Shown here: positions 1 to 64,000 of the stretch, piece by piece | Layout of the letters: each line of letters opens with the position of its first letter | How positions within the stretch are numbered: the stretch's first letter is position 1 | NCBI RefSeq assembly: GCF_003725735.1 | Contig: NZ_RJTM01000013.1 | Span: 1-64,000 of the forward strand | Source: Sinomicrobium pectinilyticum | GTDB lineage: Bacteria > Bacteroidota > Bacteroidia > Flavobacteriales > Flavobacteriaceae | Direction: 5' to 3' | DNA: 64,000 nucleotides | Notes under the pieces: model-generated | What the model was told of the DNA's origin: nothing | The model's database searches: none | Seen by the model: only the letters and a program-made list of their open reading frames with translations | Translations under genes and position numbers: made by a program

Positions 1-1
1 T

Positions 2-235
2 GGTTTACCGTCAAAGCAGTTGGTTATGACATCAGAAGCAACCCCAACCCGGTTAGCGGTTAACGTAACCCGGTTTACCGTCAAAGTAGTTGGGTATGAC
101 ATCGGAAGCAAACCCGTTAGCGGTCAATGTAACCCGGTTTACGGTCAAAGTAGTTGGTTATGACATCAAAAGCAACCTGTTTAGCGGTTAAAGGGAATGG
201 GTTAGCCGCTCAACCAACTACTTCCGGCGTCAAAG
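2..235. repeat. Imperfect tandem repeat array with an inverted partial copy
   Basis: Three head-to-tail units start with GGTTTACSGTCAAAG at 2, 72 and 136, with periods of 70 and 64 bp. Each continues with AGTTGGKTATGACATC, then AGCAA and TTAGCGGT. From about 202 to 235 the sequence turns round: the reverse complement of 202-223 resembles the AGTAGTTGGTT...TTAGC part of the units. The array is cut by the window start, so its full copy number is unknown. No ORF of note runs through it. It is seen directly; any function is unknown. Confidence 0.8.
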
Positions 236-402
236 GGATTGCTTTAATGGCCATTTTCCGGGCTTTAAAGCGGGAGTAATGGGTTGGGTATTGTTTTGAT
301 CTTATCACCGATATGTATATATGCTACGGGCTGTGCCTTTCTTTGCTTTCTGTCGGAAAAATGCTTGCCCGGCGTATAATTCCCCTATAAGAAAAACCCG
401 GG

Positions 403-1167
403 TTAATCGTGAATTACATAATTAACTTTATCAACCCCGGTATTTCCGCTTTCGGGATTATAAGCGTAAACGGTCAATTCGTAATTTCCGGCCGACTCCA
501 CAGGGATATTCCCCTCAAACAGGTTTGTCTCGGTTAGTGACATATCGATGTTTTTGATATGTTTTCCGTCCTTTTTAAGGATCCCCTTGACTTCCATGTC
601 TTCGGAATCCCATGTACCGCCTTTGTTTATAACACATCCGCACATCATGACAATATTGGCTTTGACCCGGATAGGGGTATCTTTTACCGTACTCAGGGAA
701 ATATACTGGTGGGTACGGGGTTTTAAAATATCGATGATAAACCCGGGAATTTCCAGGATAATGCCCTCCCCCAGGATATGCTTGCCCGGAATGAGCCATA
801 ATTCGGTAGTTGCCTTCACCTGTGCCTGTTTATTGTTGAAAGGAGATAGCACTTCTATATTGACAAATGTCGGCTCATCGATATTAATCGTAGCCAGGAA
901 CCTGGCCGTCTGTTCATCTGCAATTGAACTCTCTCTTTGTTTGGGAGTGTTCATTATAAGGTCGGTATTTCCCGTGCTGCCACTGGTTTTCCCTTCGGCC
1001 AGAATACGGTTATTGGTTTTGTCCCTGATGATAACATGGGCACCCCCCAGGGAGCTGCCTATAAATTTGGCGTCTTTTGCTTTTGCTCTTACGATTATTC
1101 TGGTCTCGGTAGCGGAGGCCGTTATACCGGAAAGCAGTATAAGGGCAAGAAGAATGGATTTTTTCAT
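403..1167 (-). CDS. Secreted protein of unknown function
   Basis: This 254-residue protein begins with a clear Sec signal peptide (MKKSILLALILLSGITASA, cleavage near residue 19), so it is periplasmic or surface exposed. It has no lipobox. The body looks like repeated beta-sandwich material. One stretch near residues 22-60 resembles the start of carboxypeptidase-regulatory-like domains, and a short CGC motif lies near residue 176. The C-terminal ~70 residues alternate in the way of an Ig-like or fibronectin-like fold (NYELTVYAYNP). I do not recognise the family. It stands alone, with a palindrome-rich spacer upstream and the repeat array downstream, and may be accessory. Confidence 0.7.
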   Translation of the reverse strand: MKKSILLALILLSGITASATETRIIVRAKAKDAKFIGSSLGGAHVIIRDKTNNRILAEGKTSGSTGNTDLIMNTPKQRESSIADEQTARFLATINIDEPTFVNIEVLSPFNNKQAQVKATTELWLIPGKHILGEGIILEIPGFIIDILKPRTHQYISLSTVKDTPIRVKANIVMMCGCVINKGGTWDSEDMEVKGILKKDGKHIKNIDMSLTETNLFEGNIPVESAGNYELTVYAYNPESGNTGVDKVNYVIHD

Positions 1168-1198
1168 AATGTTTGATTATCAGGTTAAAGGTTCGAGT

Positions 1199-1237
1199 CC
1201 TGCTTCCGATGGCCCCGATAGCTCTATCGGAATCAGG
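1199..1237. repeat. REP-like palindrome
   Basis: CCTGCTTCCGAT (1199-1210) pairs with ATCGGAATCAGG (1226-1237), 11 of 12 positions. A nested palindrome around CCGATAGCTCTATCGG gives an alternative fold. Just outside lies GGTTCGAGTCC (1190-1200), which resembles a tRNA T-loop, but no tRNA body is present. It sits upstream of the secreted-protein gene and lacks a T-tract, so I call it a repeat and not a terminator. Confidence 0.6.
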
Positions 1238-1292
1238 ATTATTGAAGTTACTTTAGGTTCTGTAAATTTTTTGCCACGAATACACGAATCTC

Positions 1293-1377
1293 TATAGGAA
1301 CTCGTCTTGAGTTGTTTCATTTAGGCGAAAAGCCACTATTTTGCAGCAAATTATAATAACTCAAGACGAGTTCTATA
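1293..1377. repeat. Long inverted repeat with ~45 bp loop
   Basis: The left arm TATAGGAACTCGTCTTGAGTT (from 1293) and the right arm AACTCAAGACGAGTTCTATA (1358-1377) are complementary apart from one extra G, about 20 bp each. The loop of ~45 bp has no ORF. Short CACGAAT/ATTCGTG segments flank the element on both sides (1275-1290 and 1401-1410). The arrangement resembles a small non-autonomous mobile element or a long hairpin; a second genomic copy would decide. Confidence 0.65.
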
Positions 1378-1451
1378 ACCCATAGTAATGTGAAAAAATG
1401 ATTCGTGAATCTCCCGGTTTAGGGTCGGGACAAGCTGTGGCAAACAGATCT

Positions 1452-1733
1452 TCAGTTTCTATCCAGTCTGTACATGAGCAGAAATAGCGTATAGAAACCT
1501 TTGGTAATGCTTTTCCGTAAGACCTTAAAAGCCTTACCGATCTGGTTCTCTACGGTATTGATGGAAATGCCCAGGTATTCCGCAATTTCAATATTGGTAA
1601 GGCCGCTCTTTTTGCTTAACATAAATATTTCCTTACACTTCGGAGGGAGCTGTTCTATAGTGTCGAAGACCTGTTTTATAAGCTTCTCGTTTCTCTCCGT
1701 ATCTTCAGATTCTACAATGGTATTAAGATTACA
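1452..1733 (-). pseudogene. 3' fragment of an ECF RNA polymerase sigma factor
   Basis: Read on the minus strand, this open frame encodes about 93 residues ending at TGA 1452-1454. It contains a complete sigma region 4: LPPKCKEIFMLSKKSGLTN, then IEIAEYLGISINTVENQIGK and KAFKVLRKS. This is the helix-turn-helix of the FecI-type sigma factors that usually sit upstream of FecR and SusC/SusD genes in Bacteroidota. Region 2 is missing. The frame has no start codon and runs into stops at ~1734, where sequence belonging to a different gene on the other strand begins. It is a truncated remnant and very unlikely to work as a sigma factor. Confidence 0.85.
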
Positions 1734-1837
1734 TCATCATCACCCCGAATATGGAACTGCTGGGACCACCCCAGCAATATACGGATACGGAAACCTATTA
1801 CAACTGGCTGAAAAAAGGAACAACAGCCGTAAAATAA
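1730..1837 (+). pseudogene. 3' remnant of an unidentified gene
   Basis: A plus-strand frame reads TPNMELLGPPQQYTDTETYY and then NWLKKGTTAVK before TAA at 1835-1837. The amino-acid composition looks like a genuine protein C-terminus, and the frame begins exactly where homology to the sigma factor on the other strand ends. An ATG at 1751 could start a 28-residue peptide, but no start signal is apparent. I read this as the end of a gene whose front was lost in the same rearrangement. The family is not recognised. Confidence 0.4.
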
Positions 1838-2314
1838 ATTTTAACATAAAATGACGGGACATTTGGGGGTGGTAGGGGTATTACTATAATAGAGTATCAC
1901 TTAAATAACCAGGTCCTTTTTAATAATGATCGTTTAGTGTATGGCAAAATTTGTTTTGGATAGCGTTGATAAGGGATTGAATGAGATTGATGGGAGATTG
2001 AGTAAAGATCGATTCTTAATTATAGGTTCAATCTTCCGGCGTAGTCAGGTCAATCTCCTATCAATCTTTAGACTGTCCGGGGTAAACTGATTTTCCGGCA
2101 AAATCAGGGAAAAACAAATTTTGTCATATACCAAGTAATAATCGGTAAAATTTTTCCACCCATTCAGGTTATTTTGGAGTCATAAGTATGTACAGATCGA
2201 TTAAAAATTAAAAATAAACAGATGAAACCGATATGATTATTTTGATCATCAAAGGTTCCGTTCCTGTGCTGAGTTTATCGAAGTATGACCATTGAAAAAC
2301 AATAAAATAAACAC
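1838..2314. other. Intergenic region upstream of the M16 peptidase gene
   Basis: This 477 bp stretch has no credible ORF. It holds the nested palindrome at 1939-2129. Near 2252-2290 it also holds a fragment that reads, on the minus strand, CATACTTCGATAAACTCAGC, resembling a short repeat common in bacterial intergenic DNA. No clear TTTG/TAnnTTTG promoter is visible before the peptidase gene. Confidence 0.5.
1939..2129. repeat. Nested inverted repeat, MITE-like
   Basis: The terminal arms GTATGGCAAAATTTGTTTT (1939-1957) and its near complement AAAACAAATTTTGTCATAT (2111-2129) match at 17 of 19 positions. Inside, GATTGATGGGAGATTGA (1985-2001) pairs with TCAATCTCCTATCAATC (2050-2066) at 16 of 17 positions. 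The whole 191 bp element can fold into one long hairpin and has no ORF. Size, terminal repeats and lack of coding sequence fit a miniature inverted-repeat element, but I cannot see other copies or a clean target duplication. Confidence 0.6.
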
Positions 2315-5113
2315 ATGAAAATGAAAATATTAAAAACCCTGAGCCTGTTTTTGTTATCGGGTATTTGTTTGAATACGAATGCCCAGACCAAGGAAGAAGT
2401 TCCGTTTGATCCATCCATACGGCACGGGATTCTGCCCAACGGGATGACCTATTACATCAAACACAACGAAGAACCCAAAGAAAGGGCTTCCTTCTACTTT
2501 GCCCAGAATGTGGGATCTGTCCTCGAAAAAGAATCGCAACGGGGACTGGCCCATTTCCTGGAACATATGGCCTTTAACGGTTTGGAGCATTTTCCTCAGA
2601 AGAAGATGCTGGAATACCTGGAAAAGAACGGGATAAAGTTCGGGAGTGAGATCAATGCCTTCACCTCCTTTGATGAAACGGTCTACAACATCAGCAAGGT
2701 GCCGGTGACCAACGAAAAGCTGCTGGATTCCACCCTGCTGGTGCTGCACGACTGGTCCGGTTTCCTTTCCCTGACGGAGCAGGAGATCGATGCCGAAAGA
2801 GGGGTGATCAACGAAGAGTGGCGAACGCGCAACACCCCCGGTTTCCGGGTCTCGGAAAAGGTATGGACCGAAGGGGTAATGCAGGGCTCGGTCTATGCCA
2901 ACCGTATGCCTATCGGGCTTATGGATGTGGTCAACAATTTTAAATACGACGAACTTCGGGACTATTACAAACGCTGGTATCGTCCCGACCAGCAGGCGGT
3001 TATTGTGGTCGGGGATGTCGATGTGGATAGGATGGAATCGAAGATCAAAAAGGTCTTTTCGTCTATCCCCCTTAAAAAGGACCTGCCGGAGCGAAAAACC
3101 TTTGATGTTTCTTTAGATGGAGATATCAACTTTATAGCATCGCTGGATAAGGAGATCGGAAGTACAAGTATCGAATTCATCGTAAGGAATAAGGCCAAAA
3201 AACTAAAGGGATATGATTACCTGGACCATGAGATACTGAAAAATGTGGTCTCGTATATCCTGAACAACAGGTACAAGGAACAGACCGTAAAGAAAGACTG
3301 CCCGGCATTATCGGTCAGTTATTCCTGTTCGAATTTTATCAGGCCGCTGGATATTCTGGGCCTGTATATTGAGCCCAAGACCGACAGGGAACTGGAGAGT
3401 TTCGAATTTGCCCTGACTGAACTCCTGCGGTTTGTAAGGCACGGGGCTACGGAGGGTGAATTGCAAAGGGCAAAACTGTCCATCAAAAACAGTAGCCTTT
3501 CTTTTTTAAAAAATAAGGATAAGATAGATAGTGATACCTATGCCCATAATATTTACCAGCATTTCTTTACCCGGAACCCTTTACCGGACGTCACCCGGGA
3601 GGTGAACTATACGATAGATCACCTGGAAACGATTACCAATGCGGATATCCTGGCCTATATGCGTACAGTATACAAGGAAGAGGATATCGTGATAGCCCTC
3701 AAAGGTTCCTCCGAACATACACACCCGGCCGGAGACGAATTCATAAAGCATTTTGAGAAGGTCAATGCACAGGAGTTGAGTCCGTATACGGATACCACGG
3801 ACGACCAGCCTTTGATCGCCGCCGATCTTAAGGAACAGCCGGTAGTAAAGACCATGGAGATTACCGGGCTGGATGCCCGCCAGTATAAACTGGGCAACGG
3901 GGCTAAAATCATTATTTACCCGACTCCGTATGATAAGGACAGGATCTATCTGCAGGCTTATAGCCCGGGAGGAAGCTCCCTGCTGGACAAGGACCTTTTA
4001 CCTTCCGCGGATGTGGCTGTCTATGTAGCCTCTCAGTCCGGGTTGGGAAGCTTCGATAAAATAGCCTTGGAAAAAAAGCTGGCCGGTACGGACACCGCTT
4101 TGGAACTTTCCATAGACGAGTTGTCAGAATCCCTGTCCGGGAACAGCACCAAATCCGATATCGAAGTATTGTTCCGGAAAATATACCTCAGTTTCGAAGC
4201 CCCGCGGTTTGACCGGGAAGCCTATGACGTTGCGATGGAAAGTTTTACCAAAAACCTGGAGCAGAAACAAAAGTATAAAAAGAGTATTTTACAGGATTCC
4301 ATGTCCCTGGCCCTGACCGCACATCACGCGAGAACACTGGTATTCAATCGGGAATTCCTGGACCGGATAGCTTTTGAAAAATTAGAGGAGATCTATACCG
4401 ACCGGTTTCGGGGGATTGATGATTTTACCTTTGTCTTTGTAGGGGATATCGATGAAGCGCAATTGTTAAAACTGGCCCAAAAGTATATCGGGAATATAAA
4501 ACCGGACAAGCGCAAAGAGCAATATGTGGATCACAATTACGCACCTGTTAAAGGTAAGACCGCATTCAGGATTGTGGAAGCCATGGAAACGCCGCAGGCC
4601 ACGGTCAATATGGTTTTCAAAGGAAAAATGGCTTACAGTTTTGAGAATCGTTTAAAGGTAGGTATTGCCGGGCAATTACTGGAAAAGGCTTGTCATGAGG
4701 TCATCCGGGAAGAAGAAGGAGGAAGCTATGGCGTCGGCGCCCGGGCCGTGTTAAACGATATCCCCAAAGCCCAATACACCATATCAGTAGGTTTTGACTG
4801 TAACCCGGATATGGTGGACCGGTTGGTGAAGGTGGTATATGACCAGGTGGATAAACTTTCGGAAACCATGGATGCCGAGGACCTCAGGGAGGTCAAGGAA
4901 TCGATGATCAAGGCGCGTAAAGAAGCTGTTAACAATAATAGTTACTGGATGAATGTACTGACGTCCCATGTTTTTTACGGCAGGGATATCCATACCCTGG
5001 AGGACTATATCCATGCTATTAATGGCATAACCCCGGCAGCTATTAAAAAAACAGCAGGTCTGATGCGTAAAAATGCCGATGTTGTTGAGGGCGTATTGGT
5101 CCCGCAGAAGTAA
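2315..5113 (+). CDS. M16 family zinc metallopeptidase (two-module, exported)
   Basis: The 932-residue protein has a signal peptide (residues 1-23, ending ...LNTNA before QTKEE) and should act in the periplasm. The inverted zinc motif HxxEH is H80-FLE-H84, and the third ligand is E161 in ERGVINEE, 81 residues after H80 as in pitrilysin. Inactive-domain and M16_C segments follow at ~190-400. A second M16-like half starts near residue 515 (DARQYKLGNGAKIIIYPTP) without HxxEH. This matches the 900-950 residue bacterial processing-peptidase-like and PqqL-like proteins. Substrates are probably peptides, but the sequence does not show which. It stands alone, 83 bp before the aminotransferase gene. 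Confidence 0.92.
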   Translation: MKMKILKTLSLFLLSGICLNTNAQTKEEVPFDPSIRHGILPNGMTYYIKHNEEPKERASFYFAQNVGSVLEKESQRGLAHFLEHMAFNGLEHFPQKKMLEYLEKNGIKFGSEINAFTSFDETVYNISKVPVTNEKLLDSTLLVLHDWSGFLSLTEQEIDAERGVINEEWRTRNTPGFRVSEKVWTEGVMQGSVYANRMPIGLMDVVNNFKYDELRDYYKRWYRPDQQAVIVVGDVDVDRMESKIKKVFSSIPLKKDLPERKTFDVSLDGDINFIASLDKEIGSTSIEFIVRNKAKKLKGYDYLDHEILKNVVSYILNNRYKEQTVKKDCPALSVSYSCSNFIRPLDILGLYIEPKTDRELESFEFALTELLRFVRHGATEGELQRAKLSIKNSSLSFLKNKDKIDSDTYAHNIYQHFFTRNPLPDVTREVNYTIDHLETITNADILAYMRTVYKEEDIVIALKGSSEHTHPAGDEFIKHFEKVNAQELSPYTDTTDDQPLIAADLKEQPVVKTMEITGLDARQYKLGNGAKIIIYPTPYDKDRIYLQAYSPGGSSLLDKDLLPSADVAVYVASQSGLGSFDKIALEKKLAGTDTALELSIDELSESLSGNSTKSDIEVLFRKIYLSFEAPRFDREAYDVAMESFTKNLEQKQKYKKSILQDSMSLALTAHHARTLVFNREFLDRIAFEKLEEIYTDRFRGIDDFTFVFVGDIDEAQLLKLAQKYIGNIKPDKRKEQYVDHNYAPVKGKTAFRIVEAMETPQATVNMVFKGKMAYSFENRLKVGIAGQLLEKACHEVIREEEGGSYGVGARAVLNDIPKAQYTISVGFDCNPDMVDRLVKVVYDQVDKLSETMDAEDLREVKESMIKARKEAVNNNSYWMNVLTSHVFYGRDIHTLEDYIHAINGITPAAIKKTAGLMRKNADVVEGVLVPQK

Positions 5114-5196
5114 AACCGCGGATTATTCGCTGTATTTCCGGGAATAGGAGCGACCAGCTCAGGAAGAAAGTAATATTGTAAATCAGCGTTGAATTT

Positions 5197-6672
5197 ATGA
5201 AAACGGATTACCAGGCCATGGAGACCGACTGTCATTTTAAAAGTTTTAAAACACAGGTTATCGGCGGCCATCAGTGCAGTTTTGAGTCCCCCTACGGCCG
5301 TCAAAAGGTATTATATGCGGACTGGATCGCCACGGGAAGGTTATACGGGCCGATAGAAAAGAAGATTGTAGAAGAAGTGGCACCATTCTTTGCCAACACC
5401 CATTCCTTTTCGAGTGAAACCGGGAAAATCACAACCCATATCTATAAAGAAGCGCGTAGAATAATTAAAGAGCATGTTCATGCTCATGAAGATGATATCC
5501 TGGTGACTACAGGTTCGGGAATGACCGGGGCGCTGTCCTGCCTGCAACGGATCATGGGCCTCCGGAAATACCAGTACTGGGGTTCCGAGGAAAAGCCGGT
5601 GGTGTTTATAAGCCATATGGAACATCACTCCAACCAGGTATCGTGGCTGGAAACCCATGCTGATGTTGTTATTGTCCCACCGGATAAAAACTTAAAGCCG
5701 GATGCAGGACATTTGGAAAGCCTGCTGGAGAAATACAAAGACCGCAAGCTGAAAATAGGCTCCTTTACGGCATGCTCCAATGTCACCGGGGAGATCGTGG
5801 ATTACAAAACGCTGGCTAAAACAATGCATGCCCATGGCGGACTGTGTTTTATCGATTTTGCCGCCTCGGCCCCTTATGTACACATGGACATGCACCCGGA
5901 AAACAAAAAAGAACAACTGGATGCGATCTTCTTTTCCCCGCATAAGTTCCTGGGTGGCCCGGGAGCCTGTGGGGTGCTTATTTTCAATAAAAAACTGTAC
6001 GGGAATGAGGCACCCGATCACCCCGGAGGCGGAAATGTCAAATGGACCGATCCCTGGGGCGGCTATGCGTATTTCGAGGCTATAGAAGTAAAAGAAGACG
6101 GGGGAACCCCCGGGATTTTACAGACCATAAAAGCCGCATTGGCCATCAGGCTCAAGGAAAAGATGAACCCCGACCTGATGGCGGTAAAGGAAGAACATCT
6201 GATAAAGCTGTTTTATGAAGAATTAAAGGATGTAGCAGAAATAAACTACCTGGGAGATTGCCAGGCTCAACGTATCGGGTGTATTGCCTTCAACATTGAG
6301 GGGATGCATTACAACCTGGTGGTACGGTTGCTGAACGACCGTTTCGGTATCCAGGTGAGGGGAGGCTGGTCCTGTGCCAGTACCTATGCCCATTACCTGT
6401 TTGGCCTTGATAAACCATCTTCGTCGGTAGTGATGAAAGAGATAGACGAAAAGAACCTGGAGCACAAACCGGGTTGGGTACGAGTTTCCCTGCACCCCAC
6501 TATGGATGCCGGAGAAGTGAAATATATCGCCGGGGCTCTCCGGGAGATCATCCGGAACAGGGAAGACTGGCCAAAAGATTACAGGTATAACCCGGCAACG
6601 AATGAGTTTGAACTTTTAAATGATGTATCCTATCCCAACATACGGTTAGCGGAGGTCTTTGATATTTCATAA
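5197..6672 (+). CDS. Class V aminotransferase / cysteine-desulfurase-like PLP enzyme
   Basis: The 491-residue cytoplasmic enzyme has fold type I. The PLP-binding lysine is K250 in FFSPHKFLGGPGACG, and the upstream cofactor aspartate lies in CFIDFAASAPY (~217-227). A GWSCAS motif near residue 393 matches the cysteine-bearing loop of SufS-like enzymes, so cysteine desulfurase or selenocysteine lyase activity is possible. There is no SufE, IscU or other Fe-S assembly gene beside it, and the length (SufS is ~405) points to a separate subgroup with an extended C-terminus. Kynureninase-like or isopenicillin-epimerase-like chemistry cannot be excluded. It lies 69 bp upstream of trxB and may be cotranscribed. 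Confidence 0.8.
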   Translation: MKTDYQAMETDCHFKSFKTQVIGGHQCSFESPYGRQKVLYADWIATGRLYGPIEKKIVEEVAPFFANTHSFSSETGKITTHIYKEARRIIKEHVHAHEDDILVTTGSGMTGALSCLQRIMGLRKYQYWGSEEKPVVFISHMEHHSNQVSWLETHADVVIVPPDKNLKPDAGHLESLLEKYKDRKLKIGSFTACSNVTGEIVDYKTLAKTMHAHGGLCFIDFAASAPYVHMDMHPENKKEQLDAIFFSPHKFLGGPGACGVLIFNKKLYGNEAPDHPGGGNVKWTDPWGGYAYFEAIEVKEDGGTPGILQTIKAALAIRLKEKMNPDLMAVKEEHLIKLFYEELKDVAEINYLGDCQAQRIGCIAFNIEGMHYNLVVRLLNDRFGIQVRGGWSCASTYAHYLFGLDKPSSSVVMKEIDEKNLEHKPGWVRVSLHPTMDAGEVKYIAGALREIIRNREDWPKDYRYNPATNEFELLNDVSYPNIRLAEVFDIS

Positions 6673-6741
6673 AAAACGAATAGAAAAATAACACAACCAT
6701 AGCTCCCGGAGGGGAGGACATACGAAGCAATCAAAAAAAAT

Positions 6742-7698
6742 ATGACAAACGAACGCATTACGTGTCTTATCATAGGATCAGGACCCGCGGGATATACGGC
6801 GGCGATCTATGCCGCCAGGGCGAATATGAACCCTGTTCTATACCAGGGGACCCAACCTGGAGGACAGTTAACAACCACCAACGATGTGGAGAACTTTCCC
6901 GGGTTCCCGGGGGGTATCACCGGCCCGGAACTGATGGTTCAGTTACAACAACAGGCCGAACGTTTCGGGACGGATATCAGGAACGGGTGGGTGACGCGGG
7001 TAGATTTTACCGGTCCGCTACACAAAGTGTGGATTGAAGAAGAAACAGAACTTCACTGCGATACGGTGATCATCGCTACCGGGGCCTCGGCAAAATACCT
7101 GGGCTTGCCTTCCGAGCAAAAATACCTTGAATCGGGAGGCGGAGTTTCGGCTTGTGCCGTATGCGACGGTTTTTTCTACAGGAACCAGGAAGTTGTTATC
7201 GTTGGGGCCGGGGACTCGGCCTGTGAAGAAGCCCATTACCTGTCAAAACTCTGTAAAAAAGTGACCATGCTGGTCAGGCGAAATGAATTCCGGGCTTCCA
7301 TCATTATGGAGGCCAGGGTCCGGAATACAAAGAACATTGAGATTTTATTCAATACGGAAACGGAAGAGGTTCTGGGTGATGGCCAGTTGGTAACGGGAGT
7401 CCGTGTTAAAAACAATGATACAGGGGAGACCAGGGAAATACCGGCAACCGGTTTTTTCGTGGCGATAGGACATAAACCCAATACAGATATTTTTAAAGGG
7501 CATATCCGCCTGAATGAAACAGGATACATCATTAATACTCCGGGCACGGCACAGACCGGTGTGGAAGGTGTTTTTGTATGCGGGGATGCGGCAGACCATG
7601 TGTACCGGCAGGCTATTACGGCGGCCGGGACCGGGTGTATGGCCGCCCTTGAGGCCGAGAGATATTTGTCTTCCGTGGAGGTTCATGCCATGGGGTAA
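6742..7698 (+). CDS. trxB: Thioredoxin-disulfide reductase
   Basis: TrxB passes electrons from NADPH through FAD and a redox-active disulfide to thioredoxin in the cytoplasm. The 318 residues match the low-molecular-weight bacterial type. The FAD-binding motif GSGPAG is at 12-17, the GGQLTTTNDVENFPG segment at 40-54, the redox centre CAVC at 138-141, the NADPH motif GAGDSA at 155-160 and the second FAD motif VFVCGDAAD near 275. All key residues are present. Starting at 6742 places the first FAD motif at the usual distance from the N-terminus. A strong hairpin lies ~150 bp downstream. Confidence 0.96.
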   Translation: MTNERITCLIIGSGPAGYTAAIYAARANMNPVLYQGTQPGGQLTTTNDVENFPGFPGGITGPELMVQLQQQAERFGTDIRNGWVTRVDFTGPLHKVWIEEETELHCDTVIIATGASAKYLGLPSEQKYLESGGGVSACAVCDGFFYRNQEVVIVGAGDSACEEAHYLSKLCKKVTMLVRRNEFRASIIMEARVRNTKNIEILFNTETEEVLGDGQLVTGVRVKNNDTGETREIPATGFFVAIGHKPNTDIFKGHIRLNETGYIINTPGTAQTGVEGVFVCGDAADHVYRQAITAAGTGCMAALEAERYLSSVEVHAMG

Positions 7699-8114
7699 GG
7701 ATATAAAACCAATTTGCTAAAATAATGTTCAGTTTTTGTTAGTATTAGGGTAAAACTGATGTTGTCAGAAGAAACTATATTCAACTTTTGTTCTCATGTC
7801 ACTTTATCAAAGGTTGGTTATTTGAATTAGCTACGGTTTCTTTTGAAATAAACCCGGGGTGAGGTGAATTCACTCCGGGTTTTGATTTTTTGACCAAAAT
7901 CAATGTTAAAGTTTTTTCAATGGCCTCTTTTCTAGCTTTAGCACCCGTTGGTAAGATCGGCCTGAAGTTTTTAAACCGTGATCATGGTATCCCGTAAGCC
8001 CGGGCATGATCTTATCCATTATTCACGTTAAATTAAACAAACCTTAATTCGGGAATCATATATGGCAACGGTAAAAAATGTAATTTCATAACAGAACTTA
8101 AAATCCTCTTTATC
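7699..8114. other. Intergenic region with one terminator
   Basis: Apart from the hairpin at 7851-7891, nothing coding or repetitive is apparent. The last ~100 bp before the small secreted gene are AT-rich and may carry its promoter, but no exact TAnnTTTG box was found. Confidence 0.5.
7851..7891 (+). terminator. Rho-independent terminator after trxB
   Basis: AACCCGGGGTGA (7851-7862) pairs with TCACTCCGGGTT (7870-7881), 12 positions including one G-T wobble, with a 7 nt loop. The tract TTGATTTTTT follows. Confidence 0.8.
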
Positions 8115-8438
8115 ATGAAACTTTTATTTGCTTTGCCATTTCTTTTTTATGTAGGCTTAACTTCTTTAAATAAAGAAGAAACAGAAGAGACCTTTACCGT
8201 ATTTGTAGAAGTGACACATTACCAACCTGATGGTTATGCGGCTAAAAACCTTTCTACCAACGAATGGATCTATACCGAACGGGGACAAAATTTTTTTGAA
8301 AATTTACCCGAAGGCACGTATAGGTTTACAGCTTATGAAGGCTATTTTTGCGGGGCCTCAAGTAAAACGGTTACCATTTCCGATGATATAGCGGTTAACG
8401 GTGAAATAACGGTAGAATTATCAGGTTGGTGTGAATAA
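8115..8438 (+). CDS. Small secreted protein of unknown function
   Basis: The 107 residues start with a hydrophobic signal segment (MKLLFALPFLFYVGLTSL). The rest resembles a single small beta-sandwich of the carboxypeptidase-regulatory type: a GTYRFTAYEGYF strand pair, then SKTVTISDD and EITVELSGWCE. Two cysteines, in YFCGAS and the terminal WCE, could form a disulfide after export. The front of the frame is rich in Glu and Thr. I know of no named family. The gene stands alone between a terminator and a repeat-bearing spacer. Confidence 0.65.
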   Translation: MKLLFALPFLFYVGLTSLNKEETEETFTVFVEVTHYQPDGYAAKNLSTNEWIYTERGQNFFENLPEGTYRFTAYEGYFCGASSKTVTISDDIAVNGEITVELSGWCE

Positions 8439-9015
8439 ACGTTCGGTAATGTGAGAAAGAGCTATGTAGCTTTTATCAGATAATTACCCGTTGTCATTTA
8501 CCGGTCTCAAAAAAGTTTAAAACCGGAGCTGTCTAAAAAGTCCCGGACTTCTGTTAAAACCACAAAGCGCACAAACCTGCCGGCAAAGGCAGGGTAGGCA
8601 CAAAGAAACCAAAGCGTTGAATATAGCGTAATCAAACGCTTATTCCTTTGTAAACTTTGTATATTCTTTGCCGATTTTGTGATTAAAAATCTTTTTAGAC
8701 ACCTTCCATCCTTTCGGGTTCTAAAGGTTATTTACGTTATGAATTCACGAATGAATATGGGTTTGTACGTATAAAAATATCGGTGAATTCGTGGCCAAAC
8801 AGATTTTCAGCCTGCCACAAACCAATGGACTTTAGGTCCGTAGTAGTTTGATTGAAGAACAGTCTGAACTCAATATGCCGGGAACGGCGTATTGAGGTTT
8901 TATTTCATGCCCGCCTATTTCCGTGAATCCGGTTTAAAAATGCTTTTTATCTTTATAGCCTATTAAAAAGCAGGAAGACGGGCCATGGCTTCCTGCAAAA
9001 TGTCTCAGATCGGAT
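8439..9015. other. Intergenic region upstream of the LacI-type regulator, repeat-bearing
   Basis: The region holds the palindromic CACAAAG element (8526-8705), a small CCTGCC/GGCAGG hairpin at ~8577-8595, and an inverted GAATTCAC/GTGAATTC pair at 8741-8748 and 8783-8790. ATTCGTGGCCAAACAGATTTT near 8788 resembles sequence at ~1428-1453. No ORF is supported. Confidence 0.6.
8526..8705. repeat. Palindromic dispersed repeat (CACAAAG type)
   Basis: The left side reads CTGTCTAAAAAG ... TTAAAACCACAAAGCGCACAA. The right side (~8648-8705), reverse-complemented, reads GTGTCTAAAAAGATTTTTAA then TCACAAAATCGGCAAAGAAT. The two ends are thus inverted, imperfect copies. The right arm is also ~90% identical over 53 bp to 15106-15158 in the opposite orientation, so this is a dispersed repeat and not a unique hairpin. 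Confidence 0.75.
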
Positions 9016-10062
9016 ATGAAAGAATCTATAGGGATCAAACAGATTGCAAAACTGGCGGAAGTATCTATCGGTACTGTGGACAGGGTGCTCCATAACCGGG
9101 GAGGGGTGTCCAAGATCACGGAACAAAGGATACTGGATGTGGTTAAGAAAACCGGGTATAAAAAAAATACGGTAGCCAGCCGTCTTCGGCTCGGCACTCA
9201 TAAAAAAGTAAAAATAGCCGTGCTGATTCCCGAAGCCACGGATAATTGGGGGTATTGGGAACTCCCTAAGAAGGGAATGGACAAAGCAGCAGAAGAATTG
9301 AAGGACCACGGTATCGAGATTACCTATTTTTACTTTTCCGACCCGCTTGTTTTTATGTCCATGAGCCGGAAAATGCTCAGCACGCATTTTGACGGTATAG
9401 TCACGGTCCCCTTTTTCACTCCTGAAAGTGACCGGTTATTCAGGAAAGCGAGGGAAAAGAAGGTGCCTGTGGTATTTCTCGATACCCGGATAACCCTCGG
9501 TCACCCGGGTTACTTTATCTGCCAGGACGCACACCAGGCAGGATTGGTCGCGGGCAGGCTGCTGCACGGGCTGGTAGGAGAAGGGGTCTACATCGTATTG
9601 AACATAGTCAATGCCAAAGGGCTGCATGAAAACAACAGGCAGAGGGAAAACGGATTCCGGGAATTTTTAAACGCCGTTAACAGGAAAGGGAAAATAGAGG
9701 TATATACCATAAACTACCCCTTAAACCAACCCCTGGAAGCCATCCCCGATGTAGCGAAATTGTTGAAAGACGAAAGAAGTAAAGGGGTGTTTGTGACCAA
9801 TTCGCGGGCGTATATGCTTCCGCCGGTTTTTCGCAGGTACGGTGTAACGGATGTCCCTGTGGTAGGGTTTGACCTGAACAAAGAGAACATGGAGTGCTTA
9901 AAGCGTGAGGAAATAGCTTTTCTCATTAACCAGAAACCGGAATACCAGGGCTATAATGCCATAAAAGGATTGTTTAAGTTCTTAACGGAAGAGGATGCTT
10001 CCGAACTGCATGTAGATATTCCGGTTGAAATTGTCGTAAAGGAAAACCTGCATATTTTTTAG
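9016..10062 (+). CDS. LacI-family transcriptional regulator
   Basis: The 348-residue cytoplasmic DNA-binding protein has the LacI helix-turn-helix at residues 5-30 (IKQIAKLAEVSIGTVDRVLH) and a hinge region up to residue ~65. A periplasmic-binding-protein-like sensor domain begins at KIAVLIPEATDNWGYWE and ends with VPVEIVVKEN-type strands. Members bind palindromic operators and release them, or bind them, on sensing a sugar. It lies tail to tail with the left SusC/SusD pair, and a 16 bp LacI-like palindrome overlaps the predicted start of that transcript (14912-14927). Control of the pair by this protein is inferred. The effector is unknown. Confidence 0.9.
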   Translation: MKESIGIKQIAKLAEVSIGTVDRVLHNRGGVSKITEQRILDVVKKTGYKKNTVASRLRLGTHKKVKIAVLIPEATDNWGYWELPKKGMDKAAEELKDHGIEITYFYFSDPLVFMSMSRKMLSTHFDGIVTVPFFTPESDRLFRKAREKKVPVVFLDTRITLGHPGYFICQDAHQAGLVAGRLLHGLVGEGVYIVLNIVNAKGLHENNRQRENGFREFLNAVNRKGKIEVYTINYPLNQPLEAIPDVAKLLKDERSKGVFVTNSRAYMLPPVFRRYGVTDVPVVGFDLNKENMECLKREEIAFLINQKPEYQGYNAIKGLFKFLTEEDASELHVDIPVEIVVKENLHIF

Positions 10063-10100
10063 AAGCATCCCCTGTGTATAATATATGGAGGAACCGCAAC

Positions 10101-11723
10101 CTAATCGGGGTATCCCGGGTTTTGGGGATATTCGTTCACGGTGCGGTCTATCTGGTCGAGCGGGATGGGGCGTAGGGAATGATAATCCTTGATATTCCCG
10201 GCTCCTACGGGATTGTGAAGCCGTACCCTTTCCACCAGTTTTCCCGTCCTTACGAGGTCCCACCAGCGATAGCCTTCGCCGTAGAGTTCACGTGCCCTTT
10301 CATCGAGTATAAAATCAAGGGTGATGTCCGATGCCATTACTTCCATTTCCGCTTCCATGCCCGGTTGAGCTGCCCTGTGCCTTACCACATTAATATCTTC
10401 GGCAGCACCTGTGATATTATTCTGCATTAACCTTGCTTCCGCCCGGAGTAAATAGGCATCGGCCAGGCGCATGAGAATATGATCGCGCTGCGATGGCTCT
10501 CTCTGGTGATCGGGACGGGTGGGATCCAGCCATTTCAGTACGCTCGGATAGAGCCGTTCCGTGTATTCGTCTTTCGTGATAACCATATAGGGCTTTGTAT
10601 CCTGCCGGGATTGCGGCCATAGTTTATCTTTCCCCGGACCGGGAATATAAACCGCCGTATCCCCCAACTGGAGCTTTTGGCTGGGGTTGTTCGTATACCA
10701 GACATGAGTAAAACCTTCGTCGTATCTCGTGTCTTTTTCCCTGTCCCACAAGGAGAGTAAGAAATCGGTGGGCTTGAACCTCTTCCAGGGCCGCCCGTTT
10801 TCCACATCCCTGGCCATGCCGGGTAAAATATCATATTCCATCAGGAAAAAGAGGTGCCCGCGGTGCCCTAATTCATCCGTTTCATCATCGACCTGGGTTT
10901 TGGAGTTGATGACCGAGAGTATGACCTCGTCATTTTGTTTATTGCCGATATCCCACAGGTCTGCGTAACGGTCCAGGAGCCTGAAGCCGTAATCTTCTAT
11001 AACATGCGTAAAGAGGGTTTCCGAACGGGTGGCGTCATCTCCTTCGGCCGACTGGGTATAGCTCCTGGTAAGAAGTACTTTACCCAGCAGGAACTGGGCG
11101 GCCACTTTGGTAACACGCCCGTAATCCGATTGGGTGTCGGGTAATGCGCCGACGGCGTATTCGAGGTCGGGAATAATGGCCTGTTTATAAATTTCCGCAC
11201 TTGCCGTTCTGTTGGCCTCGATTTCCACACCCTCCGATTCTTCCAGGCTGAGATGGGCATCGCCGTAGGTGGTGATAATATTGAAATAAAATAACGCGCG
11301 TAAAAAACGGACTTCCGCAAGGCGGGTGCTTTTCAGGTTTTCGTCCATTTCCAGGCTTTCGGACCGTCCTATCACGGCATTGGCCTGGTTAATGCCTTTG
11401 TACCACTCCCGCCAGGCGTCGCGGACATAATCGTCCGAGGCATTAAGGCTGCCGTCATAGATGTTGTAATATTTATGTCCGCCGTCCGAGCCGTTGGTAA
11501 AGATATCGGTACCGAAGGTGGTCATGGTGAAGCCTGCTTCCTGTCCGTAAAAGGTCTTTAACCGGGCATAAGTGGCTTTAACGGCATCCTCAAATCCTTT
11601 TTCGGTTGTGTAATGAGACGATGCGGAGATATCGGTTACAAGATCTTCTTCCAGGAAATTATTACAGGAAGTAATAAGGAACGCCTGAAGTATGGTAAAA
11701 CCCAAATATATTTTTCTATTCAT
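10101..11723 (-). CDS. RagB/SusD-family outer-membrane lipoprotein
   Basis: SusD proteins are surface lipoproteins that bind a ligand and form the lid of the partner SusC channel. The signal peptide ends in the lipobox LITSC, with C20 as the lipidated residue, followed by NNFLEEDL. The tetratricopeptide-like scaffold is visible in REWYKGINQANAVIGRSE and EVRFLRALFYFNIITTYG, and the family C-terminus ends ...YPQNPGYPD. At 540 residues it is of normal length. It follows its susC with a 75 bp gap and is presumably cotranscribed. No glycosidase, peptidase or SusE/F gene follows, so the ligand is unknown. Confidence 0.93.
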   Translation of the reverse strand: MNRKIYLGFTILQAFLITSCNNFLEEDLVTDISASSHYTTEKGFEDAVKATYARLKTFYGQEAGFTMTTFGTDIFTNGSDGGHKYYNIYDGSLNASDDYVRDAWREWYKGINQANAVIGRSESLEMDENLKSTRLAEVRFLRALFYFNIITTYGDAHLSLEESEGVEIEANRTASAEIYKQAIIPDLEYAVGALPDTQSDYGRVTKVAAQFLLGKVLLTRSYTQSAEGDDATRSETLFTHVIEDYGFRLLDRYADLWDIGNKQNDEVILSVINSKTQVDDETDELGHRGHLFFLMEYDILPGMARDVENGRPWKRFKPTDFLLSLWDREKDTRYDEGFTHVWYTNNPSQKLQLGDTAVYIPGPGKDKLWPQSRQDTKPYMVITKDEYTERLYPSVLKWLDPTRPDHQREPSQRDHILMRLADAYLLRAEARLMQNNITGAAEDINVVRHRAAQPGMEAEMEVMASDITLDFILDERARELYGEGYRWWDLVRTGKLVERVRLHNPVGAGNIKDYHSLRPIPLDQIDRTVNEYPQNPGYPD

Positions 11724-11798
11724 GATTTATGGCATTTATCGGTTAAACGGGTCCGTAATATTTTTTCGGGGAGCAGGGCGATCTGTAACAGGTATTTT

Positions 11799-14700
11799 TT
11801 AAAAGCCCACTTTTAATCCCACGAGGTACATCTTGTTGCTGGGAATGGTATTATCGTTTAATTCCCCGTTACTATCCGGATTCCCGGTGTTCTCCGGATC
11901 GAAGGTGTCAAATTTGGAAATAAAGAACAGGTTTTGTCCGGAAACATAGAGCCTTAAAGAGGATAGTCCCAGGCTTTGGGTTACGGATTCGGGTAAATTA
12001 TACCCCAGGCTCACATTGCGTAATTTTATAAAGCTTCCGTCAAAATAACTCATGGAGGAAGCATCCCTGGGCCTCTCCTGGTTTTGATTGGGACGGGGGT
12101 AATCGTTTGTGGGATTGTCTATGGTCCAGTAATCCACATCCAGGTTATTGAACCGGCCGAAAAGGGTATTATTGTCGTCGTGGAAACGGCTGCGTACCAT
12201 TTGCCCCTGCCGGAAATAGAAGAAAAAGCTGAAATCGATTCCTTTATATTCAAAACTGTTGGTGATACCCCCATAAAAATCAGGCACATCGGAACCGAGT
12301 ATCATCCTGTCATCGGGACTTATTACACCATCACCGTTCACATCCCGTAACTTTATCTCTCCCGGGACCTTTCCTTCGGTGGCAGCCGCCAAATCTACTT
12401 CATCAGCCTGGTAGATACCCGCTTTTTTGTAGTCGTAAAATACATTGATAGGTTTTCCTATGAACCATTGGTTGCCGACGTCATCTATGGGCCGGCCGTT
12501 CTCATCCCTTAAGGCCAGTTCGGTGATCTTTTCCCTGTACCCCGCAATGTTGAAGGCCAGGTTCCATTTAAACCCTTCCGGATGGTCTATGATATTGGCA
12601 TCGATATTGAATTCCAGTCCCTTACTGCTTGTTGCCCCGATATTCTGAAGAATGTTTTCATAACCGGAGGTATACGGGAGACTGCGCTCCAGGAGAATAT
12701 CGGAAGTTTTGGTATGGTACCAGTCGATACTTCCCTGGATCCTTCCCCGGAACAGGCTGTAATCCAGCCCGATGTCTATGGTTCTGGACACTTCCCACCC
12801 GAGGTTGGAATTGGCTATTTCATTCAACCCCAGGCCGAGAGCGGGACTGTTGCCAAAGGCATAAACCGTACCCTCCAGCCTTCCCGCGGTCTGGTACGGA
12901 TCTACGGAAGTATTCCCTACTTCCCCGTAAGATGCACGCAGTTTGAGGTCGTCGAAAAGCCGGGAGCCCTGCATAAAAGGTTCTTCGGAGATACGCCATC
13001 CCGCAGAGAAACCCGGGAAAGCGTTCCATTTGTTGCCGGGGGCAAGCCTGGACGAGCCGTCTGCCCTTAGCGATGCCTGGAAAAGGTATTTGCCGGCAAT
13101 GTCATAATTTACCCGTCCCATAAAGGATGCGAGACTCCATTCTACCAGTCCGGAAGTAATATCGCCTTTGACAGATGCCGAGCCCAGGTTGTAGAATTGT
13201 TGTTCTTCATAGGGGATATTGGATACCCCGGCAAGCGAGTTCTCCGTTCTGGATTTCTGGATACTTTGCAGTAGGGTCACTTTCAGGTTGTGATCTTCAC
13301 CGATGGTCTGGTTGTAGGTAAGAAGGTTTTCCAGGGTGTACCCGAAATTGTCATTGTGTTCTATGGAGGCATTTCCGGGGCCTCCCCGGTTGGCATTGGT
13401 ATAACTGCCCTGGAACAGGCCGCGCCGCCTGTAACGTATATCGGGCCCGAAGGTCGTGGTCCATTTCAGGTTGCTGTTGATATAGATGTCCAGGTATACC
13501 GGTGCGAAAAGGCGGGTGAATTTACGTTCGTCTATATAAGCCCCTTTTACAAGTTCGCTTAAAGGATTGGTCCGCAGGCCGTCATTCGTAGGCAAAAAGA
13601 TGAGGTCGCCGTTGGCGTCGCGCGGGATACCCAGCGGATTATTCAATAATGACTCGGAAATCGCAGCCGAAGAGCCCCAGTTTTGTATGGCATGCGATAT
13701 GGAAAAGGAAATACCTACCTTGAACATATCGCTTATCTTGTGATCGAGGTTTACCCGCCCCGTATAACGTTCGTAATCTATGGTGGGAATAATCCCCTCT
13801 TCTTTAAAATAGCCTATGGAGGTGTTGAACGTGGTTTTTTCCGATCCGCCGCTGACACTGATCTGGTGATTGGTCTGCCAGCCGGAGCCAATGACTTCAT
13901 CGAGCCAGTCCGTTGACCTTCCCTCGGCTATGGATCTAAGCTCAACGGGATCTAAAAAGATCTTTTCGTCACTTGGTATCGTCCCGTTCCAGGAACTTCT
14001 TTGGGATTCCCGTTTCATCCGGGCAAACGCTTCCCCATCCATCATATCTACCAGCTGGGTAGCTGATGTTATTCCGAAATGACTGCTGTATGATACCAAT
14101 GTTTTTCCGGCTTTCCCCCGTTTGGTAGTAATGAGGACGACCCCGTTGGCTCCCCTGGAACCGTATATAGCTGTTGCGGCGGCATCCTTTAGTACCTGCA
14201 TAGACTCGATATCCTGCGGGTTGATGTCGGTAATGGAACTCGTTCCGCTGATCTGGGGGATTCCGTCTATAACATACAGCGGGTCGTTGGAAGCCCCGAT
14301 GGACCGGCGCCCCCGTATCCTCACCGTGACATTTTCCCCGGGTCTTCCGCCCTGGGGAACGATATCCACGCCGGCTACCTGGCCTTTTATGGCATCCACA
14401 CCGCTGGAGGTCGCTATTTTTTCGATAGCCCCGGCATTTACCGAGGAAATCGCCGCGGTTACTTCGCCTTTTTTCTGGCTGCCATACCCCGTAATGATAA
14501 CCTCATCGAGCGATTCATAGTCTTCTTCCATAATTACTGCTACAGGGCTGTTGTCCGTTATGGTGACGCGCCGGGTTCGCATTCCTATATAGGAAAATTC
14601 GAGCACATCACCGGTTTTCGCCTCTATACTGAAATTACCGTCAAAATCTGTGACAACTCCCCTGGTCGTGCCTACCAGTTGCACGCTGACACCGGGAAGG

Positions 14701-14882
14701 GGGGTGTTGTTGGTATCGTGGACCGTACCGTTTATTTCCTGTTGGGTGTACATAGGTATTCCAGGACCTTCGGCCGCTATGGTACCGGATAGAAAACATC
14801 CTCCCAGTAAAAATTGCAGAATGAGCGACCTGCAGCGGGATAGTACAGGAATGAAAATCCTGGCCTTGAGCTTTTTCTTCAT
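11799..14882 (-). CDS. SusC/RagA-family TonB-dependent outer-membrane transporter
   Basis: The protein imports a ligand captured by its SusD partner, driven by TonB-ExbBD. The 1027 residues show a long signal region, a carboxypeptidase-like domain from ~47 to 120 (NGTVHDTNNTPLPGVSVQLV), the SusC region DEVIITGYGSQKKGE at 126-140, and a plug domain with PLYVIDGIP and VLKDAAATAIYGSRGANGVV (201-249). The beta-barrel ends at MYLVGLKVGF. There is no STN/FecR-interaction domain, so control by an ECF sigma/anti-sigma pair is not expected. The LacI-type palindrome just upstream offers another mode of control. Confidence 0.95.
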   Translation of the reverse strand: MKKKLKARIFIPVLSRCRSLILQFLLGGCFLSGTIAAEGPGIPMYTQQEINGTVHDTNNTPLPGVSVQLVGTTRGVVTDFDGNFSIEAKTGDVLEFSYIGMRTRRVTITDNSPVAVIMEEDYESLDEVIITGYGSQKKGEVTAAISSVNAGAIEKIATSSGVDAIKGQVAGVDIVPQGGRPGENVTVRIRGRRSIGASNDPLYVIDGIPQISGTSSITDINPQDIESMQVLKDAAATAIYGSRGANGVVLITTKRGKAGKTLVSYSSHFGITSATQLVDMMDGEAFARMKRESQRSSWNGTIPSDEKIFLDPVELRSIAEGRSTDWLDEVIGSGWQTNHQISVSGGSEKTTFNTSIGYFKEEGIIPTIDYERYTGRVNLDHKISDMFKVGISFSISHAIQNWGSSAAISESLLNNPLGIPRDANGDLIFLPTNDGLRTNPLSELVKGAYIDERKFTRLFAPVYLDIYINSNLKWTTTFGPDIRYRRRGLFQGSYTNANRGGPGNASIEHNDNFGYTLENLLTYNQTIGEDHNLKVTLLQSIQKSRTENSLAGVSNIPYEEQQFYNLGSASVKGDITSGLVEWSLASFMGRVNYDIAGKYLFQASLRADGSSRLAPGNKWNAFPGFSAGWRISEEPFMQGSRLFDDLKLRASYGEVGNTSVDPYQTAGRLEGTVYAFGNSPALGLGLNEIANSNLGWEVSRTIDIGLDYSLFRGRIQGSIDWYHTKTSDILLERSLPYTSGYENILQNIGATSSKGLEFNIDANIIDHPEGFKWNLAFNIAGYREKITELALRDENGRPIDDVGNQWFIGKPINVFYDYKKAGIYQADEVDLAAATEGKVPGEIKLRDVNGDGVISPDDRMILGSDVPDFYGGITNSFEYKGIDFSFFFYFRQGQMVRSRFHDDNNTLFGRFNNLDVDYWTIDNPTNDYPRPNQNQERPRDASSMSYFDGSFIKLRNVSLGYNLPESVTQSLGLSSLRLYVSGQNLFFISKFDTFDPENTGNPDSNGELNDNTIPSNKMYLVGLKVGF

Positions 14883-14911
14883 GGCTTAAGTTTTGGTTTC
14901 GTATTTGGGGA

Positions 14912-14927
14912 TCGTTAACGTTAACGA
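14912..14927. promoter_or_regulatory. Candidate LacI-type operator
   Basis: TCGTTAACGTTAACGA is a perfect 16 bp palindrome with the central CG typical of LacI-family operators. It lies 30 bp upstream of the left susC start codon and covers the expected transcription start, 5-7 bp beyond the -7 box at 14932-14939. Binding here should block transcription. The LacI-type gene at 9016 is the natural candidate regulator; this link is inferred. Confidence 0.65.
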
Positions 14928-14931
14928 ATGA

Positions 14932-14939
14932 CAAATATA
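14932..14939 (-). promoter_or_regulatory. -7 promoter element of the left susC
   Basis: On the minus strand the sequence is TATATTTG, an exact match to the Bacteroidota TAnnTTTG box. No TTTG -33 element is found at the usual spacing, which suggests a weak or activator-dependent promoter. Confidence 0.55.
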
Positions 14940-14966
14940 TAAAACAATTGATGTTTTTTTGTCATA

Positions 14967-14999
14967 AATTCTGTTTTATGATTAAAATGAAACAGAATT
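14967..14999. promoter_or_regulatory. Inverted repeat upstream of the left susC promoter
   Basis: AATTCTGTTT (14967-14976) and AAACAGAATT (14990-14999) form a perfect 10 bp inverted repeat with a 13 bp spacer. It lies ~30-60 bp upstream of the -7 box, where an activator would bind. No binding protein can be named. Confidence 0.45.
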
Positions 15000-15105
15000 A
15001 CCATAATTTGTAAATGCTGCCACATGTTTTTTACAGGAAACAGTTCTCCCGCCGGAGCGGGTGTTTCAGCGTTGTACAGCAGATAAGAAAAAAGTGTGAG
15101 GTCCA

Positions 15106-15158
15106 AAAAGATTTTTAACCACAAAGTCAGCAAAGAATACACAAAGTTCACAAAGGAC
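15106..15158. repeat. Second copy of the CACAAAG dispersed repeat
   Basis: It starts AAAAAGATTTTTAACCACAA and continues AGTCAGCAAAGAATACACAA. It matches the reverse complement of ~8648-8700 at 48 of 53 positions. All five differences are transitions. Confidence 0.75.
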
Positions 15159-15233
15159 AATCTCAAATTAAAAGAACAGAACAAGACTATAAATTATAAT
15201 GTTTATCAATATTAATGCATCACCAGCATTGCA

Positions 15234-15302
15234 TGACCTATAATTACTTTAGCTTTTATCCTGAAGTTTATAAGGAAATATTTTTCTATATGTTATAGGT
15301 CA
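15234..15302. promoter_or_regulatory. Inverted repeat in the divergent susC region
   Basis: TGACCTATAA (15234-15243) and TTATAGGTCA (15293-15302) are perfect 10 bp inverted arms about 50 bp apart. The spacing is too wide for a single dimeric operator; they may be paired half-sites or an RNA stem. Confidence 0.4.
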
Positions 15303-15472
15303 ATTCCTTAGTATCCCGTACATACTTTTCTTTTTACACGAAATGAATATAAGATTATTTTTGTAGTCCTGCTATTCACCTTCTGCCGGGGTAAAACCAT
15401 CTGATTTTCTTTTTGTTGTATTTATTGTACAAATAATTGGCAAAAGAATGTAATTAATGTTAATTTTTTTGT

Positions 15473-15505
15473 CTTTATATTAGCATATATTCTTTTAATA
15501 TAAAG
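15473..15505. promoter_or_regulatory. Inverted repeat upstream of the right susC
   Basis: CTTTATATTA (15473-15482) and TAATATAAAG (15496-15505) form a perfect 10 bp inverted repeat, 315-347 bp before the right susC start. An operator or a hairpin are both possible; it is AT-rich, so chance symmetry is a concern. Confidence 0.35.
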
Positions 15506-15819
15506 AAACGAGTCGTTCATAAACAAAATCATGTCGTTGGTATAAATTTTTTTTAAGAAAAATTTAATAATCCTACTTTAAACTTTTCTTAGAAGCCGAT
15601 CTTTTTCATAAAAGGAACACGGGTGTTTTTTATTCCTGCTTTTTGTGAAGAAACAGCTTATTCATAATATCGGAAAGACCCTGGCTGAAATCATCTTTTT
15701 GTCAAATCAAAAGAGTAAAAAAACAACGGATAATAGTATTTAAGGGATTTCTGCCTTGTTGTTTAGCCGGTTTTATGTATAGGAACGCACTTAATTAAAC
15801 AACTAACAAACTTTACTTT

Positions 15820-18800
15820 ATGAGAAAAAAAACCTTTACGAAAGTTCGTATCGTGCTGCAAAATGCCATGGGTGTTTTGCTTTTTTGTTGCGTGTTCCTG
15901 GTGTCAGGGCACGCATCCGGGATATCTTCGGATGGAGTGACTCCGGCTTTTTTATCTGTCTCGGGAAAGGTAACTTCCGAGGATGGCGCGCCCCTGGTTG
16001 GTGCGAGCATCATGGAGAAAGGGACGACCAATGGTGTCGTGGCCGATTTTGACGGGAACTATACCATAGAGGTAAGTGGTCCGGATGCCGTTTTGGTAGT
16101 GTCTTATGTAGGTTTTAAAACCTCCGAAATACCCGTAAACGGGAGGGGAGTAATAGATATCACACTCCGGGAAGACCTGGCACAGCTGGATGAGATAGTG
16201 GTTATAGGTTATGGTACACAACGGAAACAGGATCTTACGGGTGCCGTGGCCGTGGTGGACGTAAACGAGCTGAAACAACAACCCGCTGCCAGCCCCGTCG
16301 AAGGTTTACAGGGAAAGGCCACCGGTGTGCAGATCATCAATAACGGGGCACCGGGAGCCACTCCGCAGATACGTATCCGGGGTTTCAGTACCATCAATAA
16401 TAACGATCCGTTGTATATTATTGACGGTATGCCCTACGAGGGGAAACTGAGTTGGCTGAGTGCTAATGATATCGAAAGCATGCAGGTGCTAAAGGATGCT
16501 TCTGCGGCATCCATTTACGGTGCCCGTGCCAATAACGGTGTGGTTATCGTTACCACCCGTAAAGGGGTAAAGGGGAAGCCCCGTATTACATTTGATACGT
16601 ACTACGGAACGCAGGTGCCGAACCGGAACCGTTTCCCGGATTTCCTGAACCCGCAACAGTACGGGGAGTATGTGTACCGGCAATATATCAATAAGCCGGG
16701 AGCCACGCCCGGCACCGATGGCACTACCGGATCCAATTACGGTTCGGACCCGAACCGGCCCACGCTGCCGGAATACCTGCTGGCGGGGACAAAAACAGGG
16801 CACAATATTACCGCGGCAGATGCCGATCCGGCGAAGTACCGTTATGTGATGGACCCGGAGCAGTATTATACCATTGTCAAGGCTAACCAGGCCGGTACTA
16901 ACTGGTTTGAGGAGATTACACGCAGTGCGCCCATACGAAATCACCAGTTGAGCATACTCGGCGGCGGTGAGAATGCTACCTATGCGTTCAGTGCGAGTGC
17001 CTTTAAGCAGGACGGGACTTTCCACCATACAGGATTTGAGCGGTACACGGTTCGCAGCAACAGCCAGTTTACCTTTCTCGATGACCGGTTGACGATCGGA
17101 GAGAATATGCAGTATTCCGCGACCAGAGGCGTCGGGTTCGGTGTCAATGAAAACACATCCGGCGAATATCAGGCCGAGGACTCTCCCATCGGCTGGGCCT
17201 ATCGTATACAGACCATTATACCGGTATATGATATCAACGGCAACTTTGCCGGTACTAAGGGCGATAAAATGGGTAACGCCGATAACCCGCTGGCGGTATT
17301 GTACCGTGCCAAGGACAATGTCAATAAAAGCAACCAGTTTTTCGGGAGCGCTTATGCTGACCTCGAACTGATCGAAGGCCTTAACTTCCGGACCACTTTC
17401 GGCATACGTTATGAGAGCTTCGACGGCAGGTCTATCGGGTATCCCAATCCGGAACGCTCGGAAGGGAGTTACACCAACAATACCCTGGAGGAGTACCAGG
17501 GCTATAATCGTGAATGGACGTGGTCTAATACCGCTACGTACAAAACTACGTTCAACGATATACACAATCTGACAGTGCTGGCAGGTACCGAAGCGGTAGA
17601 GTCCAATTTCCACCAGCTGACCGGTAACGGGAATGACTTCTTTATATCGGGTGATCTGGATTATTATTACCTCGGTACGGCAGCCAATACTTCGGCCACC
17701 AGTGAAGGGGCTCAAAGTTCCCTGTTCTCTGTTTTCGGCAGGGTGGATTATTCGTTTGACGACCGGTACCTGTTTTCGGCCACCGTTCGGCGCGACGGAT
17801 CTTCCAACTTCGGACCGGACAACCGGTATGGTACTTTTCCGGCAGCAAGCGTTGCCTGGAGGCTGTCCAACGAGAATTTTATGGAGTCGGTTTCCTGGAT
17901 GGACGATCTGAAATTCAGGGTAGGTTACGGGGTTACCGGTAACCAGCGCATCCCCACCTTCCAGTATCTGAGGCGGTACGCCTCCGGGATTAACCAGTCC
18001 TTCTACCCCATCGGCGGGGGCAATGGCCTTAGCAGCGGGCTGTGGACCAGTGATTATGACAACCCGGACGTGAAGTGGGAAGAGCTGAAATCGATAAACC
18101 TGGGCCTCGATTTTACCCTGCTCGACAATACGATAGACGGATCGATCGAGTGGTTCGACCGGCGTACCGACGGGGTGCTGTATCCCGTTCCGCAACCCTC
18201 TGCTGCCGTGGGTACCGGCAACTCGCCCTTTATCAATTCCGGGAAGATCAAGAATGCCGGTATTGAGATCGGGGTGAATTACCACTTTAACCCGTATGCG
18301 AGCGAAGACGATTTCCGGTTTGATGTAGGGGCCTTTTTCTCCAAATACAACAACGACGTCATGGAACTGGCACCGACTGTTACCGAACAGCCTTACCTGA
18401 CGCTGCGCGGTGTAACAACCTCGGTACTAAAAGCCGGGGCTCCGTTCGGGGCTTTCTATGGCTATCAGGTAGATGGTATTTTTCAGAGTGCGGAGGATAT
18501 TGCCAACAGTCCCTCTTATGAAGATGCCCGGGTGGGCGGCTTTAAGTTTGCCGATATTAACGGCGATGGAACGATTGATGGAAACGACCGTACGGTGATT
18601 GGTAACCCACACCCGGATTTCATTTATTCCCTCAGCCTGAGTGCCGAGTACAAACGCTTTGATATCAATATGTTCTTCAACGGGTCACAGGGCAACGATA
18701 TTTTTCAGTTGACCCGCCAATACACCGACCTCTTTGCATTCCCCGGTGCGGTAAGTACCCGTACGCTGAACGCCTGGAGCCCGGAAAACCCGAATAGCAA

Positions 18801-19113
18801 CATACCGTCGGCTTATGCCGATGCGCCGACTTTTGAGCGCCAGTCCTCCAGTTATTATGTGCAGGATGGCAGTTTCTTCCGGATGAAAAACCTGCAGGTG
18901 GGATACACTGTGCCTGTGGAGGAGATTTTTCAGGGATATGTGTCCAGGCTAAGAGTTTACGCCAGTGCTACCAATCTGTTTACCATTACCAACTACACCG
19001 GTATGGACCCCGAGGTGAGTCAGTACTCTTCTACGTTTTCGGCCCCCGGGGTAGATATGGGGGTTTACCCGGTGCCACGCCAGTATTTACTGGGATTCAG
19101 TGTTACGTTTTAA
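15820..19113 (+). CDS. SusC/RagA-family TonB-dependent outer-membrane transporter
   Basis: This second SusC has 1097 residues. The signal region (to ~35) is followed by a carboxypeptidase-like domain (LSVSGKVTSEDGAPLVGASI, 45-64; TNGVVADFDGNYTIEV), the SusC region DEIVVIGYGTQRKQDLTGAV (124-143), and a plug with DPLYIIDGMPY and VLKDASAASIYGARANNGVV. The barrel ends at RQYLLGFSVTF. It is only distantly similar to the left SusC, so the pairs are not a recent duplication and probably take up different ligands. No STN domain is present. Its susD partner begins about 50 bp downstream. Confidence 0.95.
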   Translation: MRKKTFTKVRIVLQNAMGVLLFCCVFLVSGHASGISSDGVTPAFLSVSGKVTSEDGAPLVGASIMEKGTTNGVVADFDGNYTIEVSGPDAVLVVSYVGFKTSEIPVNGRGVIDITLREDLAQLDEIVVIGYGTQRKQDLTGAVAVVDVNELKQQPAASPVEGLQGKATGVQIINNGAPGATPQIRIRGFSTINNNDPLYIIDGMPYEGKLSWLSANDIESMQVLKDASAASIYGARANNGVVIVTTRKGVKGKPRITFDTYYGTQVPNRNRFPDFLNPQQYGEYVYRQYINKPGATPGTDGTTGSNYGSDPNRPTLPEYLLAGTKTGHNITAADADPAKYRYVMDPEQYYTIVKANQAGTNWFEEITRSAPIRNHQLSILGGGENATYAFSASAFKQDGTFHHTGFERYTVRSNSQFTFLDDRLTIGENMQYSATRGVGFGVNENTSGEYQAEDSPIGWAYRIQTIIPVYDINGNFAGTKGDKMGNADNPLAVLYRAKDNVNKSNQFFGSAYADLELIEGLNFRTTFGIRYESFDGRSIGYPNPERSEGSYTNNTLEEYQGYNREWTWSNTATYKTTFNDIHNLTVLAGTEAVESNFHQLTGNGNDFFISGDLDYYYLGTAANTSATSEGAQSSLFSVFGRVDYSFDDRYLFSATVRRDGSSNFGPDNRYGTFPAASVAWRLSNENFMESVSWMDDLKFRVGYGVTGNQRIPTFQYLRRYASGINQSFYPIGGGNGLSSGLWTSDYDNPDVKWEELKSINLGLDFTLLDNTIDGSIEWFDRRTDGVLYPVPQPSAAVGTGNSPFINSGKIKNAGIEIGVNYHFNPYASEDDFRFDVGAFFSKYNNDVMELAPTVTEQPYLTLRGVTTSVLKAGAPFGAFYGYQVDGIFQSAEDIANSPSYEDARVGGFKFADINGDGTIDGNDRTVIGNPHPDFIYSLSLSAEYKRFDINMFFNGSQGNDIFQLTRQYTDLFAFPGAVSTRTLNAWSPENPNSNIPSAYADAPTFERQSSSYYVQDGSFFRMKNLQVGYTVPVEEIFQGYVSRLRVYASATNLFTITNYTGMDPEVSQYSSTFSAPGVDMGVYPVPRQYLLGFSVTF

Positions 19114-19162
19114 GACATGAGACATGAAATCTGAGAATATTTTAACCAATACAAATTTTTCA

Positions 19163-20893
19163 ATGATGAACATACGATATACAATAGTTGTGGCGGTTGC
19201 ACTGCTGCTGGGGATGGGGGGCTGTAGCTCGGATTTCCTGGAGCAGAAGCCGCAGGGAAAACTGATAGACGAACAGCTGAACAATACCAAGGCAGTAGAA
19301 TGGTTGCTTACCGGAGCTTACGGCCTGATGAACGGTAACCGTGATGGTACCTGGGGTAATTATGCGGCGGCCCCGAGCCAGTGGCTTTTCGGGGATGTGG
19401 CCGGGGGAGATGCCCATAAGGGAAGTGAAGCTGCAGATCAGGCTACCATGTTTGATATTGAGCAGCATACGGCTATCCCGGTGAATGAACACCTGTCCAC
19501 CATGTGGAACAATTACTACGAAGGTATTAACCGGTGCAATACGACCTTACGCCGGCTGAAACTGGTGCAGGAAACTGCCGAAGAAACCTTCAGCGACGAA
19601 CGGGCTACGGAGATCGAAGCAGAGGCTAGGATGCTGCGCGGGCATTATTATTTCTTCCTGTGGAGGGTATTCAGGAATATTCCGTATGTCGATGAGACCC
19701 TTTCTACCGAAGAAGCAGCCCAGACACCCAACAATGTAGATGTATTGCCGTTTATCGAAGCAGATTTCCGGTTTGCTGCGGACCATCTTACGAATACCCC
19801 GCCAATGGGGGATGAAGGAAGGGTAGACGGGATTGCTGCAAAAGCCTACCTGGGCAAGTTATACCTGTATGAACAGAAGTATGCGGAAGCTCTTGCCTTA
19901 TTCAAAGACGTTATAGCCGACAGGCCGGACCTGCAGACATTACCGTTCCTTGACAATTTCAACATCAATACGGAAAACGGCCCGGAGGCCATTTTTTCGG
20001 CCCAGCATGCCATCAACCCGAATGGCAGCGGTGATAATGCCAATGTGGGGGATATGTTGTCGGGACTGTACGGTTCGGCGCCGGTGAATTGCTGTGGCTT
20101 TTTCAACCCTTCCTTTGACCTGGTCAATGCATTCCGGGTTACGGGAGAAGGGCTGCCTATGCTTGATGGCGATTTCCGCAATGATCCCTATACATCGGAT
20201 TTCGGACTGACCGGCGATGCCCAGGAAAATTACCAGGTGGACCAGTCCCTTGCGGTGGACCCCCGGCTGGATTATACCGTAGGGCGAAGGGGTGTGCCTT
20301 ATCACGACTGGGGGATCATGCCTGGCAATGAGTGGATGCGTGATCCTGCTTTTCACGGCCCTTTTGTGTCCTATAAGCGCCTGTTGGATGAGGCGGATTT
20401 TGCAGGGAACACCCAGTCCGGAGGGGTCACTTATGTGACCGGATTGGACGTTCATATTATCCGCCTGGCGGATGTGTACCTGATGGCGGCGGAATGTGCG
20501 GCGGAAACGGGCGATCTGCCTTACGCACAGACTATGGTCAATGCCGTACGGGAACGGGCGGATAACCTCCCGCGTAAAAAGATAAATGGCAGCGATGCGG
20601 CTGCGTATAGCGTAGAACCCTACCCGGCATCGGCATTCGGTTCGAAAGACGACGCCCTGAAAGCCATCCGCTTTGAGCGCAGGCTGGAACTCGCGCTGGA
20701 AGGACACCGGTTCTTTGACCTGGTACGCTGGGGTATCGCCAAAGAAGAACTGGAAACCTACTCTGCATTCGAAGGCAGCCTTATTGAGGTATATAACGGC
20801 CTCTCCTTTTCGGAAAAAAATAATATTTTCCCGATTCCACAGGATCAGATCGATCGCAGCGGTGGAAACCTGCAACAAAACCCCGGCTACTAG
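19163..20893 (+). CDS. RagB/SusD-family outer-membrane lipoprotein
   Basis: This is the surface ligand-binding partner of the upstream SusC. The frame is open from an ATG at 19124. The ATGs at 19163/19166 are better starts because they put the lipoprotein signal MNIRYTIVVAVALLLGMGGC at the N-terminus, with the lipidated cysteine followed by SSDFLEQKPQG. The SusD scaffold appears in WNNYYEGINRCNTTLRRLK, EARMLRGHYYFFLWRVF and the closing RFFDLVRWG and QIDRSGGNLQQNPGY. Length is ~576 residues from the preferred start. It is the last gene of its unit: a strong terminator follows within 30 bp and no enzyme gene is attached. Confidence 0.94.
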   Translation: MMNIRYTIVVAVALLLGMGGCSSDFLEQKPQGKLIDEQLNNTKAVEWLLTGAYGLMNGNRDGTWGNYAAAPSQWLFGDVAGGDAHKGSEAADQATMFDIEQHTAIPVNEHLSTMWNNYYEGINRCNTTLRRLKLVQETAEETFSDERATEIEAEARMLRGHYYFFLWRVFRNIPYVDETLSTEEAAQTPNNVDVLPFIEADFRFAADHLTNTPPMGDEGRVDGIAAKAYLGKLYLYEQKYAEALALFKDVIADRPDLQTLPFLDNFNINTENGPEAIFSAQHAINPNGSGDNANVGDMLSGLYGSAPVNCCGFFNPSFDLVNAFRVTGEGLPMLDGDFRNDPYTSDFGLTGDAQENYQVDQSLAVDPRLDYTVGRRGVPYHDWGIMPGNEWMRDPAFHGPFVSYKRLLDEADFAGNTQSGGVTYVTGLDVHIIRLADVYLMAAECAAETGDLPYAQTMVNAVRERADNLPRKKINGSDAAAYSVEPYPASAFGSKDDALKAIRFERRLELALEGHRFFDLVRWGIAKEELETYSAFEGSLIEVYNGLSFSEKNNIFPIPQDQIDRSGGNLQQNPGY

Positions 20894-20921
20894 TCCCGGT
20901 TTTACAGGTTTATATCTGAAC

Positions 20922-20959
20922 AACACCCTCCCGGCATTTCCGGGAGGGTGTTTTCTTTT
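20922..20959 (+). terminator. Rho-independent terminator after the right SusC/SusD pair
   Basis: AACACCCTCCCGG (20922-20934) and CCGGGAGGGTGTT (20940-20952) form a perfect 13 bp stem with a 5 nt loop, followed by TTCTTTT. Confidence 0.9.
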
Positions 20960-20978
20960 ACGGACAATAGTGCGATGG

Positions 20979-23762
20979 TCAGTATTTCGGTTGATCTTCT
21001 TTTTCAGCAAAAGGGATTTCCGGGTCGCATATTTCACTGATCAATCGATAAAGCTGTTCTTTGAAATTCCGGAATGTTTCTTCGGTAATGCCGTAATCTT
21101 TTTCGGATCTGGACGCTCCTTTTTTGGCAAATTTCAGAAAGCCTTTCTGAAGGTTTTTAAAGGAAATGATGGCTGCTTCGGCAGGAAGGGAATACGAACT
21201 GTTACGGGTGAGCATATACGAGTAACACAACAACTGGAAAGCTTTACTGTACTTGTAATCGATGATGAGGTTTTCCCATTCCGCGAGTTCCACATCCGCC
21301 TGGTCCACCCTTCCGGTTTTGTAATCGATAAAGCAGAGTACGCCGTTGGTCTCTTCTACACGATCTACTTTTCCCTTCAGGTATACCGGGTAGGAGATAC
21401 CGGGAACATCTATGGGGACCTTCAGATTACTCTCGATTTCAATAATTTTTATAGCATTTCCGTCCCGGATGCGTTTTGCTTCTGCTTCCAGGAAATTTTT
21501 CAGGTATTGTTTGGCCACTTCATAGCTGAGCAGGTTTTTTCCGCGGCTGAAATCCCCACCTTTGTAAACTTCTGCGAATTTAAGGGCTATGACGCCGTTT
21601 ACTTTACTTTGCATGTCCGCCACATGGTCCGGGGTCAGTACCTGGCCGGTAAGAGGCTTGTAGAGGTCTTCGAGGGTATCGTGAATGATGGTCCCCAGGG
21701 TATTGGCGGCAATGGTTTCTTCCACTTCGTATTCGTCGCTCACTTTCAGGACGGACTGTTTATAGAATTCTATAGGGTTCCGGATGTAATTGCTGAGAGA
21801 GGTCGGGGAAAAGCCTTTCTCTGCCATAATCCGTATGGTTTCCATAAGGGAGGGGGTTTTTTGAACGGGGGCCTGTGGCCCCGGGAGGTTTCCGACCTTA
21901 GGCACGGCGATTCGCTCGCGTATGCTGTGGTTTTCCTGCCGGAAGGTTGTCAGCTGTTGTATGAAGCGGCTTTTTTCCCCGCCGTCGAAAGATCCGGGGT
22001 CCGAGTTATAAAGCAGGTAGACGTTACGGGTGCGTTGCAGGAGCCGGTAAAAATGATACGCATAGATGGCATCCTTTTCTTTGTAAGTAGGGAGGCCGTA
22101 AGCTATTTTTATGTCAAACGGAATGAAAGAGTTGCCGGATTTTCCCGAAGGAAGGTCGCCTTCGTTCACAGAGGTCAGGATTACGGTTTCGTAGTCGAGG
22201 TTCCGGCTCTCGAGCACACCCATTACCTGCAGACCTTCCAGGGGCTCTCCCTGAAAATCCACTGTTTGCTGGAGCAGGAGTTCCCGGTAGATGCCCGTGA
22301 GGGCGTGAATGGATATGGCCTGGTATTTTTCGTTGAAAAAACGGATCTGGTTGAAGATTTCGTAAAAGCGATAAAGATATTCCAGGAATACCTGGTTTCC
22401 CTGCAGGGCATAAACTTCTTTTAGCCGCAGGGTCAGCGCACTGCATTTCCGGATAACATCGTCCGCTGTAGTGTTTTCCCTGGAAAAAAACAGGAGTTCG
22501 GTGACCGGTACAATATCTTTCCCTGTATCGGCAATGAGTTCGGAAAAGGCGTTTTGCAGGTGCTCCTGTGTGACGAAAACAATATTATTGTCCTGAATGG
22601 TCCGGATGAACCCGGAAGCCAGATCGCGACCCTTGTGAAAGAGCAGGGTTTTGGAAACCGGATGGGATACGAGGTTTAATACGTTCTGATAATACCATTT
22701 TCCTGACTGCTCGTTTTCAAGTGTCTGGAAAAAAGCGTGAAACCACGAAGCTACAGGACTATAGGCAAGGGGAAACCCGCCTGTTATATTGACGCCCTCC
22801 AGATCTTCGGGAATGGCGTTCAGTACCGGGTTCAGCAACTCTTCATTGCCCAGTACCACTGCCGTTCCTTCCAGTTCTTCCCTGTTCTTCAGTTCTGACA
22901 GGATAGCGTGGACATACATGGCCTGCCCGGTTTTTCCGGGAATACCTATGATCTCTATATTTTTTGGCTCCGAAAAACGGTTGTCGATATGTTTAAAAGG
23001 GTTTTTCTGGTAGTATTTCCATTTCCTCTTGTATTGTCGCATGAAGAGGCCTGCATCGTGTTCCGGGTCTTCCATAAAAGTCCTGTCCGTATCCCAGTAT
23101 ACTTCGGCCCCGGCTGCCAGGAACTCCTGTAGTATGGAAGATTCTGCATTATTCAATGCATTAAAACCTATGAAGATATGTTTCCGGTGGTTGTTGTGGT
23201 GCAGATAGTGCTCGATATTTTCTATCGCTTCCCTGTAAATAAGCCCCTGGTACCCGCACTGGCCGGCCAGCAGTTCTTCGCGAAGCGCAGTGTAGTATGT
23301 GCCCAGCGTCTTCCAGAATTCGATATACTGTTCTTGTAAGGGTGTTTTCTGGTCGGAGAGGTACCAGTGGTCCAGCTCCTTTACGGACGACAGGTGAGAA
23401 AAGATATCTTCGGGAGCGATGAGGTAACGGTCGATTTCGTTAAAATCCTGGAGCATGACCTGTGCCCATTTGGAAAAGTTGTAGAAATCTTCCTGTTGCT
23501 CCTGCGGAGTATTTTTTTGGTATACGGCGTAAAATTCGAATATGAGCTGAATGTTGGAAATAAGGCTGAGGCCGGACAGTTCCTGTACAAATTCTTCCAC
23601 ACTGGAGATCTGCGGAGCAAAGACGGTCCGGGTCATCCGGTTTTGTATTTCCCTTTTTAAAAACACACCGGCCCTTTTTCCGGGTACGACGAAGATGATA
23701 TCGCTGATATTTTCGTTTTCGGAAAGAATAGTTTCGACGACTTCGGCCAGAAAGGTTTTCAC
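20979..23762 (-). CDS. AddB-like PD-(D/E)XK exonuclease
   Basis: This 927-residue protein is probably one subunit of a double-strand-break resection enzyme of the AddAB type. The N-terminal part (IIFVVPGKRAGVFLKREI, ~22-39) matches the degenerate helicase domain of AddB-like proteins, in which the Walker A lysine is lost. The C-terminus holds a RecB-type nuclease: GTIIHDTLEDLY (~690), KGKVDRVEE and FIDYKTG at 811-817 with D813 and K815 as catalytic residues. I do not see the four-cysteine Fe-S signature of Bacillus AddB. The start is GTG, with no ATG nearby. The AddA-like partner lies 3.2 kb upstream on the same strand, separated by ompA and kbl. Confidence 0.85.
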   Translation of the reverse strand: MKTFLAEVVETILSENENISDIIFVVPGKRAGVFLKREIQNRMTRTVFAPQISSVEEFVQELSGLSLISNIQLIFEFYAVYQKNTPQEQQEDFYNFSKWAQVMLQDFNEIDRYLIAPEDIFSHLSSVKELDHWYLSDQKTPLQEQYIEFWKTLGTYYTALREELLAGQCGYQGLIYREAIENIEHYLHHNNHRKHIFIGFNALNNAESSILQEFLAAGAEVYWDTDRTFMEDPEHDAGLFMRQYKRKWKYYQKNPFKHIDNRFSEPKNIEIIGIPGKTGQAMYVHAILSELKNREELEGTAVVLGNEELLNPVLNAIPEDLEGVNITGGFPLAYSPVASWFHAFFQTLENEQSGKWYYQNVLNLVSHPVSKTLLFHKGRDLASGFIRTIQDNNIVFVTQEHLQNAFSELIADTGKDIVPVTELLFFSRENTTADDVIRKCSALTLRLKEVYALQGNQVFLEYLYRFYEIFNQIRFFNEKYQAISIHALTGIYRELLLQQTVDFQGEPLEGLQVMGVLESRNLDYETVILTSVNEGDLPSGKSGNSFIPFDIKIAYGLPTYKEKDAIYAYHFYRLLQRTRNVYLLYNSDPGSFDGGEKSRFIQQLTTFRQENHSIRERIAVPKVGNLPGPQAPVQKTPSLMETIRIMAEKGFSPTSLSNYIRNPIEFYKQSVLKVSDEYEVEETIAANTLGTIIHDTLEDLYKPLTGQVLTPDHVADMQSKVNGVIALKFAEVYKGGDFSRGKNLLSYEVAKQYLKNFLEAEAKRIRDGNAIKIIEIESNLKVPIDVPGISYPVYLKGKVDRVEETNGVLCFIDYKTGRVDQADVELAEWENLIIDYKYSKAFQLLCYSYMLTRNSSYSLPAEAAIISFKNLQKGFLKFAKKGASRSEKDYGITEETFRNFKEQLYRLISEICDPEIPFAEKEDQPKY

Positions 23763-23839
23763 GGTTGTTGCTGTTTATGGTTATTGCTGGAACTGCCGGG
23801 TAAGGCAGGTATGTGCATAGCATTTTTCAAAGTCTAAAA

Positions 23840-23874
23840 ATAAAAAAATCCCGCCCTGATTTTTCAGGGCGGGA
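23840..23874 (-). terminator. Rho-independent terminator after ompA
   Basis: TCCCGCCCTGA (23849-23859) and TCAGGGCGGGA (23864-23874) form a perfect 11 bp stem with a 4 nt loop. On the minus strand a TTTTTTTA tract follows. It separates ompA from the AddB-like gene. Confidence 0.9.
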
Positions 23875-23899
23875 CTTTTATTTATCTGAAGAGTTTAAT

Positions 23900-25249
23900 T
23901 TACTCTTTTACCAGGTTTATTTCAACCCTTCTGTTTTCCTTTCTACCTGCTGCAGTAGCATTGGTAGCGATAGGCTTGTCTTTTCCAAAACCGATGGAAG
24001 ATAATCTGGAAGGATTGATACCTTTTTCAGCCAGATATTTTCTTACGGATTCAGCCCTTTGCTCGGACAGTTTTTGGTTCAGTGCAGCGCTACCTGTGCT
24101 GTCTGTATGACCTTCTACAGTGAATTTGGAATTCGGATATTCGTTAAGAACACTGATTATCTGGTCTAATACTTCGGCAGACTCGGGCTTGATAGTAGCT
24201 TTTCCGGTGTCAAACAGAATAGTTTTGGCAAACTCGTTCAGTTTTTTCTGAACTTCTTCTGTTACTTCAGGACAACCTTTGTTGGCTACGGTACCGGCTA
24301 CATCAGGACAAGCGTCATCTTTATCAGCTACTCCGTCACCGTCTCTGTCAGGACATCCGTTAAGGGATGCAGGACCGGCTTCGTTCGGGCAGGCATCGTC
24401 TTTATCGGCGATACCGTCACCATCAGAATCGGGGCATCCGTTCATTTCTACTGATCCGGGAGTGTCAGGACAAGCGTCGTCTTTGTCCGGAACACCGTCA
24501 CCGTCAGAGTCGGGACATCCGTTAAGTTCGGCAGGACCGGCTTCGTTCGGGCAGGCATCGTCTTTATCCGGAATACCGTCACCATCAGAATCGGGGCATC
24601 CGTTAAATTCGGGAAGTCCGGCTACTTCAGGACACTCATCGTCTTTGTCATAGATACCATCGCCGTCAGTATCTGTTCCGCCGAATTTAATGGCAATACC
24701 GGCGAGGTGTTGGAAGTGAGGAGCCAGATAGTCCTCGAAAGAGTGTTTGTAGCTGGATTGCAGGGTAAGGCCGATGTTATCGGTAAACCAAAGGTTGAAA
24801 CCTACACCTCCGTTAAGCGTTCCGGCACCGATTTCATCTATCCACGTATAACCTCCACCAACTTCGATGAACGGATCGAATACTTTTCCTTCTATGAAAT
24901 TGTATTTTACGGTTCCGTCCACACCATAGTATGATAGATCATCTACATCTGCATCGCCCCATTTATCTATTTTATTAAGGGATCCCCTGACACCAACGGA
25001 GAATCCGTCACCTACATAGCGGGAAACAGCTATTGTAGAAACGGAAGGGAGAATATTCCAGTGGTCGCTGACATTGAAATACTCATCAAGCCACTGTCCC
25101 ATTCCGGGTTGATTGGTGGGGTAAACATCAACGGCGTTTGCACCAAAACTCACCTGCCATGGGTTATTGGAATCTTGCGCCTGAACATTGCTAAACCCTA
25201 TAAGCAAGAGTGCAGCAACAAATAATTTGCTAAGATGTTTCATGTTCAA
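23900..25249 (-). CDS. OmpA-family outer-membrane protein with TSP type 3 repeats
   Basis: The 449-residue protein joins the outer membrane to peptidoglycan. A signal peptide (to ~24, ...FSNVQA) leads into an eight-strand-like barrel of ~190 residues. Five calcium-binding thrombospondin type 3 repeats follow ([15 protein letters not shown] and variants, ~195-310). The OmpA C-terminal domain (~335-449) carries [20 protein letters not shown] and the peptidoglycan-binding [14 protein letters not shown]. All parts are in the usual order for a Bacteroidota major porin. The gene has a textbook promoter and a strong terminator, so it is its own transcription unit, probably highly expressed. Confidence 0.95.
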
Positions 25250-25278
25250 TTATTTAAATTTTAAGTATTAATTAAGAG

Positions 25279-25309
25279 CAAATGTAAGCCGTTACGGCAT
25301 ATTAACAAA
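25279..25309 (-). promoter_or_regulatory. ompA promoter
   Basis: On the minus strand the sequence is TTTG (25306-25309), 19 bp, then TACATTTG (25279-25286), which matches the Bacteroidota TTTG-N19-TAnnTTTG consensus exactly. The -7 box ends 30 bp before the ompA start codon. Confidence 0.85.
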
Positions 25310-25356
25310 GATAAATATAGTAATTTTTTTGTTTTTATTAAGAAAATACAACGGTT

Positions 25357-26550
25357 TTAAATAACATTTAATTCCTTGCCTACCTCTGTAAAAGCCTGAA
25401 TAGCATGGTCTAAATGTTCTTTTTCGTGTGCGGCGGATAATTGTACTCTTATTCTTGCTTTTCCTTTAGGAACTACCGGATAGAAGAACCCGATGACATA
25501 AATCCCTTTTTCCAGGAGCTTATCTGCCATTACCTGGGATAATTTGGCATCGTAAAGCATTACGGGAACAATAGCGGAGTCACCGTCTATAATATCAAAG
25601 CCGGCCTCTTTCATCCCTTTTTTGAAATAACGCGTGTTTTCTTCCAGTTTGTCCCGGAGGGCAGTGCTTTCCGAAAGCATATCAAATACCTTGATGGAGG
25701 CACCGACAATAGAGGGGGCCAGGGAATTGGAGAATAAATACGGCCTGGACCGCTGCCGGAGGATCTCGATAATCTCTTTTTTACCGGTGGTATACCCGCC
25801 CATGGCTCCGCCCAATGCTTTGCCCAGCGTTCCGGTGATGATATCTATTTTGCCCATAACGCCTTTTTCTTCAAGGGTGCCGCGTCCGGTTTTTCCGATA
25901 AACCCGGCGGCATGGCACTCGTCTATCATCACCATGGCGTCATATTTTTCCGCCAGAGCACTGATCTTGTCCAGCGGGGCTAAGAGACCGTCCATGGAAA
26001 AGACACCGTCGGTCACCACGATCTTGAACCTGGCACCGTCCGCATCGGCTTGTTGTAATTTGGCTTCCAGGTCTTCCATGTTGTTGTTCTCGTACCGGTA
26101 GCGCATGGCCTTGCACAGGCGTACGCCGTCTATAATGGAAGCATGGTTCAGTGAATCGGAGATAATGGCGTCTCCGGCGGAAAGAAGGGGTTCGAATACA
26201 CCTCCGTTGGCATCAAATGCCGCAGCGTATAAAATGGTGTCTTCGGTGCCGTAAAAATCGGCGATTTTCTTCTCCAGTTCTTTATGGATGTCCTGTGTGC
26301 CGCAGATAAACCTTACCGAAGACATACCGAAACCATGGGTGTCGAGAGTGTCTTTGGCAGCCTTTATGACTTCCGGGTGGGAGGAAAGCCCCAGGTAATT
26401 ATTGGCACAGAAATTAATAACTTCTTCACCGGTGGAAATTTTTATGACCGCATCCTGGGGAGAGGTTATAATACGTTCTTTTTTGTATAGACCATTGTCT
26501 TTAATGTCCTGTAACTCCTGTTGCAGATGTTGTTTTATTTTTCCGTACAT
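25357..26550 (-). CDS. kbl: Glycine C-acetyltransferase (2-amino-3-ketobutyrate CoA ligase)
   Basis: Kbl interconverts 2-amino-3-oxobutanoate plus CoA with glycine plus acetyl-CoA, the second step of threonine breakdown through threonine dehydrogenase. The open frame extends to a GTG at 26598, but the ATG at 26550 gives a 397-residue protein like E. coli Kbl (398), with the PLP lysine at K244 in [10 protein letters not shown], the same number as in E. coli. The motifs [22 protein letters not shown] and [12 protein letters not shown] belong to the alpha-oxoamine synthase family. Serine palmitoyltransferase and AONS are close relatives, so a different amino-acid substrate is possible. No tdh gene is nearby. 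Confidence 0.88.
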
Positions 26551-26598
26551 ATCTATCGGTTTGTGTTTAGCAACAAAGGTAAATAAATGTTCGTACAC

Positions 26599-27009
26599 AT
26601 GTTGTTGTCCGAAACGGTATTCCCCCGGTTTTTATTGTTTTTGCATGGTTTTTCAGGAAAAGCGGCCGGTATTGCTCCTTAAAAAAGAAGGCCGCCCGGA
26701 ATATCCGGACGACCCTCATGAGCACTGTGTTTACTACCCGGTATTCTACCGGATTGCCCCAAAAAAATAAACAACAGTACAGGCCCTGTTACAGGCCGGT
26801 TTCAATTATTTTATCCCCTTTTGTGTAAACCAATTTTCAAAAAATATTTTGCGGGGATTTATTAATTATACACCGGGAACGGACAGAGGTCCCACGTGAA
26901 TTCCATTTTTTTTATTTCCGGCGTTATATAAGCGGGTCCCGCAAGGGCGTGGGATGCAGGGGAGGGGGTAAATACGGAATACCGGAAGAGGATAATGGGA
27001 TGTTTATTT
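26599..27009. other. Intergenic region between kbl and the AddA-like gene
   Basis: The region is noncoding, with a hairpin at 26691-26713 and a G/C-rich stretch at ~26940-26970. A kbl promoter is expected just upstream of 26550 on the minus strand, but no exact TAnnTTTG box was found. Confidence 0.5.
26681..26713 (-). terminator. Possible terminator of the AddA-like gene
   Basis: GCCGCCCGG (26691-26699) and CCGGACGAC (26705-26713) pair over 9 positions with two G-T wobbles. On the minus strand it runs into CTTCTTTTTT. It lies ~300 bp after the AddA-like stop codon and before kbl. Confidence 0.55.
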
Positions 27010-30000
27010 CTATATGGGGTAGATGCGGATATCGCGGTCTATGAATACCAGAAACTCTTCGGTAACGGTATAGCCCATTTCGGAGAGGATGTCTTTGTAT
27101 TGCCGTAGTTGTCGTTCGTATTTTTTATCATACCCCCCCGTTTTGTAATCGAGGATAACGGCATTGCCCCCTTCGTCGACCGCTATCCTGTCCGGCCGCA
27201 GGGTTTCCCCTTGTAGGGTAAAGATGTCTTTTTCATTGAACACGGTATAAGCAGGGGTGAAGTATTTACCTATCTGCGGATGTGTTGTCACGGCCCGGAG
27301 CCGCTCCGTAAATTTTGCTTCATCGGAAGGAGGTATGGTGCCGCGTATTACTGCCTCCCGGACTGCGTTCTCCACATCGGAGCTATAGCGCACCTGTGCC
27401 AGAAGGTTGTGGTAAATGTTCCCCGTTTCGATGGCCTCGTCGAGACCGGCGCTCCACAGGGCGCCGGACCTGGTAATAATGCGGAACTTCTGCCTTTCCG
27501 AAATGTTGGAAACATACGGAATGTAAGGCGTATCCGGTAAAAATGTTTCCCGCGATTTTTTTTGCAGCATGCCGGCGGCTTCCCTGGTGGGAAAATCGTA
27601 AACTTTTTTTCCTTCGTTCCAGTACCCTTCGGCTTTGAGAAAATGGATGAATAAGCCCGAAAAAGACCTGGTGTTTTCCCTGCCGTCTCTGTCGATATCC
27701 GTTTTACCTATAATATGGAGTTGTTCCACCGCACGCGTAAGGGCTACATAGAGGATATTAAAACTGTCCAGTTCCAGTTTGGCATCATACTCGGCTACCA
27801 TCGCTGCCCCGTAATCGCCGAGGTACTCCAGGTCCTTGTTCTTGGATATCAAAGCGTAAGGTATGCCGAAGGTGTCTTTGTCGACAGGGAACCAGACGAG
27901 CGGGTCGCGGTCCTCGTATATATTGGTATCGGCAAAGGGAAAGATCACCACGGGGAACTGAAGCCCTTTGGATTTGTGAATGGTCATGATCTGAACGGCA
28001 TCAATACCTTTGGGGGCTACGATACCGAGGGTGTCTTTTTTCTTTTCCCAATAGGTCAGGAACTCGGCGGGCCCGGTATGATTACGGTTTACCTGTTCCA
28101 GGACCACATCCAGGAAATATTGCAGGTAGGCATCGGAAAGATCATTGAGCTCAAAACAGGCTATGGCATACTGAATGGCATCGTACAGGGAACGTTGCAG
28201 AAAGATTTCGGGAGAAAAATTGCTCGCATCCCATACCGGGGACATATTCTCCAGGCCGGAGCAGAGGTAGCGGTGCTTGTCTGCCACATTTTCTTTTTCT
28301 GCGAGGAACATGAGTAGCTGTAAGCGGGTTTCCCTGTTTTCCGGCTGTAAAAAACAGTACATCAGATGAACCAGGAACAGTATTTTCGGGTGGTTTTTAA
28401 GTAAAAGGGATTCGGAGGAAATAACCGGGATACCGTTTTCCTGCAAATGTCCTGCCAACAGGGCGCCCTGGTCTTTCTTCCGGGTAAGTATACAGATGTC
28501 ATTCATGGTAAAACCCTGCTCCCGGAGCGCTGTTATTTTTTGTAAAGTGAGATCGCAGTAATCCCTGCGGATGTCTTCGCTCTCTTTGTCCAGGAAAGAA
28601 ATGCTTACCGCCCCGCCTTTCTTGGAGTTGGGTTCCTGGTGGCTCTTATTCTCGTAAAGGTCCCTGTACTGGGGAAATGATAAATGTTCGGCGGTATGCC
28701 GGAAGAAACGGTTGTTGAACCGGATGATCTCGTCAAAACTGCGGTAATTGATGGGAAGGGGCTCTACTTCCTGTTTTATCTGGAAAGGTGTTTCTACTTC
28801 ATTGTACAGGTTGATGAACTGTTCTGCCTTTCCGCCCCGCCAGCGGTAAATAGCCTGTTTGGCGTCGCCTACGAGGAGCAGCGTGCCCCTTTTTCCGGCG
28901 ACGGATTCTCCTTCGAGTGCGTTACCGATAAGCGGCTGGAGGTTTTTCCACTGCATTTCGGAAGTATCCTGGAACTCATCAATGAAATAATGCCGGTATT
29001 TTTCCCCGAGACGCTCATAGATAAAAGGAGCGGGCTGGTCCCTGATGACTCCTGCCAGGATGCGGTTAAATTCGGAAATGGGCATCAGGTTTTCGGTTTC
29101 CTTGATGTGGTTTAACTCCTGGTTAATAGCGTTCAGCAGGGACAGGGGAATAAGTTTACCCCGGAAATTCCGCAAAAACTGCGTGTGGAAAAACAGCGTT
29201 CGCGTATTTTCGAAAAGAGATGCTATCTGCGGTTGCAGCTGATCTATGATACCGGTCTTTTCCGGGTTTTTCTTTTCCGTAGCTTTGGTGTAAAGTGGTG
29301 CCGAACGGATTTCTTCCTGCCATTTCTTCTTCTGGAAATCCGTGCTTTTTAAAGCGTTCTCTTCGGCCTTTCGAAAAAAAGTCGGAATGGAACTCCGGGT
29401 AAAATCTTCCGGGGCCAGCCCGTGAGTTTCCATTGTGGTAAAGAATGTGCCGGCGTTTTCGGCAAGCTGCTTTTCGTCTTTCCGTATCTGGTTTTTGAGC
29501 AGGGAGGACAGTTTTTTCAGGTCGGCCAGTTCTTTGTTTTCAATTTCCCGGATGTGCTCGTAATGGTTTTCCTCAAGCAGCAGCCGGGCTGTTTTTTTCA
29601 GGTCGAGACTGATGTCCCAGCTTTTATCGTCGTCGGCTTTTTCCAGCGCAAAGTCTACAAGTACCCTGGTCAGCAGCTGGTCTTCCCCGGCTTTATAGAC
29701 AAGCCTGTCTACTGCTTCATTAAGCAGGGAAACGGTATCTATGGCCACTTCGAAATTTACGGGAAGATGAAGGTCATGGGCAAAGGCCCGCAACAGGCGA
29801 TGGTTGAACTTATCAATGGTGGCAATATCGAAAAAGGCATAGTTGTGTAAGATCCTTTTCAATACTTTTTTTGCCCTGTCGTGTAGGGTGAGCTCGTCGA
29901 GGTCCAGTTCCTCCCGGAGCTGGTCAAACATATGGGTGGGCGAGGAGAGGATGTTTTCGGAAGCCATCTCGCGAAGGCTGTTTATCACCCGTTCCTTCAT

Positions 30001-30159
30001 TTCGTTTACGGCCTTGTTGGTAAAGGTAATGGCAAGTATTTGTTTATAAGTATCCGGGTATTCGGAAGCAAGTAATAGTTTCAGGTACTCCCTTACCAGT
30101 GTAAAGGTTTTTCCCGAACCTGCCGATGCATTGTATATTTGAAATGGAGTTGCGGACAA
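27010..30159 (-). CDS. AddA-like UvrD/Rep helicase-nuclease
   Basis: The 1049-residue superfamily 1A helicase with a fused RecB-type nuclease probably resects double-strand breaks for RecA. Walker A is ASAGSGKT at residues 11-18, Walker B is FIDEFQDTSEMQW, and motif III/IV parts are LLLVGDAKQAIYRWRGG. Motif V is MTIHKSKGLQFPVV, motif VI is YVALTRAVEQLHI, and the nuclease centre is VILDYKTG at 1001-1008 (D1004, K1006). The start codon is TTG at 30159: an in-frame TAA lies two codons upstream and no ATG precedes Walker A. The AddB-like partner is 3.2 kb downstream rather than adjacent. Confidence 0.92.
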   Translation of the reverse strand: MSATPFQIYNASAGSGKTFTLVREYLKLLLASEYPDTYKQILAITFTNKAVNEMKERVINSLREMASENILSSPTHMFDQLREELDLDELTLHDRAKKVLKRILHNYAFFDIATIDKFNHRLLRAFAHDLHLPVNFEVAIDTVSLLNEAVDRLVYKAGEDQLLTRVLVDFALEKADDDKSWDISLDLKKTARLLLEENHYEHIREIENKELADLKKLSSLLKNQIRKDEKQLAENAGTFFTTMETHGLAPEDFTRSSIPTFFRKAEENALKSTDFQKKKWQEEIRSAPLYTKATEKKNPEKTGIIDQLQPQIASLFENTRTLFFHTQFLRNFRGKLIPLSLLNAINQELNHIKETENLMPISEFNRILAGVIRDQPAPFIYERLGEKYRHYFIDEFQDTSEMQWKNLQPLIGNALEGESVAGKRGTLLLVGDAKQAIYRWRGGKAEQFINLYNEVETPFQIKQEVEPLPINYRSFDEIIRFNNRFFRHTAEHLSFPQYRDLYENKSHQEPNSKKGGAVSISFLDKESEDIRRDYCDLTLQKITALREQGFTMNDICILTRKKDQGALLAGHLQENGIPVISSESLLLKNHPKILFLVHLMYCFLQPENRETRLQLLMFLAEKENVADKHRYLCSGLENMSPVWDASNFSPEIFLQRSLYDAIQYAIACFELNDLSDAYLQYFLDVVLEQVNRNHTGPAEFLTYWEKKKDTLGIVAPKGIDAVQIMTIHKSKGLQFPVVIFPFADTNIYEDRDPLVWFPVDKDTFGIPYALISKNKDLEYLGDYGAAMVAEYDAKLELDSFNILYVALTRAVEQLHIIGKTDIDRDGRENTRSFSGLFIHFLKAEGYWNEGKKVYDFPTREAAGMLQKKSRETFLPDTPYIPYVSNISERQKFRIITRSGALWSAGLDEAIETGNIYHNLLAQVRYSSDVENAVREAVIRGTIPPSDEAKFTERLRAVTTHPQIGKYFTPAYTVFNEKDIFTLQGETLRPDRIAVDEGGNAVILDYKTGGYDKKYERQLRQYKDILSEMGYTVTEEFLVFIDRDIRIYPI

Positions 30160-30361
30160 ATCTTATATAATTAGGGTTCTGCGGAGAGACGATTTTGAAA
30201 AGAGAAAAACAGAAAAGATGATTGGCGGTATTTGCTCAAATGACTTTCCGGCACTTTTCCCCCTTTTCTCTCCCGGGAAATCACCGGTTTACCCGATATG
30301 TGATTTCTATGGCAAAATAAGCAATCTTTATGAGTTCTTTACTATTTATTATTATGGATTG

Positions 30362-30383
30362 TTTAAGTTTATACTTAAATTTG
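30362..30383 (+). promoter_or_regulatory. sodA promoter region with inverted repeat
   Basis: TAAATTTG at 30376-30383 fits the -7 consensus, 40 bp before the sodA ATG. It overlaps TTTAAGT (30362-30368) and ACTTAAA (30373-30379), a 7 bp inverted repeat with a 4 bp spacer, which is where a repressor would sit. The regulator is not identifiable, and a well-spaced -33 box is not seen. Confidence 0.5.
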
Positions 30384-30423
30384 TTACTTACAAGTATTAA
30401 CTAATAATCTAAAATTTGATATC

Positions 30424-31032
30424 ATGGCTTTTGAATTACCGAAATTACCGTATGCATATGATGCTTTAGAGCCTCATATTGATGCACGTACAATGGAAAT
30501 ACATCATACGAAACACCACAACGGGTATACCGCAAACCTGAATAAAGCGATTGAAGGAACAAACCTGGAAGGGAAGTCTATTGAAGAGATCCTTACCGGC
30601 CTGGATATGGGGAACGCTGCTGTCCGGAATAACGGGGGCGGGTTTTATAACCACAACCTGTTCTGGCAGATCATGTCTCCGAACGGGGGAGATGCTCCTT
30701 CGGGTGAACTGGCTGCGGCTATCGACGAGGCCTTTGGTTCTTTTGAAGCTTTTAAGGATGCGTTTTCAAAAGCCGCTGCCACAAGGTTCGGTTCCGGGTG
30801 GGCATGGCTTTGTGTGCACAAAGGAGGTAAAGTGGAAGTTTGTTCTTCTGCAAACCAGGATAACCCGTTAATGCCCGAAATAGGTTGCGGCGGGACCCCG
30901 ATACTGGGACTGGACGTATGGGAGCATGCCTATTACCTGAACTATCAGAACAGGAGACCGGATTATATCACGGCATTTTTTAACGTGATAAACTGGGATA
31001 AAGTAGCTGAACTTTACGCAGCCAATAAGTAA
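30424..31032 (+). CDS. sodA: Superoxide dismutase, Mn type
   Basis: The 202-residue cytoplasmic enzyme converts superoxide to oxygen and hydrogen peroxide. Metal ligands are H27, H77, D164 and H168 ([32 protein letters not shown]). Gln145 in SANQDNPLM is where Mn enzymes carry their outer-sphere glutamine, while the N-terminal site used by Fe enzymes has glycine (GGGFYNH). This points to manganese, or cambialistic use. There is no signal peptide. The gene stands alone with its own promoter and terminator. Confidence 0.95.
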
Positions 31033-31060
31033 AACGGACAGTAAAGTTAAACATATGAGA

Positions 31061-31087
31061 AGCGGGGCGGAAAGTCCCGCTTTTTTT
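31061..31087 (+). terminator. sodA terminator
   Basis: AGCGGG (31061-31066) and CCCGCT (31076-31081) form a 6 bp stem followed by a T7 tract. Confidence 0.75.
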
Positions 31088-31174
31088 ATGCGGTATCATA
31101 CGGATTTTTCCGGGACGGACGGGTGCCGGGTTCCCGGGGCACGGGCCGGAAAGAAAAACCGGGGGGATAGGGGA

Positions 31175-31207
31175 ATAAAAAAAGGCGGAGTGAAACTCCA
31201 CCTTTTT
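31175..31207. terminator. Bidirectional terminator after purF
   Basis: AAAAGGCGGAGT and ACTCCACCTTTT form a stem with one C-A mismatch and a 3-4 nt loop, with A-tract and T-tract on opposite sides. It lies ~150 bp after the purF stop codon. Confidence 0.7.
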
Positions 31208-31360
31208 GCCCCAAATCTTACCATGAACTTAACCTACTTATGCTATGGTGATTCAAATGTATGTCGGGAAATCTTACCGGTAAAATTAATTCGATGAATT
31301 ACATATAAATCCGATAAAGAGAAGGTTATGAAAAAGTTATTTTTCGGTTGTGCCTCATAA

Positions 31361-33259
31361 CTAATAAGCCCGCCCTTTATTGCCTTCGTAAAAATTGATA
31401 AATGCCCGGTTTACTACCCGGTTACCACCAGGTGTGGGGTAGTTTCCGGTAAAGTACCAGTCTCCCAGGTTTTTGGGGCATGCCTTGTGGAGGTTTTCCA
31501 CGGACTGGAAGATTATCTTTACTTTGGCCCGGATATCATCCGTGCAAAGGAGCTGCGATATTTTTTCGGATATCTCTTCATCGGTAAACGGAGCGTATAA
31601 CTGCTGTACCGCATTTTTCACATCCGTATCCGGGTAACCCACCTGTTCCCTGCATTCCCCGTATATTTTTTCTACGACATCATAAGTGCCTTTTTCTTTA
31701 TGTAGTTCAAGGGCAGCACGGAAGGCTACAAGATCTTCCAGCCGGGCCATGTCTATACCGTAGCAATCCGGGTACCGGATCTGCGGTGCAGAAGATACCA
31801 CAACAATGGATTTAGGGTTCAGGCGGTCCATCATCCGGATGATACTTTTCTTCAGCGTAGTGCCCCTTACTATACTGTCGTCGATGATTACCAGGTTGTC
31901 CTCCGGTTGTATAACACCGTAAGTAACGTCATAGACGTGTGCGACCAGGTCGTCCCGGCTGCTGTCTTCCGTAATGAAAGTACGGAGTTTTACGTCTTTG
32001 ATGGCTATCTTTTCCGTCCGGAGCCTTCTGGACAGTATCTCCGTAAGACGTTCGTCGGTAAGGGTTTCTTTTTCGTCCAGTATCTGCCTGTTCTTTTCCT
32101 TGTTCAATTCGTCTTGGGCAGCTTCTACCAGCCCGTAAAAGGATGTTTCGGCAGTGTTCGGAATATAGGAGAATACGGTGTTGGAAGTATCTTTGTTGAT
32201 GGCATCCAGTACTTTGGGCATCAGTAACCTTCCGAGGTCCTTACGCTCTTTATATATTTCGGCATCACTTCCTCGCGAAAAGTATATTCTTTCGAAAGAG
32301 CATGCTTTCCGTTCCAGCGGATCGAGTATCTTCTTGTGGGATATCTTTCCGTTGGCTTTTATGATAACCGCATGTCCCGGGGTTATTTCCTCTACTTTTT
32401 CAAAAGGTACGTTAAACACGGTCTGGATTACCGGGCGTTCCGAAGCAATGACCACAATTTCGTCATCGTGATAGTAGTATGCGGGACGTATACCTGCGGG
32501 ATCGCGCAGTACAAAGGAATCACCGTGCCCTAACAATCCTGCCATGGCATATCCGCCGTCCCAGTTCTTGGCAGATTTCCGTAGTATCTTGGCTACGTTC
32601 AGCCTTTCCGCAATAAGGGGAGAGGCCTCCATTTTGTTGTAACCTTCGTTTTTTATCTCCTTGTAGAGCTTGGCTACCGCATCGTCCAGAAAATGCCCGA
32701 TCTTTTCCATCACCGTTATGGTATCTGCCTTTTCTTTCGGGTGCTGTCCGAGGCGGATGAGGTTGTCAAAAAGCTCGTTGACATTGGTCATGTTAAAATT
32801 TCCGGCAACAATAAGGTTGCGGTGCTTCCAGTTGTTCTGGCGCAGTAAGGGCTGTACGTTCTCAATGCTGTTTTTGCCATAGGTACCGTAACGCACATGT
32901 CCGAGGAACAATTCACCGAGATAGGGGATATGCTTTTTCTGGAGTTGCACGTCATTTTCATATTCCGGATTTTCTTTCAGCGTGTTGTTTATCCGGGTAT
33001 TTATCTGGGAAAAGATATCCTGTATGGGTTGCGACTGATTGGAACGTACCCGGCTTATATACCGTTCTCCGGGATTTACGTCCAGTTTGATGCTGGCAAA
33101 CCCGGCGCCATCCTGTCCGCGGTTGTGCTGCTTCTCCATCATCAGGTACATCTTGTTTACCCCGTAAAATGCACTGCCGTATTTTTCCCTGTAGTATTCG
33201 AGAGGTTTCAGGAGTCTTATTACGGCAATACCGCATTCGTGTTTAATAGCGTCGCTCAT
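31361..33259 (-). CDS. purF: Amidophosphoribosyltransferase
   Basis: PurF makes 5-phosphoribosylamine from PRPP and glutamine, the first committed step of purine synthesis. The N-terminal glutaminase nucleophile is C9 (HECGIAV); in relatives a short propeptide before this cysteine is removed. The QHNRGQDGAGFAS segment (45-57) belongs to the class II glutamine amidotransferase fold. The PRPP loop is LVIIDDSIVRGTT in the phosphoribosyltransferase half. At 632 residues it is well over 100 longer than E. coli PurF (505), the long form usual in Flavobacteriia. Its gene follows the PfkB kinase gene, with a terminator hairpin between them. Confidence 0.9.
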   Translation of the reverse strand: MSDAIKHECGIAVIRLLKPLEYYREKYGSAFYGVNKMYLMMEKQHNRGQDGAGFASIKLDVNPGERYISRVRSNQSQPIQDIFSQINTRINNTLKENPEYENDVQLQKKHIPYLGELFLGHVRYGTYGKNSIENVQPLLRQNNWKHRNLIVAGNFNMTNVNELFDNLIRLGQHPKEKADTITVMEKIGHFLDDAVAKLYKEIKNEGYNKMEASPLIAERLNVAKILRKSAKNWDGGYAMAGLLGHGDSFVLRDPAGIRPAYYYHDDEIVVIASERPVIQTVFNVPFEKVEEITPGHAVIIKANGKISHKKILDPLERKACSFERIYFSRGSDAEIYKERKDLGRLLMPKVLDAINKDTSNTVFSYIPNTAETSFYGLVEAAQDELNKEKNRQILDEKETLTDERLTEILSRRLRTEKIAIKDVKLRTFITEDSSRDDLVAHVYDVTYGVIQPEDNLVIIDDSIVRGTTLKKSIIRMMDRLNPKSIVVVSSAPQIRYPDCYGIDMARLEDLVAFRAALELHKEKGTYDVVEKIYGECREQVGYPDTDVKNAVQQLYAPFTDEEISEKISQLLCTDDIRAKVKIIFQSVENLHKACPKNLGDWYFTGNYPTPGGNRVVNRAFINFYEGNKGRAY

Positions 33260-33284
33260 CGATGTTGTTGTGTTTGTATGAACT

Positions 33285-33310
33285 AAAAAGGCCCTGAAAA
33301 TTCAGGGCGC
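33285..33310 (-). terminator. Terminator between the PfkB kinase gene and purF
   Basis: GCCCTGAA (33291-33298) and TTCAGGGC (33301-33308) form an 8 bp stem with a tight 2 nt loop. On the minus strand CTTTTTAG follows. Confidence 0.75.
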
Positions 33311-33314
33311 GATA

Positions 33315-34241
33315 TTATGTTAATTCTATTTCGAACTGTGTCAATTGCTTAAACTGCAGGAGTCTTTGCTGTATTTCCTTTTTCGAGAGCTCCTGCATTC
33401 GCTCCGTTCCGAATTTCTCTACGCAGAAAGAAGCGAGATTGGACCCGTAGATCACTGCGTTTTTCATGTTTTCAAAGGAGGTGTCTCCTGTTGCTGCAAT
33501 ATATCCGGAAAAAGCCCCGGCAAAAGTGTCGCCGGCGCCCGTGGGATCAAATACTTCTTCCAGGGGAAGTGCGGGAGCAAAGAAAACATTGTCTTTGTGG
33601 AATAACAGCGCACCGTGCTCTCCTTTTTTAATTACTACATATTCCGGTCCCATTGCTCTTATTTTCTGCGCCGCTTTTACCAGCGAATATTCATTGGTGA
33701 GCTGACGGGCTTCTTCGTCATTGATAGTGATGACATCTACCCTGGATATGACCAGCATAAGCTCATCCCAGGTGTTGTTCATCCAGAAATTCATGGTGTC
33801 CAGGACAATGAGCCTCGGTTTTTCGACCATTTGATCTATAACCCCGAGTTGTGTGCCGGGATGCAGGTTTCCCAGCATCACCACATCGGCATCCTTGTAA
33901 TTATCAGGGACCACAGGGTTGAAGTCTCCGAGTACATTGAGCTGTGTTTCGATAGTGTCCCTGGAGTTGAGGTCATTGTGGTATTTACCGCTCCAGAAAA
34001 AGGTTTTACCTCCTTTTACTATTTCTATGGCTGATATATCGATGTTCCTGTTCTGTAAGAGGGATAGGTATTTTCCGGGGAAGTCCTCACCTACGACGGA
34101 TACGATGGCAATGTCAATGTCGAATTGGGAAGCGGCCAGACCAATATAGGGAGCTGCGCCGCCGAGAATTTTGTCTGTTTTACCAAAAGGAGTCTCTATA
34201 GCATCAAAAGCCATGCTACCCACTGCTAACAGTTTACCCAT
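33315..34241 (-). CDS. PfkB-family sugar/nucleoside kinase
   Basis: The ~308-residue cytoplasmic ribokinase-superfamily enzyme has substrate contacts in KILGGAAPYIGLAASQF and the catalytic-base/anion-hole signature DPTGAGDTFAGAF near residue 245. The frame opens at a TTG at 34268, but the ATG at 34241 directly precedes GKLLAVGSMAFD, the usual first strand, and is preferred. The substrate cannot be told from the sequence. Position next to purF suggests nucleoside or ribose metabolism, but this gene order is common in Flavobacteriia without a proven link. Confidence 0.85.
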   Translation of the reverse strand: MGKLLAVGSMAFDAIETPFGKTDKILGGAAPYIGLAASQFDIDIAIVSVVGEDFPGKYLSLLQNRNIDISAIEIVKGGKTFFWSGKYHNDLNSRDTIETQLNVLGDFNPVVPDNYKDADVVMLGNLHPGTQLGVIDQMVEKPRLIVLDTMNFWMNNTWDELMLVISRVDVITINDEEARQLTNEYSLVKAAQKIRAMGPEYVVIKKGEHGALLFHKDNVFFAPALPLEEVFDPTGAGDTFAGAFSGYIAATGDTSFENMKNAVIYGSNLASFCVEKFGTERMQELSKKEIQQRLLQFKQLTQFEIELT

Positions 34242-34361
34242 GCTGAAATTTTTTGCAAACTTACGCAATTTTATTGCTTTCAGAAAATGGCCTGCCTTTT
34301 TATTGACGGGGTTGATATAAACCGGTTGAGCTCCGGCCGGCGGGAATCACGGATGAGGTCT

Positions 34362-34835
34362 TTATCCTGCCGCAAAGCCGTGATCCGTAGCCAGTTTTCC
34401 CTGTTTGGAAGCCTCAACGGCCAGGAAGTCGCAACGCTCATTCTGCGGGTGGTTGTTGTGCCCCTTGATCCAGTGGAAATGTACTTTATGCCTCCGGTAT
34501 TCTTTGAGGAACTCGGTCCAGAGATCCGCATTTTTTTTCCCTTTGAAATAATTGCGCTCCCAGTTGAATACCCATTTTTTTTCAACCGCATCGGCCACGT
34601 ATTTCGAATCGGTAAATACTTTTACGTTCGTACCCGGATGTTTCAGCTTTTTCAGGGCTGCGATAACCGCCATCAGTTCCATCCGGTTATTGGTAGTGTG
34701 TTTAAAACCCTGTGAAAATTCCTTTACGTATCTTTTTCCTACCCATTCCATTACAATTCCGTATCCTCCGGGGCCGGGATTTCCACGGGCGGCGCCGTCG
34801 GTATATATATGTACGTCAAAAGTGCTCACAGGCAA
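34362..34835 (-). CDS. rnhA: Ribonuclease HI
   Basis: RNase HI cuts the RNA strand of RNA-DNA hybrids. The four metal-binding acidic residues are D13 (YTDGAARGNPG), E53 (NNRMELMAVI), D76 (VFTDSKYV) and D136 (NERCDFLAVEA), all in place. The basic segment KKWVFNWERNYFKGKKN (~86-102) corresponds to the substrate-binding handle. Length is 157 residues (E. coli 155). It sits between the PfkB kinase and purN genes on the same strand. Confidence 0.95.
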   Translation of the reverse strand: MPVSTFDVHIYTDGAARGNPGPGGYGIVMEWVGKRYVKEFSQGFKHTTNNRMELMAVIAALKKLKHPGTNVKVFTDSKYVADAVEKKWVFNWERNYFKGKKNADLWTEFLKEYRRHKVHFHWIKGHNNHPQNERCDFLAVEASKQGKLATDHGFAAG

Positions 34836-34870
34836 AAGTGTTTAAGCCGTTGTAAAATTATTTCTGTGTT

Positions 34871-35440
34871 TTATCCCTTTGTCAGAAGCTTTTCGATTAC
34901 TTTGGGGAAATGCTCGTATTCCAGGGCATGGATTTTATGTGCAACATCCTCGGGGCTATCGGATGGCAATACTGCGGTTTCGGTTTGGAAAATAACCGCA
35001 CCTTCGTCATAATTTTCATTGACATAGTGTATGGTGATGCCGCTTGTGGTTTCCCGGTTTTCGGTTACGGCCCGGTGAACATTAAGGCCGTACATGCCCT
35101 TACCGCCATATTTGGGCAGCAATGCGGGGTGTATGTTAATAACGCTGTCGGGGAAGGCGCGGAGGATATTGTCGGGGAATTTCCACAGGAAACCGGCAAG
35201 TACAATAAGGTCCGGCCCTATACTTTTGAGTATGTTCAGGATAATATCGGAACGGTAAAGGGCTTTGCGGTTGAAGTACAGGGCTTCGATATCGTGTTTG
35301 TCAGCCCTGTCCAGCACACCTGCATTTCTTTTGTTCGAAAGCACCAGGGCCACCCGGACGTTCTCACTGTCTGAAAAATAACGTATGATATTTTCCGCAT
35401 TGGTTCCGGAACCCGAAGCGAATATGACAATTTTTTTCAC
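34871..35440 (-). CDS. purN: Phosphoribosylglycinamide formyltransferase
   Basis: PurN transfers a formyl group from 10-formyltetrahydrofolate to GAR, the third step of purine synthesis. The 189 residues include the phosphate loop GSGTNAENI (10-18) and the catalytic set N102, H104 (VINIHPALLPKYGGKGMYG) and D145 (NENYDEGAVIF). It starts 265 bp from the divergently read acpP. Two purine genes, purF and purN, thus lie close together without forming one operon. Confidence 0.95.
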   Translation of the reverse strand: MKKIVIFASGSGTNAENIIRYFSDSENVRVALVLSNKRNAGVLDRADKHDIEALYFNRKALYRSDIILNILKSIGPDLIVLAGFLWKFPDNILRAFPDSVINIHPALLPKYGGKGMYGLNVHRAVTENRETTSGITIHYVNENYDEGAVIFQTETAVLPSDSPEDVAHKIHALEYEHFPKVIEKLLTKG

Positions 35441-35646
35441 CGATACTTGTTTTTACGGGGTAAACGGATGATTACCGAGGTCGGATGAAAGCCGTTCTTA
35501 CTAGGCTTTTCTCTATATGTATAATCATCGTCCGTGCCCCTGTTTATCGCAGCAAAAGAAAGAATAATAATTAAGAATTAGAAATTAAAAGTAAATTCGG
35601 TATCTTATTTTTTATTAAATTACAGCCACATTTTGGAACTTAAATG

Positions 35647-35675
35647 TTGTTTTCAACCAAAGTTTTTTATTTTTG
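35647..35675 (+). promoter_or_regulatory. acpP promoter
   Basis: TTG (35647-35649), 18 bp, then TATTTTTG (35668-35675) fits the Bacteroidota consensus. The -7 box ends 30 bp before the acpP ATG. Confidence 0.7.
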
Positions 35676-35705
35676 CCAACAATTTAAATTTAAAAACTAA
35701 AGATT

Positions 35706-35939
35706 ATGTCAGACATTGCATCAAGAGTAAAAGCGATTATCGTAGACAAATTAGGTGTTGATGAAAATGAAGTTGTGCCGGAAGCTAGCTTCACAAACGA
35801 TCTCGGCGCAGACTCCTTAGACACTGTGGAATTAATCATGGAGTTTGAAAAAGAATTCGATATCCAGATTCCTGATGACCAGGCAGAAAATATCGCTACG
35901 GTAGAGCAGGCAATAAAATACATTGAAGAAGCAAAATAA
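35706..35939 (+). CDS. acpP: Acyl carrier protein
   Basis: The 77-residue acidic helical protein carries growing fatty acyl chains. Serine 37 in [11 protein letters not shown] is the attachment site of 4'-phosphopantetheine. It is followed by fabF and rnc in the order common among bacteria, but a strong terminator lies between acpP and fabF, which allows separate, higher acpP expression. Confidence 0.97.
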
Positions 35940-36338
35940 GGAAGAACATTATATGCAATGAGTACGGATAGAATGCTTAGCTTTGTTTAAGCATTCTGTT
36001 TGTGCAAAATATATTGTATTAAATTATCTACACGTATTCGGGCTATGTCTGATGGACCCGGACTTGACAAAGAAGCAAGGTATGAAGGAGATATCTGAAA
36101 TATCTCCTTCTTTTTCCCTGTGTTCGGGTAAAGTTTTGCAAGGTTGAAAAGCTAGTTATCCCCCAGATCGTATCCTGTTATTCCATACTTTTTTTGTATG
36201 TTATGGGAACAGTTGGTGGCGGAAAGCGGATAGCGTAGTCGTTATCGGAACAGGTGTAACAAGCGCCCCGGAGGTTATTCCCCGGAAATGAGGTTCGTAG
36301 CGTATACATTAAAAATAGTTTGGACTAAATTTATTCGA
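35940..36338. other. acpP-fabF intergenic region with two hairpins
   Basis: Hairpin one pairs AGAATGCTTA (35970-35979) with TAAGCATTCT (35988-35997) and has a weak T-tract. Hairpin two is the terminator at 36084-36115. The last 220 bp before fabF should contain its promoter; no exact consensus was found. Confidence 0.7.
36084..36115 (+). terminator. Rho-independent terminator between acpP and fabF
   Basis: GAAGGAGATAT (36084-36094) and ATATCTCCTTC (36100-36110) form a perfect 11 bp stem with a 5 nt loop and a T5 tract. Confidence 0.85.
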
Positions 36339-37589
36339 ATGAAACTAAAGCGAGTTGTTGTCACAGGATTAGGAGCTTTGACCCCAATAGGTAATACTGT
36401 GCAGGAATATTGGGAAGGCTTGAAAAACGGCGTGAGCGGTGCTGCTCCCATAACTCATTTTGACGCTTCTAAGTTCAAAACGCAATTTGCTTGTGAGGTT
36501 AAAGATTTCAACGTTACCGATTTTATAGACCGGAAAGAAGCGAGAAAACTGGATAAGTTTTCGCAGTATGCCATAGTGGCCTCGGATGAAGCGATCGCAG
36601 ATTCCGGGATAGAACTGGACAAGCTCGATAAAGCACGAGTGGGTGTTGTCTGGGGTGCCGGTATTGGCGGTCTGGAAACTTTCCAGGAAGAGGTGCTCAA
36701 TTACGGAAAAGGAGACGGGACCCCAAGGTTCAATCCTTTTTTTATCCCGAAAATGATAGCAGATATGGCCCCGGGGCTGATCTCTATCAAACACGGTTTT
36801 ATGGGGCCTAATTATACGACGGTATCTGCATGCGCCTCTTCGGCAAATGCCATGATAGATGCCCTCAATTACATTCGCCTCGGCTATGCCGATGTTATTG
36901 TTTCCGGAGGATCCGAAGCGGCGGTTGCAGCTGCCGGAATGGGAGGATTTAACGCCATGCATGCATTATCTACCCGTAATGATGATCCTAAAACAGCCTC
37001 CAGACCTTTTGATAAAAACCGCGACGGGTTTGTTCTCGGTGAAGGAGCCGGGGCATTGATCCTCGAAGAGTACGAGCACGCAAAAGCACGCGGAGCTAAA
37101 ATATATGCGGAACTGATAGGAGGAGGACTCTCTGCGGATGCATATCACATGACCGCACCACATCCGGAAGGAACAGGGGTGAAAGCCGTAATGAAAAACT
37201 GCCTGGAGAACGCCGGGTTGAAACCCGAAGATGTGGATGCTATAAACACGCATGGAACATCAACTCCCCTGGGAGATGTTGCCGAGCTCAAAGCGATTAC
37301 GGAAGTGTTCGGAGAACATGCGAAAAACATCAATATAAACTCTACCAAGTCCATGACCGGGCATTTGCTGGGTGCGGCAGGAGCAATAGAAGCTATTGCC
37401 TCCATACTGGCCATCCAGCATAAACTCGTGCCCCCGACGATAAATCACAGTACACCGGATGAAAAGATTTCCCCGGAACTGAACCTTACCCTGAATAAGG
37501 CTCAGGAAAGGGATATCAGGGTGGCTATGAGTAATACCTTCGGTTTTGGCGGGCATAATGCCTGTGTAGTGTTCAAGAGACTGGATTAG
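36339..37589 (+). CDS. fabF: Beta-ketoacyl-ACP synthase II
   Basis: FabF condenses malonyl-ACP with acyl-ACP in fatty acid elongation. An in-frame ATG lies at 36288, but the one at 36339 gives MKLKRVVVTGLGALTPIG, the standard N-terminus, and 416 residues. The catalytic triad is C165 (TVSACASSANAM), H305 (NTHGTSTPLGD) and H342 (KSMTGHLLGAAG), all intact. The gene is 16 bp from rnc and surely cotranscribed with it. Confidence 0.96.
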   Translation: MKLKRVVVTGLGALTPIGNTVQEYWEGLKNGVSGAAPITHFDASKFKTQFACEVKDFNVTDFIDRKEARKLDKFSQYAIVASDEAIADSGIELDKLDKARVGVVWGAGIGGLETFQEEVLNYGKGDGTPRFNPFFIPKMIADMAPGLISIKHGFMGPNYTTVSACASSANAMIDALNYIRLGYADVIVSGGSEAAVAAAGMGGFNAMHALSTRNDDPKTASRPFDKNRDGFVLGEGAGALILEEYEHAKARGAKIYAELIGGGLSADAYHMTAPHPEGTGVKAVMKNCLENAGLKPEDVDAINTHGTSTPLGDVAELKAITEVFGEHAKNININSTKSMTGHLLGAAGAIEAIASILAIQHKLVPPTINHSTPDEKISPELNLTLNKAQERDIRVAMSNTFGFGGHNACVVFKRLD

Positions 37590-37605
37590 TATAGGCAGGT
37601 ATTGA

Positions 37606-38337
37606 ATGAAAATTGTTCAGAACATATTAAATTCCCGCTCAGATGAAGACGGGAATTTTTTTTTAGTACTTAAAAAAATACTGGGTTTTAACCCCAAACA
37701 TCTGGACATTTACCGGAAGGCGTTTACGCACCGGTCCGCCAACAGGAAAGACGCTCAGGGCAACCCGGTGAACTATGAACGCCTGGAGTTCCTGGGCGAT
37801 ACGATGCTGAGCACTATTATATCTTACCACCTCTATAAAGAGGTCCCTTCTGGAGATGAAGGATATCTTACCAAAATGAGGTCCAAAATCGTGAGCAGGG
37901 AACACCTGAACGAACTGGGAAAAGACCTGAACCTTATCGCTTACATCAACTCAAAAATATCAAAAGACAGCTTCGGGGACAATATTCACGGTAATCTGTT
38001 CGAAGCGTTACTGGGAGCCATTTACCTGGACAGAGGATATAAATACTGCGAGAGGTTTGTTTATCGCAAAGTTATTGAGCCGTATGTGGATATAGAGCGG
38101 CTGGAAGGAAAAATAATAAGCTACAAGAGCTTTGTTATAGAATGGTGCCAGAAAGAGAAAAAAACATTTCGCTATGAGGTTTATGAGGACAGCGGAAACG
38201 AATCGCTCAAACATTTCTCGGTAAAATTGTTTATAGACGGAAATGTGATCTCCAAAGGCAGGGCAACATCCAAGAAAAAAGCAGAAGAGCAGGCTTCGAA
38301 AAGAGCATATTATGCCTTGCAGGATAAAATGGGGTAA
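37606..38337 (+). CDS. rnc: Ribonuclease III
   Basis: The 243-residue double-strand-specific endoribonuclease has the signature ERLEFLGDTML at 58-68, containing the metal ligands E61 and D65. E133 is in the second catalytic segment GNLFEALLGAIYLDRG. The position matching the second catalytic Asp (D114 of E. coli) is N130. The C-terminal dsRNA-binding domain spans ~170-240 and ends in the typical KGRATSKKKAEEQASKRAYY. It matures rRNA and degrades duplex RNA. It lies in an operon with fabF. Confidence 0.94.
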   Translation: MKIVQNILNSRSDEDGNFFLVLKKILGFNPKHLDIYRKAFTHRSANRKDAQGNPVNYERLEFLGDTMLSTIISYHLYKEVPSGDEGYLTKMRSKIVSREHLNELGKDLNLIAYINSKISKDSFGDNIHGNLFEALLGAIYLDRGYKYCERFVYRKVIEPYVDIERLEGKIISYKSFVIEWCQKEKKTFRYEVYEDSGNESLKHFSVKLFIDGNVISKGRATSKKKAEEQASKRAYYALQDKMG

Positions 38338-38385
38338 ACTAAATCGTTTTCGGACTTTAAATTATAATTAAACCTATAGTTATTG

Positions 38386-38416
38386 TTGCCTAATCTTCTG
38401 TAGAATCATATATTTA
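38386..38416 (+). promoter_or_regulatory. Candidate promoter of the IPExxxVDY-pyk unit
   Basis: TTG (38386-38388), 20 bp, then TATATTTA (38409-38416), one mismatch from TAnnTTTG. It lies 19-49 bp before the start codon at 38435. Confidence 0.6.
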
Positions 38417-38434
38417 CACTTCCATGTACACTAT

Positions 38435-38902
38435 ATGGCTACACTAAAATTGTCAGATGACTTTTATGAACCTACCTGTTCTCTAGTTGCTGTTCATTGC
38501 CCGATGGAAGCATATCGGCTGGCTTATTTTTTAAACTTACATCTCCAGATCGGATTGAGGAGGACTGCCGGGAAAGAACCGAATGAAGGCGACATGTTGT
38601 CCGAATATTACGAATGGGAGAACCGAATGGAAGAAACAGTGTGGAGTCTTATTGTCAATGCTACAAGAACAACGGTTTCATCCGCCGGAAACGCCCTGTT
38701 TCCGTCAGATGTACTGACGATGACAAAGTATCTTATTCCGGAAATGAAAAAAGTAGATTATTTTTTAAAGATAGATAATGCGGAAGGTTATGACATAGAT
38801 AGACAAATAGTACAAAGAATAAATAAAATACCTCGGATAGCTACTGCCTATGAGGTAGATGTAAACCAGCTAAAATCGAAACACAATTTAATTTTTTTAT
38901 AA
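38435..38902 (+). CDS. IPExxxVDY family protein
   Basis: The 155-residue cytoplasmic protein carries the diagnostic motif LIPEMKKVDYFLKI near residues 105-118. The family is named for this motif, is confined to Bacteroidota, and has no known function. The rest is mixed alpha/beta with no signal peptide, membrane segment or recognisable catalytic site. It follows rnc by 97 bp and has its own near-consensus promoter. Its stop codon overlaps the pyk start (TAATG), so the two are translationally coupled. A role tied to pyruvate kinase or to the rnc neighbourhood is possible but not shown. Confidence 0.88.
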   Translation: MATLKLSDDFYEPTCSLVAVHCPMEAYRLAYFLNLHLQIGLRRTAGKEPNEGDMLSEYYEWENRMEETVWSLIVNATRTTVSSAGNALFPSDVLTMTKYLIPEMKKVDYFLKIDNAEGYDIDRQIVQRINKIPRIATAYEVDVNQLKSKHNLIFL

Positions 38903-40332
38903 TGCCAAACAGAAAAAAAACAAAAATTGTTGCCACATTAGGCCCCGCTACAAGCAAGAAGGAAATCCTGAAGGAAATGATAGAAGCGGGAGTAGATGTT
39001 TTCCGTATTAACTTCTCCCATGCCAATTATGAAGATGTAGCGGAACGTATCAGGATGATACGGGAACTGAATGACGAAATGGGATATAATACTTCTATCC
39101 TGGCCGACCTGCAGGGGCCGAAACTGAGGGTAGGTGTCATGGCGGAAGATGTTGTGGTGAACAAAGGAGATGAGATAACCTTTATTACCGGAGAAGAGTT
39201 TAAAGGCACCGGAGAGAAGGTGTACATGAATTACAAGGCATTCCCCAAAGATGTTAATCCCGGTGAACGTATTCTGCTGGACGATGGTAAGCTTATTTTT
39301 GAGGTAGTGAGCACCGACAGGAAAAGTACGGTAAAGGCCAAAGTGATACAGGGAGGGGCATTAAAATCAAAAAAAGGGGTAAACCTACCCAATACCAAGG
39401 TTTCGCTGCCCGCTCTTACGAAGAAGGATATAGAAGACGCTATTTTCGCTATTAAGAACGACGTAGACTGGATTGCGCTCTCTTTTGTGAGGGATAGCCA
39501 GGACCTGCTGGATCTGCAGGAGCTCATCAAAAAGCATTCGGATGAGAAAATCCCGATCATTGCCAAAATAGAAAAGCCCGAGGGTGTAGAGAATATCGAT
39601 AAGATCGTGGCGCATTGCGATGGCCTGATGGTTGCACGCGGAGATCTCGGTGTGGAAGTTCCCGCCCAGGAGGTCCCGCTCATCCAGAAACAGCTTGTAC
39701 TTCGTGCCAAAAAAGCAAGAATACCGGTGATCATTGCTACGCAGATGATGGAAAGCATGATAACCAGCCTTACACCCACGCGTGCCGAGGTAAATGACGT
39801 AGCCAATTCTGTTATGGACGGTGCGGATGCCGTAATGCTTTCTGGGGAAACATCGGTAGGAAGCTACCCGGTACAGGTTATTGAAAAGATGGCCAGCATT
39901 ATAAACAGTGTGGAGCATTCGCCGCTGATCAAAGTACCGCAGGAGCCTCCGCATATACGTACCAAAAGATATATTACCAAATCGGTTTGTTACCACGCTG
40001 CGCTGATGGCAAACGAGATCCAGGCCAAGGTGATATCCACACTTACCAACAGTGGCTATACTGCTTTTCAGATTTCTGCCTGGAGACCTCAGGCGTACAT
40101 CCTTGTCTTTACCTCGAACAAAAGAATAGTTACACAACTCAATTTGCTTTGGGGGGTAAAAGCATTTTACTATGACAGGTATGTATCTACGGACGAGACC
40201 ATAGAAGACGTTAACGGCCTTGCCAGGGAACGGGGATTTGTGGAAACCGGGGATATGATGATAAGCCTTGCTGCGATGCCGATCCAGGAAAAAGGGATGG
40301 TAAATACGCTACGGGTCACGGAAATTCATTAA
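38902..40332 (+). CDS. pyk: Pyruvate kinase
   Basis: Pyk makes pyruvate and ATP from phosphoenolpyruvate and ADP. The 476 residues start with the substrate-binding segment KTKIVATLGPATS, carry FRINFSHANYED, and have the active-site signature IIAKIEKPEGVENIDKI followed by GLMVARGDLGVEVP. The C-terminal domain, the site of allosteric control in relatives, is complete. Its start overlaps the stop of the upstream gene by one base. A bidirectional terminator follows. Confidence 0.96.
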   Translation: MPNRKKTKIVATLGPATSKKEILKEMIEAGVDVFRINFSHANYEDVAERIRMIRELNDEMGYNTSILADLQGPKLRVGVMAEDVVVNKGDEITFITGEEFKGTGEKVYMNYKAFPKDVNPGERILLDDGKLIFEVVSTDRKSTVKAKVIQGGALKSKKGVNLPNTKVSLPALTKKDIEDAIFAIKNDVDWIALSFVRDSQDLLDLQELIKKHSDEKIPIIAKIEKPEGVENIDKIVAHCDGLMVARGDLGVEVPAQEVPLIQKQLVLRAKKARIPVIIATQMMESMITSLTPTRAEVNDVANSVMDGADAVMLSGETSVGSYPVQVIEKMASIINSVEHSPLIKVPQEPPHIRTKRYITKSVCYHAALMANEIQAKVISTLTNSGYTAFQISAWRPQAYILVFTSNKRIVTQLNLLWGVKAFYYDRYVSTDETIEDVNGLARERGFVETGDMMISLAAMPIQEKGMVNTLRVTEIH

Positions 40333-40392
40333 TGTAAGGATACCGGTCCGGATCTCGGATACACTTCCGTTAGAATATAAATACTGTATTAT

Positions 40393-40439
40393 AAAAGCGC
40401 AGCCGGAAATATCGTTACGACATTTCCGGCTGCGCTTTT
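40393..40439. terminator. Bidirectional terminator between pyk and dinB
   Basis: AAAAGCGCAGCCGGAAAT (40393-40410) and ATTTCCGGCTGCGCTTTT (40422-40439) form a perfect 18 bp stem with an 11 nt loop and T-tracts on both strands. The flanking genes converge on it. Confidence 0.92.
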
Positions 40440-40456
40440 CTGTTTGGCATATTTGC

Positions 40457-41539
40457 TCAGAAATCGAATTTCAGCTGCACAGCCACCTGCTCTTCTTTTC
40501 GGGTGTTCAGGTTGGAAAGGGAAATCCCGAGAAGGCGGACGGAATTTTGCAGTTTTTCCTGGTAGAGCAGTTCTTTGGCTGTTTCGAGGATAAGGCTTTT
40601 GTCTGCGATAAAATAGGTAAGGGTTTTGCTTCGTGTTTGCAGGGTGAAATCGCTGTATTTTATTTTAAGGGTTATGGTTTTGCCGGAGATACGGCTGCGC
40701 AGGAGGCGCTGTTCGAGTTCTTCGGCAATGTGTTCCAGGCGTTCGAGCATGAATATTTCGGAAGAAAGGTTTTCGAAAAAGGTCCGTTCCGCACCCACCG
40801 ACTTCGGAATGCGGTCCGGTTTTACGGGGCTGTTGTGGATACCCCGTACGATGTGGTAGTAATGTGTGCCCGACTTGCCGAACTGTTCTTCCAGAAAAGC
40901 GGCGGATTTCTTCTTCAGGTCCTTTCCGGTAAAAATCCCGAGCCGGTACATCTTTTCAGCGGTGACTTTACCCACGCCATAGAATTTTTTAATATCCAGA
41001 TCTTCCAGAAAAGGGATTACTTCTTCCGGGTTTACGGTTTTCTGTCCGTTGGGCTTGTTGTAGTCCGATGCAATTTTGGCTATGAATTTGTTTACGGATA
41101 TCCCTGCGGATGCCGTAAGTCCTGTCTCTTCCAGGATACGTTTCCTTATTTCGGAGGCTATAAGTGTAGCGGAAGGATTTCCTTTTTTGTTTTCAGTGAC
41201 ATCCAGGTAGGCTTCGTCCAGGGACAGCGGTTCCACAAGATCGGTATATTCGTAAAAGATGTTCCTGATTTTCCGCGATATTTCCCGGTAGCGGTCAAAC
41301 CTGGTCTTGACAAAGATGAGGTCCGGGCACATTTTACGTGCAAGGGCACCGCTCATGGCACTGCGTACGCCATATTTCCTGGCCTCGTAGCTGGCCGCGG
41401 CAACAACGCCCCGTTTGTTTCCCCCGCCAACCGCCACAGGTTTTCCGCGAAGGCCGGGATTGTCCATTTGCTCTACCGAGGCATAGAAGGCATCCATATC
41501 GATATGGATAATTTTACGGTATGTAAGGATATCACCCAT
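40457..41539 (-). CDS. dinB: DNA polymerase IV
   Basis: The 360-residue Y-family translesion polymerase has catalytic acids D14 (IIHIDMDAFYASVEQ) and D108/E109 (PLSLDEAYLDVT). The helix-hairpin-helix segment is visible at DIKKFYGVGKVTAEKMYRLG (~170-190), and the little-finger domain follows. The C-terminal tail ends QLKFDF, a likely sliding-clamp binding motif. The gene sits alone, divergent from the CYTH gene, with no SOS box I can recognise. Confidence 0.95.
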   Translation of the reverse strand: MGDILTYRKIIHIDMDAFYASVEQMDNPGLRGKPVAVGGGNKRGVVAAASYEARKYGVRSAMSGALARKMCPDLIFVKTRFDRYREISRKIRNIFYEYTDLVEPLSLDEAYLDVTENKKGNPSATLIASEIRKRILEETGLTASAGISVNKFIAKIASDYNKPNGQKTVNPEEVIPFLEDLDIKKFYGVGKVTAEKMYRLGIFTGKDLKKKSAAFLEEQFGKSGTHYYHIVRGIHNSPVKPDRIPKSVGAERTFFENLSSEIFMLERLEHIAEELEQRLLRSRISGKTITLKIKYSDFTLQTRSKTLTYFIADKSLILETAKELLYQEKLQNSVRLLGISLSNLNTRKEEQVAVQLKFDF

Positions 41540-41588
41540 TATTAGCTAACTTTGGCAAAGTTCCGAAACTTTGGTCAATAAAAAGGGA

Positions 41589-42068
41589 ATGATAGAAACA
41601 GAACGTAAATTTTTGGTGAGATCGGACGGGTTTAAAAAGGAGGCGAAGTCCGCAACCCGTATCGTGCAGGGGTTTTTAAATACGGACCCGGAAAGGACCG
41701 TACGCATACGCATAAAGGGAGATAAAGGCTTTATAACGGTGAAAGGAAAATCAGATGCCGGAGGGATGTCTAGGTACGAATGGGAAAAGGAAATTCCCGC
41801 AGGGGAGGCCGAAGAACTTTTGCTGCTGTGCGAAAAAGGGATCATAGAGAAAACCAGGTACGAGATACCAAACGGAAAACACTTTTTTGAGGTCGATGCG
41901 TTTGCCGGAGAAAATACGGGGCTCATTGTGGCGGAGATCGAACTGTTCTCGGAACAAGATGAGTTTGACAGGCCGGACTGGTTGGGAGAGGAGGTGACCG
42001 GGGACCGTCGTTACTACAATTCGCAGCTGAGCAGGAACCCATACAGCACATGGGATGGGGAGGAATAA
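41589..42068 (+). CDS. CYTH domain protein (triphosphate tunnel metalloenzyme family)
   Basis: The ~159-residue cytoplasmic protein starts with the EXEXK-type signature IETERKFLV, which lines the beta-barrel tunnel. Further charged strands are RTVRIRIKGDKGFITVKGK and VAEIELFSEQDEF. The family hydrolyses inorganic triphosphate or nucleoside triphosphates, or makes cAMP in class IV cyclases; for short bacterial members triphosphatase activity is the usual finding. The frame opens at a TTG at 41571, but the ATG at 41589 has an AAGGGA sequence just before it and begins directly with the signature. Confidence 0.88.
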   Translation: MIETERKFLVRSDGFKKEAKSATRIVQGFLNTDPERTVRIRIKGDKGFITVKGKSDAGGMSRYEWEKEIPAGEAEELLLLCEKGIIEKTRYEIPNGKHFFEVDAFAGENTGLIVAEIELFSEQDEFDRPDWLGEEVTGDRRYYNSQLSRNPYSTWDGEE

Positions 42069-42180
42069 AAAAACCGTCGGGCATTACATGGAATGACCAA
42101 CGGTTCTCTACAATTAACCATTTATTAAAACGAAAACAAAATTTTTCTTCCGGGTCCCTGTGATGTTCCGGGATATGAGC

Positions 42181-42777
42181 TTATACTGCAAAACCCTGTT
42201 TACAGATATATTCCGGTTCCATTAACCCGCGGAGACTGTTGGTTATAAGATATTCCAGCACGGTGTCTTTGTCATAATCATCCAGTAGTTTTTGGGAGAA
42301 GATCACCTCGTCCATACGTAAAAGGTACAATTCGCAAAACAGTTCCAGGCGTATATTCTCTCTCAGTTGCTTTAACTGCTGGGCCTTTTTCAGCAGGTTA
42401 ATGATCGTACCGTATACGATGTCTCTCTTGAAAGCTTCATATTGGGTATACGCCTCCGGATAATATTTCTTCAGTCCGTGCAAAAAAGAGGGATTGAATG
42501 ATTGTAATTTGTCGATCCCCAGTTTGTGGAACCTCACAATACAATAGAGGGGATTGTCTTTCTGCTTTTGCTCAATACAGGCCAGTTCCCGTCTGATGTT
42601 ATTGAGCAGGTACTGAAAACTGGCGGAAACCAGTTCGTGCTTGTTACTGAAATGCTGGTATATGGTCTTTTTTGAAATACCGAGTTCGGCAGCCAGTTGA
42701 TCCATAGTGAAATTTCGGCTGCCGAACCGGGTAAAATTAGCGATAGATAACTTTAAAAACTCTTCTTTGGTTATCAT
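42181..42777 (-). CDS. TetR/AcrR-family transcriptional regulator
   Basis: The 198-residue protein has the TetR helix-turn-helix at ~24-48 (FTMDQLAAELGISKKTIYQH) and an all-helical ligand-binding C-terminus. TetR proteins next to RND pumps usually repress them until a substrate binds. Here the gene is last in the efflux operon, 9 bp after the outer-membrane channel gene, so it is probably cotranscribed and could give feedback. A separate GbsR/MarR regulator heads the same operon. No operator for this TetR protein was identified. Confidence 0.9.
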   Translation of the reverse strand: MITKEEFLKLSIANFTRFGSRNFTMDQLAAELGISKKTIYQHFSNKHELVSASFQYLLNNIRRELACIEQKQKDNPLYCIVRFHKLGIDKLQSFNPSFLHGLKKYYPEAYTQYEAFKRDIVYGTIINLLKKAQQLKQLRENIRLELFCELYLLRMDEVIFSQKLLDDYDKDTVLEYLITNSLRGLMEPEYICKQGFAV

Positions 42778-42786
42778 CTTCCGGTA

Positions 42787-44190
42787 TTATTTCCACCCGC
42801 CTCCCAGTGCTTTGTACAGGGAAATGATGGCATTCAGTTGTTCATACCTGGAATTAATATAGTTTAATTCCGAATTCAGCATTTGTTCTTTCGCTGTCAA
42901 TACTTCGAGGTAGTTGATCATACCATTGTTCAGTAATTCTTCGGAATATTCCGTCGCCAGGGAATAGGCATCCAGTTCTTTTTTGCGGATGTCTATCTTT
43001 TCGGTTTCGGCCTGGTATGTATACAGGGCATCGGAAACTTCTTTGCTTGCGGTTAGCAGGGTTTTCCTGAACTCCAGCAGTGATGCCTCCTGTCTTGCTT
43101 TGGAAGCTTCGTATTCGGACTTTATCTGTCTCCTGTTAAAGATAGGTTGAACTAACCCTCCTGTAATGGTTGCAAAAAGAGATCCGGAGTCCAGCCACTT
43201 GTCAAAGTCTATACTCTGAAAACCTCCCGTAGCGGTAAGCGTCAAGGAGGGATAGAAATTACTTTTGGCCACATTGGTGAGTTCAAAAGCATTGATGAGC
43301 CCGTACTCGGCGGCAACCACATCGGGACGGTTCTGCAGCAATTGTGCAGGGACACCCAGCCTGAGTTCGGTATCGATATTCTGGTTTTCCAGACTGCCTC
43401 TTTCGATAGTCCCGGGCGTTTCCCCCAGAAGAATGCTCATGGTGTTTTCGAGGATCTTTATATTGGCTTTGAGATCCACCAGCAGGGCTTCTGCGGTGTG
43501 AAGCTGTGCTTCGGTCTGTTTTACACCTACTTCGGTTACATTTCCGGCATCTTTAAGGGCCCTGGTGGTTTCGAGGCTGGACCTCCTGTTTTCTATGGTC
43601 TCTTCGGTGATCTTCAGTTGCTCGTCAAGGGCCAGTAACTGGTAATACGCAGAGGCGATGGAAGCTACGAGTTCCGTTTTCACTGCCTGATGGGCCGATA
43701 CGGTTTGCAGGTAAGAAGCCAGAAAAGCCCTGCGGTTGCTTCTTATTTTTCCCCAGATGTCGGCTTCCCAGGAGAGATTTCCGGTAAGCTGGAACTGGTC
43801 TATATGGCCGCTAAAGAAAGATCCGAATTGGCTGTTTTGAGCCAGGAACTGCCGGCTTGCATCAACTCCGATACTGAATGTAGGGAAATACCCGGCCTTC
43901 CCTTGCTTCATGTAAGCTTCTGCAGCGACGATCTGTTGAATGGCTATACGGATATCCAGGTTGTTTTCCAGTCCTTTTTTTATGTGATCCTGTAAGTAAG
44001 GGTCCGTAAAGAGTTCTTCCCAGGAAACGTCTGCCATGGAGATACTGTCTTGCGGCAGTTCGTCCGTACGGTAAAGCCCTTCGGTCTCTTCCACTTCCGG
44101 GCGCTCGTAGGTCTTGGCTACGAAGCAGGATTGCATGAGAAATGCAAACCCTGCTATCGCAGTTATTTTAAAGATTCTTTTATAATTCAT
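42787..44190 (-). CDS. Outer-membrane efflux channel, NodT/OprM family
   Basis: The 467-residue TolC-like lipoprotein forms the exit duct of the RND efflux system. The signal peptide ends AFLMQSC, with C22 as the lipidated residue. Two OEP repeats are visible; one has SIGVDASRQF and SWEADIWGKIRSNRRAF, the other TATGGFQSIDFDKWLDSG and GGLVQPIFNRRQIKSEYE. The conserved LLQNRPDVVAAEYGL motif of the NodT family is present. Its start lies 19 bp after the pump gene's stop codon. Confidence 0.94.
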   Translation of the reverse strand: MNYKRIFKITAIAGFAFLMQSCFVAKTYERPEVEETEGLYRTDELPQDSISMADVSWEELFTDPYLQDHIKKGLENNLDIRIAIQQIVAAEAYMKQGKAGYFPTFSIGVDASRQFLAQNSQFGSFFSGHIDQFQLTGNLSWEADIWGKIRSNRRAFLASYLQTVSAHQAVKTELVASIASAYYQLLALDEQLKITEETIENRRSSLETTRALKDAGNVTEVGVKQTEAQLHTAEALLVDLKANIKILENTMSILLGETPGTIERGSLENQNIDTELRLGVPAQLLQNRPDVVAAEYGLINAFELTNVAKSNFYPSLTLTATGGFQSIDFDKWLDSGSLFATITGGLVQPIFNRRQIKSEYEASKARQEASLLEFRKTLLTASKEVSDALYTYQAETEKIDIRKKELDAYSLATEYSEELLNNGMINYLEVLTAKEQMLNSELNYINSRYEQLNAIISLYKALGGGWK

Positions 44191-44209
44191 ATCTTATCGT
44201 ATGGTGTTG

Positions 44210-47200
44210 TTAGCTTTCTTTTGATTCTTCCTGTACAGATTCAAATTCCGGGGTTCCACTTATGCGTTCCTGTAACCACTGAAACACGACGAAGAGCGTA
44301 GGGATAATGAATACTCCGACAAGCGTACCGATAAGCATACCAAAAGCAGCACCGGTACCTATGGAGTTGTTACCTTCGGCACCTACACCTTTGGCAAGGA
44401 CCAGGGGCATGAGCCCTACGATAAATGCAAAGGATGTCATAAGGATAGGTCGCAGACGTGCTTTACCTGCATCAATAGCAGCCTCTACGATAGACATGCC
44501 ATGTTTGCGCCGTTGTATGGCAAATTCCACAATAAGAATGGCATTTTTGGCAAGCAACCCGATAAGCATGATCAGCGCTATCTGGAAGTAGATGTTGTTC
44601 TGCAGTCCGTCAAGTTTGGTAGCAATGAACGCACCTGCCACTCCCACAGGAAGCGATAACAATACGGAAAGCGGTAAAATGTAACTTTCGTACTGGGCTG
44701 CCAGGAAGAAATATACGAAGAGGATACTCAGGGCAAAAATGATAATGGACTGTCCGGCCGAGTTAATCTCTTCACGGGTAAGTCCCGAATATGCCACTTC
44801 ATAGTTATTTGGCAGCGTTTCTTTTGCCAGTTTGTCGATAGCTGCAATGGCGTCTCCGGTACTGAATCCTTCGGCAGTAGCCCCGTTAACGGTTACGGCG
44901 TTGAAAAGGTTAAAGCGGTTTACCGTTTGGGGCCCGTATACCCTTTTCAGTGTTACGAATTCCGAAATAGGCGCCATTTCTCCATTACCGTTACGTACAA
45001 ACATACTGTTCAGGCTGGACTGGTCTTTACGATCATCGGGTTCGGATTGTACGAACACTTTATATTGTTTTCCGAACCGGCTGAAGTCGGTTGCATAAAA
45101 ACCACCGATATATCCCTGAAGCGTAGATAATATGTCGCTAATACCAATTCCGGCTTCTTTGGCCTTGGGAACGTTTATCTCCATTTCCAATTGGGGGTAA
45201 TTGGTGCTGAAAGAGTTGGAGGCAAATCCGATCTCCGGGCTCTGGTTCAGTGCGCCGACAAATTGTTTGGCTACATTGTCCAGGTCTTTTATGTCTCCTG
45301 CAGCGCGGTCGAGAATTTGCAGCTCGAGGTCGGAATTACCGAATCCGGGTACGCTGGGAGGGGTAAAGAAGATGATATTGGCATCGGATATTGCCGCGGT
45401 CTTCTGGAAAAGCTGGCCTACAATGGCATCGATCGAAGTTGCGTCAGTAGTACGTTTTTCCCAGTCTTCGAGGATAATGAATCCCATGGCATATGAGCTA
45501 CCCGAACCGGAGAAGAAGTTCCTGCCGTTTATCAAACCGGCTGCCCGGATACCTTCTATACTGCTGATAATGTCGTGCAGTTCCTCGGTTACACTATAGG
45601 TTCTGTCCAGAGAAGAACCGGGAGGTAATTCAACGTTGACCATGACAAAACCACGGTCTTCCGAAGGTACAAAGCCCGTAGGTGTGTTGTTGTTTGCCCA
45701 GAATATACCTAGTACCGCCGCAATAAGGATAACTGCAGTGATCCATTTGTGCTTGGTGAGAAAGCCCAACGATTTGGCATATTTCTCGGTCATCTTGTTG
45801 AAAGCGATGTTGAATGCGCTATAAAAACGTTGCAGCACATTTTTCTTGGCGTCCGGATGATCTTTATGAGGTTTGAGGAATATGGCACACAGGGCCGGGC
45901 TCAGCGTCAATGCATTGACTGCCGAGATCAGGATGGCCACAATAAGGGTTACCCCGAACTGTTCGTAAAATACTCCCGAAGGCCCCTGTATAAACGTAAT
46001 GGGCACAAAGACGGCCGCCATAACCAAGGTAATGGATATAATGGCCCCGCTGATCTCACTCATGGCCGATACGGTGGCGTTCAGCGCGTTGTCGTACCCT
46101 TCTTCGAGCTTGGAATGGACGGCCTCGACGACGACAATGGCATCATCGACCACAATACCGATAGCCAGGATCAGTGCGAACAGCGTGAGCAGGTTTATCG
46201 AATATCCGAATAACTGCAGGAAGAAGAACGTACCCACAATGGCCACAGGTACCGCAATTGCGGGTATCAGTGTGGACTTTACGTCCTGCAGGAAGATGAA
46301 TACCACGACGAAAACCAGTAAAAACGCTTCTATCAGGGTGTGTTGTACCTTTTCGATAGACGCGGAAAGGAATTTGTTGGTGTCATAGTACACGACATAA
46401 TCTATCCCTTCGGGGAAATTGGCTTTCAGGTCGTCCATTTTGGCATGGATAGCTTCTATAACTTCCTGGGCATTGGAACCGGGAGTCTGGAATATTCCGA
46501 CATTAGAGGCCGGGTAGGTCATCGTACGGCTCAATCCGGTATAAGAGAAAGCGTCGAGCTCTACCTTGGCGACGTCTTTAACCCTTAAAAACCTGCCGTT
46601 GCCCAGAGCCTTTATAACAATATCTCCGTATTCTTCGGCTGTTTTATAGCGTCCTTTATATTTGATAACATATTCGAAAGACTCTCCCGAGTTCTGGCCG
46701 AGTGATCCTGCGGCAGCCTCAAGGCTCTGCTCACCGATGGCACCTATAACATCGTTGGTCGTGAGGCCGTAAGAAGCCATTTTGGCGGGGTCTATCCAGA
46801 TACGCATGGAGTAATCCTTGGCTCCGAATACAGATACGTCACCGACCCCTTTTATCCTTTGTAATTCGGGACGGATATTTATGCTCAGGTAGTTCTGTAC
46901 AAAGGTGTCATCATAGTCAGGGTTTTCGGAATATACCCCCAGGTACATCAAGGCCGAGTTCAGCCGTTTTTGTGTAATTACCCCGGAACGGGTAACTTCG
47001 GACGGCAAAACGGAATTAGCCCTTGCTACCCTGTTCTGTACGTTTACCGCAGCAATATCGGGGTCAATACCTTGTTCAAAATACACCTGGATGGTAGCAC
47101 TACCGTCATTACTCGCGGTAGAGGTCATATAGGTCATTCCTTCCACCCCGTTCACCTGCTCTTCTATAGGGATGATTACACTTTCCAGAATGGTTTCTGC

Positions 47201-47359
47201 GTTAGCTCCCGGGTAACTGGCGGTTACCTGTACCGTGGGAGGTGCAATGTCGGGATATTCCGTGACGGGCAGCGTGTAAAGCCCCAGAACCCCGAGTATT
47301 AGGATGATGATCGATATTACTGTGGATAATACCGGTCTTTCTATAAACTTTTTAAGCAT
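44210..47359 (-). CDS. RND efflux pump permease, HAE1 family
   Basis: The 1049-residue inner-membrane proton antiporter of the AcrB/MexB type has twelve transmembrane segments in two halves with large periplasmic loops. The N-terminus is MLKKFIERPVLSTVISIIIL. The proton-relay pair is in TM4 (LAILAIGIVVDDAIVVVEAV, adjacent Asp residues). The porter motif GFVPSEDRGFVMVNVELPPG starts the second half and the C-terminus ends in TM12 at FIIPTLFVVFQWL. Length and motifs point to drug or toxic-lipid export rather than metal export. It starts 9 bp after the adaptor gene. Confidence 0.96.
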   Translation of the reverse strand: MLKKFIERPVLSTVISIIILILGVLGLYTLPVTEYPDIAPPTVQVTASYPGANAETILESVIIPIEEQVNGVEGMTYMTSTASNDGSATIQVYFEQGIDPDIAAVNVQNRVARANSVLPSEVTRSGVITQKRLNSALMYLGVYSENPDYDDTFVQNYLSINIRPELQRIKGVGDVSVFGAKDYSMRIWIDPAKMASYGLTTNDVIGAIGEQSLEAAAGSLGQNSGESFEYVIKYKGRYKTAEEYGDIVIKALGNGRFLRVKDVAKVELDAFSYTGLSRTMTYPASNVGIFQTPGSNAQEVIEAIHAKMDDLKANFPEGIDYVVYYDTNKFLSASIEKVQHTLIEAFLLVFVVVFIFLQDVKSTLIPAIAVPVAIVGTFFFLQLFGYSINLLTLFALILAIGIVVDDAIVVVEAVHSKLEEGYDNALNATVSAMSEISGAIISITLVMAAVFVPITFIQGPSGVFYEQFGVTLIVAILISAVNALTLSPALCAIFLKPHKDHPDAKKNVLQRFYSAFNIAFNKMTEKYAKSLGFLTKHKWITAVILIAAVLGIFWANNNTPTGFVPSEDRGFVMVNVELPPGSSLDRTYSVTEELHDIISSIEGIRAAGLINGRNFFSGSGSSYAMGFIILEDWEKRTTDATSIDAIVGQLFQKTAAISDANIIFFTPPSVPGFGNSDLELQILDRAAGDIKDLDNVAKQFVGALNQSPEIGFASNSFSTNYPQLEMEINVPKAKEAGIGISDILSTLQGYIGGFYATDFSRFGKQYKVFVQSEPDDRKDQSSLNSMFVRNGNGEMAPISEFVTLKRVYGPQTVNRFNLFNAVTVNGATAEGFSTGDAIAAIDKLAKETLPNNYEVAYSGLTREEINSAGQSIIIFALSILFVYFFLAAQYESYILPLSVLLSLPVGVAGAFIATKLDGLQNNIYFQIALIMLIGLLAKNAILIVEFAIQRRKHGMSIVEAAIDAGKARLRPILMTSFAFIVGLMPLVLAKGVGAEGNNSIGTGAAFGMLIGTLVGVFIIPTLFVVFQWLQERISGTPEFESVQEESKES

Positions 47360-47368
47360 GGTTTTTTC

Positions 47369-48496
47369 CTATTTGAATACGGTGTTAAATGAATTTACGA
47401 TGCTGTCTATACTGGTGGGTTGCGGAGCGATTTTCATCCCCGGTCGTGCTTTTCCGACACCTTTGCCCAGTATTTCTTCATTTTCTTTTATGCCGTCACT
47501 GATAACCAGTAAGTTGTCCACTTCTGCCACGGATTCCACCGACCTGGAGTAGATAGAATCATTATCTGCTACGATATAGACGAATTTTTTACCTTGTTGT
47601 TCAAAGGTGGACAGTGCGGGTATAACCAAAGCATCGTCGTATTGTTCCGGTACCAGGATGGTGCCGCTGCTTCCGTTTCTCAGCAAGCCGGTGGGGTTCG
47701 GGAAAGTGGCCCTGAAACTTACCGTACCGGTTTGCGGATCTATTTGCCCTGTAATGGTCTCTATGGTCCCTTCTTCTTCGTATTCGGAACCATCTGCAAG
47801 CAACAGCTTTACTTTGGGCATGTTTTTTGCCTTATCATCCAGTGTTTTGCCTTCCACACTTCTCGTAAAAGAAATAAAGTCTTTTTCATTCATGGAGAAG
47901 AACGCATACACTTGGTCTATGCTGGATACATTGGTCAATGGCGTAGCATCGGTGGCACTCACCAGTGCCCCTTTGCGGAAGGGGATGGAACCTACAACGC
48001 CATCTACCGGGCTTTTAATGGTTGCATAACCTATATTGGCGGTAATACTGTTATAATTGCTTTTGGCTTGCGCCAGACCGGCCTTCGCGGTTTGCAGTTG
48101 TATCTGGCTTATGATACCCTTCTCTACCAGGGGCACAAGCTTATCTACTTCTACCTGTGCTACATCTACCTGTGCCTTGGCAGCTTCTGCGTCCTGGCTC
48201 AGGGAGAGGGTTTCGAGACGGAAAAGTACCTGTCCTTTTCTGACGTTTTCGCCTTCGTCTACCAATACATCCTGTATATAACCGGAAACTTTGGCACGTA
48301 CGTCACTGCTTACCACACCCTCTATGCTGGCCGGGAACCGCTTATAGGCCATAACATCCTTTTTCCCGGCTTTTACTGTGGGAAACGGCATAGCCATAGC
48401 CTGTTGTCCCTGAGGTTGCCCTCCGTTACAACTTGTGAGGAACGGAACAATCCCGGCAATTGCCACCATGTATTTTAAAATAGTTTTTGTTCTCAT
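47369..48496 (-). CDS. RND efflux periplasmic adaptor (membrane fusion protein)
   Basis: The 375-residue lipoprotein joins pump and channel. The signal peptide ends in the lipobox FLTSC, with C23 lipidated. The hairpin and lipoyl half-motifs are SGYIQDVLVDEGENVRKGQV and IKSPVDGVVGSIPFRKGALV. Beta-barrel and membrane-proximal domains follow, ending near FNTVFK. It is the first structural gene of the operon, 16 bp after the regulator gene. Confidence 0.95.
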   Translation of the reverse strand: MRTKTILKYMVAIAGIVPFLTSCNGGQPQGQQAMAMPFPTVKAGKKDVMAYKRFPASIEGVVSSDVRAKVSGYIQDVLVDEGENVRKGQVLFRLETLSLSQDAEAAKAQVDVAQVEVDKLVPLVEKGIISQIQLQTAKAGLAQAKSNYNSITANIGYATIKSPVDGVVGSIPFRKGALVSATDATPLTNVSSIDQVYAFFSMNEKDFISFTRSVEGKTLDDKAKNMPKVKLLLADGSEYEEEGTIETITGQIDPQTGTVSFRATFPNPTGLLRNGSSGTILVPEQYDDALVIPALSTFEQQGKKFVYIVADNDSIYSRSVESVAEVDNLLVISDGIKENEEILGKGVGKARPGMKIAPQPTSIDSIVNSFNTVFK

Positions 48497-48512
48497 GTCA
48501 GTCTGCTTATTA

Positions 48513-49013
48513 TTATTGGTTTATGGTGTTTGAAATATTTTCTCTTAATCGTATGAGGTTATTCAGCATTTCATCGGCAAATTTGATGTAATGCTGGTTG
48601 AACATAAGTCCTGCCTTATTTGCTTCCAGGTCACTGTTTTGCATGGACCTGGTCTTGTAGCAATGTACTTTTTCTAATAGTTGCTTTTCCCTTTTCCACT
48701 GTTCTATTTTCTCATCCAGACGTACCAGCATCTGGTCCGGGGCAATTTTAAAATATCGCTTTCTGTCGCCTGTTTTGGTAAAATAGGTGATTTTTCCCGT
48801 TGACTGTAATAGTTGTAAATTGGTAGAAACAGAACTTTTGCTGGCTTCCAGTTTTTCCAAAAGCTCATCAAATGTTATCCCGCCTTCTCCCGTTAGGACC
48901 ATAATAGAAAAGATCCTTGCAGACAGCGGAGAAAATGCCTCGTTTTTCTCAAAATAAACTCCCAGTTCTTCTATCAGATTACATTTTTCCTTCTCTAAGT
49001 CTTCACACTGCAT
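48513..49013 (-). CDS. GbsR/MarR-family transcriptional regulator
   Basis: The ~166-residue winged-helix DNA-binding protein has a helix-turn-helix at TFDELLEKLEASKSSVSTNL (middle of the protein) and a wing at GKITYFTKTGDRKRYFKIAP, followed by a long helical tail likely to dimerise. The frame is open to a TTG at 49043, but that codon lies inside the promoter's -7 box. The ATG at 49013 (MQCEDLEKEKCNLIEELG) is therefore the start. It heads the efflux operon, and a palindrome between its promoter elements suggests autoregulation. Inducer unknown. Confidence 0.88.
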   Translation of the reverse strand: MQCEDLEKEKCNLIEELGVYFEKNEAFSPLSARIFSIMVLTGEGGITFDELLEKLEASKSSVSTNLQLLQSTGKITYFTKTGDRKRYFKIAPDQMLVRLDEKIEQWKREKQLLEKVHCYKTRSMQNSDLEANKAGLMFNQHYIKFADEMLNNLIRLRENISNTINQ

Positions 49014-49040
49014 ATGTACTTTATATGTTGAAAATTCGGG

Positions 49041-49077
49041 CAAATATAGCTAAGGTTCGTTTTATACCGAACCAAAA
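49041..49077 (-). promoter_or_regulatory. Promoter and palindromic operator of the efflux operon
   Basis: On the minus strand TATATTTG occupies 49041-49048, an exact -7 box. Upstream, GGTTCG (49054-49059) and CGAACC (49068-49073) form an inverted repeat with an 8 bp spacer between the -7 box and a TTTG at ~49073-49076. That TTTG is 24 bp from the -7 box, wider than the usual 19-21. The palindrome lies within the promoter, as expected for a MarR-type repressor site. Confidence 0.65.
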
Positions 49078-49265
49078 AGGAGTTAATTTATTGTTAAATA
49101 AGGACCGGAATCGTTCTTGTCTGGCCAGAACAGGCTTAACGTGAAATAGCCGTCCGGCTCACTTTTTTGTTTTCCGGGCATACAATTTTGCAGAAGCGGA
49201 GCCGGGGGGGCGGAAGTAAAAAGGAGTGTGGTAATATTACCAGGGCGTGAAAGAAAGGAAAGCGT

Positions 49266-51614
49266 TTATCTTTTGACTTCGATTCTGCGTTTGATCTCAT
49301 TCCCGAACTCATCGATAACCGTAATAAGATGTTTCCCTTCTTCCGGGAGGACGGCCATTTCGTGAAAGGTCCTGGTGTGTCCGAGGAAGTGCTCGTCCAG
49401 GTACCAGAATACGGTAGTCCCGGGTTTGGAATGCGCTATCTTTACGACCAGTTTATTGGTAGTCCCTTCAAAGTTCTTGGGCAGCACAACCGTCCGCCCT
49501 TCTTCCGGGTAGATAAAATCCATGGCAGCCGGACCTTCGGTAAAACAATCGGCACGAAAGGGAGGGAGGCTTTTATAGCCGGTATGGTTTGTTTTGTAAT
49601 AGTATTCCATAATAGGGGGAAGTGTAAACCACGGTTCCGTTACAATATTGGTCACGGTTTCGCAGGAGGTATTGATCCTGTACCGGCGGTTCTGGTCCAG
49701 ATGAACGAGATGGTGGAACGGACAGGGGCTTGTACGCTGACCTGTGAGCGGGATGCGTATGGTCTTTTTCGGGCATAGGGGAGTGGCCATATAACCGCTA
49801 TTGCGGCATACTTCGGCCTCCGCCAGTTCGTCAAAAGGTACAGGGAACGATGCAGATACGGGTAAAGCATCAAATACGTCAAAGAGTACAGGGGCTGCCG
49901 CGGTAACACCGGTCAGGCCGGGTCTTCCTTCTCCGTCCGCGTTTCCTGCCCAGACACCGACCACATAATCTTTGGTGACCCCGATGGCCCAGGCATCCCT
50001 GTTCCCGAAGCTCGTCCCTGTTTTCCACGCGATCCTTTTGGAAGAATCGAAGTATTGCCAGGCCTCGTTGCCTTCCGGCCTGTTCAGTTCCTGCATGGCC
50101 TGAAAGGTAAGGTAAATACTTCCGGCATCCAGTACGGTTTTTTCCCGTGAAATATCCCCGAAACCGGCTTTTTCCCCGGCCATCCACACGGGCTCCGTGA
50201 ATTCGCCGGTATAGTATTCGCTGGAAGTTTCCCGGAAGTGGTTTACGGTAGAAGCCAGTGAAGCATAGGTTTTGCACAGGTCCCACAAGTTGCTTTCGGC
50301 TCCGCCCAGGATCAGGGTAAGCCCGTAGTAATCCGCAGGTTTGTCTATGTCCTTCAGGCGGAATTTTGAGAGTTTGTCCCTGAAACGTTCCAGCCCATAT
50401 TCCTGGAGCATCCGTACAAAAGGAATGTTAAGCGATCGGGCCAGTGCATTGTCTGCGGCGACGGCTCCGTCGTATTTCGGGTCAAAGTTTTCCGGGGTAT
50501 AGCCGGAAATCTGTGTAGGGACATCCGGCACCAGGGTATGGGGCAATAGTTCGCCTGCATCCAGCATGGCGGCATAAAGGAAAGGTTTCATAATACTGCC
50601 CGTACTCCGGGGGGCGTGGATAATATCCACATCTTTCTGATGTTTTTTGTCCGTAGGAGTGTTGCCGGTATAAGCCAGGACTTCGCGGGTATGGACATCC
50701 ATGACCAATACGGCGGCATTGTATACTTCGTTTTGTTTCAGTATCCCGTAATGCTGTTTTACAATATTGTTTACCCTGTGTTGCAGATCATGGCTCACGG
50801 TGGTACGAATTCTCTTTCCCGCATGGTTTCTCCCGGCGTATTGCAGCAGATGCGGGGCAGTTTGCGGCAGGGGAAAGGGTTTTTGCGGTAATGGTTCCGT
50901 AATGGCCAGTGTATAGGTAGTAGAATCGATTACCTCTTTTTCAAGGAGCTTTTTTAGCAGCCGGTTTCGTTTTTTACGCAGGGTTTCCTGGTTTTTTCCG
51001 GGGTAGATGAGGGCAGGAGCATTGGGCAGGACCGCCAGGGTAGCACTTTCGGCCCAGGACAATTGGTGGGGTAGTACGCCGAAATAACGCCATGCCGCTA
51101 CATCCAGCCCCACTACATTGCTGCCGAAGGGGGCATGGGAGGTATACAGGGCGAGTATTTTTTGTTTGGAACAGCGCAGCTCCAGCCGGGTTGCCAGTAT
51201 GATCTCAACAAATTTTTCAACGTAAGTGCGCCGCTTCCCGTCCCGGGAAAGACGAATGACCTGCTGTGTAATGGTACTTCCGCCACGGATTACCCTTCCT
51301 GCTTTCAGGTTATGTACCATGGCTTTGGCAACAGATACGGGGTTAAAGCCCGGGTGATAATAAAAATATTCATCTTCGAAGTGGAGGATGCACTGTTCGA
51401 ATTTTTCCGGGACACTGTCACTTTCGGGGAAACGCCACTGCCCGTCCTCAGCTATCCTGGCGCCGAGCAGATCCCCGTTTTTACTTTCTATAACTGTTGA
51501 AGAAGGATCGCGGAACAAGGGGTCGGGCAGGCAAAAAAAATAAATGATAAGTAACACGATAAAGATCGTGATCTTAACAGGATGTTTTTTTATGAAGCGT
51601 ATAAGCCGGTGCAA
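49266..51614 (-). CDS. pbpC: Penicillin-binding protein 1C
   Basis: The 782-residue bifunctional peptidoglycan synthase is anchored by one N-terminal membrane segment (~14-29). The glycosyltransferase (GT51) domain contains EDEYFYYHPGFNPVSVAKAM and RGGSTITQQVIRL. The transpeptidase carries STGSIMKPF (SxxK), ARSLNIPFV (SxN) and AWKTGTSFG (KTG). A C-terminal PBP1C domain ends at EIKRRIEVKR, as in E. coli PbpC (770). The start appears to be TTG at 51614, since no ATG precedes the membrane segment. It is preceded by a 350 bp spacer. Confidence 0.94.
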   Translation of the reverse strand: MHRLIRFIKKHPVKITIFIVLLIIYFFCLPDPLFRDPSSTVIESKNGDLLGARIAEDGQWRFPESDSVPEKFEQCILHFEDEYFYYHPGFNPVSVAKAMVHNLKAGRVIRGGSTITQQVIRLSRDGKRRTYVEKFVEIILATRLELRCSKQKILALYTSHAPFGSNVVGLDVAAWRYFGVLPHQLSWAESATLAVLPNAPALIYPGKNQETLRKKRNRLLKKLLEKEVIDSTTYTLAITEPLPQKPFPLPQTAPHLLQYAGRNHAGKRIRTTVSHDLQHRVNNIVKQHYGILKQNEVYNAAVLVMDVHTREVLAYTGNTPTDKKHQKDVDIIHAPRSTGSIMKPFLYAAMLDAGELLPHTLVPDVPTQISGYTPENFDPKYDGAVAADNALARSLNIPFVRMLQEYGLERFRDKLSKFRLKDIDKPADYYGLTLILGGAESNLWDLCKTYASLASTVNHFRETSSEYYTGEFTEPVWMAGEKAGFGDISREKTVLDAGSIYLTFQAMQELNRPEGNEAWQYFDSSKRIAWKTGTSFGNRDAWAIGVTKDYVVGVWAGNADGEGRPGLTGVTAAAPVLFDVFDALPVSASFPVPFDELAEAEVCRNSGYMATPLCPKKTIRIPLTGQRTSPCPFHHLVHLDQNRRYRINTSCETVTNIVTEPWFTLPPIMEYYYKTNHTGYKSLPPFRADCFTEGPAAMDFIYPEEGRTVVLPKNFEGTTNKLVVKIAHSKPGTTVFWYLDEHFLGHTRTFHEMAVLPEEGKHLITVIDEFGNEIKRRIEVKR

Positions 51615-51961
51615 TGGAAATTTGTTTTACCGGATGAAATTATTCTTTTTTCCGCAAACGGAACAGGCTTGGTTGTTAAAAAAAGGATCGGGCTCATAAT
51701 AGTTTGGGAGTTGGTTAGTTTTGGAGTTGGTTAGTGGGGTATTTGGTAACGTTTTTAGCTGATACCGGATGCAGGAGAATGAATTCTCATCACAATGTGG
51801 AAAAACAGACTTTCCCGGCACAAAACAGAATGATAAAGAAGAGACAACTCAGAACTCCCAACTAAAAAAACTCCGCAACTTTTACACTTGTTTTCAAAAA
51901 GAAACCGCCCTTGTGCAAGTACGGCAAAGGGCGGTTTCCAAACTAAATAACCAACCAAAAA
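51615..51961. other. Intergenic region with direct repeats and a terminator
   Basis: GGAGTTGGTTAGT occurs twice in tandem near 51709-51736, and GAACTCCCAACTAAAAAAAC follows near 51850. Similar GGAGTTGGGG and AACTAAAGAACTC sequences occur at 54200 and 54386. The hairpin at 51901-51938 ends the lipoprotein gene. No ORF is supported. Confidence 0.5.
51896..51938 (-). terminator. Terminator after the lipoprotein gene
   Basis: GAAACCGCCCTT (51901-51912) and AAGGGCGGTTTC (51927-51938) form a perfect 12 bp stem with a 14 nt loop. On the minus strand TTTTTGAAAA follows. Confidence 0.85.
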
Positions 51962-52906
51962 TCAACTAACCTTTATTTTTCTGCTTTCGCTTTGTCTTTC
52001 TATCTGTATGGTCTTGTCTATGACCTTTTTTCGTTTTCTTCCTGCAGGTTCGGTTTTCTGCCCGGAATTGCCTTCCGGTCTCAGGCACCGGATGAACCTT
52101 CTTCCTGTGAATTGATATATACTTCCGGTACGTATATGGTATAATTCAATGGTTCTCTCATCTATAACGCTGAGTTCAAAACGTTCATTGTCCGGTGATT
52201 CATAATCTAATGTTAAAACTTTGAGGTCCGGTTGGCCCGAAACGTTAAAGATTTCGTATTGCCCTTTATAATCCCAGAAAATATGGTCGATATTGGTGCC
52301 GGGGCGATCTTTTGATGACCAGAACTTTCCCCCGGAATCGGGGAGGAACTGAAGGAAGTTCTCCCTGTCAAAAATATTTGGTTCTCCCTGCCCGGATGTA
52401 TATGTTTTCTCCCAGGCCTCATATTCCTGGAGGAAATAATGGATGTTCTCGTAAAATACCTTGTCATAATCGAAATTACTCCTTTGATACCCTATCAGGA
52501 AATACGAAGTACCGGAATAAGGATTATACAACTCTATTTCGTTGTTTGCGGACTGGTAAACTTCAAATTCCCATTGCCCGTCTATATCATGATCGATGAC
52601 TATGGAGAGGTCGTAGACATCATAATATCCTACGTCTATACCAAAACCATTTCCGGTTGTCCCTATGCCCGCAAGGTTATTATTGGCATATAGTGTTCCG
52701 TTCCTGAAAGATACGGTAAATGCATTCTGGAGAAAGGGAACTTCCCCGTTCCCGGCAGTGCTGTGGATATCCACATACCAAAGGTCATAAGAAGATAAAA
52801 GCTGGTTAAGGGAGATATCATCATCAAAATAATCGTCCTGTACGGAACAGGAAGCTACTATCCCCGAAATCAGAATACATCCTAAGAGTAATTGTATGTT
52901 TTTCAT
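51962..52906 (-). CDS. Lipoprotein of unknown function
   Basis: The ~314-residue lipoprotein has the signal MKNIQLLLGCILISGIVASC, with the cysteine followed by SVQDDYF; an upstream ATG at 52915 is less likely. The central part (~25-160) is rich in Tyr, Asp and Asn and looks like a lipocalin-like or beta-barrel lipoprotein domain (LLSSYDLWYVDIH, GQWEFEVYQSANNEIELY). The last ~45 residues are strongly basic (GRKRKKVIDKTIQIERQSES). I recall similar proteins in flavobacteria carrying a name borrowed from a nearby nadD gene. This one has no HxGH nucleotidyltransferase motif, so such a name would be wrong. No function can be assigned. Confidence 0.75.
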   Translation of the reverse strand: MKNIQLLLGCILISGIVASCSVQDDYFDDDISLNQLLSSYDLWYVDIHSTAGNGEVPFLQNAFTVSFRNGTLYANNNLAGIGTTGNGFGIDVGYYDVYDLSIVIDHDIDGQWEFEVYQSANNEIELYNPYSGTSYFLIGYQRSNFDYDKVFYENIHYFLQEYEAWEKTYTSGQGEPNIFDRENFLQFLPDSGGKFWSSKDRPGTNIDHIFWDYKGQYEIFNVSGQPDLKVLTLDYESPDNERFELSVIDERTIELYHIRTGSIYQFTGRRFIRCLRPEGNSGQKTEPAGRKRKKVIDKTIQIERQSESRKIKVS

Positions 52907-53108
52907 AGCGTACATTTTTGAGTTGTCCGAAGAAGTATTACCAATTCCTGTGCCAAAAAGTTAATATATTGGTAATCAAAAGGTAATGGATTGGACTGTT
53001 TTTTGGTTACTTTTGGTGTATGAAATGCCCGGTTGCGCAGGGGGTGGTATGATGGAATGTATGGGGATAAAAGCGGGTTTTGCCGGGCAGAATTAGGTTG
53101 TCGTATTA

Positions 53109-54122
53109 ATGAAACATACTGTAATGAGTGCTATGAAAATTACCGTGATCGGCGGAGGGAGCTGGGCCACGGCCATTGTTAAGATGTTATCGGAAAACCT
53201 GAAAGAAATCGGCTGGTATATGCGCAACACTTTTGTGAAGGAGCATATTCTGCATGAAGGGCATAACCCCAACTACCTGAGTGCGGTTGAATTCCACCCG
53301 GAGCGGCTTCGCCTGACAAACGATATAAACGAAGCCGTCTCCTATGCGGATATACTGATCTTTGCGGTACCTTCGGCCTTTCTGCATTCTGAACTGGAAA
53401 AGCTTACCGTTCCCATAAAGGATAAGATTATTTTCTCGGCGATAAAGGGTATTGTACCCGAAACCGGGCTTATAGTAGGTGAACACTTTCACAATGAATA
53501 CGGCATACCTTTTGAAAATATCGGGGTTATCACAGGGCCTTGTCATGCGGAAGAAGTTGCCCTGGAGCGGTTATCATACCTGACGATTGCCTGTGCCGAT
53601 CCGGAAAAAGCCAAAATGCTGGCAAAAAGTCTTGCAGGCGACTATATAAAAACGAAGATATCCGATGATATTATCGGTACGGAATACGCTGCGGTATTGA
53701 AGAATATTTATGCGATAGCTGCCGGAATAGCCCACGGTCTGGGATACGGGGATAATTTTCAGAGCGTCCTGATGAGTAATGCCATAAGGGAGATGCGGCG
53801 CTTTATAAAGCGGGTGCATAAAATGAAACGAAATATCAATAATTCTGCTTACCTGGGAGACCTGCTGGTTACGGGATATTCCGTTTTTTCACGAAACAGG
53901 ATGTTTGGCAATATGATAGGCAAGGGATACACGGTAAAATCGGCCATGATGGAGATGAGTATGGTGGCCGAAGGATATTATGCGGCTAAAAGTGCACATA
54001 TCATAAACGAAAAGCACGACAAAAAGATCAAGACCCCGATTATGGACGCTGTTTATAATGTGTTATACGAGGGAAAAGAACCCAAAAAAGTATTCAAGAA
54101 ACTTTCGGAAAAGCTGGATTGA
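53109..54122 (+). CDS. gpsA: Glycerol-3-phosphate dehydrogenase [NAD(P)+]
   Basis: GpsA reduces dihydroxyacetone phosphate to sn-glycerol 3-phosphate for phospholipid synthesis. The NAD(P)-binding motif is ITVIGGGSWATAIVK (~11-25). The catalytic lysine lies in EYAAVLKNIYAIAAGIAHGLG, and the substrate region GVITGPCHAEEVA is intact. Length is 337 residues from this ATG; starts at 53124 or 53133 would also serve and match relatives' shorter N-termini better. It is read away from the lipoprotein gene and stands alone. Confidence 0.94.
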   Translation: MKHTVMSAMKITVIGGGSWATAIVKMLSENLKEIGWYMRNTFVKEHILHEGHNPNYLSAVEFHPERLRLTNDINEAVSYADILIFAVPSAFLHSELEKLTVPIKDKIIFSAIKGIVPETGLIVGEHFHNEYGIPFENIGVITGPCHAEEVALERLSYLTIACADPEKAKMLAKSLAGDYIKTKISDDIIGTEYAAVLKNIYAIAAGIAHGLGYGDNFQSVLMSNAIREMRRFIKRVHKMKRNINNSAYLGDLLVTGYSVFSRNRMFGNMIGKGYTVKSAMMEMSMVAEGYYAAKSAHIINEKHDKKIKTPIMDAVYNVLYEGKEPKKVFKKLSEKLD

Positions 54123-54457
54123 CAGGGCTGGTCCTTCTTTATATTTACCCGGGTGAGTGTCTCCCGTAGGGAAAGCCCGGATCAGGTAAAAAAAGGTTTT
54201 TGGAGTTGGGGAATTCGGAACTTATATGGTATATGCAACGGAATGCATAGTTTTATAGGGGACTGAAAGCCTGTTTGGAGAAGGCTCAAACAACCATTGA
54301 CATATCCGTTATTCACGGCCGGAATTTGGTGGGACTAATCTTGATAACCGTCGCGAAATGCTTGATAATAAAGAAGAATCTCACAACTAAAGAACTCAGA
54401 ACCTGGAAAACACCGGGAAGCGGTTTGAACTTTAAAATGTATTCGTACTTCCGGGTC
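54123..54457. other. Convergent intergenic region, gpsA-nadD
   Basis: The 335 bp have no supported ORF. A nested CCGGG/CCCGG and TCCC/GGGA hairpin lies at ~54150-54180 without a T-tract. GGAGTTGGGG and AACTAAAGAACTC resemble the repeats at 51709-51870. Confidence 0.5.
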
Positions 54458-55048
54458 TTACCTGTAAAAATTCATCTCATCGATATATTTCCAGACGGCC
54501 GGGTGCAGAAGCGGGGTAACGTTTTTCCCCTCTTTTATGTCCCTGCGAATGGCCGTTGAGGATATTTCTATGACAGGGGCATCTATTTTGCGGATCCGGG
54601 GATGATCTTGAAGGGGGGGAGGCTCCGGTGCAGTGGTTATCCTGGGGTATACATATACGGAGTGGTTTTGCAGTATGATGTCGTGGTTTTTCCACTTGTG
54701 GAGGCCCTTAAGGTTGTCTTCGCCCATGATAAGACAAAATTCCCGCCCGGGGTACTTTTCCTGAAGATGTACCAGTGTATTTACGGTATAATTGGGTTGA
54801 GGTAATTTGAACTCTATATCCGAAGGTTTCAGCTTTTCCAGTTCATTCGTCGCCCGGTATACCATTTCCAGGCGGTGGTGGTCCGGGAGGAGGGAATTTT
54901 TTTTCTTGAACGGGTTGTGCGGGGTAACAACCAGCCATATTTCGTCCAGATCACTGTGTTCGGCAAAATGATTGGCTATGATAACATGCCCGATATGAAT
55001 GGGATTGAATGTCCCGAAATAAAGTCCGGTTTTTTTGTGTATTTCCAA
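54458..55048 (-). CDS. nadD: Nicotinate-nucleotide adenylyltransferase
   Basis: NadD joins ATP and nicotinate mononucleotide to give deamido-NAD. The 196 residues contain the nucleotidyltransferase motif GLYFGTFNPIHIGHVIIA (8-25; GxFxPxHxGH) and the second signature ISSTAIRRDIKEG near 165. The substrate loop VVTPHNPFKKKNSLL is present. It is the last gene of the yicC-gmk-nadD unit, 14 bp after gmk. Confidence 0.95.
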   Translation of the reverse strand: MEIHKKTGLYFGTFNPIHIGHVIIANHFAEHSDLDEIWLVVTPHNPFKKKNSLLPDHHRLEMVYRATNELEKLKPSDIEFKLPQPNYTVNTLVHLQEKYPGREFCLIMGEDNLKGLHKWKNHDIILQNHSVYVYPRITTAPEPPPLQDHPRIRKIDAPVIEISSTAIRRDIKEGKNVTPLLHPAVWKYIDEMNFYR

Positions 55049-55062
55049 AGCAATGACTTGTA

Positions 55063-55659
55063 TTACTTGTTCTCCCGGTTTACAAATTGATCTACCAGTT
55101 GTTCTGCTTCCTTCAGGGCAGTTTCCAGGTCGTAATTTTGGATGATCTTGTCGAACTGGGGAGCAGTGGCCAGCTCTACCGATGCTTTTGCGATCCGCAT
55201 GTTGATCTTGTCTTCGGGCTCGGTTTTGCGTTTCTTCAACCGTATTTTCAGTTCGTCCACACTCGGGGGTTTAACAAAAACTGCCAGGGTCTGTTCCGGG
55301 AATTTCTTTTTTATGCGGAGCCCGCCCGCTACATCTATATCGAAAATAACATGTTTGCCTGTGGTCCATATGCGTTCTACTTCACTTTTCAGGGTGCCGT
55401 AAAAATTATCCCGGTAAACTTCTTCCCATTCCAGGAAGTCGCCTTGTTTTATATGGTTTTTAAACTCCTGGAGGCTGAGAAAGTAATAATCTTTCCCGTC
55501 TACCTCGTTCCCCCTGGGAGCGCGGGAGGTAGCCGATATGGAAAAATCGAGGTTCAGTTTTTCAATGCCGAGCAGGTGGCGTACGATAGTGGTTTTTCCG
55601 CTGCCGGAAGGAGCGGAAAACACGATGAGTTTGCCTTGTTGGGAATCGTTGTTTACCAT
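55063..55659 (-). CDS. gmk: Guanylate kinase
   Basis: Gmk phosphorylates GMP to GDP. The 198 residues have the P-loop SAPSGSGKTTIVRHLL (15-30) and the GMP-binding segment SATSRAPRGNEVDGKDYYFL. The ATP-lid arginines are in KIRLKKRKTEPEDKINMRI. It follows yicC by 39 bp and precedes nadD by 14 bp, a conserved order in Bacteroidota. Confidence 0.96.
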   Translation of the reverse strand: MVNNDSQQGKLIVFSAPSGSGKTTIVRHLLGIEKLNLDFSISATSRAPRGNEVDGKDYYFLSLQEFKNHIKQGDFLEWEEVYRDNFYGTLKSEVERIWTTGKHVIFDIDVAGGLRIKKKFPEQTLAVFVKPPSVDELKIRLKKRKTEPEDKINMRIAKASVELATAPQFDKIIQNYDLETALKEAEQLVDQFVNRENK

Positions 55660-55698
55660 GTTGTATAATCTAGTTTTGAGAGTACTTCCTGAAAGATC

Positions 55699-56556
55699 CT
55701 ATAATACGTTAAGTACCTGTTCTTTGATTTTTTCCAGTTCGTCTTTCATCTGCACGACCAGTTTCTGCATGGGCGCATAATTGGCTTTAGAGCCGATAGT
55801 ATTGATTTCCCTTCCGATCTCCTGGGATATGAACCCGAGCTTTCTACCGTTGGAATCGTCAGATTTCAGGGTGCTGAGAAAGTAATCGAGGTGATTGGAC
55901 AGGCGTACCTTTTCTTCCGTGATATCGAATTTCTCCAGGTAGTATATAAGTTCCTGTTCAAAACGGTTCTGATCTACATTTTCGCGGATATCCGCTACGG
56001 CTTTTTCAAGGCGTTCCCGAACCTGGACCATCCGCTCCGGGTCTAGCTGTTTTACCTGGTCCAGCAGGGAAGAAATATTGTTTATCCGCAACAGGAAATC
56101 CTTTTCCAGGGCTTTTCCCTCTTCGCTGCGGAAGGTGCTGATCTCTACCAGTGCTTCCTTAAGGGCCTGATTAATGGCTTGATATTCTTCTTCATCGATA
56201 TCGCTGCGCTCTGTTTTGAGCGCATCCGGCATTCTTACCGCCATTTTCAGAAGCTCTATCTCTTCTCCGTTAACAATATTTTTCAATTGTTTTATGTACT
56301 GGTTCACCACAGCTTCGTTGACCTGCGATGAGGTTTCTTCTCCGGTGATCTCCACGTACAGGCTGAAATCCACCTTGCCCCTTACCAGGGTATTGGCAAT
56401 GGTACTCCGCATCTGTAGTTCTTTTTCCCGGTACTGGGAAGGTATCCTGGCATTAACATCCAGGCTTTTGCTGTTGAGCGATTTCAGCTCTACGGTTATT
56501 TTTTTGGTGGAAAGTTGTATTACAGACTTCCCGAAACCTGTCATAGATTTTATCAT
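55699..56556 (-). CDS. YicC family endoribonuclease
   Basis: The 285-residue cytoplasmic protein begins MIKSMTGFGKSVIQ, the hallmark YicC N-terminus, and ends with the DUF1732 domain (SDDSNGRKLGFISQEIGREI and NTIGSKANYAPMQKLVVQMK). E. coli YicC has been linked to RNA decay as an endoribonuclease. Here it heads the operon with gmk and nadD. Function in this organism is inferred from the family. Confidence 0.93.
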   Translation of the reverse strand: MIKSMTGFGKSVIQLSTKKITVELKSLNSKSLDVNARIPSQYREKELQMRSTIANTLVRGKVDFSLYVEITGEETSSQVNEAVVNQYIKQLKNIVNGEEIELLKMAVRMPDALKTERSDIDEEEYQAINQALKEALVEISTFRSEEGKALEKDFLLRINNISSLLDQVKQLDPERMVQVRERLEKAVADIRENVDQNRFEQELIYYLEKFDITEEKVRLSNHLDYFLSTLKSDDSNGRKLGFISQEIGREINTIGSKANYAPMQKLVVQMKDELEKIKEQVLNVL

Positions 56557-56727
56557 CCGGTTTTTTTAAAGAAAAGTTGCACAAAGGTAAGTAAAATAGA
56601 AAAGTTTAGAAAAATGTTTGAAAGTATAGTAGTATTCAAAGGGAAAAGACGGAGAAAAGGATGGAGGATTTTGCGAACCCCGGCTTTTTGGTAATATTAA
56701 ATTTTTAAATATTTTAATGCAACATAG

Positions 56728-56759
56728 TTGCGTTTGCAATGATTTCTAAGGTATATTTG
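56728..56759 (+). promoter_or_regulatory. Promoter of the lipoprotein gene at 56778
   Basis: TTG (56728-56730), 21 bp, then TATATTTG (56752-56759). The -7 box ends 18 bp before the ATG, implying a very short leader. Confidence 0.75.
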
Positions 56760-56777
56760 CCTTCAAAAATTTGAAAC

Positions 56778-57896
56778 ATGAATACTTTTTACCGCAAATT
56801 ATGTAAGGGCCTTCTTTTGGGGCTTGGAGTGCTGATTTCCTCGTGTGAGGATGAAGAGATCATATCGGGCTATCTTGCGCCGCTGGATATGGAACAACAA
56901 GTAAATCTGGTCTATGGGACACAGGCAGAGTTGGACCTGGCGGGAGAGCTTACGAAAGATCAGCATGTAAGTTTTGAAATTACTTTTGAAGAAACGGAAG
57001 ACCTGAAAATTACGGATGATGTAACGCTCCGGGATGTTTTGGAGCGGTCCGTGACTTTTAATTCCGGATCAGGCAAAATCGAGATAGACACGAAAAATCT
57101 ATATCCCAACGCCATGCAGTCGGAAATATCAGGGGCCATACTTCCCGGGACGTATCAGGTTACGGTAAGTGCTCATTCTTCCGAAGGTTTTAAACCGGTA
57201 CAACAAACATTTTCCCTGAAGGTCCTTCCGGCCAAACTTGAAATTGAAGAAGTGGATAATACCGAAGCCATTCCTTATGCGTATGCTTTATATGACCAGG
57301 GAGAACTGAACTATTCCCTGAAAGTCCCTGATTTTTTTACTTCCGATATGTCCTGGGAACTTCACATGAACGGATGGCCCGATCCGAATATAACGGTCCG
57401 GGACCATCGGATCATCGTAAGGGAAGGGGCAGGAGATGAAGAAAAAAAGACTGAATGGACCTATGACCTGATCCCTTCACTGAAAAAAGATGGCTTTACA
57501 GTGGCATCCAGGCAGTTCCGGGTAGTGCTTTTACCGGAAATGAAATTTTTTTACGGGGCCTATTATTCGGAGTACGACCTGTCTGTGACGTTAAACCAGC
57601 TCTATATAGGGCTTTACGATGCCTTTGAAAGTAACCCTCCGGTGTTTTACCCGGAAAAATACAAGCAGAGTTTTGAGATCCTGGCGATAGAAAAGGACGG
57701 GGCAGCTTTTGGGAATGAAGACAATATTATCGGTATAAATGAGGAAACCGGATTGGTTACGGTAGCACATAACCATGTTTTGGAACAGGGACGATACAAG
57801 ATTCGTGTGCAGGCCAATTCGGTCACCGGCCTTGTTTTTGAGACGGAATTAACCCTGATTATGGAGTCCGTATCGGAAGACGATCACCATCATTAA
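56778..57896 (+). CDS. Surface lipoprotein of unknown function
   Basis: The 372-residue lipoprotein has a signal ending LGVLISSC, with C23 lipidated, followed by EDEEIISGYLAPLD; an acidic stretch after the cysteine often directs Bacteroidota lipoproteins to the cell surface. The body looks like three beta-sandwich modules: ~35-150 (GTYQVTVSAHSSEGF), ~155-250 (SWELHMNGWPDPNITVRDH) and ~255-365 (GRYKIRVQANSVTGLVFETE). They resemble surface glycan-binding or cadherin-like folds, but I cannot name the family. It ends naturally in HHH. It has its own promoter and converges on the keto-sugar cluster. Confidence 0.75.
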   Translation: MNTFYRKLCKGLLLGLGVLISSCEDEEIISGYLAPLDMEQQVNLVYGTQAELDLAGELTKDQHVSFEITFEETEDLKITDDVTLRDVLERSVTFNSGSGKIEIDTKNLYPNAMQSEISGAILPGTYQVTVSAHSSEGFKPVQQTFSLKVLPAKLEIEEVDNTEAIPYAYALYDQGELNYSLKVPDFFTSDMSWELHMNGWPDPNITVRDHRIIVREGAGDEEKKTEWTYDLIPSLKKDGFTVASRQFRVVLLPEMKFFYGAYYSEYDLSVTLNQLYIGLYDAFESNPPVFYPEKYKQSFEILAIEKDGAAFGNEDNIIGINEETGLVTVAHNHVLEQGRYKIRVQANSVTGLVFETELTLIMESVSEDDHHH

Positions 57897-57918
57897 CATC
57901 TTTTGCCGTTACGGTATA

Positions 57919-57959
57919 CAACAAGAGGTTGTCAAAAAAGTGAAGACAACCTCTTGTTG
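57919..57959. terminator. Bidirectional hairpin ending the keto-sugar cluster
   Basis: CAACAAGAGGTTGTC (57919-57933) and GACAACCTCTTGTTG (57945-57959) form a perfect 15 bp stem with an 11 nt loop, between convergent genes. T-tracts are weak (ATTTTTG at ~57969 on the plus strand). Confidence 0.8.
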
Positions 57960-57977
57960 ATAACAGGATATTTTTGC

Positions 57978-58739
57978 TTACCGGAGCTCCCGTATCCAAA
58001 TATTCCTGTAACTGACCTCACTGCCGTGATCCTGTAACCGGACAGGGCCTTCTCCGTGGGGTTCGTTCTTAGGCCACCCGATATATTCGGTTGTACCTTT
58101 TATTGCTACATGGTCCTGAACCAGAATACCGTTGTGCAGTACAGTTACGGTAGCAGGTTTGGTCTTATTGCCCGCTTCATCAAATTCCGGGCCGTGATAA
58201 ATAATATCGTAAGTATTCCATTCCCCTGTTTTAACGGAAGCTTTGGCCAGGGGCACGTGTTGTTTATAGACGGCTCCTACCTGCCCGTTCACGTAGGTAT
58301 CGTTATCATTGTTGTCCAGGACCTGTATTTCATAACGGTCCTGCAGGAACACTCCGCTGTTTCCGCGGTTTTGTCCGTCCCCTTTTATTTTCTCGGGAGA
58401 TTTCCACTCCAGGTGCAGCTGTACGTCACCAAAGCTTTTTTTGGTTTGTATGTCCCCTGCTCCGGGTTTTACAGACATACTCCCGTCCCTGTTCAATGTC
58501 CAGGAAGCTTTGGAGGAGGTTTTTGTGCTGACCCATTGATCCAGGTCCTTACCGTCGAACAATACGATAGCGTCGCTCGGAGCGCTGTTTTCGCTTGCAG
58601 GGGTTACTACGGGCGGAACGGGTTCGTAAAATTCGGTTTCCTCCGGTTTTGTGGGTTCTTTTTCACCTTGTTTTTCCTGTCCACGGGTGTACATGCTTCC
58701 GAAGAGACAGATGGTAATAAATATGTGTGTCTTTTTCAT
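57978..58739 (-). CDS. 3-keto-disaccharide hydrolase (DUF1080), periplasmic
   Basis: The ~253-residue protein has a signal peptide (MKKTHIFITICLFGSMYTRG) and no lipobox, so it should be soluble in the periplasm. An ATG seven codons upstream (58760) overlaps the previous stop but would add charged residues before the signal. The concanavalin-like domain starts at DAIVLFDGKDLDQWV (~60) and carries the family hallmarks NRGNSGVFLQDRYEIQVLD, GQVGAVYKQ and the closing LQDHGSEVSYRNIWIREL. Family members cleave glycosides already oxidised at C3. It is the last gene of the cluster. The exact substrate cannot be read from sequence. Confidence 0.88.
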   Translation of the reverse strand: MKKTHIFITICLFGSMYTRGQEKQGEKEPTKPEETEFYEPVPPVVTPASENSAPSDAIVLFDGKDLDQWVSTKTSSKASWTLNRDGSMSVKPGAGDIQTKKSFGDVQLHLEWKSPEKIKGDGQNRGNSGVFLQDRYEIQVLDNNDNDTYVNGQVGAVYKQHVPLAKASVKTGEWNTYDIIYHGPEFDEAGNKTKPATVTVLHNGILVQDHVAIKGTTEYIGWPKNEPHGEGPVRLQDHGSEVSYRNIWIRELR

Positions 58740-58759
58740 CTTTGTTCTTTCTTCGGGCA

Positions 58760-59521
58760 TTATAGTTCCTTGATCTTTATGTTCCGGAAAGAAACGCCGT
58801 CGCCATGATGCTGTAGCCCGATTTTTCCGGTTTGATAGGCACCGAAACCTTCCCAGCCGTTAAACTTGGACTTTTTAATCATATTCTGCCATGCTTCACC
58901 GTGTACCGGGAATTTAACAATTTCCACACCGTTCAGCCATATTTTCCCCTCATTGGCATTGTGATCTATTTTCAGGACCATGGTATTCCATTTTCCTGCG
59001 ACCTTGGCTACATCTTCGGAGGGGGCAACCATATCATACAGGGCACCTGCCTGATGTGTTTTTCCGGCTTTGGCATCGGGATGCCTTTCATTGTCCAATA
59101 CCTGTACCTCCGGGCCGGTCTGGTAAGGTTCATGTAATTCCGGGATTTCCTTTACACCCCAGAAGACACCGCTGTTCCCCCCTTCGGAAATTTTCCATTC
59201 GAGGGAGAGTTTAAAGTTGGTATAATCTTTATCGGTAACCAGGTTTTTTCCACCGGTTTTACTGTTGTTATCCGGGGTGAGCACCATTGCACCGTCCCGG
59301 ATACTCCATTCGGGGGAGATCTCATCGGCATTATAACCGTGCCATCCGTTAAAGGTCTTGCCGTCAAAAAGGACTTCCCAGTCCCCTTCTTCTTTTTTCT
59401 CCTGTTTTTCCACACCGGCCGTTTCTTTTTTTGAAGCGGATTCCTGTGTATCTTTTTTGTTTGCCTCTTTGCAACCTGCCAGGAAAACCAGTGCAAGGGC
59501 GAAATAACTTATCTTCTTCAT
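58760..59521 (-). CDS. 3-keto-disaccharide hydrolase (DUF1080), lipoprotein
   Basis: The 253-residue paralogue of the next gene is membrane anchored: the signal ends in LVFLAGC, with C17 lipidated, followed by a ~30-residue linker rich in Lys and Glu. The DUF1080 domain shows WEVLFDGKTFNGWHGYN, EGGNSGVFWGVKE, PEVQVLDNERHPD, AGALYDMVAP and LQHHGDGVSFRNIKIKEL. The pair offers one tethered and one soluble form of the same enzyme class, possibly with different specificities. It starts 41 bp after the TIM-barrel gene's stop codon. Confidence 0.9.
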   Translation of the reverse strand: MKKISYFALALVFLAGCKEANKKDTQESASKKETAGVEKQEKKEEGDWEVLFDGKTFNGWHGYNADEISPEWSIRDGAMVLTPDNNSKTGGKNLVTDKDYTNFKLSLEWKISEGGNSGVFWGVKEIPELHEPYQTGPEVQVLDNERHPDAKAGKTHQAGALYDMVAPSEDVAKVAGKWNTMVLKIDHNANEGKIWLNGVEIVKFPVHGEAWQNMIKKSKFNGWEGFGAYQTGKIGLQHHGDGVSFRNIKIKEL

Positions 59522-59562
59522 GTTAATATATTTTTTAGCTAATTAACGGGGCGGGGTATTAC

Positions 59563-60633
59563 CTAAGACAACCCCAGGATTTTTTTTAATTTTTCATCAT
59601 CCGTGTCGGCACCTGCGAAATCGTCAAATGCCTTTTCCGTGGCTTCTATGATATGGCTCTGAATGAACGGGGCGCCTTCCCGGGCTCCCTGTTCCGGTGA
59701 TTTTATACAGCATTCCCATTCCATAACGGCCCATACGTCACATCCGTACTGGGTGAGTTTGGAGAAAATGGTCTTGAAATCCACCTGCCCGTCTCCGAGG
59801 GAACGGTATCTTCCCGCCCGATCTCTCCAGTCATTGAACCCTCCGAAAGCTCCCTTTTTTCCGGTAGGGTTGAACTCGGAATCCTTAACATGGAAGGCTT
59901 TTATAAATTCGTGATAATGGTCTATGTAAGCGATATAATCCAGTTGTTGTAATACGAAGTGGCTGGGGTCATATAATATGTTTACTCTTTTGTGGTTGTC
60001 GGTAGCTTTCAGGAACCTTTCAAAAGTATCGCCATCGTGCAGGTCTTCGCCGGGGTGGATTTCATAACATACGTCCACATCGTTTTCATCGAAAGTATCC
60101 AGAATGGGTTTCCAGCGTTTTGCCAGTTCTTCAAAACCCATTTCCACAAGTCCGGGCGGACGCTGTGGCCAGGGGTGTGCGGTGTGCCACAGGAGGGAAC
60201 CGGAAAAGGTAGCATGTGCCTTAAGCCCTAACCGGCGACTGGCAACTGCGGCCTTTTTTACCTGGTCTACAGCCCATGCTGTCCGGGCTTTCGGGTTGTT
60301 TTTATATTTGTCCGGGGCAAAATTGTCGAACATAACATCGTAAGCAGGGTGTACCGCTACAAGCTGTCCCTGAAGGTGGGTAGAAAGTTCGGTTATTTCC
60401 AGTCCGTAGGAACCCACTTTTTCTTTGAGTTCATCACAGTAATCCTGTCCTTCCGATTCGTCTACGCTTCCCGCTTTATCCAGGTCTATCAGGAAAGTTT
60501 CGGGAGTGGGTATCTGAATACCTTTATAGCCCAGTCCGGCGGCCCAGTTACACAGACCGTCCAGCGAATTGAAAGGCGCTTTGTTGTCTACAAACTGTGC
60601 CAGAAATACGGCAGGGCCTTTAATTGTTTTCAT
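59563..60633 (-). CDS. Sugar phosphate isomerase/epimerase-like TIM-barrel protein
   Basis: The 356-residue cytoplasmic protein belongs to the xylose-isomerase-like TIM-barrel superfamily. Likely metal ligands are the Glu in VDVCYEIHPGEDLHDGD, Asp/His in ILYDPSHFVLQQLD, His in IKAFHVKDSEFN and Glu in WAVMEWECC. Such proteins isomerise or epimerise sugars or keto-sugars. Together with Gfo/Idh enzymes and DUF1080 hydrolases this suggests processing of the 3-keto sugar released by cleavage. It lies 58 bp after the Gfo/Idh gene and 41 bp before the DUF1080 gene. Confidence 0.85.
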   Translation of the reverse strand: MKTIKGPAVFLAQFVDNKAPFNSLDGLCNWAAGLGYKGIQIPTPETFLIDLDKAGSVDESEGQDYCDELKEKVGSYGLEITELSTHLQGQLVAVHPAYDVMFDNFAPDKYKNNPKARTAWAVDQVKKAAVASRRLGLKAHATFSGSLLWHTAHPWPQRPPGLVEMGFEELAKRWKPILDTFDENDVDVCYEIHPGEDLHDGDTFERFLKATDNHKRVNILYDPSHFVLQQLDYIAYIDHYHEFIKAFHVKDSEFNPTGKKGAFGGFNDWRDRAGRYRSLGDGQVDFKTIFSKLTQYGCDVWAVMEWECCIKSPEQGAREGAPFIQSHIIEATEKAFDDFAGADTDDEKLKKILGLS

Positions 60634-60691
60634 TATGATTATTTTAATTTAACTTTTAATAGAGTTTGTTTGTGTCTCCGGGAACCTTCGG

Positions 60692-61831
60692 TTAAATGCT
60701 CACCCAGGCAGCGTTGTTCTCATCGCTCTTTACTGCGGCATGTATGAACTGTACTCCTCTGACACCGTCACTTACCGTGGGGTAATCCGGGTTCTCAAAG
60801 GGTTTGTTTTCCAGTACGTTCATAAGATGCCTTCCGAAATTCCTGTAAATGGTGGCAAAAGCTTCCAGGTATCCTTCGGGATGCCCTTTAGGTATCCGGG
60901 AAACGGCTCTTACTTCATCGTAAATGGAATTCCCGTCCGGTGTAAATGTCTGCTCCGGCTTGTCCACCCATTTGGCGTACAGGCGGGTAGAATCTTCCTG
61001 GTTCCACTGAATGCTCCCTTTGCTGCCGTATACACGTATAGCAAGGTCGTTTTCTTCGCCCACCGCGATCTGCGAGATGGACATGGTACCTTTTGCACCG
61101 TTTTTCATACGGAACAGGATGTTGCCGTCGTTATCCAGGACCCTGCCCTCACCGATTCTTCCGAGATCGGCTGCAAGTTCGGTAATGTCTGTTCCCGTGA
61201 TGTAAGAAACCAGGTTTTCGGCATGGGTGCCTATATCTGCCAGCGAACCTCCGACACCCGATTTGGCGGGGTCGGCCCTCCAGGGTTTTATGGCGGCCTG
61301 TTCGTCGAGTTCGGCAGCCATCCAGCCCTGTAAATACTGAACATGGATTTTGCGAATGCTCCCAAGATCACCGCTTTCCACCATTTTCCTGGCCTGTTTT
61401 ACCATGGCATTGCCTGTGTAATTATGGGTCAGGGCAAATAAAAGTCCCGTTTCCTTTACGAGTTTTTCCAGGGTTTTTGCTTCTTCTACGGTAAGTGTCA
61501 TGGGTTTGTCACATACCACATGAAACCCGTTCTCCAGGGCCATTTTTGCAGGCTCAAAATGAAGGTGGTTGGGGGTGACAATAGCTACGAAGTCCATTCG
61601 TTCTCCTTCGGGCAGTTCTTTCTCCTTTGAGATCATTTCCTCAAAATTGCCATAACACCTTTCTTCAGGAAGGTAAAGCGACCTTCCGGTTTCTCTGGAT
61701 TTTTCCGCAGTGCTGCTGAAGGCGCCACATACGAGTTCTATCATACCATCCATGGCAGATGCTTTTCTATGGACACCGCCCATAAAAGAACCGATTCCGC
61801 CACCGATCATACCCATTCTTAGTCTTCTCAT
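60692..61831 (-). CDS. Gfo/Idh/MocA-family NAD(P)-dependent oxidoreductase
   Basis: The 379-residue enzyme has a dinucleotide-binding fold, GMIGGGIGSFMGGVHRKA (7-24), and the family lysine in CDKPMTLTVEEA (~108-119). The catalytic region PAKSGVGGSLADIGTHAENL has Asp and His where family enzymes keep the proton-relay pair. Such enzymes oxidise or reduce sugar hydroxyls, often at C3. No signal peptide is seen, so it acts in the cytoplasm. It is a distant paralogue of the next gene. Confidence 0.9.
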   Translation of the reverse strand: MRRLRMGMIGGGIGSFMGGVHRKASAMDGMIELVCGAFSSTAEKSRETGRSLYLPEERCYGNFEEMISKEKELPEGERMDFVAIVTPNHLHFEPAKMALENGFHVVCDKPMTLTVEEAKTLEKLVKETGLLFALTHNYTGNAMVKQARKMVESGDLGSIRKIHVQYLQGWMAAELDEQAAIKPWRADPAKSGVGGSLADIGTHAENLVSYITGTDITELAADLGRIGEGRVLDNDGNILFRMKNGAKGTMSISQIAVGEENDLAIRVYGSKGSIQWNQEDSTRLYAKWVDKPEQTFTPDGNSIYDEVRAVSRIPKGHPEGYLEAFATIYRNFGRHLMNVLENKPFENPDYPTVSDGVRGVQFIHAAVKSDENNAAWVSI

Positions 61832-61876
61832 TTTGCTTTGTTTATTTTTTAGCTGCTTAATTCACCGGTTATTTTT

Positions 61877-61901
61877 GGCTTTTGATGATCCCTCAAAAGC
61901 C
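61877..61901. repeat. Inverted repeat between the two Gfo/Idh genes
   Basis: GGCTTTTGA (61877-61885) and TCAAAAGCC (61893-61901) form a perfect 9 bp inverted repeat with a 7 bp loop, in the 234 bp gap between the oxidoreductase genes. It lacks a T-tract on the minus strand, so an operator or RNA processing site is more likely than a terminator. Confidence 0.5.
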
Positions 61902-62065
61902 TTTGTTGAGAGCGTGCCTAAAAAGTACAAAATATATGTCGAAAATTAAATATGTTTAGCTGCCTTTAACCTTAGAAGCACCTAAAAAACGTTTTTTATA
62001 CACTTTCTCTTCGGTGAAAGAACTTTTTATGAAAAATTATTCGGAAAGCTTCCGTAATGCCGGGC

Positions 62066-63199
62066 TTATACTTCTACCCAGACATTCCCTTTTTTATGGG
62101 ACTCAACTACTTTTTCAATAAAATTCATACCGCGAACGCCATCGTTTATAGTAGGAAACTCACCGGGATGGTATTTTTCGTTCCGGATAGCTCTGGCAAC
62201 TCCCTTGTAGATATTGCCCATGGAATCGAAAATACCTTCGGGATGCCCGGGAGGCAATTTACTGCCGTCCAAAGACAATTGACTGTTATACGCGTGTCCG
62301 GGCTTTAATACTTTTAACGGGCCGTCTTCGGTGAGGTGATAGAGGTAATTGGGGTTTTCCTGTTCCCATTTCAGGCCTCCTTTATTGCCGTAAATACTCA
62401 CGGTAAAGTTGTTTTCTTCGCCGGTAGCGATCTGGCTGGTGCGGATAAGCCCTTTTACAAATTCGGAGAAACGCAGAAGTACAGTACCGTCAACATCCAT
62501 TTTATTATCACTGTACACGTAATTGAGGTCCGCAAGTATTTCTTTTACTTCCATTCCGGTCACGTATTCTATCATGTCAAAAGCATGCGTACCGATATCG
62601 CCTATACAACAACTGATCCCGGATTTTTCGGGGTCGAGTCGCCATGTGACAGCACGTTTTTCCGCATCGTGGATGATAGGGTTGATCCATCCCTGGTAAT
62701 ACTGTACATCTATCTTTTGTATGGTGCCGATCATCCCGGACGCGATCATCTCTTTCATTTGGCGCACCATAGGATACCCGGTATAGGTGTAGGTTACTGC
62801 AAATATGGTTTTGGATTTACCGAGGATCTCTTTCAGTATTTTTGCTTCCTCATAGGTGGTGGTCATCGGTTTTTCGCAAATGACATTGAACCCGTTTTCC
62901 AGCAGCTTTTTTGCCATGGGAAAATGAAGGAAGTTGGGTGTCAGGATTGAAATCACCTCCATCCTTTCGGTTTCGGGGAGTTTAAGTTCTTCTTCGATCA
63001 ATGTGTCGAAGTCTCTATACACCCGGTTGGTAGGAATACCGATTTTTTCGGCAAAGCCGATATTCTGTTCAAAATCAGGGTTAAATACGCCGCCTACTAA
63101 TTGGTAACTATCATACATGGAGGAAGCAACCCGGTGCAATACCCCTATTAACGAATCGCCACCCCCTCCGAGAATTCCTAATCTGATTTTAGTGCTCAT
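62066..63199 (-). CDS. Gfo/Idh/MocA-family NAD(P)-dependent oxidoreductase
   Basis: The 377-residue paralogue of the previous gene has the nucleotide-binding motif GILGGGGDSLIGVLHRVASS (~8-27), lysine motif CEKPMTTTYEEA, and catalytic region DPEKSGISCCIGDIGTHAFD. The shared VLHRVASS/VHRKASA and GDIGTHA features show common descent within a subgroup in which Gly, Asp and His follow the sugar-binding loop. One enzyme may make and the other reduce the 3-keto sugar. It is cytoplasmic, with no signal peptide. Confidence 0.9.
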   Translation of the reverse strand: MSTKIRLGILGGGGDSLIGVLHRVASSMYDSYQLVGGVFNPDFEQNIGFAEKIGIPTNRVYRDFDTLIEEELKLPETERMEVISILTPNFLHFPMAKKLLENGFNVICEKPMTTTYEEAKILKEILGKSKTIFAVTYTYTGYPMVRQMKEMIASGMIGTIQKIDVQYYQGWINPIIHDAEKRAVTWRLDPEKSGISCCIGDIGTHAFDMIEYVTGMEVKEILADLNYVYSDNKMDVDGTVLLRFSEFVKGLIRTSQIATGEENNFTVSIYGNKGGLKWEQENPNYLYHLTEDGPLKVLKPGHAYNSQLSLDGSKLPPGHPEGIFDSMGNIYKGVARAIRNEKYHPGEFPTINDGVRGMNFIEKVVESHKKGNVWVEV

Positions 63200-63386
63200 T
63201 TTTTAGTTAGTATGTTATTGTTGTGTTTAAAATTAAAATAAAAAGGATTACTGGAAAAAATGGAATGAAAATCCGGATGATCCCGGATTTTCGTTCTTTA
63301 ATATATTATCCGTAAATGAAGTGTCCTTCATTGTTGGTTTTTCTTAAATCATAAATACTGCGGTCCCGTATACGGTCCGGAAAAGT

Positions 63387-64000
63387 TTACGAATTTTTGT
63401 ATTCCACTTTTTCGTTCCGGAATAACAGGACAAAAAGCACGGATACGGCAAAGGCAAAAATAGCAGGAAAGATCCATATGTTCTCCCAGTTGTGAGAACC
63501 ATCTGCTGCGAGGTACGTATCGGTAATCTTACCGGCTACCCAGAATCCGATAAGCATACCCACACCATAGGTAGCCAGGGTAATGAGTCCCTGTGCCGCA
63601 CTTTTGTATTTTTCTCCTGCCTTGGTATCTGTATATATCTGACCGGAAACAAAGAAGAAATCATAACAGAGGCCATGTAACGCAATACCCGTAAGGAGCA
63701 TAAACGCAAGTTCTCCGGCATTGCCGTAAGCAAATAACAGGTAACGTAGTGTCCATGCCAGCATTCCGGCAAGGATGGTCTTTTTGAAACCAAACTTTTT
63801 AAAGAAAAATGGCAGGAGCAGCATAAACAAGACTTCGGATGCCTGGCCCAAAGCCATTTTCTCCGTAGGACTTTCCAAACCTGCTTCCGTAAGGAACGGG
63901 TGAGTGTTCTGATAGTAGAAAGCCAGGGGAATACAAATCAATACGGAAGAGATAAAGAACATGAGGAAGTTCTTATCTTTTAACAGTTTCAGGGCTTCCA
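63387..64000 (-). CDS. MFS nucleoside/sugar permease, partial
   Basis: The frame stays open to the right edge of the window (reading ...EALKLLKDKNFLMFFISS), so only the C-terminal ~204 residues are present. They include about six transmembrane segments of the NupG/XapB-like MFS group (AFYYQNTHPFLTEAGL, SEVLFMLLLPFFFKKFGFK, GIALHGLCYDFFFVSGQIY). Members of this group in Bacteroidota often sit in sugar clusters, so the cargo may be a sugar. It is the first visible gene of the cluster, 187 bp before the Gfo/Idh gene. Confidence 0.88.
   Translation of the reverse strand, partial: EALKLLKDKNFLMFFISSVLICIPLAFYYQNTHPFLTEAGLESPTEKMALGQASEVLFMLLLPFFFKKFGFKKTILAGMLAWTLRYLLFAYGNAGELAFMLLTGIALHGLCYDFFFVSGQIYTDTKAGEKYKSAAQGLITLATYGVGMLIGFWVAGKITDTYLAADGSHNWENIWIFPAIFAFAVSVLFVLLFRNEKVEYKNS

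Follow-up and report, generated by a model that had tools for sequence, protein, structure and literature searches.

How can a glycoside be opened through a keto group outside the inner membrane when the two oxidoreductases encoded beside the exported cleaving enzymes appear to be cytoplasmic? This question is raised by a gene cluster at the right end of the window, the whole stretch of 64,000 nucleotides analyzed here (positions 1 to 64,000 of NZ_RJTM01000013.1, assembly GCF_003725735.1, forward strand, from Sinomicrobium pectinilyticum). The cluster and its surroundings, some of them beyond the window, comprise the following features.

57919..57959, no strand: perfect 15-bp inverted repeat with an 11-nt loop, amid convergent genes, without a T-run
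57978..58760, minus strand: DUF_B, exported DUF1080 protein (3keto-disac_hyd), signal-like N-terminus without lipobox (Pfam E=7.5e-45)
58760..59521, minus strand: DUF_A, lipoprotein DUF1080 with an LAGC lipobox (Pfam E=5.9e-50)
59563..60633, minus strand: TIM1, AP_endonuc_2 TIM barrel, cytoplasmic homologue of 2-hydroxy-3-keto-glucal hydratase (Pfam; PDB 8ro4)
60692..61831, minus strand: GFO2, leaderless oxidoreductase of the Gfo/Idh/MocA family, predicted to reduce 3-keto sugars (Pfam; 3v5n, E=2.9e-109)
62066..63199, minus strand: GFO1, leaderless Gfo/Idh/MocA oxidoreductase (Pfam; alignment with relatives)
63387..64000, minus strand: MFS permease (Nuc_H_symport), truncated at the right end of the window (complete gene 63387-64619; Pfam E=4e-115 for the full MFS)
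64704-65714, minus strand, beyond the window: TIM2, lipoprotein TIM barrel (Pfam, PDB profiles, leader motif)
65858-67570, plus strand, beyond the window: GMC flavoenzyme (Pfam, PDB profiles)
67581-68219, plus strand, beyond the window: Gluconate_2-dh3 (G2DH3) subunit with a Tat motif (Pfam, leader motif)
68280-69212, plus strand, beyond the window: TIM3, further TIM barrel (Pfam, PDB profiles, leader motif)
70684-71193, minus strand, beyond the window: cytochrome c lipoprotein (Pfam, leader motif)

The minus-strand reading was open through all six window ORFs and each scored far above its Pfam cut-off, confirming the six genes on one strand described in the first-pass annotation; the in-window part of the MFS ORF (63387-63998) is its C-terminal part. 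Intergenic gaps in this operon range from -1 to 234 bp, and its seventh gene, TIM2, lies to the right of base 64000, with a divergent partner operon beyond. GMC starts 143 bp from the minus-strand operon, in the divergent direction, and the cytochrome c gene is located about 1.5 kb past TIM3. A -7 word that we take to be the Bacteroidetes-type promoter motif occurs once, on the plus strand of the divergent gap, without a -33 partner. At the other end, the six genes do run up to a perfect hairpin, with a stem of 15+15 bp, as had been described. Its predicted fold (-28.5 kcal/mol, z -7.45) was equalled by none of 200 shuffles, and it is present in one copy genome-wide. A T-run was looked for after it on both strands and was absent, so the hairpin was rejected as a proven or canonical intrinsic terminator.

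To the right of base 64000, the GMC flavoenzyme, the Tat-motif subunit of gluconate dehydrogenase type and the lipoprotein cytochrome c are encoded close together. A LacABC-type gene set (GMC, Tat-motif Gluconate_2-dh3 and cytochrome c) is thus present beside the window, where the first-pass annotation had advised looking for an exported GMC or gluconate-2-dehydrogenase-type enzyme. That annotation had regarded the topology of the cluster as an unsolved puzzle. The neighbouring exported-type sugar dehydrogenase would account for oxidation on the outside and explains the topological gap, which we therefore no longer treat as a puzzle. GMC residues G19, G21, G24, H502, N545, C229, C235 and C239 were invariant in 14/14 sequences; these presumably represent the FAD-site glycines, the His/Asn pair and a C-x5-C-x3-C motif. 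Judged from these families, the keto group is likely made by the GMC complex, with oxidation predicted at C3.

Leaders were counted among homologues by crude regex and hydropathy rules, in sets filtered at >80% length and 40% identity (G2DH3 being exempt from the identity filter) that include duplicates, since L114/L048 and L062/L055 share DNA. The hydrophobicity rule was met by 31/66 G2DH3 and 0/23 TIM3 proteins; with so few passing, the export call for both depends on the RR motif. A hydrophobic N-terminus was found by the same crude rule in 0/62 GFO1 and 1/28 GFO2 homologues, which bears out the earlier placement of the Gfo/Idh pair in the cytoplasm. The two proteins share 40% identity and both possess the Pfam N- and C-domains of Gfo/Idh/MocA. 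Moreover, K110, D201 and H205, belonging to the conserved [E/D]KP lysine and D-I-G-x-H motifs, were unchanged in 15/15 aligned Gfo/Idh sequences.

Could the keto group come from the Gfo/Idh proteins, in the manner of BT2158 of B. theta, with the exported DUF1080s cutting an exported keto sugar? According to PMC11300592, BT2158 is a glycoside 3-dehydrogenase located in the periplasm, and three more DUF1080 loci in the same genome are built in this way, their Gfo/Idh bearing Tat-like leaders, as expected where Gfo/Idh works outside. The window Gfo/Idh, however, lack a leader and reached only 43.4 and 29.4 bits against the NCBIfam BT_2158_fam glycoside 3-dehydrogenase model (cut-off, 750 bits), compared to 123.6-295.7 bits for the three leader-bearing proteins. 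Together with the divergent GMC and its Tat-motif partner 143 bp away, this makes such a role very improbable. Against the NCBIfam levoglucosan dehydrogenase model (cut-off, 650 bits), the window proteins scored 123.5 and 97.0 bits (E=8e-36 and 9e-28). With both cut-offs missed, we rejected their assignment as BT2158-type or levoglucosan-type glycoside 3-dehydrogenases.

The DUF1080 proteins scored 153.7 and 170.3 bits against PF06439, for which the gathering cut-off is 26.8 bits, and they are 32% identical to each other. DUF_B falls into the subfamily of PDB 4qhz (E=4.3e-78), with no other PDB match at E<=1e-5; DUF_A gave 13 PDB matches, including 4jqt, 3h3l, 3hbk, 3osd, 8rr2 and 8tda. By the crude rule, 60/61 DUF_A and 45/47 DUF_B homologues carry a hydrophobic N-terminus. 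Pfam and leader motifs thus agree with the proposal of a keto-sugar cluster with exported DUF1080s and a permease. The pairing of a tethered with a soluble DUF1080 holds in this genome but not as a conserved trait, since a lipobox-like motif was found by the crude rule in 26/47 DUF_B homologues. A single His is invariant across both window DUF1080s and, by PDB chain numbering, may correspond to H275. If the H275-bearing enzyme is a DUF1080 with the same His, hydration could take place outside as well, and TIM1 could be partly redundant.

The TIM barrel within the window, which had earlier been listed as an enzyme without a named function, gave an end-to-end match. Residues 1-355 of TIM1 align to residues 1-349 of the 8ro4 chain (544 bits, phmmer E=1.7e-162; profile search, E=3e-182), an entry whose PDB title is '2-hydroxy-3-keto-glucal hydratase' and which we take to be an Agrobacterium enzyme. 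TIM1 is a homologue of this hydratase, and hydration activity is predicted for it. Only 1/96 TIM1 homologues showed a hydrophobic N-terminus by the crude rule. The presence of this 8ro4-like TIM barrel points to a route of elimination plus hydration, not simple hydrolysis.

From the genes, their order, their leader motifs and their co-occurrence, we propose, with a probability of roughly 0.75, a non-hydrolytic glycoside route (oxidation, elimination, hydration and reduction) divided by the inner membrane, in which the enzyme activities are predicted. Periplasmic GMC, exported with its Tat-motif subunit, would oxidize C3 and pass electrons to the cytochrome c. The glycosidic bond would then be cut by beta-elimination by the exported DUF1080s, perhaps with TIM2. 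The MFS permease would bring in 2-hydroxy-3-keto-glucal and/or 3-keto-hexose, which is the least certain step. In the cytoplasm, TIM1 would hydrate 2-hydroxy-3-keto-glucal to 3-keto-glucose, as its close homology to 8ro4 suggests, and GFO1 and GFO2 would convert 3-keto-hexoses to ordinary hexoses. With oxidation and cleavage placed outside and hydration and reduction inside, the two Gfo/Idh proteins probably act as reductases in the last step of the route; the two copies may serve gluco versus galacto forms or two cofactors.

The first-pass annotation had offered two options, a keto group made outside by another enzyme or keto sugars moving across the membrane, and we infer, as our preferred reading, that keto sugars do cross the inner membrane. 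It is a tentative extension of this reading that the imported nutrient is 2-hydroxy-3-keto-glucal, the exported DUF1080 lyases stopping at elimination while hydration and reduction occur inside, and that this arrangement is conserved in Flavobacteriaceae, where it would occur in more than half of the genera sampled, in many cases at the same position on the chromosome, and even in small genomes. Alternatively, GMC might produce a 3-keto-glycoside that the MFS imports intact, with cleavage, hydration and reduction all cytoplasmic and the DUF1080s serving other substrates. The full MFS gives a weak match, slightly above the cut-off, to PF01306, the family of the LacY sugar symporter (E=1.7e-5), TIM1, GFO1 and GFO2 lack leaders, and the A. 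tumefaciens operon encodes an eliminase beside its hydratase and reductase (PMC10628242). However, the cluster has no second leaderless TIM barrel to act as eliminase, TIM2 and TIM3 carrying export motifs, and the DUF1080s are exported, belong to the same operon and occur in 56 of the 59 core loci defined below (among the best 80 of 586 candidates). We thus consider whole-glycoside import improbable.

The roles of TIM2 and TIM3 bear on the elimination step. A lipobox-like motif was found by the crude rule in 30/62 TIM2 homologues, and its Cys was invariant in 22/22 alignment rows; the crude rule seems to undercount TIM2 lipoproteins. TIM2 could be the main exported beta-eliminase and TIM3 a 3-keto-sugar epimerase or isomerase joining the galacto to the gluco route, the DUF1080s being mainly hydratases or special lyases. 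Consistent with this, the top 16 fold matches to a TIM2 orthologue include several C-glycoside deglycosidase structures (DgpB-C, CarB-C and CGD) at Z of about 25-26, a TIM3 orthologue matched the E. coli 3-keto-glucoside 4-epimerase 6wn6 in fold (Z 25.3, rmsd 2.6 A, 249 residues) and, weakly, by profile, and two epimerases upstream of lacB matter for growth on lactose (Price et al., PMC9007349). However, ordinary sugar epimerases lie at most 1-2 Z from these TIM2 and TIM3 fold matches, so fold cannot discriminate between these functions. In addition, TIM2 was unmatched in 9/59 and TIM3 in 41/59 core loci (best 80 of 586), so neither seems indispensable. This division of labor is therefore doubtful. 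AtOGE (8BVK) was not among the matches listed for TIM2 in either the profile or the fold search, which leaves room for homology.

The membrane-divided route looks like a family trait of Flavobacteriaceae, judged by gene presence. Among 199 family genomes, TIM1 (E<=1e-100) was found in 115, GMC (E<=1e-200) in 119 and both in 111 (Fisher P=3e-40, kinship ignored). At these thresholds GMC was missing in 4/115 TIM1 genomes and TIM1 in 8/119 GMC genomes. One of the small genomes that keep pathway genes (G179) measures 1.2 Mb at 95% completeness. Linkage was assessed in named organisms at the best 80 of 586 candidate TIM1 loci, a choice that biases the counts to close relatives. GMC and Gfo/Idh were both present at 59 of these 80 (the core loci), which had DUF1080 in 56 cases and, in 51, a permease belonging to either of two MFS types. 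Neither MFS type was matched in 8/59 core loci, three of them under 15 kb, and a cytochrome was matched in only 10/59, so that import by the permease and the identity of the electron acceptor are the least secure parts of the model. At the other 21 of the best 80 loci, the GMC and Gfo/Idh pair was missing from the fetched stretch, eight of these being without any other query gene. One ORF from each of two such pairless loci was tested against Pfam: that of L129 was a further TIM barrel, and that of L124 matched no family.

Other bacteria are already known to use this chemistry, and the cluster resembles both the LacABC plus DUF1080 type and the Agrobacterium route. In Caulobacter (CCNA_01705 and CCNA_01698), a LacABC lactose 3-dehydrogenase is accompanied by DUF1080, a reductase, two epimerases and a transporter; the cluster genes are important on lactose, DUF1080 was proposed to be periplasmic, similar clusters occur in the Bacteroidetes Pedobacter, Indibacter and Algoriphagus, and the fate of the keto sugar after cleavage was left open (Price et al. 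2022, PMC9007349). Compared by gene families and not by LacA sequence, these clusters likewise place a LacABC-type dehydrogenase near DUF1080; here, in contrast, one TIM barrel is a homologue of the 8ro4 hydratase and there are two leaderless Gfo/Idh. The A. tumefaciens operon combines a GlycDH homologue and a Gfo reductase with two enzymes of sugar-isomerase type, the eliminase AtOGE and the putative hydratase AtHYD (PMC10628242). It shares with our cluster the FAD dehydrogenase, the Gfo reductase and the order of oxidation, elimination, hydration and reduction, and the Rhizobium GlycDH, co-expressed with a TAT-signal protein, resembles the GMC/G2DH3 pair. However, the Agrobacterium eliminase is a TIM barrel, a role probably taken here by the exported DUF1080s, and here MFS and cytochrome c genes accompany the cluster. 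In B. thetaiotaomicron, the DUF1080 protein BT2157 is a 3-ketotrehalose hydrolase (PMC9007349) and the Gfo/Idh-type dehydrogenase BT2158 is required for disaccharide use (PMC11300592). DUF1080 thus goes with a Gfo/Idh-type protein in both systems, but BT2158 makes the keto group in the periplasm, whereas here the GMC flavoenzyme probably does so and the Gfo/Idh are leaderless. The levoglucosan pathway of Bacillus smithii (LgdA-LgdB1-LgdB2-LgdC) follows the same four-step logic; its published abstract names neither DUF1080 nor an exported GMC enzyme as separate oxidant, both of which are encoded here (PMC7676230). Among the papers listed by full-text searches of the open-licence literature, which lacks most subscription papers, none described this cluster in Flavobacteriaceae.

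The cluster probably lets a Flavobacteriaceae bacterium free sugars from other compounds by oxidation outside the inner membrane and repair inside. Cytoplasmic candidates can now be named for each step after cleavage (permease, hydratase and two reductases) and set apart from the periplasmic ones. Since Maribacter caenipelagi (L072) and Cellulophaga tyrosinoxydans (L065) are among the named isolates that carry near-complete clusters, the model is testable in culturable relatives. If it is true, an oxidative and possibly substrate-promiscuous glycoside route would be widespread in Flavobacteriaceae, beside their known polysaccharide-utilisation loci.

The six genes of the cluster that the first-pass annotation had described in the window were found open on the minus strand, with the Pfam families that it had given. 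Its perfect 15-bp hairpin was also recovered, as an inverted repeat between convergent genes. Folding of the hairpin was far more stable than that of shuffled sequences; it occurs once in the genome, and no T-run was present in the sequence after it. Convergent with the cluster lies an orphan lipoprotein gene (56778-57896) with a sub-threshold Ig-like match, which was matched in 1 of 19 other loci (genus relative L044) and in none of the 80 loci of the cluster gene TIM1 (best 80 of at least 586 candidates). An RND efflux operon (outer-membrane efflux protein, AcrB-type pump and membrane-fusion protein) occupies 42787-48496. Since the window covers only the first 64000 of the contig's 134239 bases, with identical coordinates, the cluster is cut by the window edge and reads as follows.

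57978-58760, minus, DUF_B, DUF1080 protein
58760-59521, minus, DUF_A, DUF1080 protein
59563-60633, minus, TIM1, AP_endonuc_2 TIM barrel
60692-61831, minus, GFO2, Gfo/Idh enzyme
62066-63199, minus, GFO1, Gfo/Idh enzyme
63387-64619, minus, MFS permease, gene start at 64619, beyond the edge
64704-65714, minus, TIM2, TIM barrel with Tat-like leader and lipobox
65858-67570, plus, divergent from TIM2 (143 bp apart), GMC oxidoreductase
67581-68219, plus, G2DH3, Gluconate_2-dh3 subunit with twin-arginine motif
68280-69212, plus, TIM3, third TIM barrel, with twin-arginine motif
70684-71193, minus, cytochrome c, lipoprotein

An exported dehydrogenase had been proposed as something to look for just right of the window, and GMC, G2DH3 and cytochrome c together are of such a type. 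In 14/14 aligned homologues, GMC retains the FAD-site glycines, three cysteines in C-x5-C-x3-C spacing and a His/Asn pair; in bacterial FAD glucose dehydrogenase, cysteines spaced in this way form the iron-sulphur site. In a PDB profile search, the best solved relatives of GMC were fructose and glucose dehydrogenases. A second, distant GMC gene of this genome (C65:66842-68554) is 37% identical to that of the cluster and has counterparts in five genus relatives (35-37% identity).

We then assigned compartments by applying crude motif and hydrophobicity rules to sets of homologues. A hydrophobic N-terminus was found in 60/61 DUF_A, 45/47 DUF_B, 49/62 TIM2 and 13/13 cytochromes, and was rare in TIM1 (1/96), GFO1 (0/62), GFO2 (1/28) and GMC (4/81). 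Stray leader-pattern matches occurred in GFO2 (RR in 6/28) and GFO1 (loose lipobox in 6/62). An RR motif was present in 65/66 G2DH3 and 22/23 TIM3; export of these two was predicted from this motif, because only 31/66 and 0/23, respectively, passed the hydrophobicity rule. Export of GMC was predicted from its partner G2DH3.

The genome itself provides a control for this topology. Three other DUF1080 loci (L010 on contig C149, locus positions 2718-5519; L011 on C42, 8011-10741; L012 on C136, 287-2581) encode Gfo/Idh enzymes with Tat-like leaders, RR in two and KR in the third, which outscore the Gfo/Idh of the window on BT_2158_fam while still falling under the cut-off. Since these enzymes carry leaders whereas those of the window do not, and since BT2158 is termed a periplasmic glycoside 3-dehydrogenase in PMC11300592, two layouts seem to coexist in one genome: exported Gfo/Idh with DUF1080, and exported GMC and DUF1080 with cytoplasmic Gfo/Idh. 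L011 additionally contains sulfatase, SusD-type and TonB-receptor genes, and L012 a TonB-receptor gene. The genome holds eight DUF1080 domains, the lowest-scoring of which (L013, C132:79005-79688) lies near a gene whose start resembles that of a SusC-type receptor; L013 gave no match to any gene of the cluster.

TIM1 aligned end to end with PDB entry 8ro4, which bears the name 2-hydroxy-3-keto-glucal hydratase (544 bits; profile E=3e-182). GFO1 and GFO2 share 40% identity, and K110, D201 and H205, presumably the catalytic residues, are invariant in 15/15 alignment rows. For GFO2, and likewise for the joint Gfo/Idh profile, the nearest solved structure is 3v5n, deposited under the bare name "Oxidoreductase". 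As BT2158-type or levoglucosan dehydrogenases, both enzymes missed the NCBI cut-offs by a wide margin. DUF_A and DUF_B are 32% identical and belong to different DUF1080 subfamilies; for DUF_A, 13 solved relatives were matched (led by 4jqt, 3h3l and 3hbk, with 3osd, 8rr2 and 8tda also among them), and for DUF_B a single one at E<=1e-5, 4qhz. A histidine is kept in both, H239 of DUF_A being invariant in 19/19 rows. For TIM2, an orthologue model (mean pLDDT 88.8) matched best the planctomycete "xylose isomerase domain protein" 4ovx (Z 41.8, rmsd 1.3 A over 269 residues, 54% identity), followed at Z 23.8-29.0 by epimerases and isomerases mixed with C-glycoside deglycosidases. TIM3 scored best among NCBIfam families, under cut-off, with hydroxypyruvate isomerase, and its orthologue model (mean pLDDT 78.0) matched 1k77 and 3ngf (Z 27.2) and also the 3-keto-glucoside 4-epimerase 6wn6 (Z 25.3), amid many epimerases and xylose isomerases. 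We treat these fold and family matches as leads only.

A four-step route is already established in A. tumefaciens (PMC10628242, which terms the hydratase step preliminary) and in B. smithii (PMC7676230). LacABC accompanied by DUF1080 was described in Caulobacter and Bacteroidetes by Price et al. 2022 (PMC9007349); in Caulobacter, genes for a transporter, two epimerases and a reductase lie upstream of lacB. That paper does not settle what becomes of the 3-keto sugar. Based on these precedents, we propose that oxidation and cleavage would occur outside, that import would follow cleavage, and that hydration and then reduction would take place inside the cell. Having the hydratase in the cytoplasm would be most logical if the imported sugar is 2-hydroxy-3-keto-glucal. 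Against this sugar counts the histidine kept in both DUF1080 proteins, which, judged from chain numbering alone, may correspond to H275 reported in the literature; if so, and if the protein concerned is itself a DUF1080, hydration could also take place outside. A GH2 beta-galactosidase-like gene (Pfam) within the L052 cluster (3843-7055), whose start is resembled by that of a gene in L060 (4206-7418), hints at galactosides as substrates. An AraC-type regulator adjoins TIM2 in the relative L048 (12833-13894); none was found among the cluster ORFs tested in the organism itself.

The set from TIM3 to DUF_B was complete and in the same order in 4/5 genus relatives, the fifth lacking GFO1. Across 40 genomes, including this one, the putative hydratase TIM1 (E<=1e-60) was found in 15, and GMC (E<=1e-60) in 15/15 of these and 2/25 others. 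Among 199 family genomes from 198 genera, 115 had the hydratase (E<=1e-100), 119 GMC (E<=1e-200) and 111 both (Fisher P=3e-40, uncorrected for kinship). This family is Flavobacteriaceae: DNA of two genomes of the family is also present in named records, one of Wocania arenilitoris (L114) and one of an uncultured Flavobacteriaceae bacterium (L062). Within the best 80 of at least 586 candidate loci, 59 had TIM1, Gfo/Idh and GMC together, accompanied by DUF1080 in 56, G2DH3 in 51, an MFS permease of either of two types in 51, TIM2 in 50, TIM3 in 18 and a cytochrome in 10. The two MFS types show no significant BLAST similarity (best E 0.17); the second fills the permease slot in some relatives (L048, 10553-11716; L049, 8142-9350; L059, 6897-8078), and L059 has both.

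Left of the cluster (54458-56556) lie genes that, judged from sequence alone, resemble yicC, gmk and nadD. In the same best 80 of at least 586 candidates (stretches L059-L138), at least one such gene was present in 42 and all three in 40, and 42/42 of these loci had the TIM1, Gfo/Idh and GMC core. Housekeeping-like genes and a catabolic cluster are chromosomal neighbours in all these loci. A metagenome-assembled genome (L082) has a stripped version at this position, with cytochrome, G2DH3, GMC, one Gfo/Idh, TIM1 and one DUF1080. The shared position argues for long vertical inheritance. TIM1 homologues 67-73% identical also occur in Saprospiraceae and other Bacteroidota (L121, L122, L123, L125, L127, L128, L129 and L136), with no other query gene matched near them in the fetched stretches, some of which are short.

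The cluster is a well-built example of an already known type, to which we add the completed gene set, a topology control from within the genome, a count across the family and the common chromosomal position, together with the testable question of which sugar is imported.
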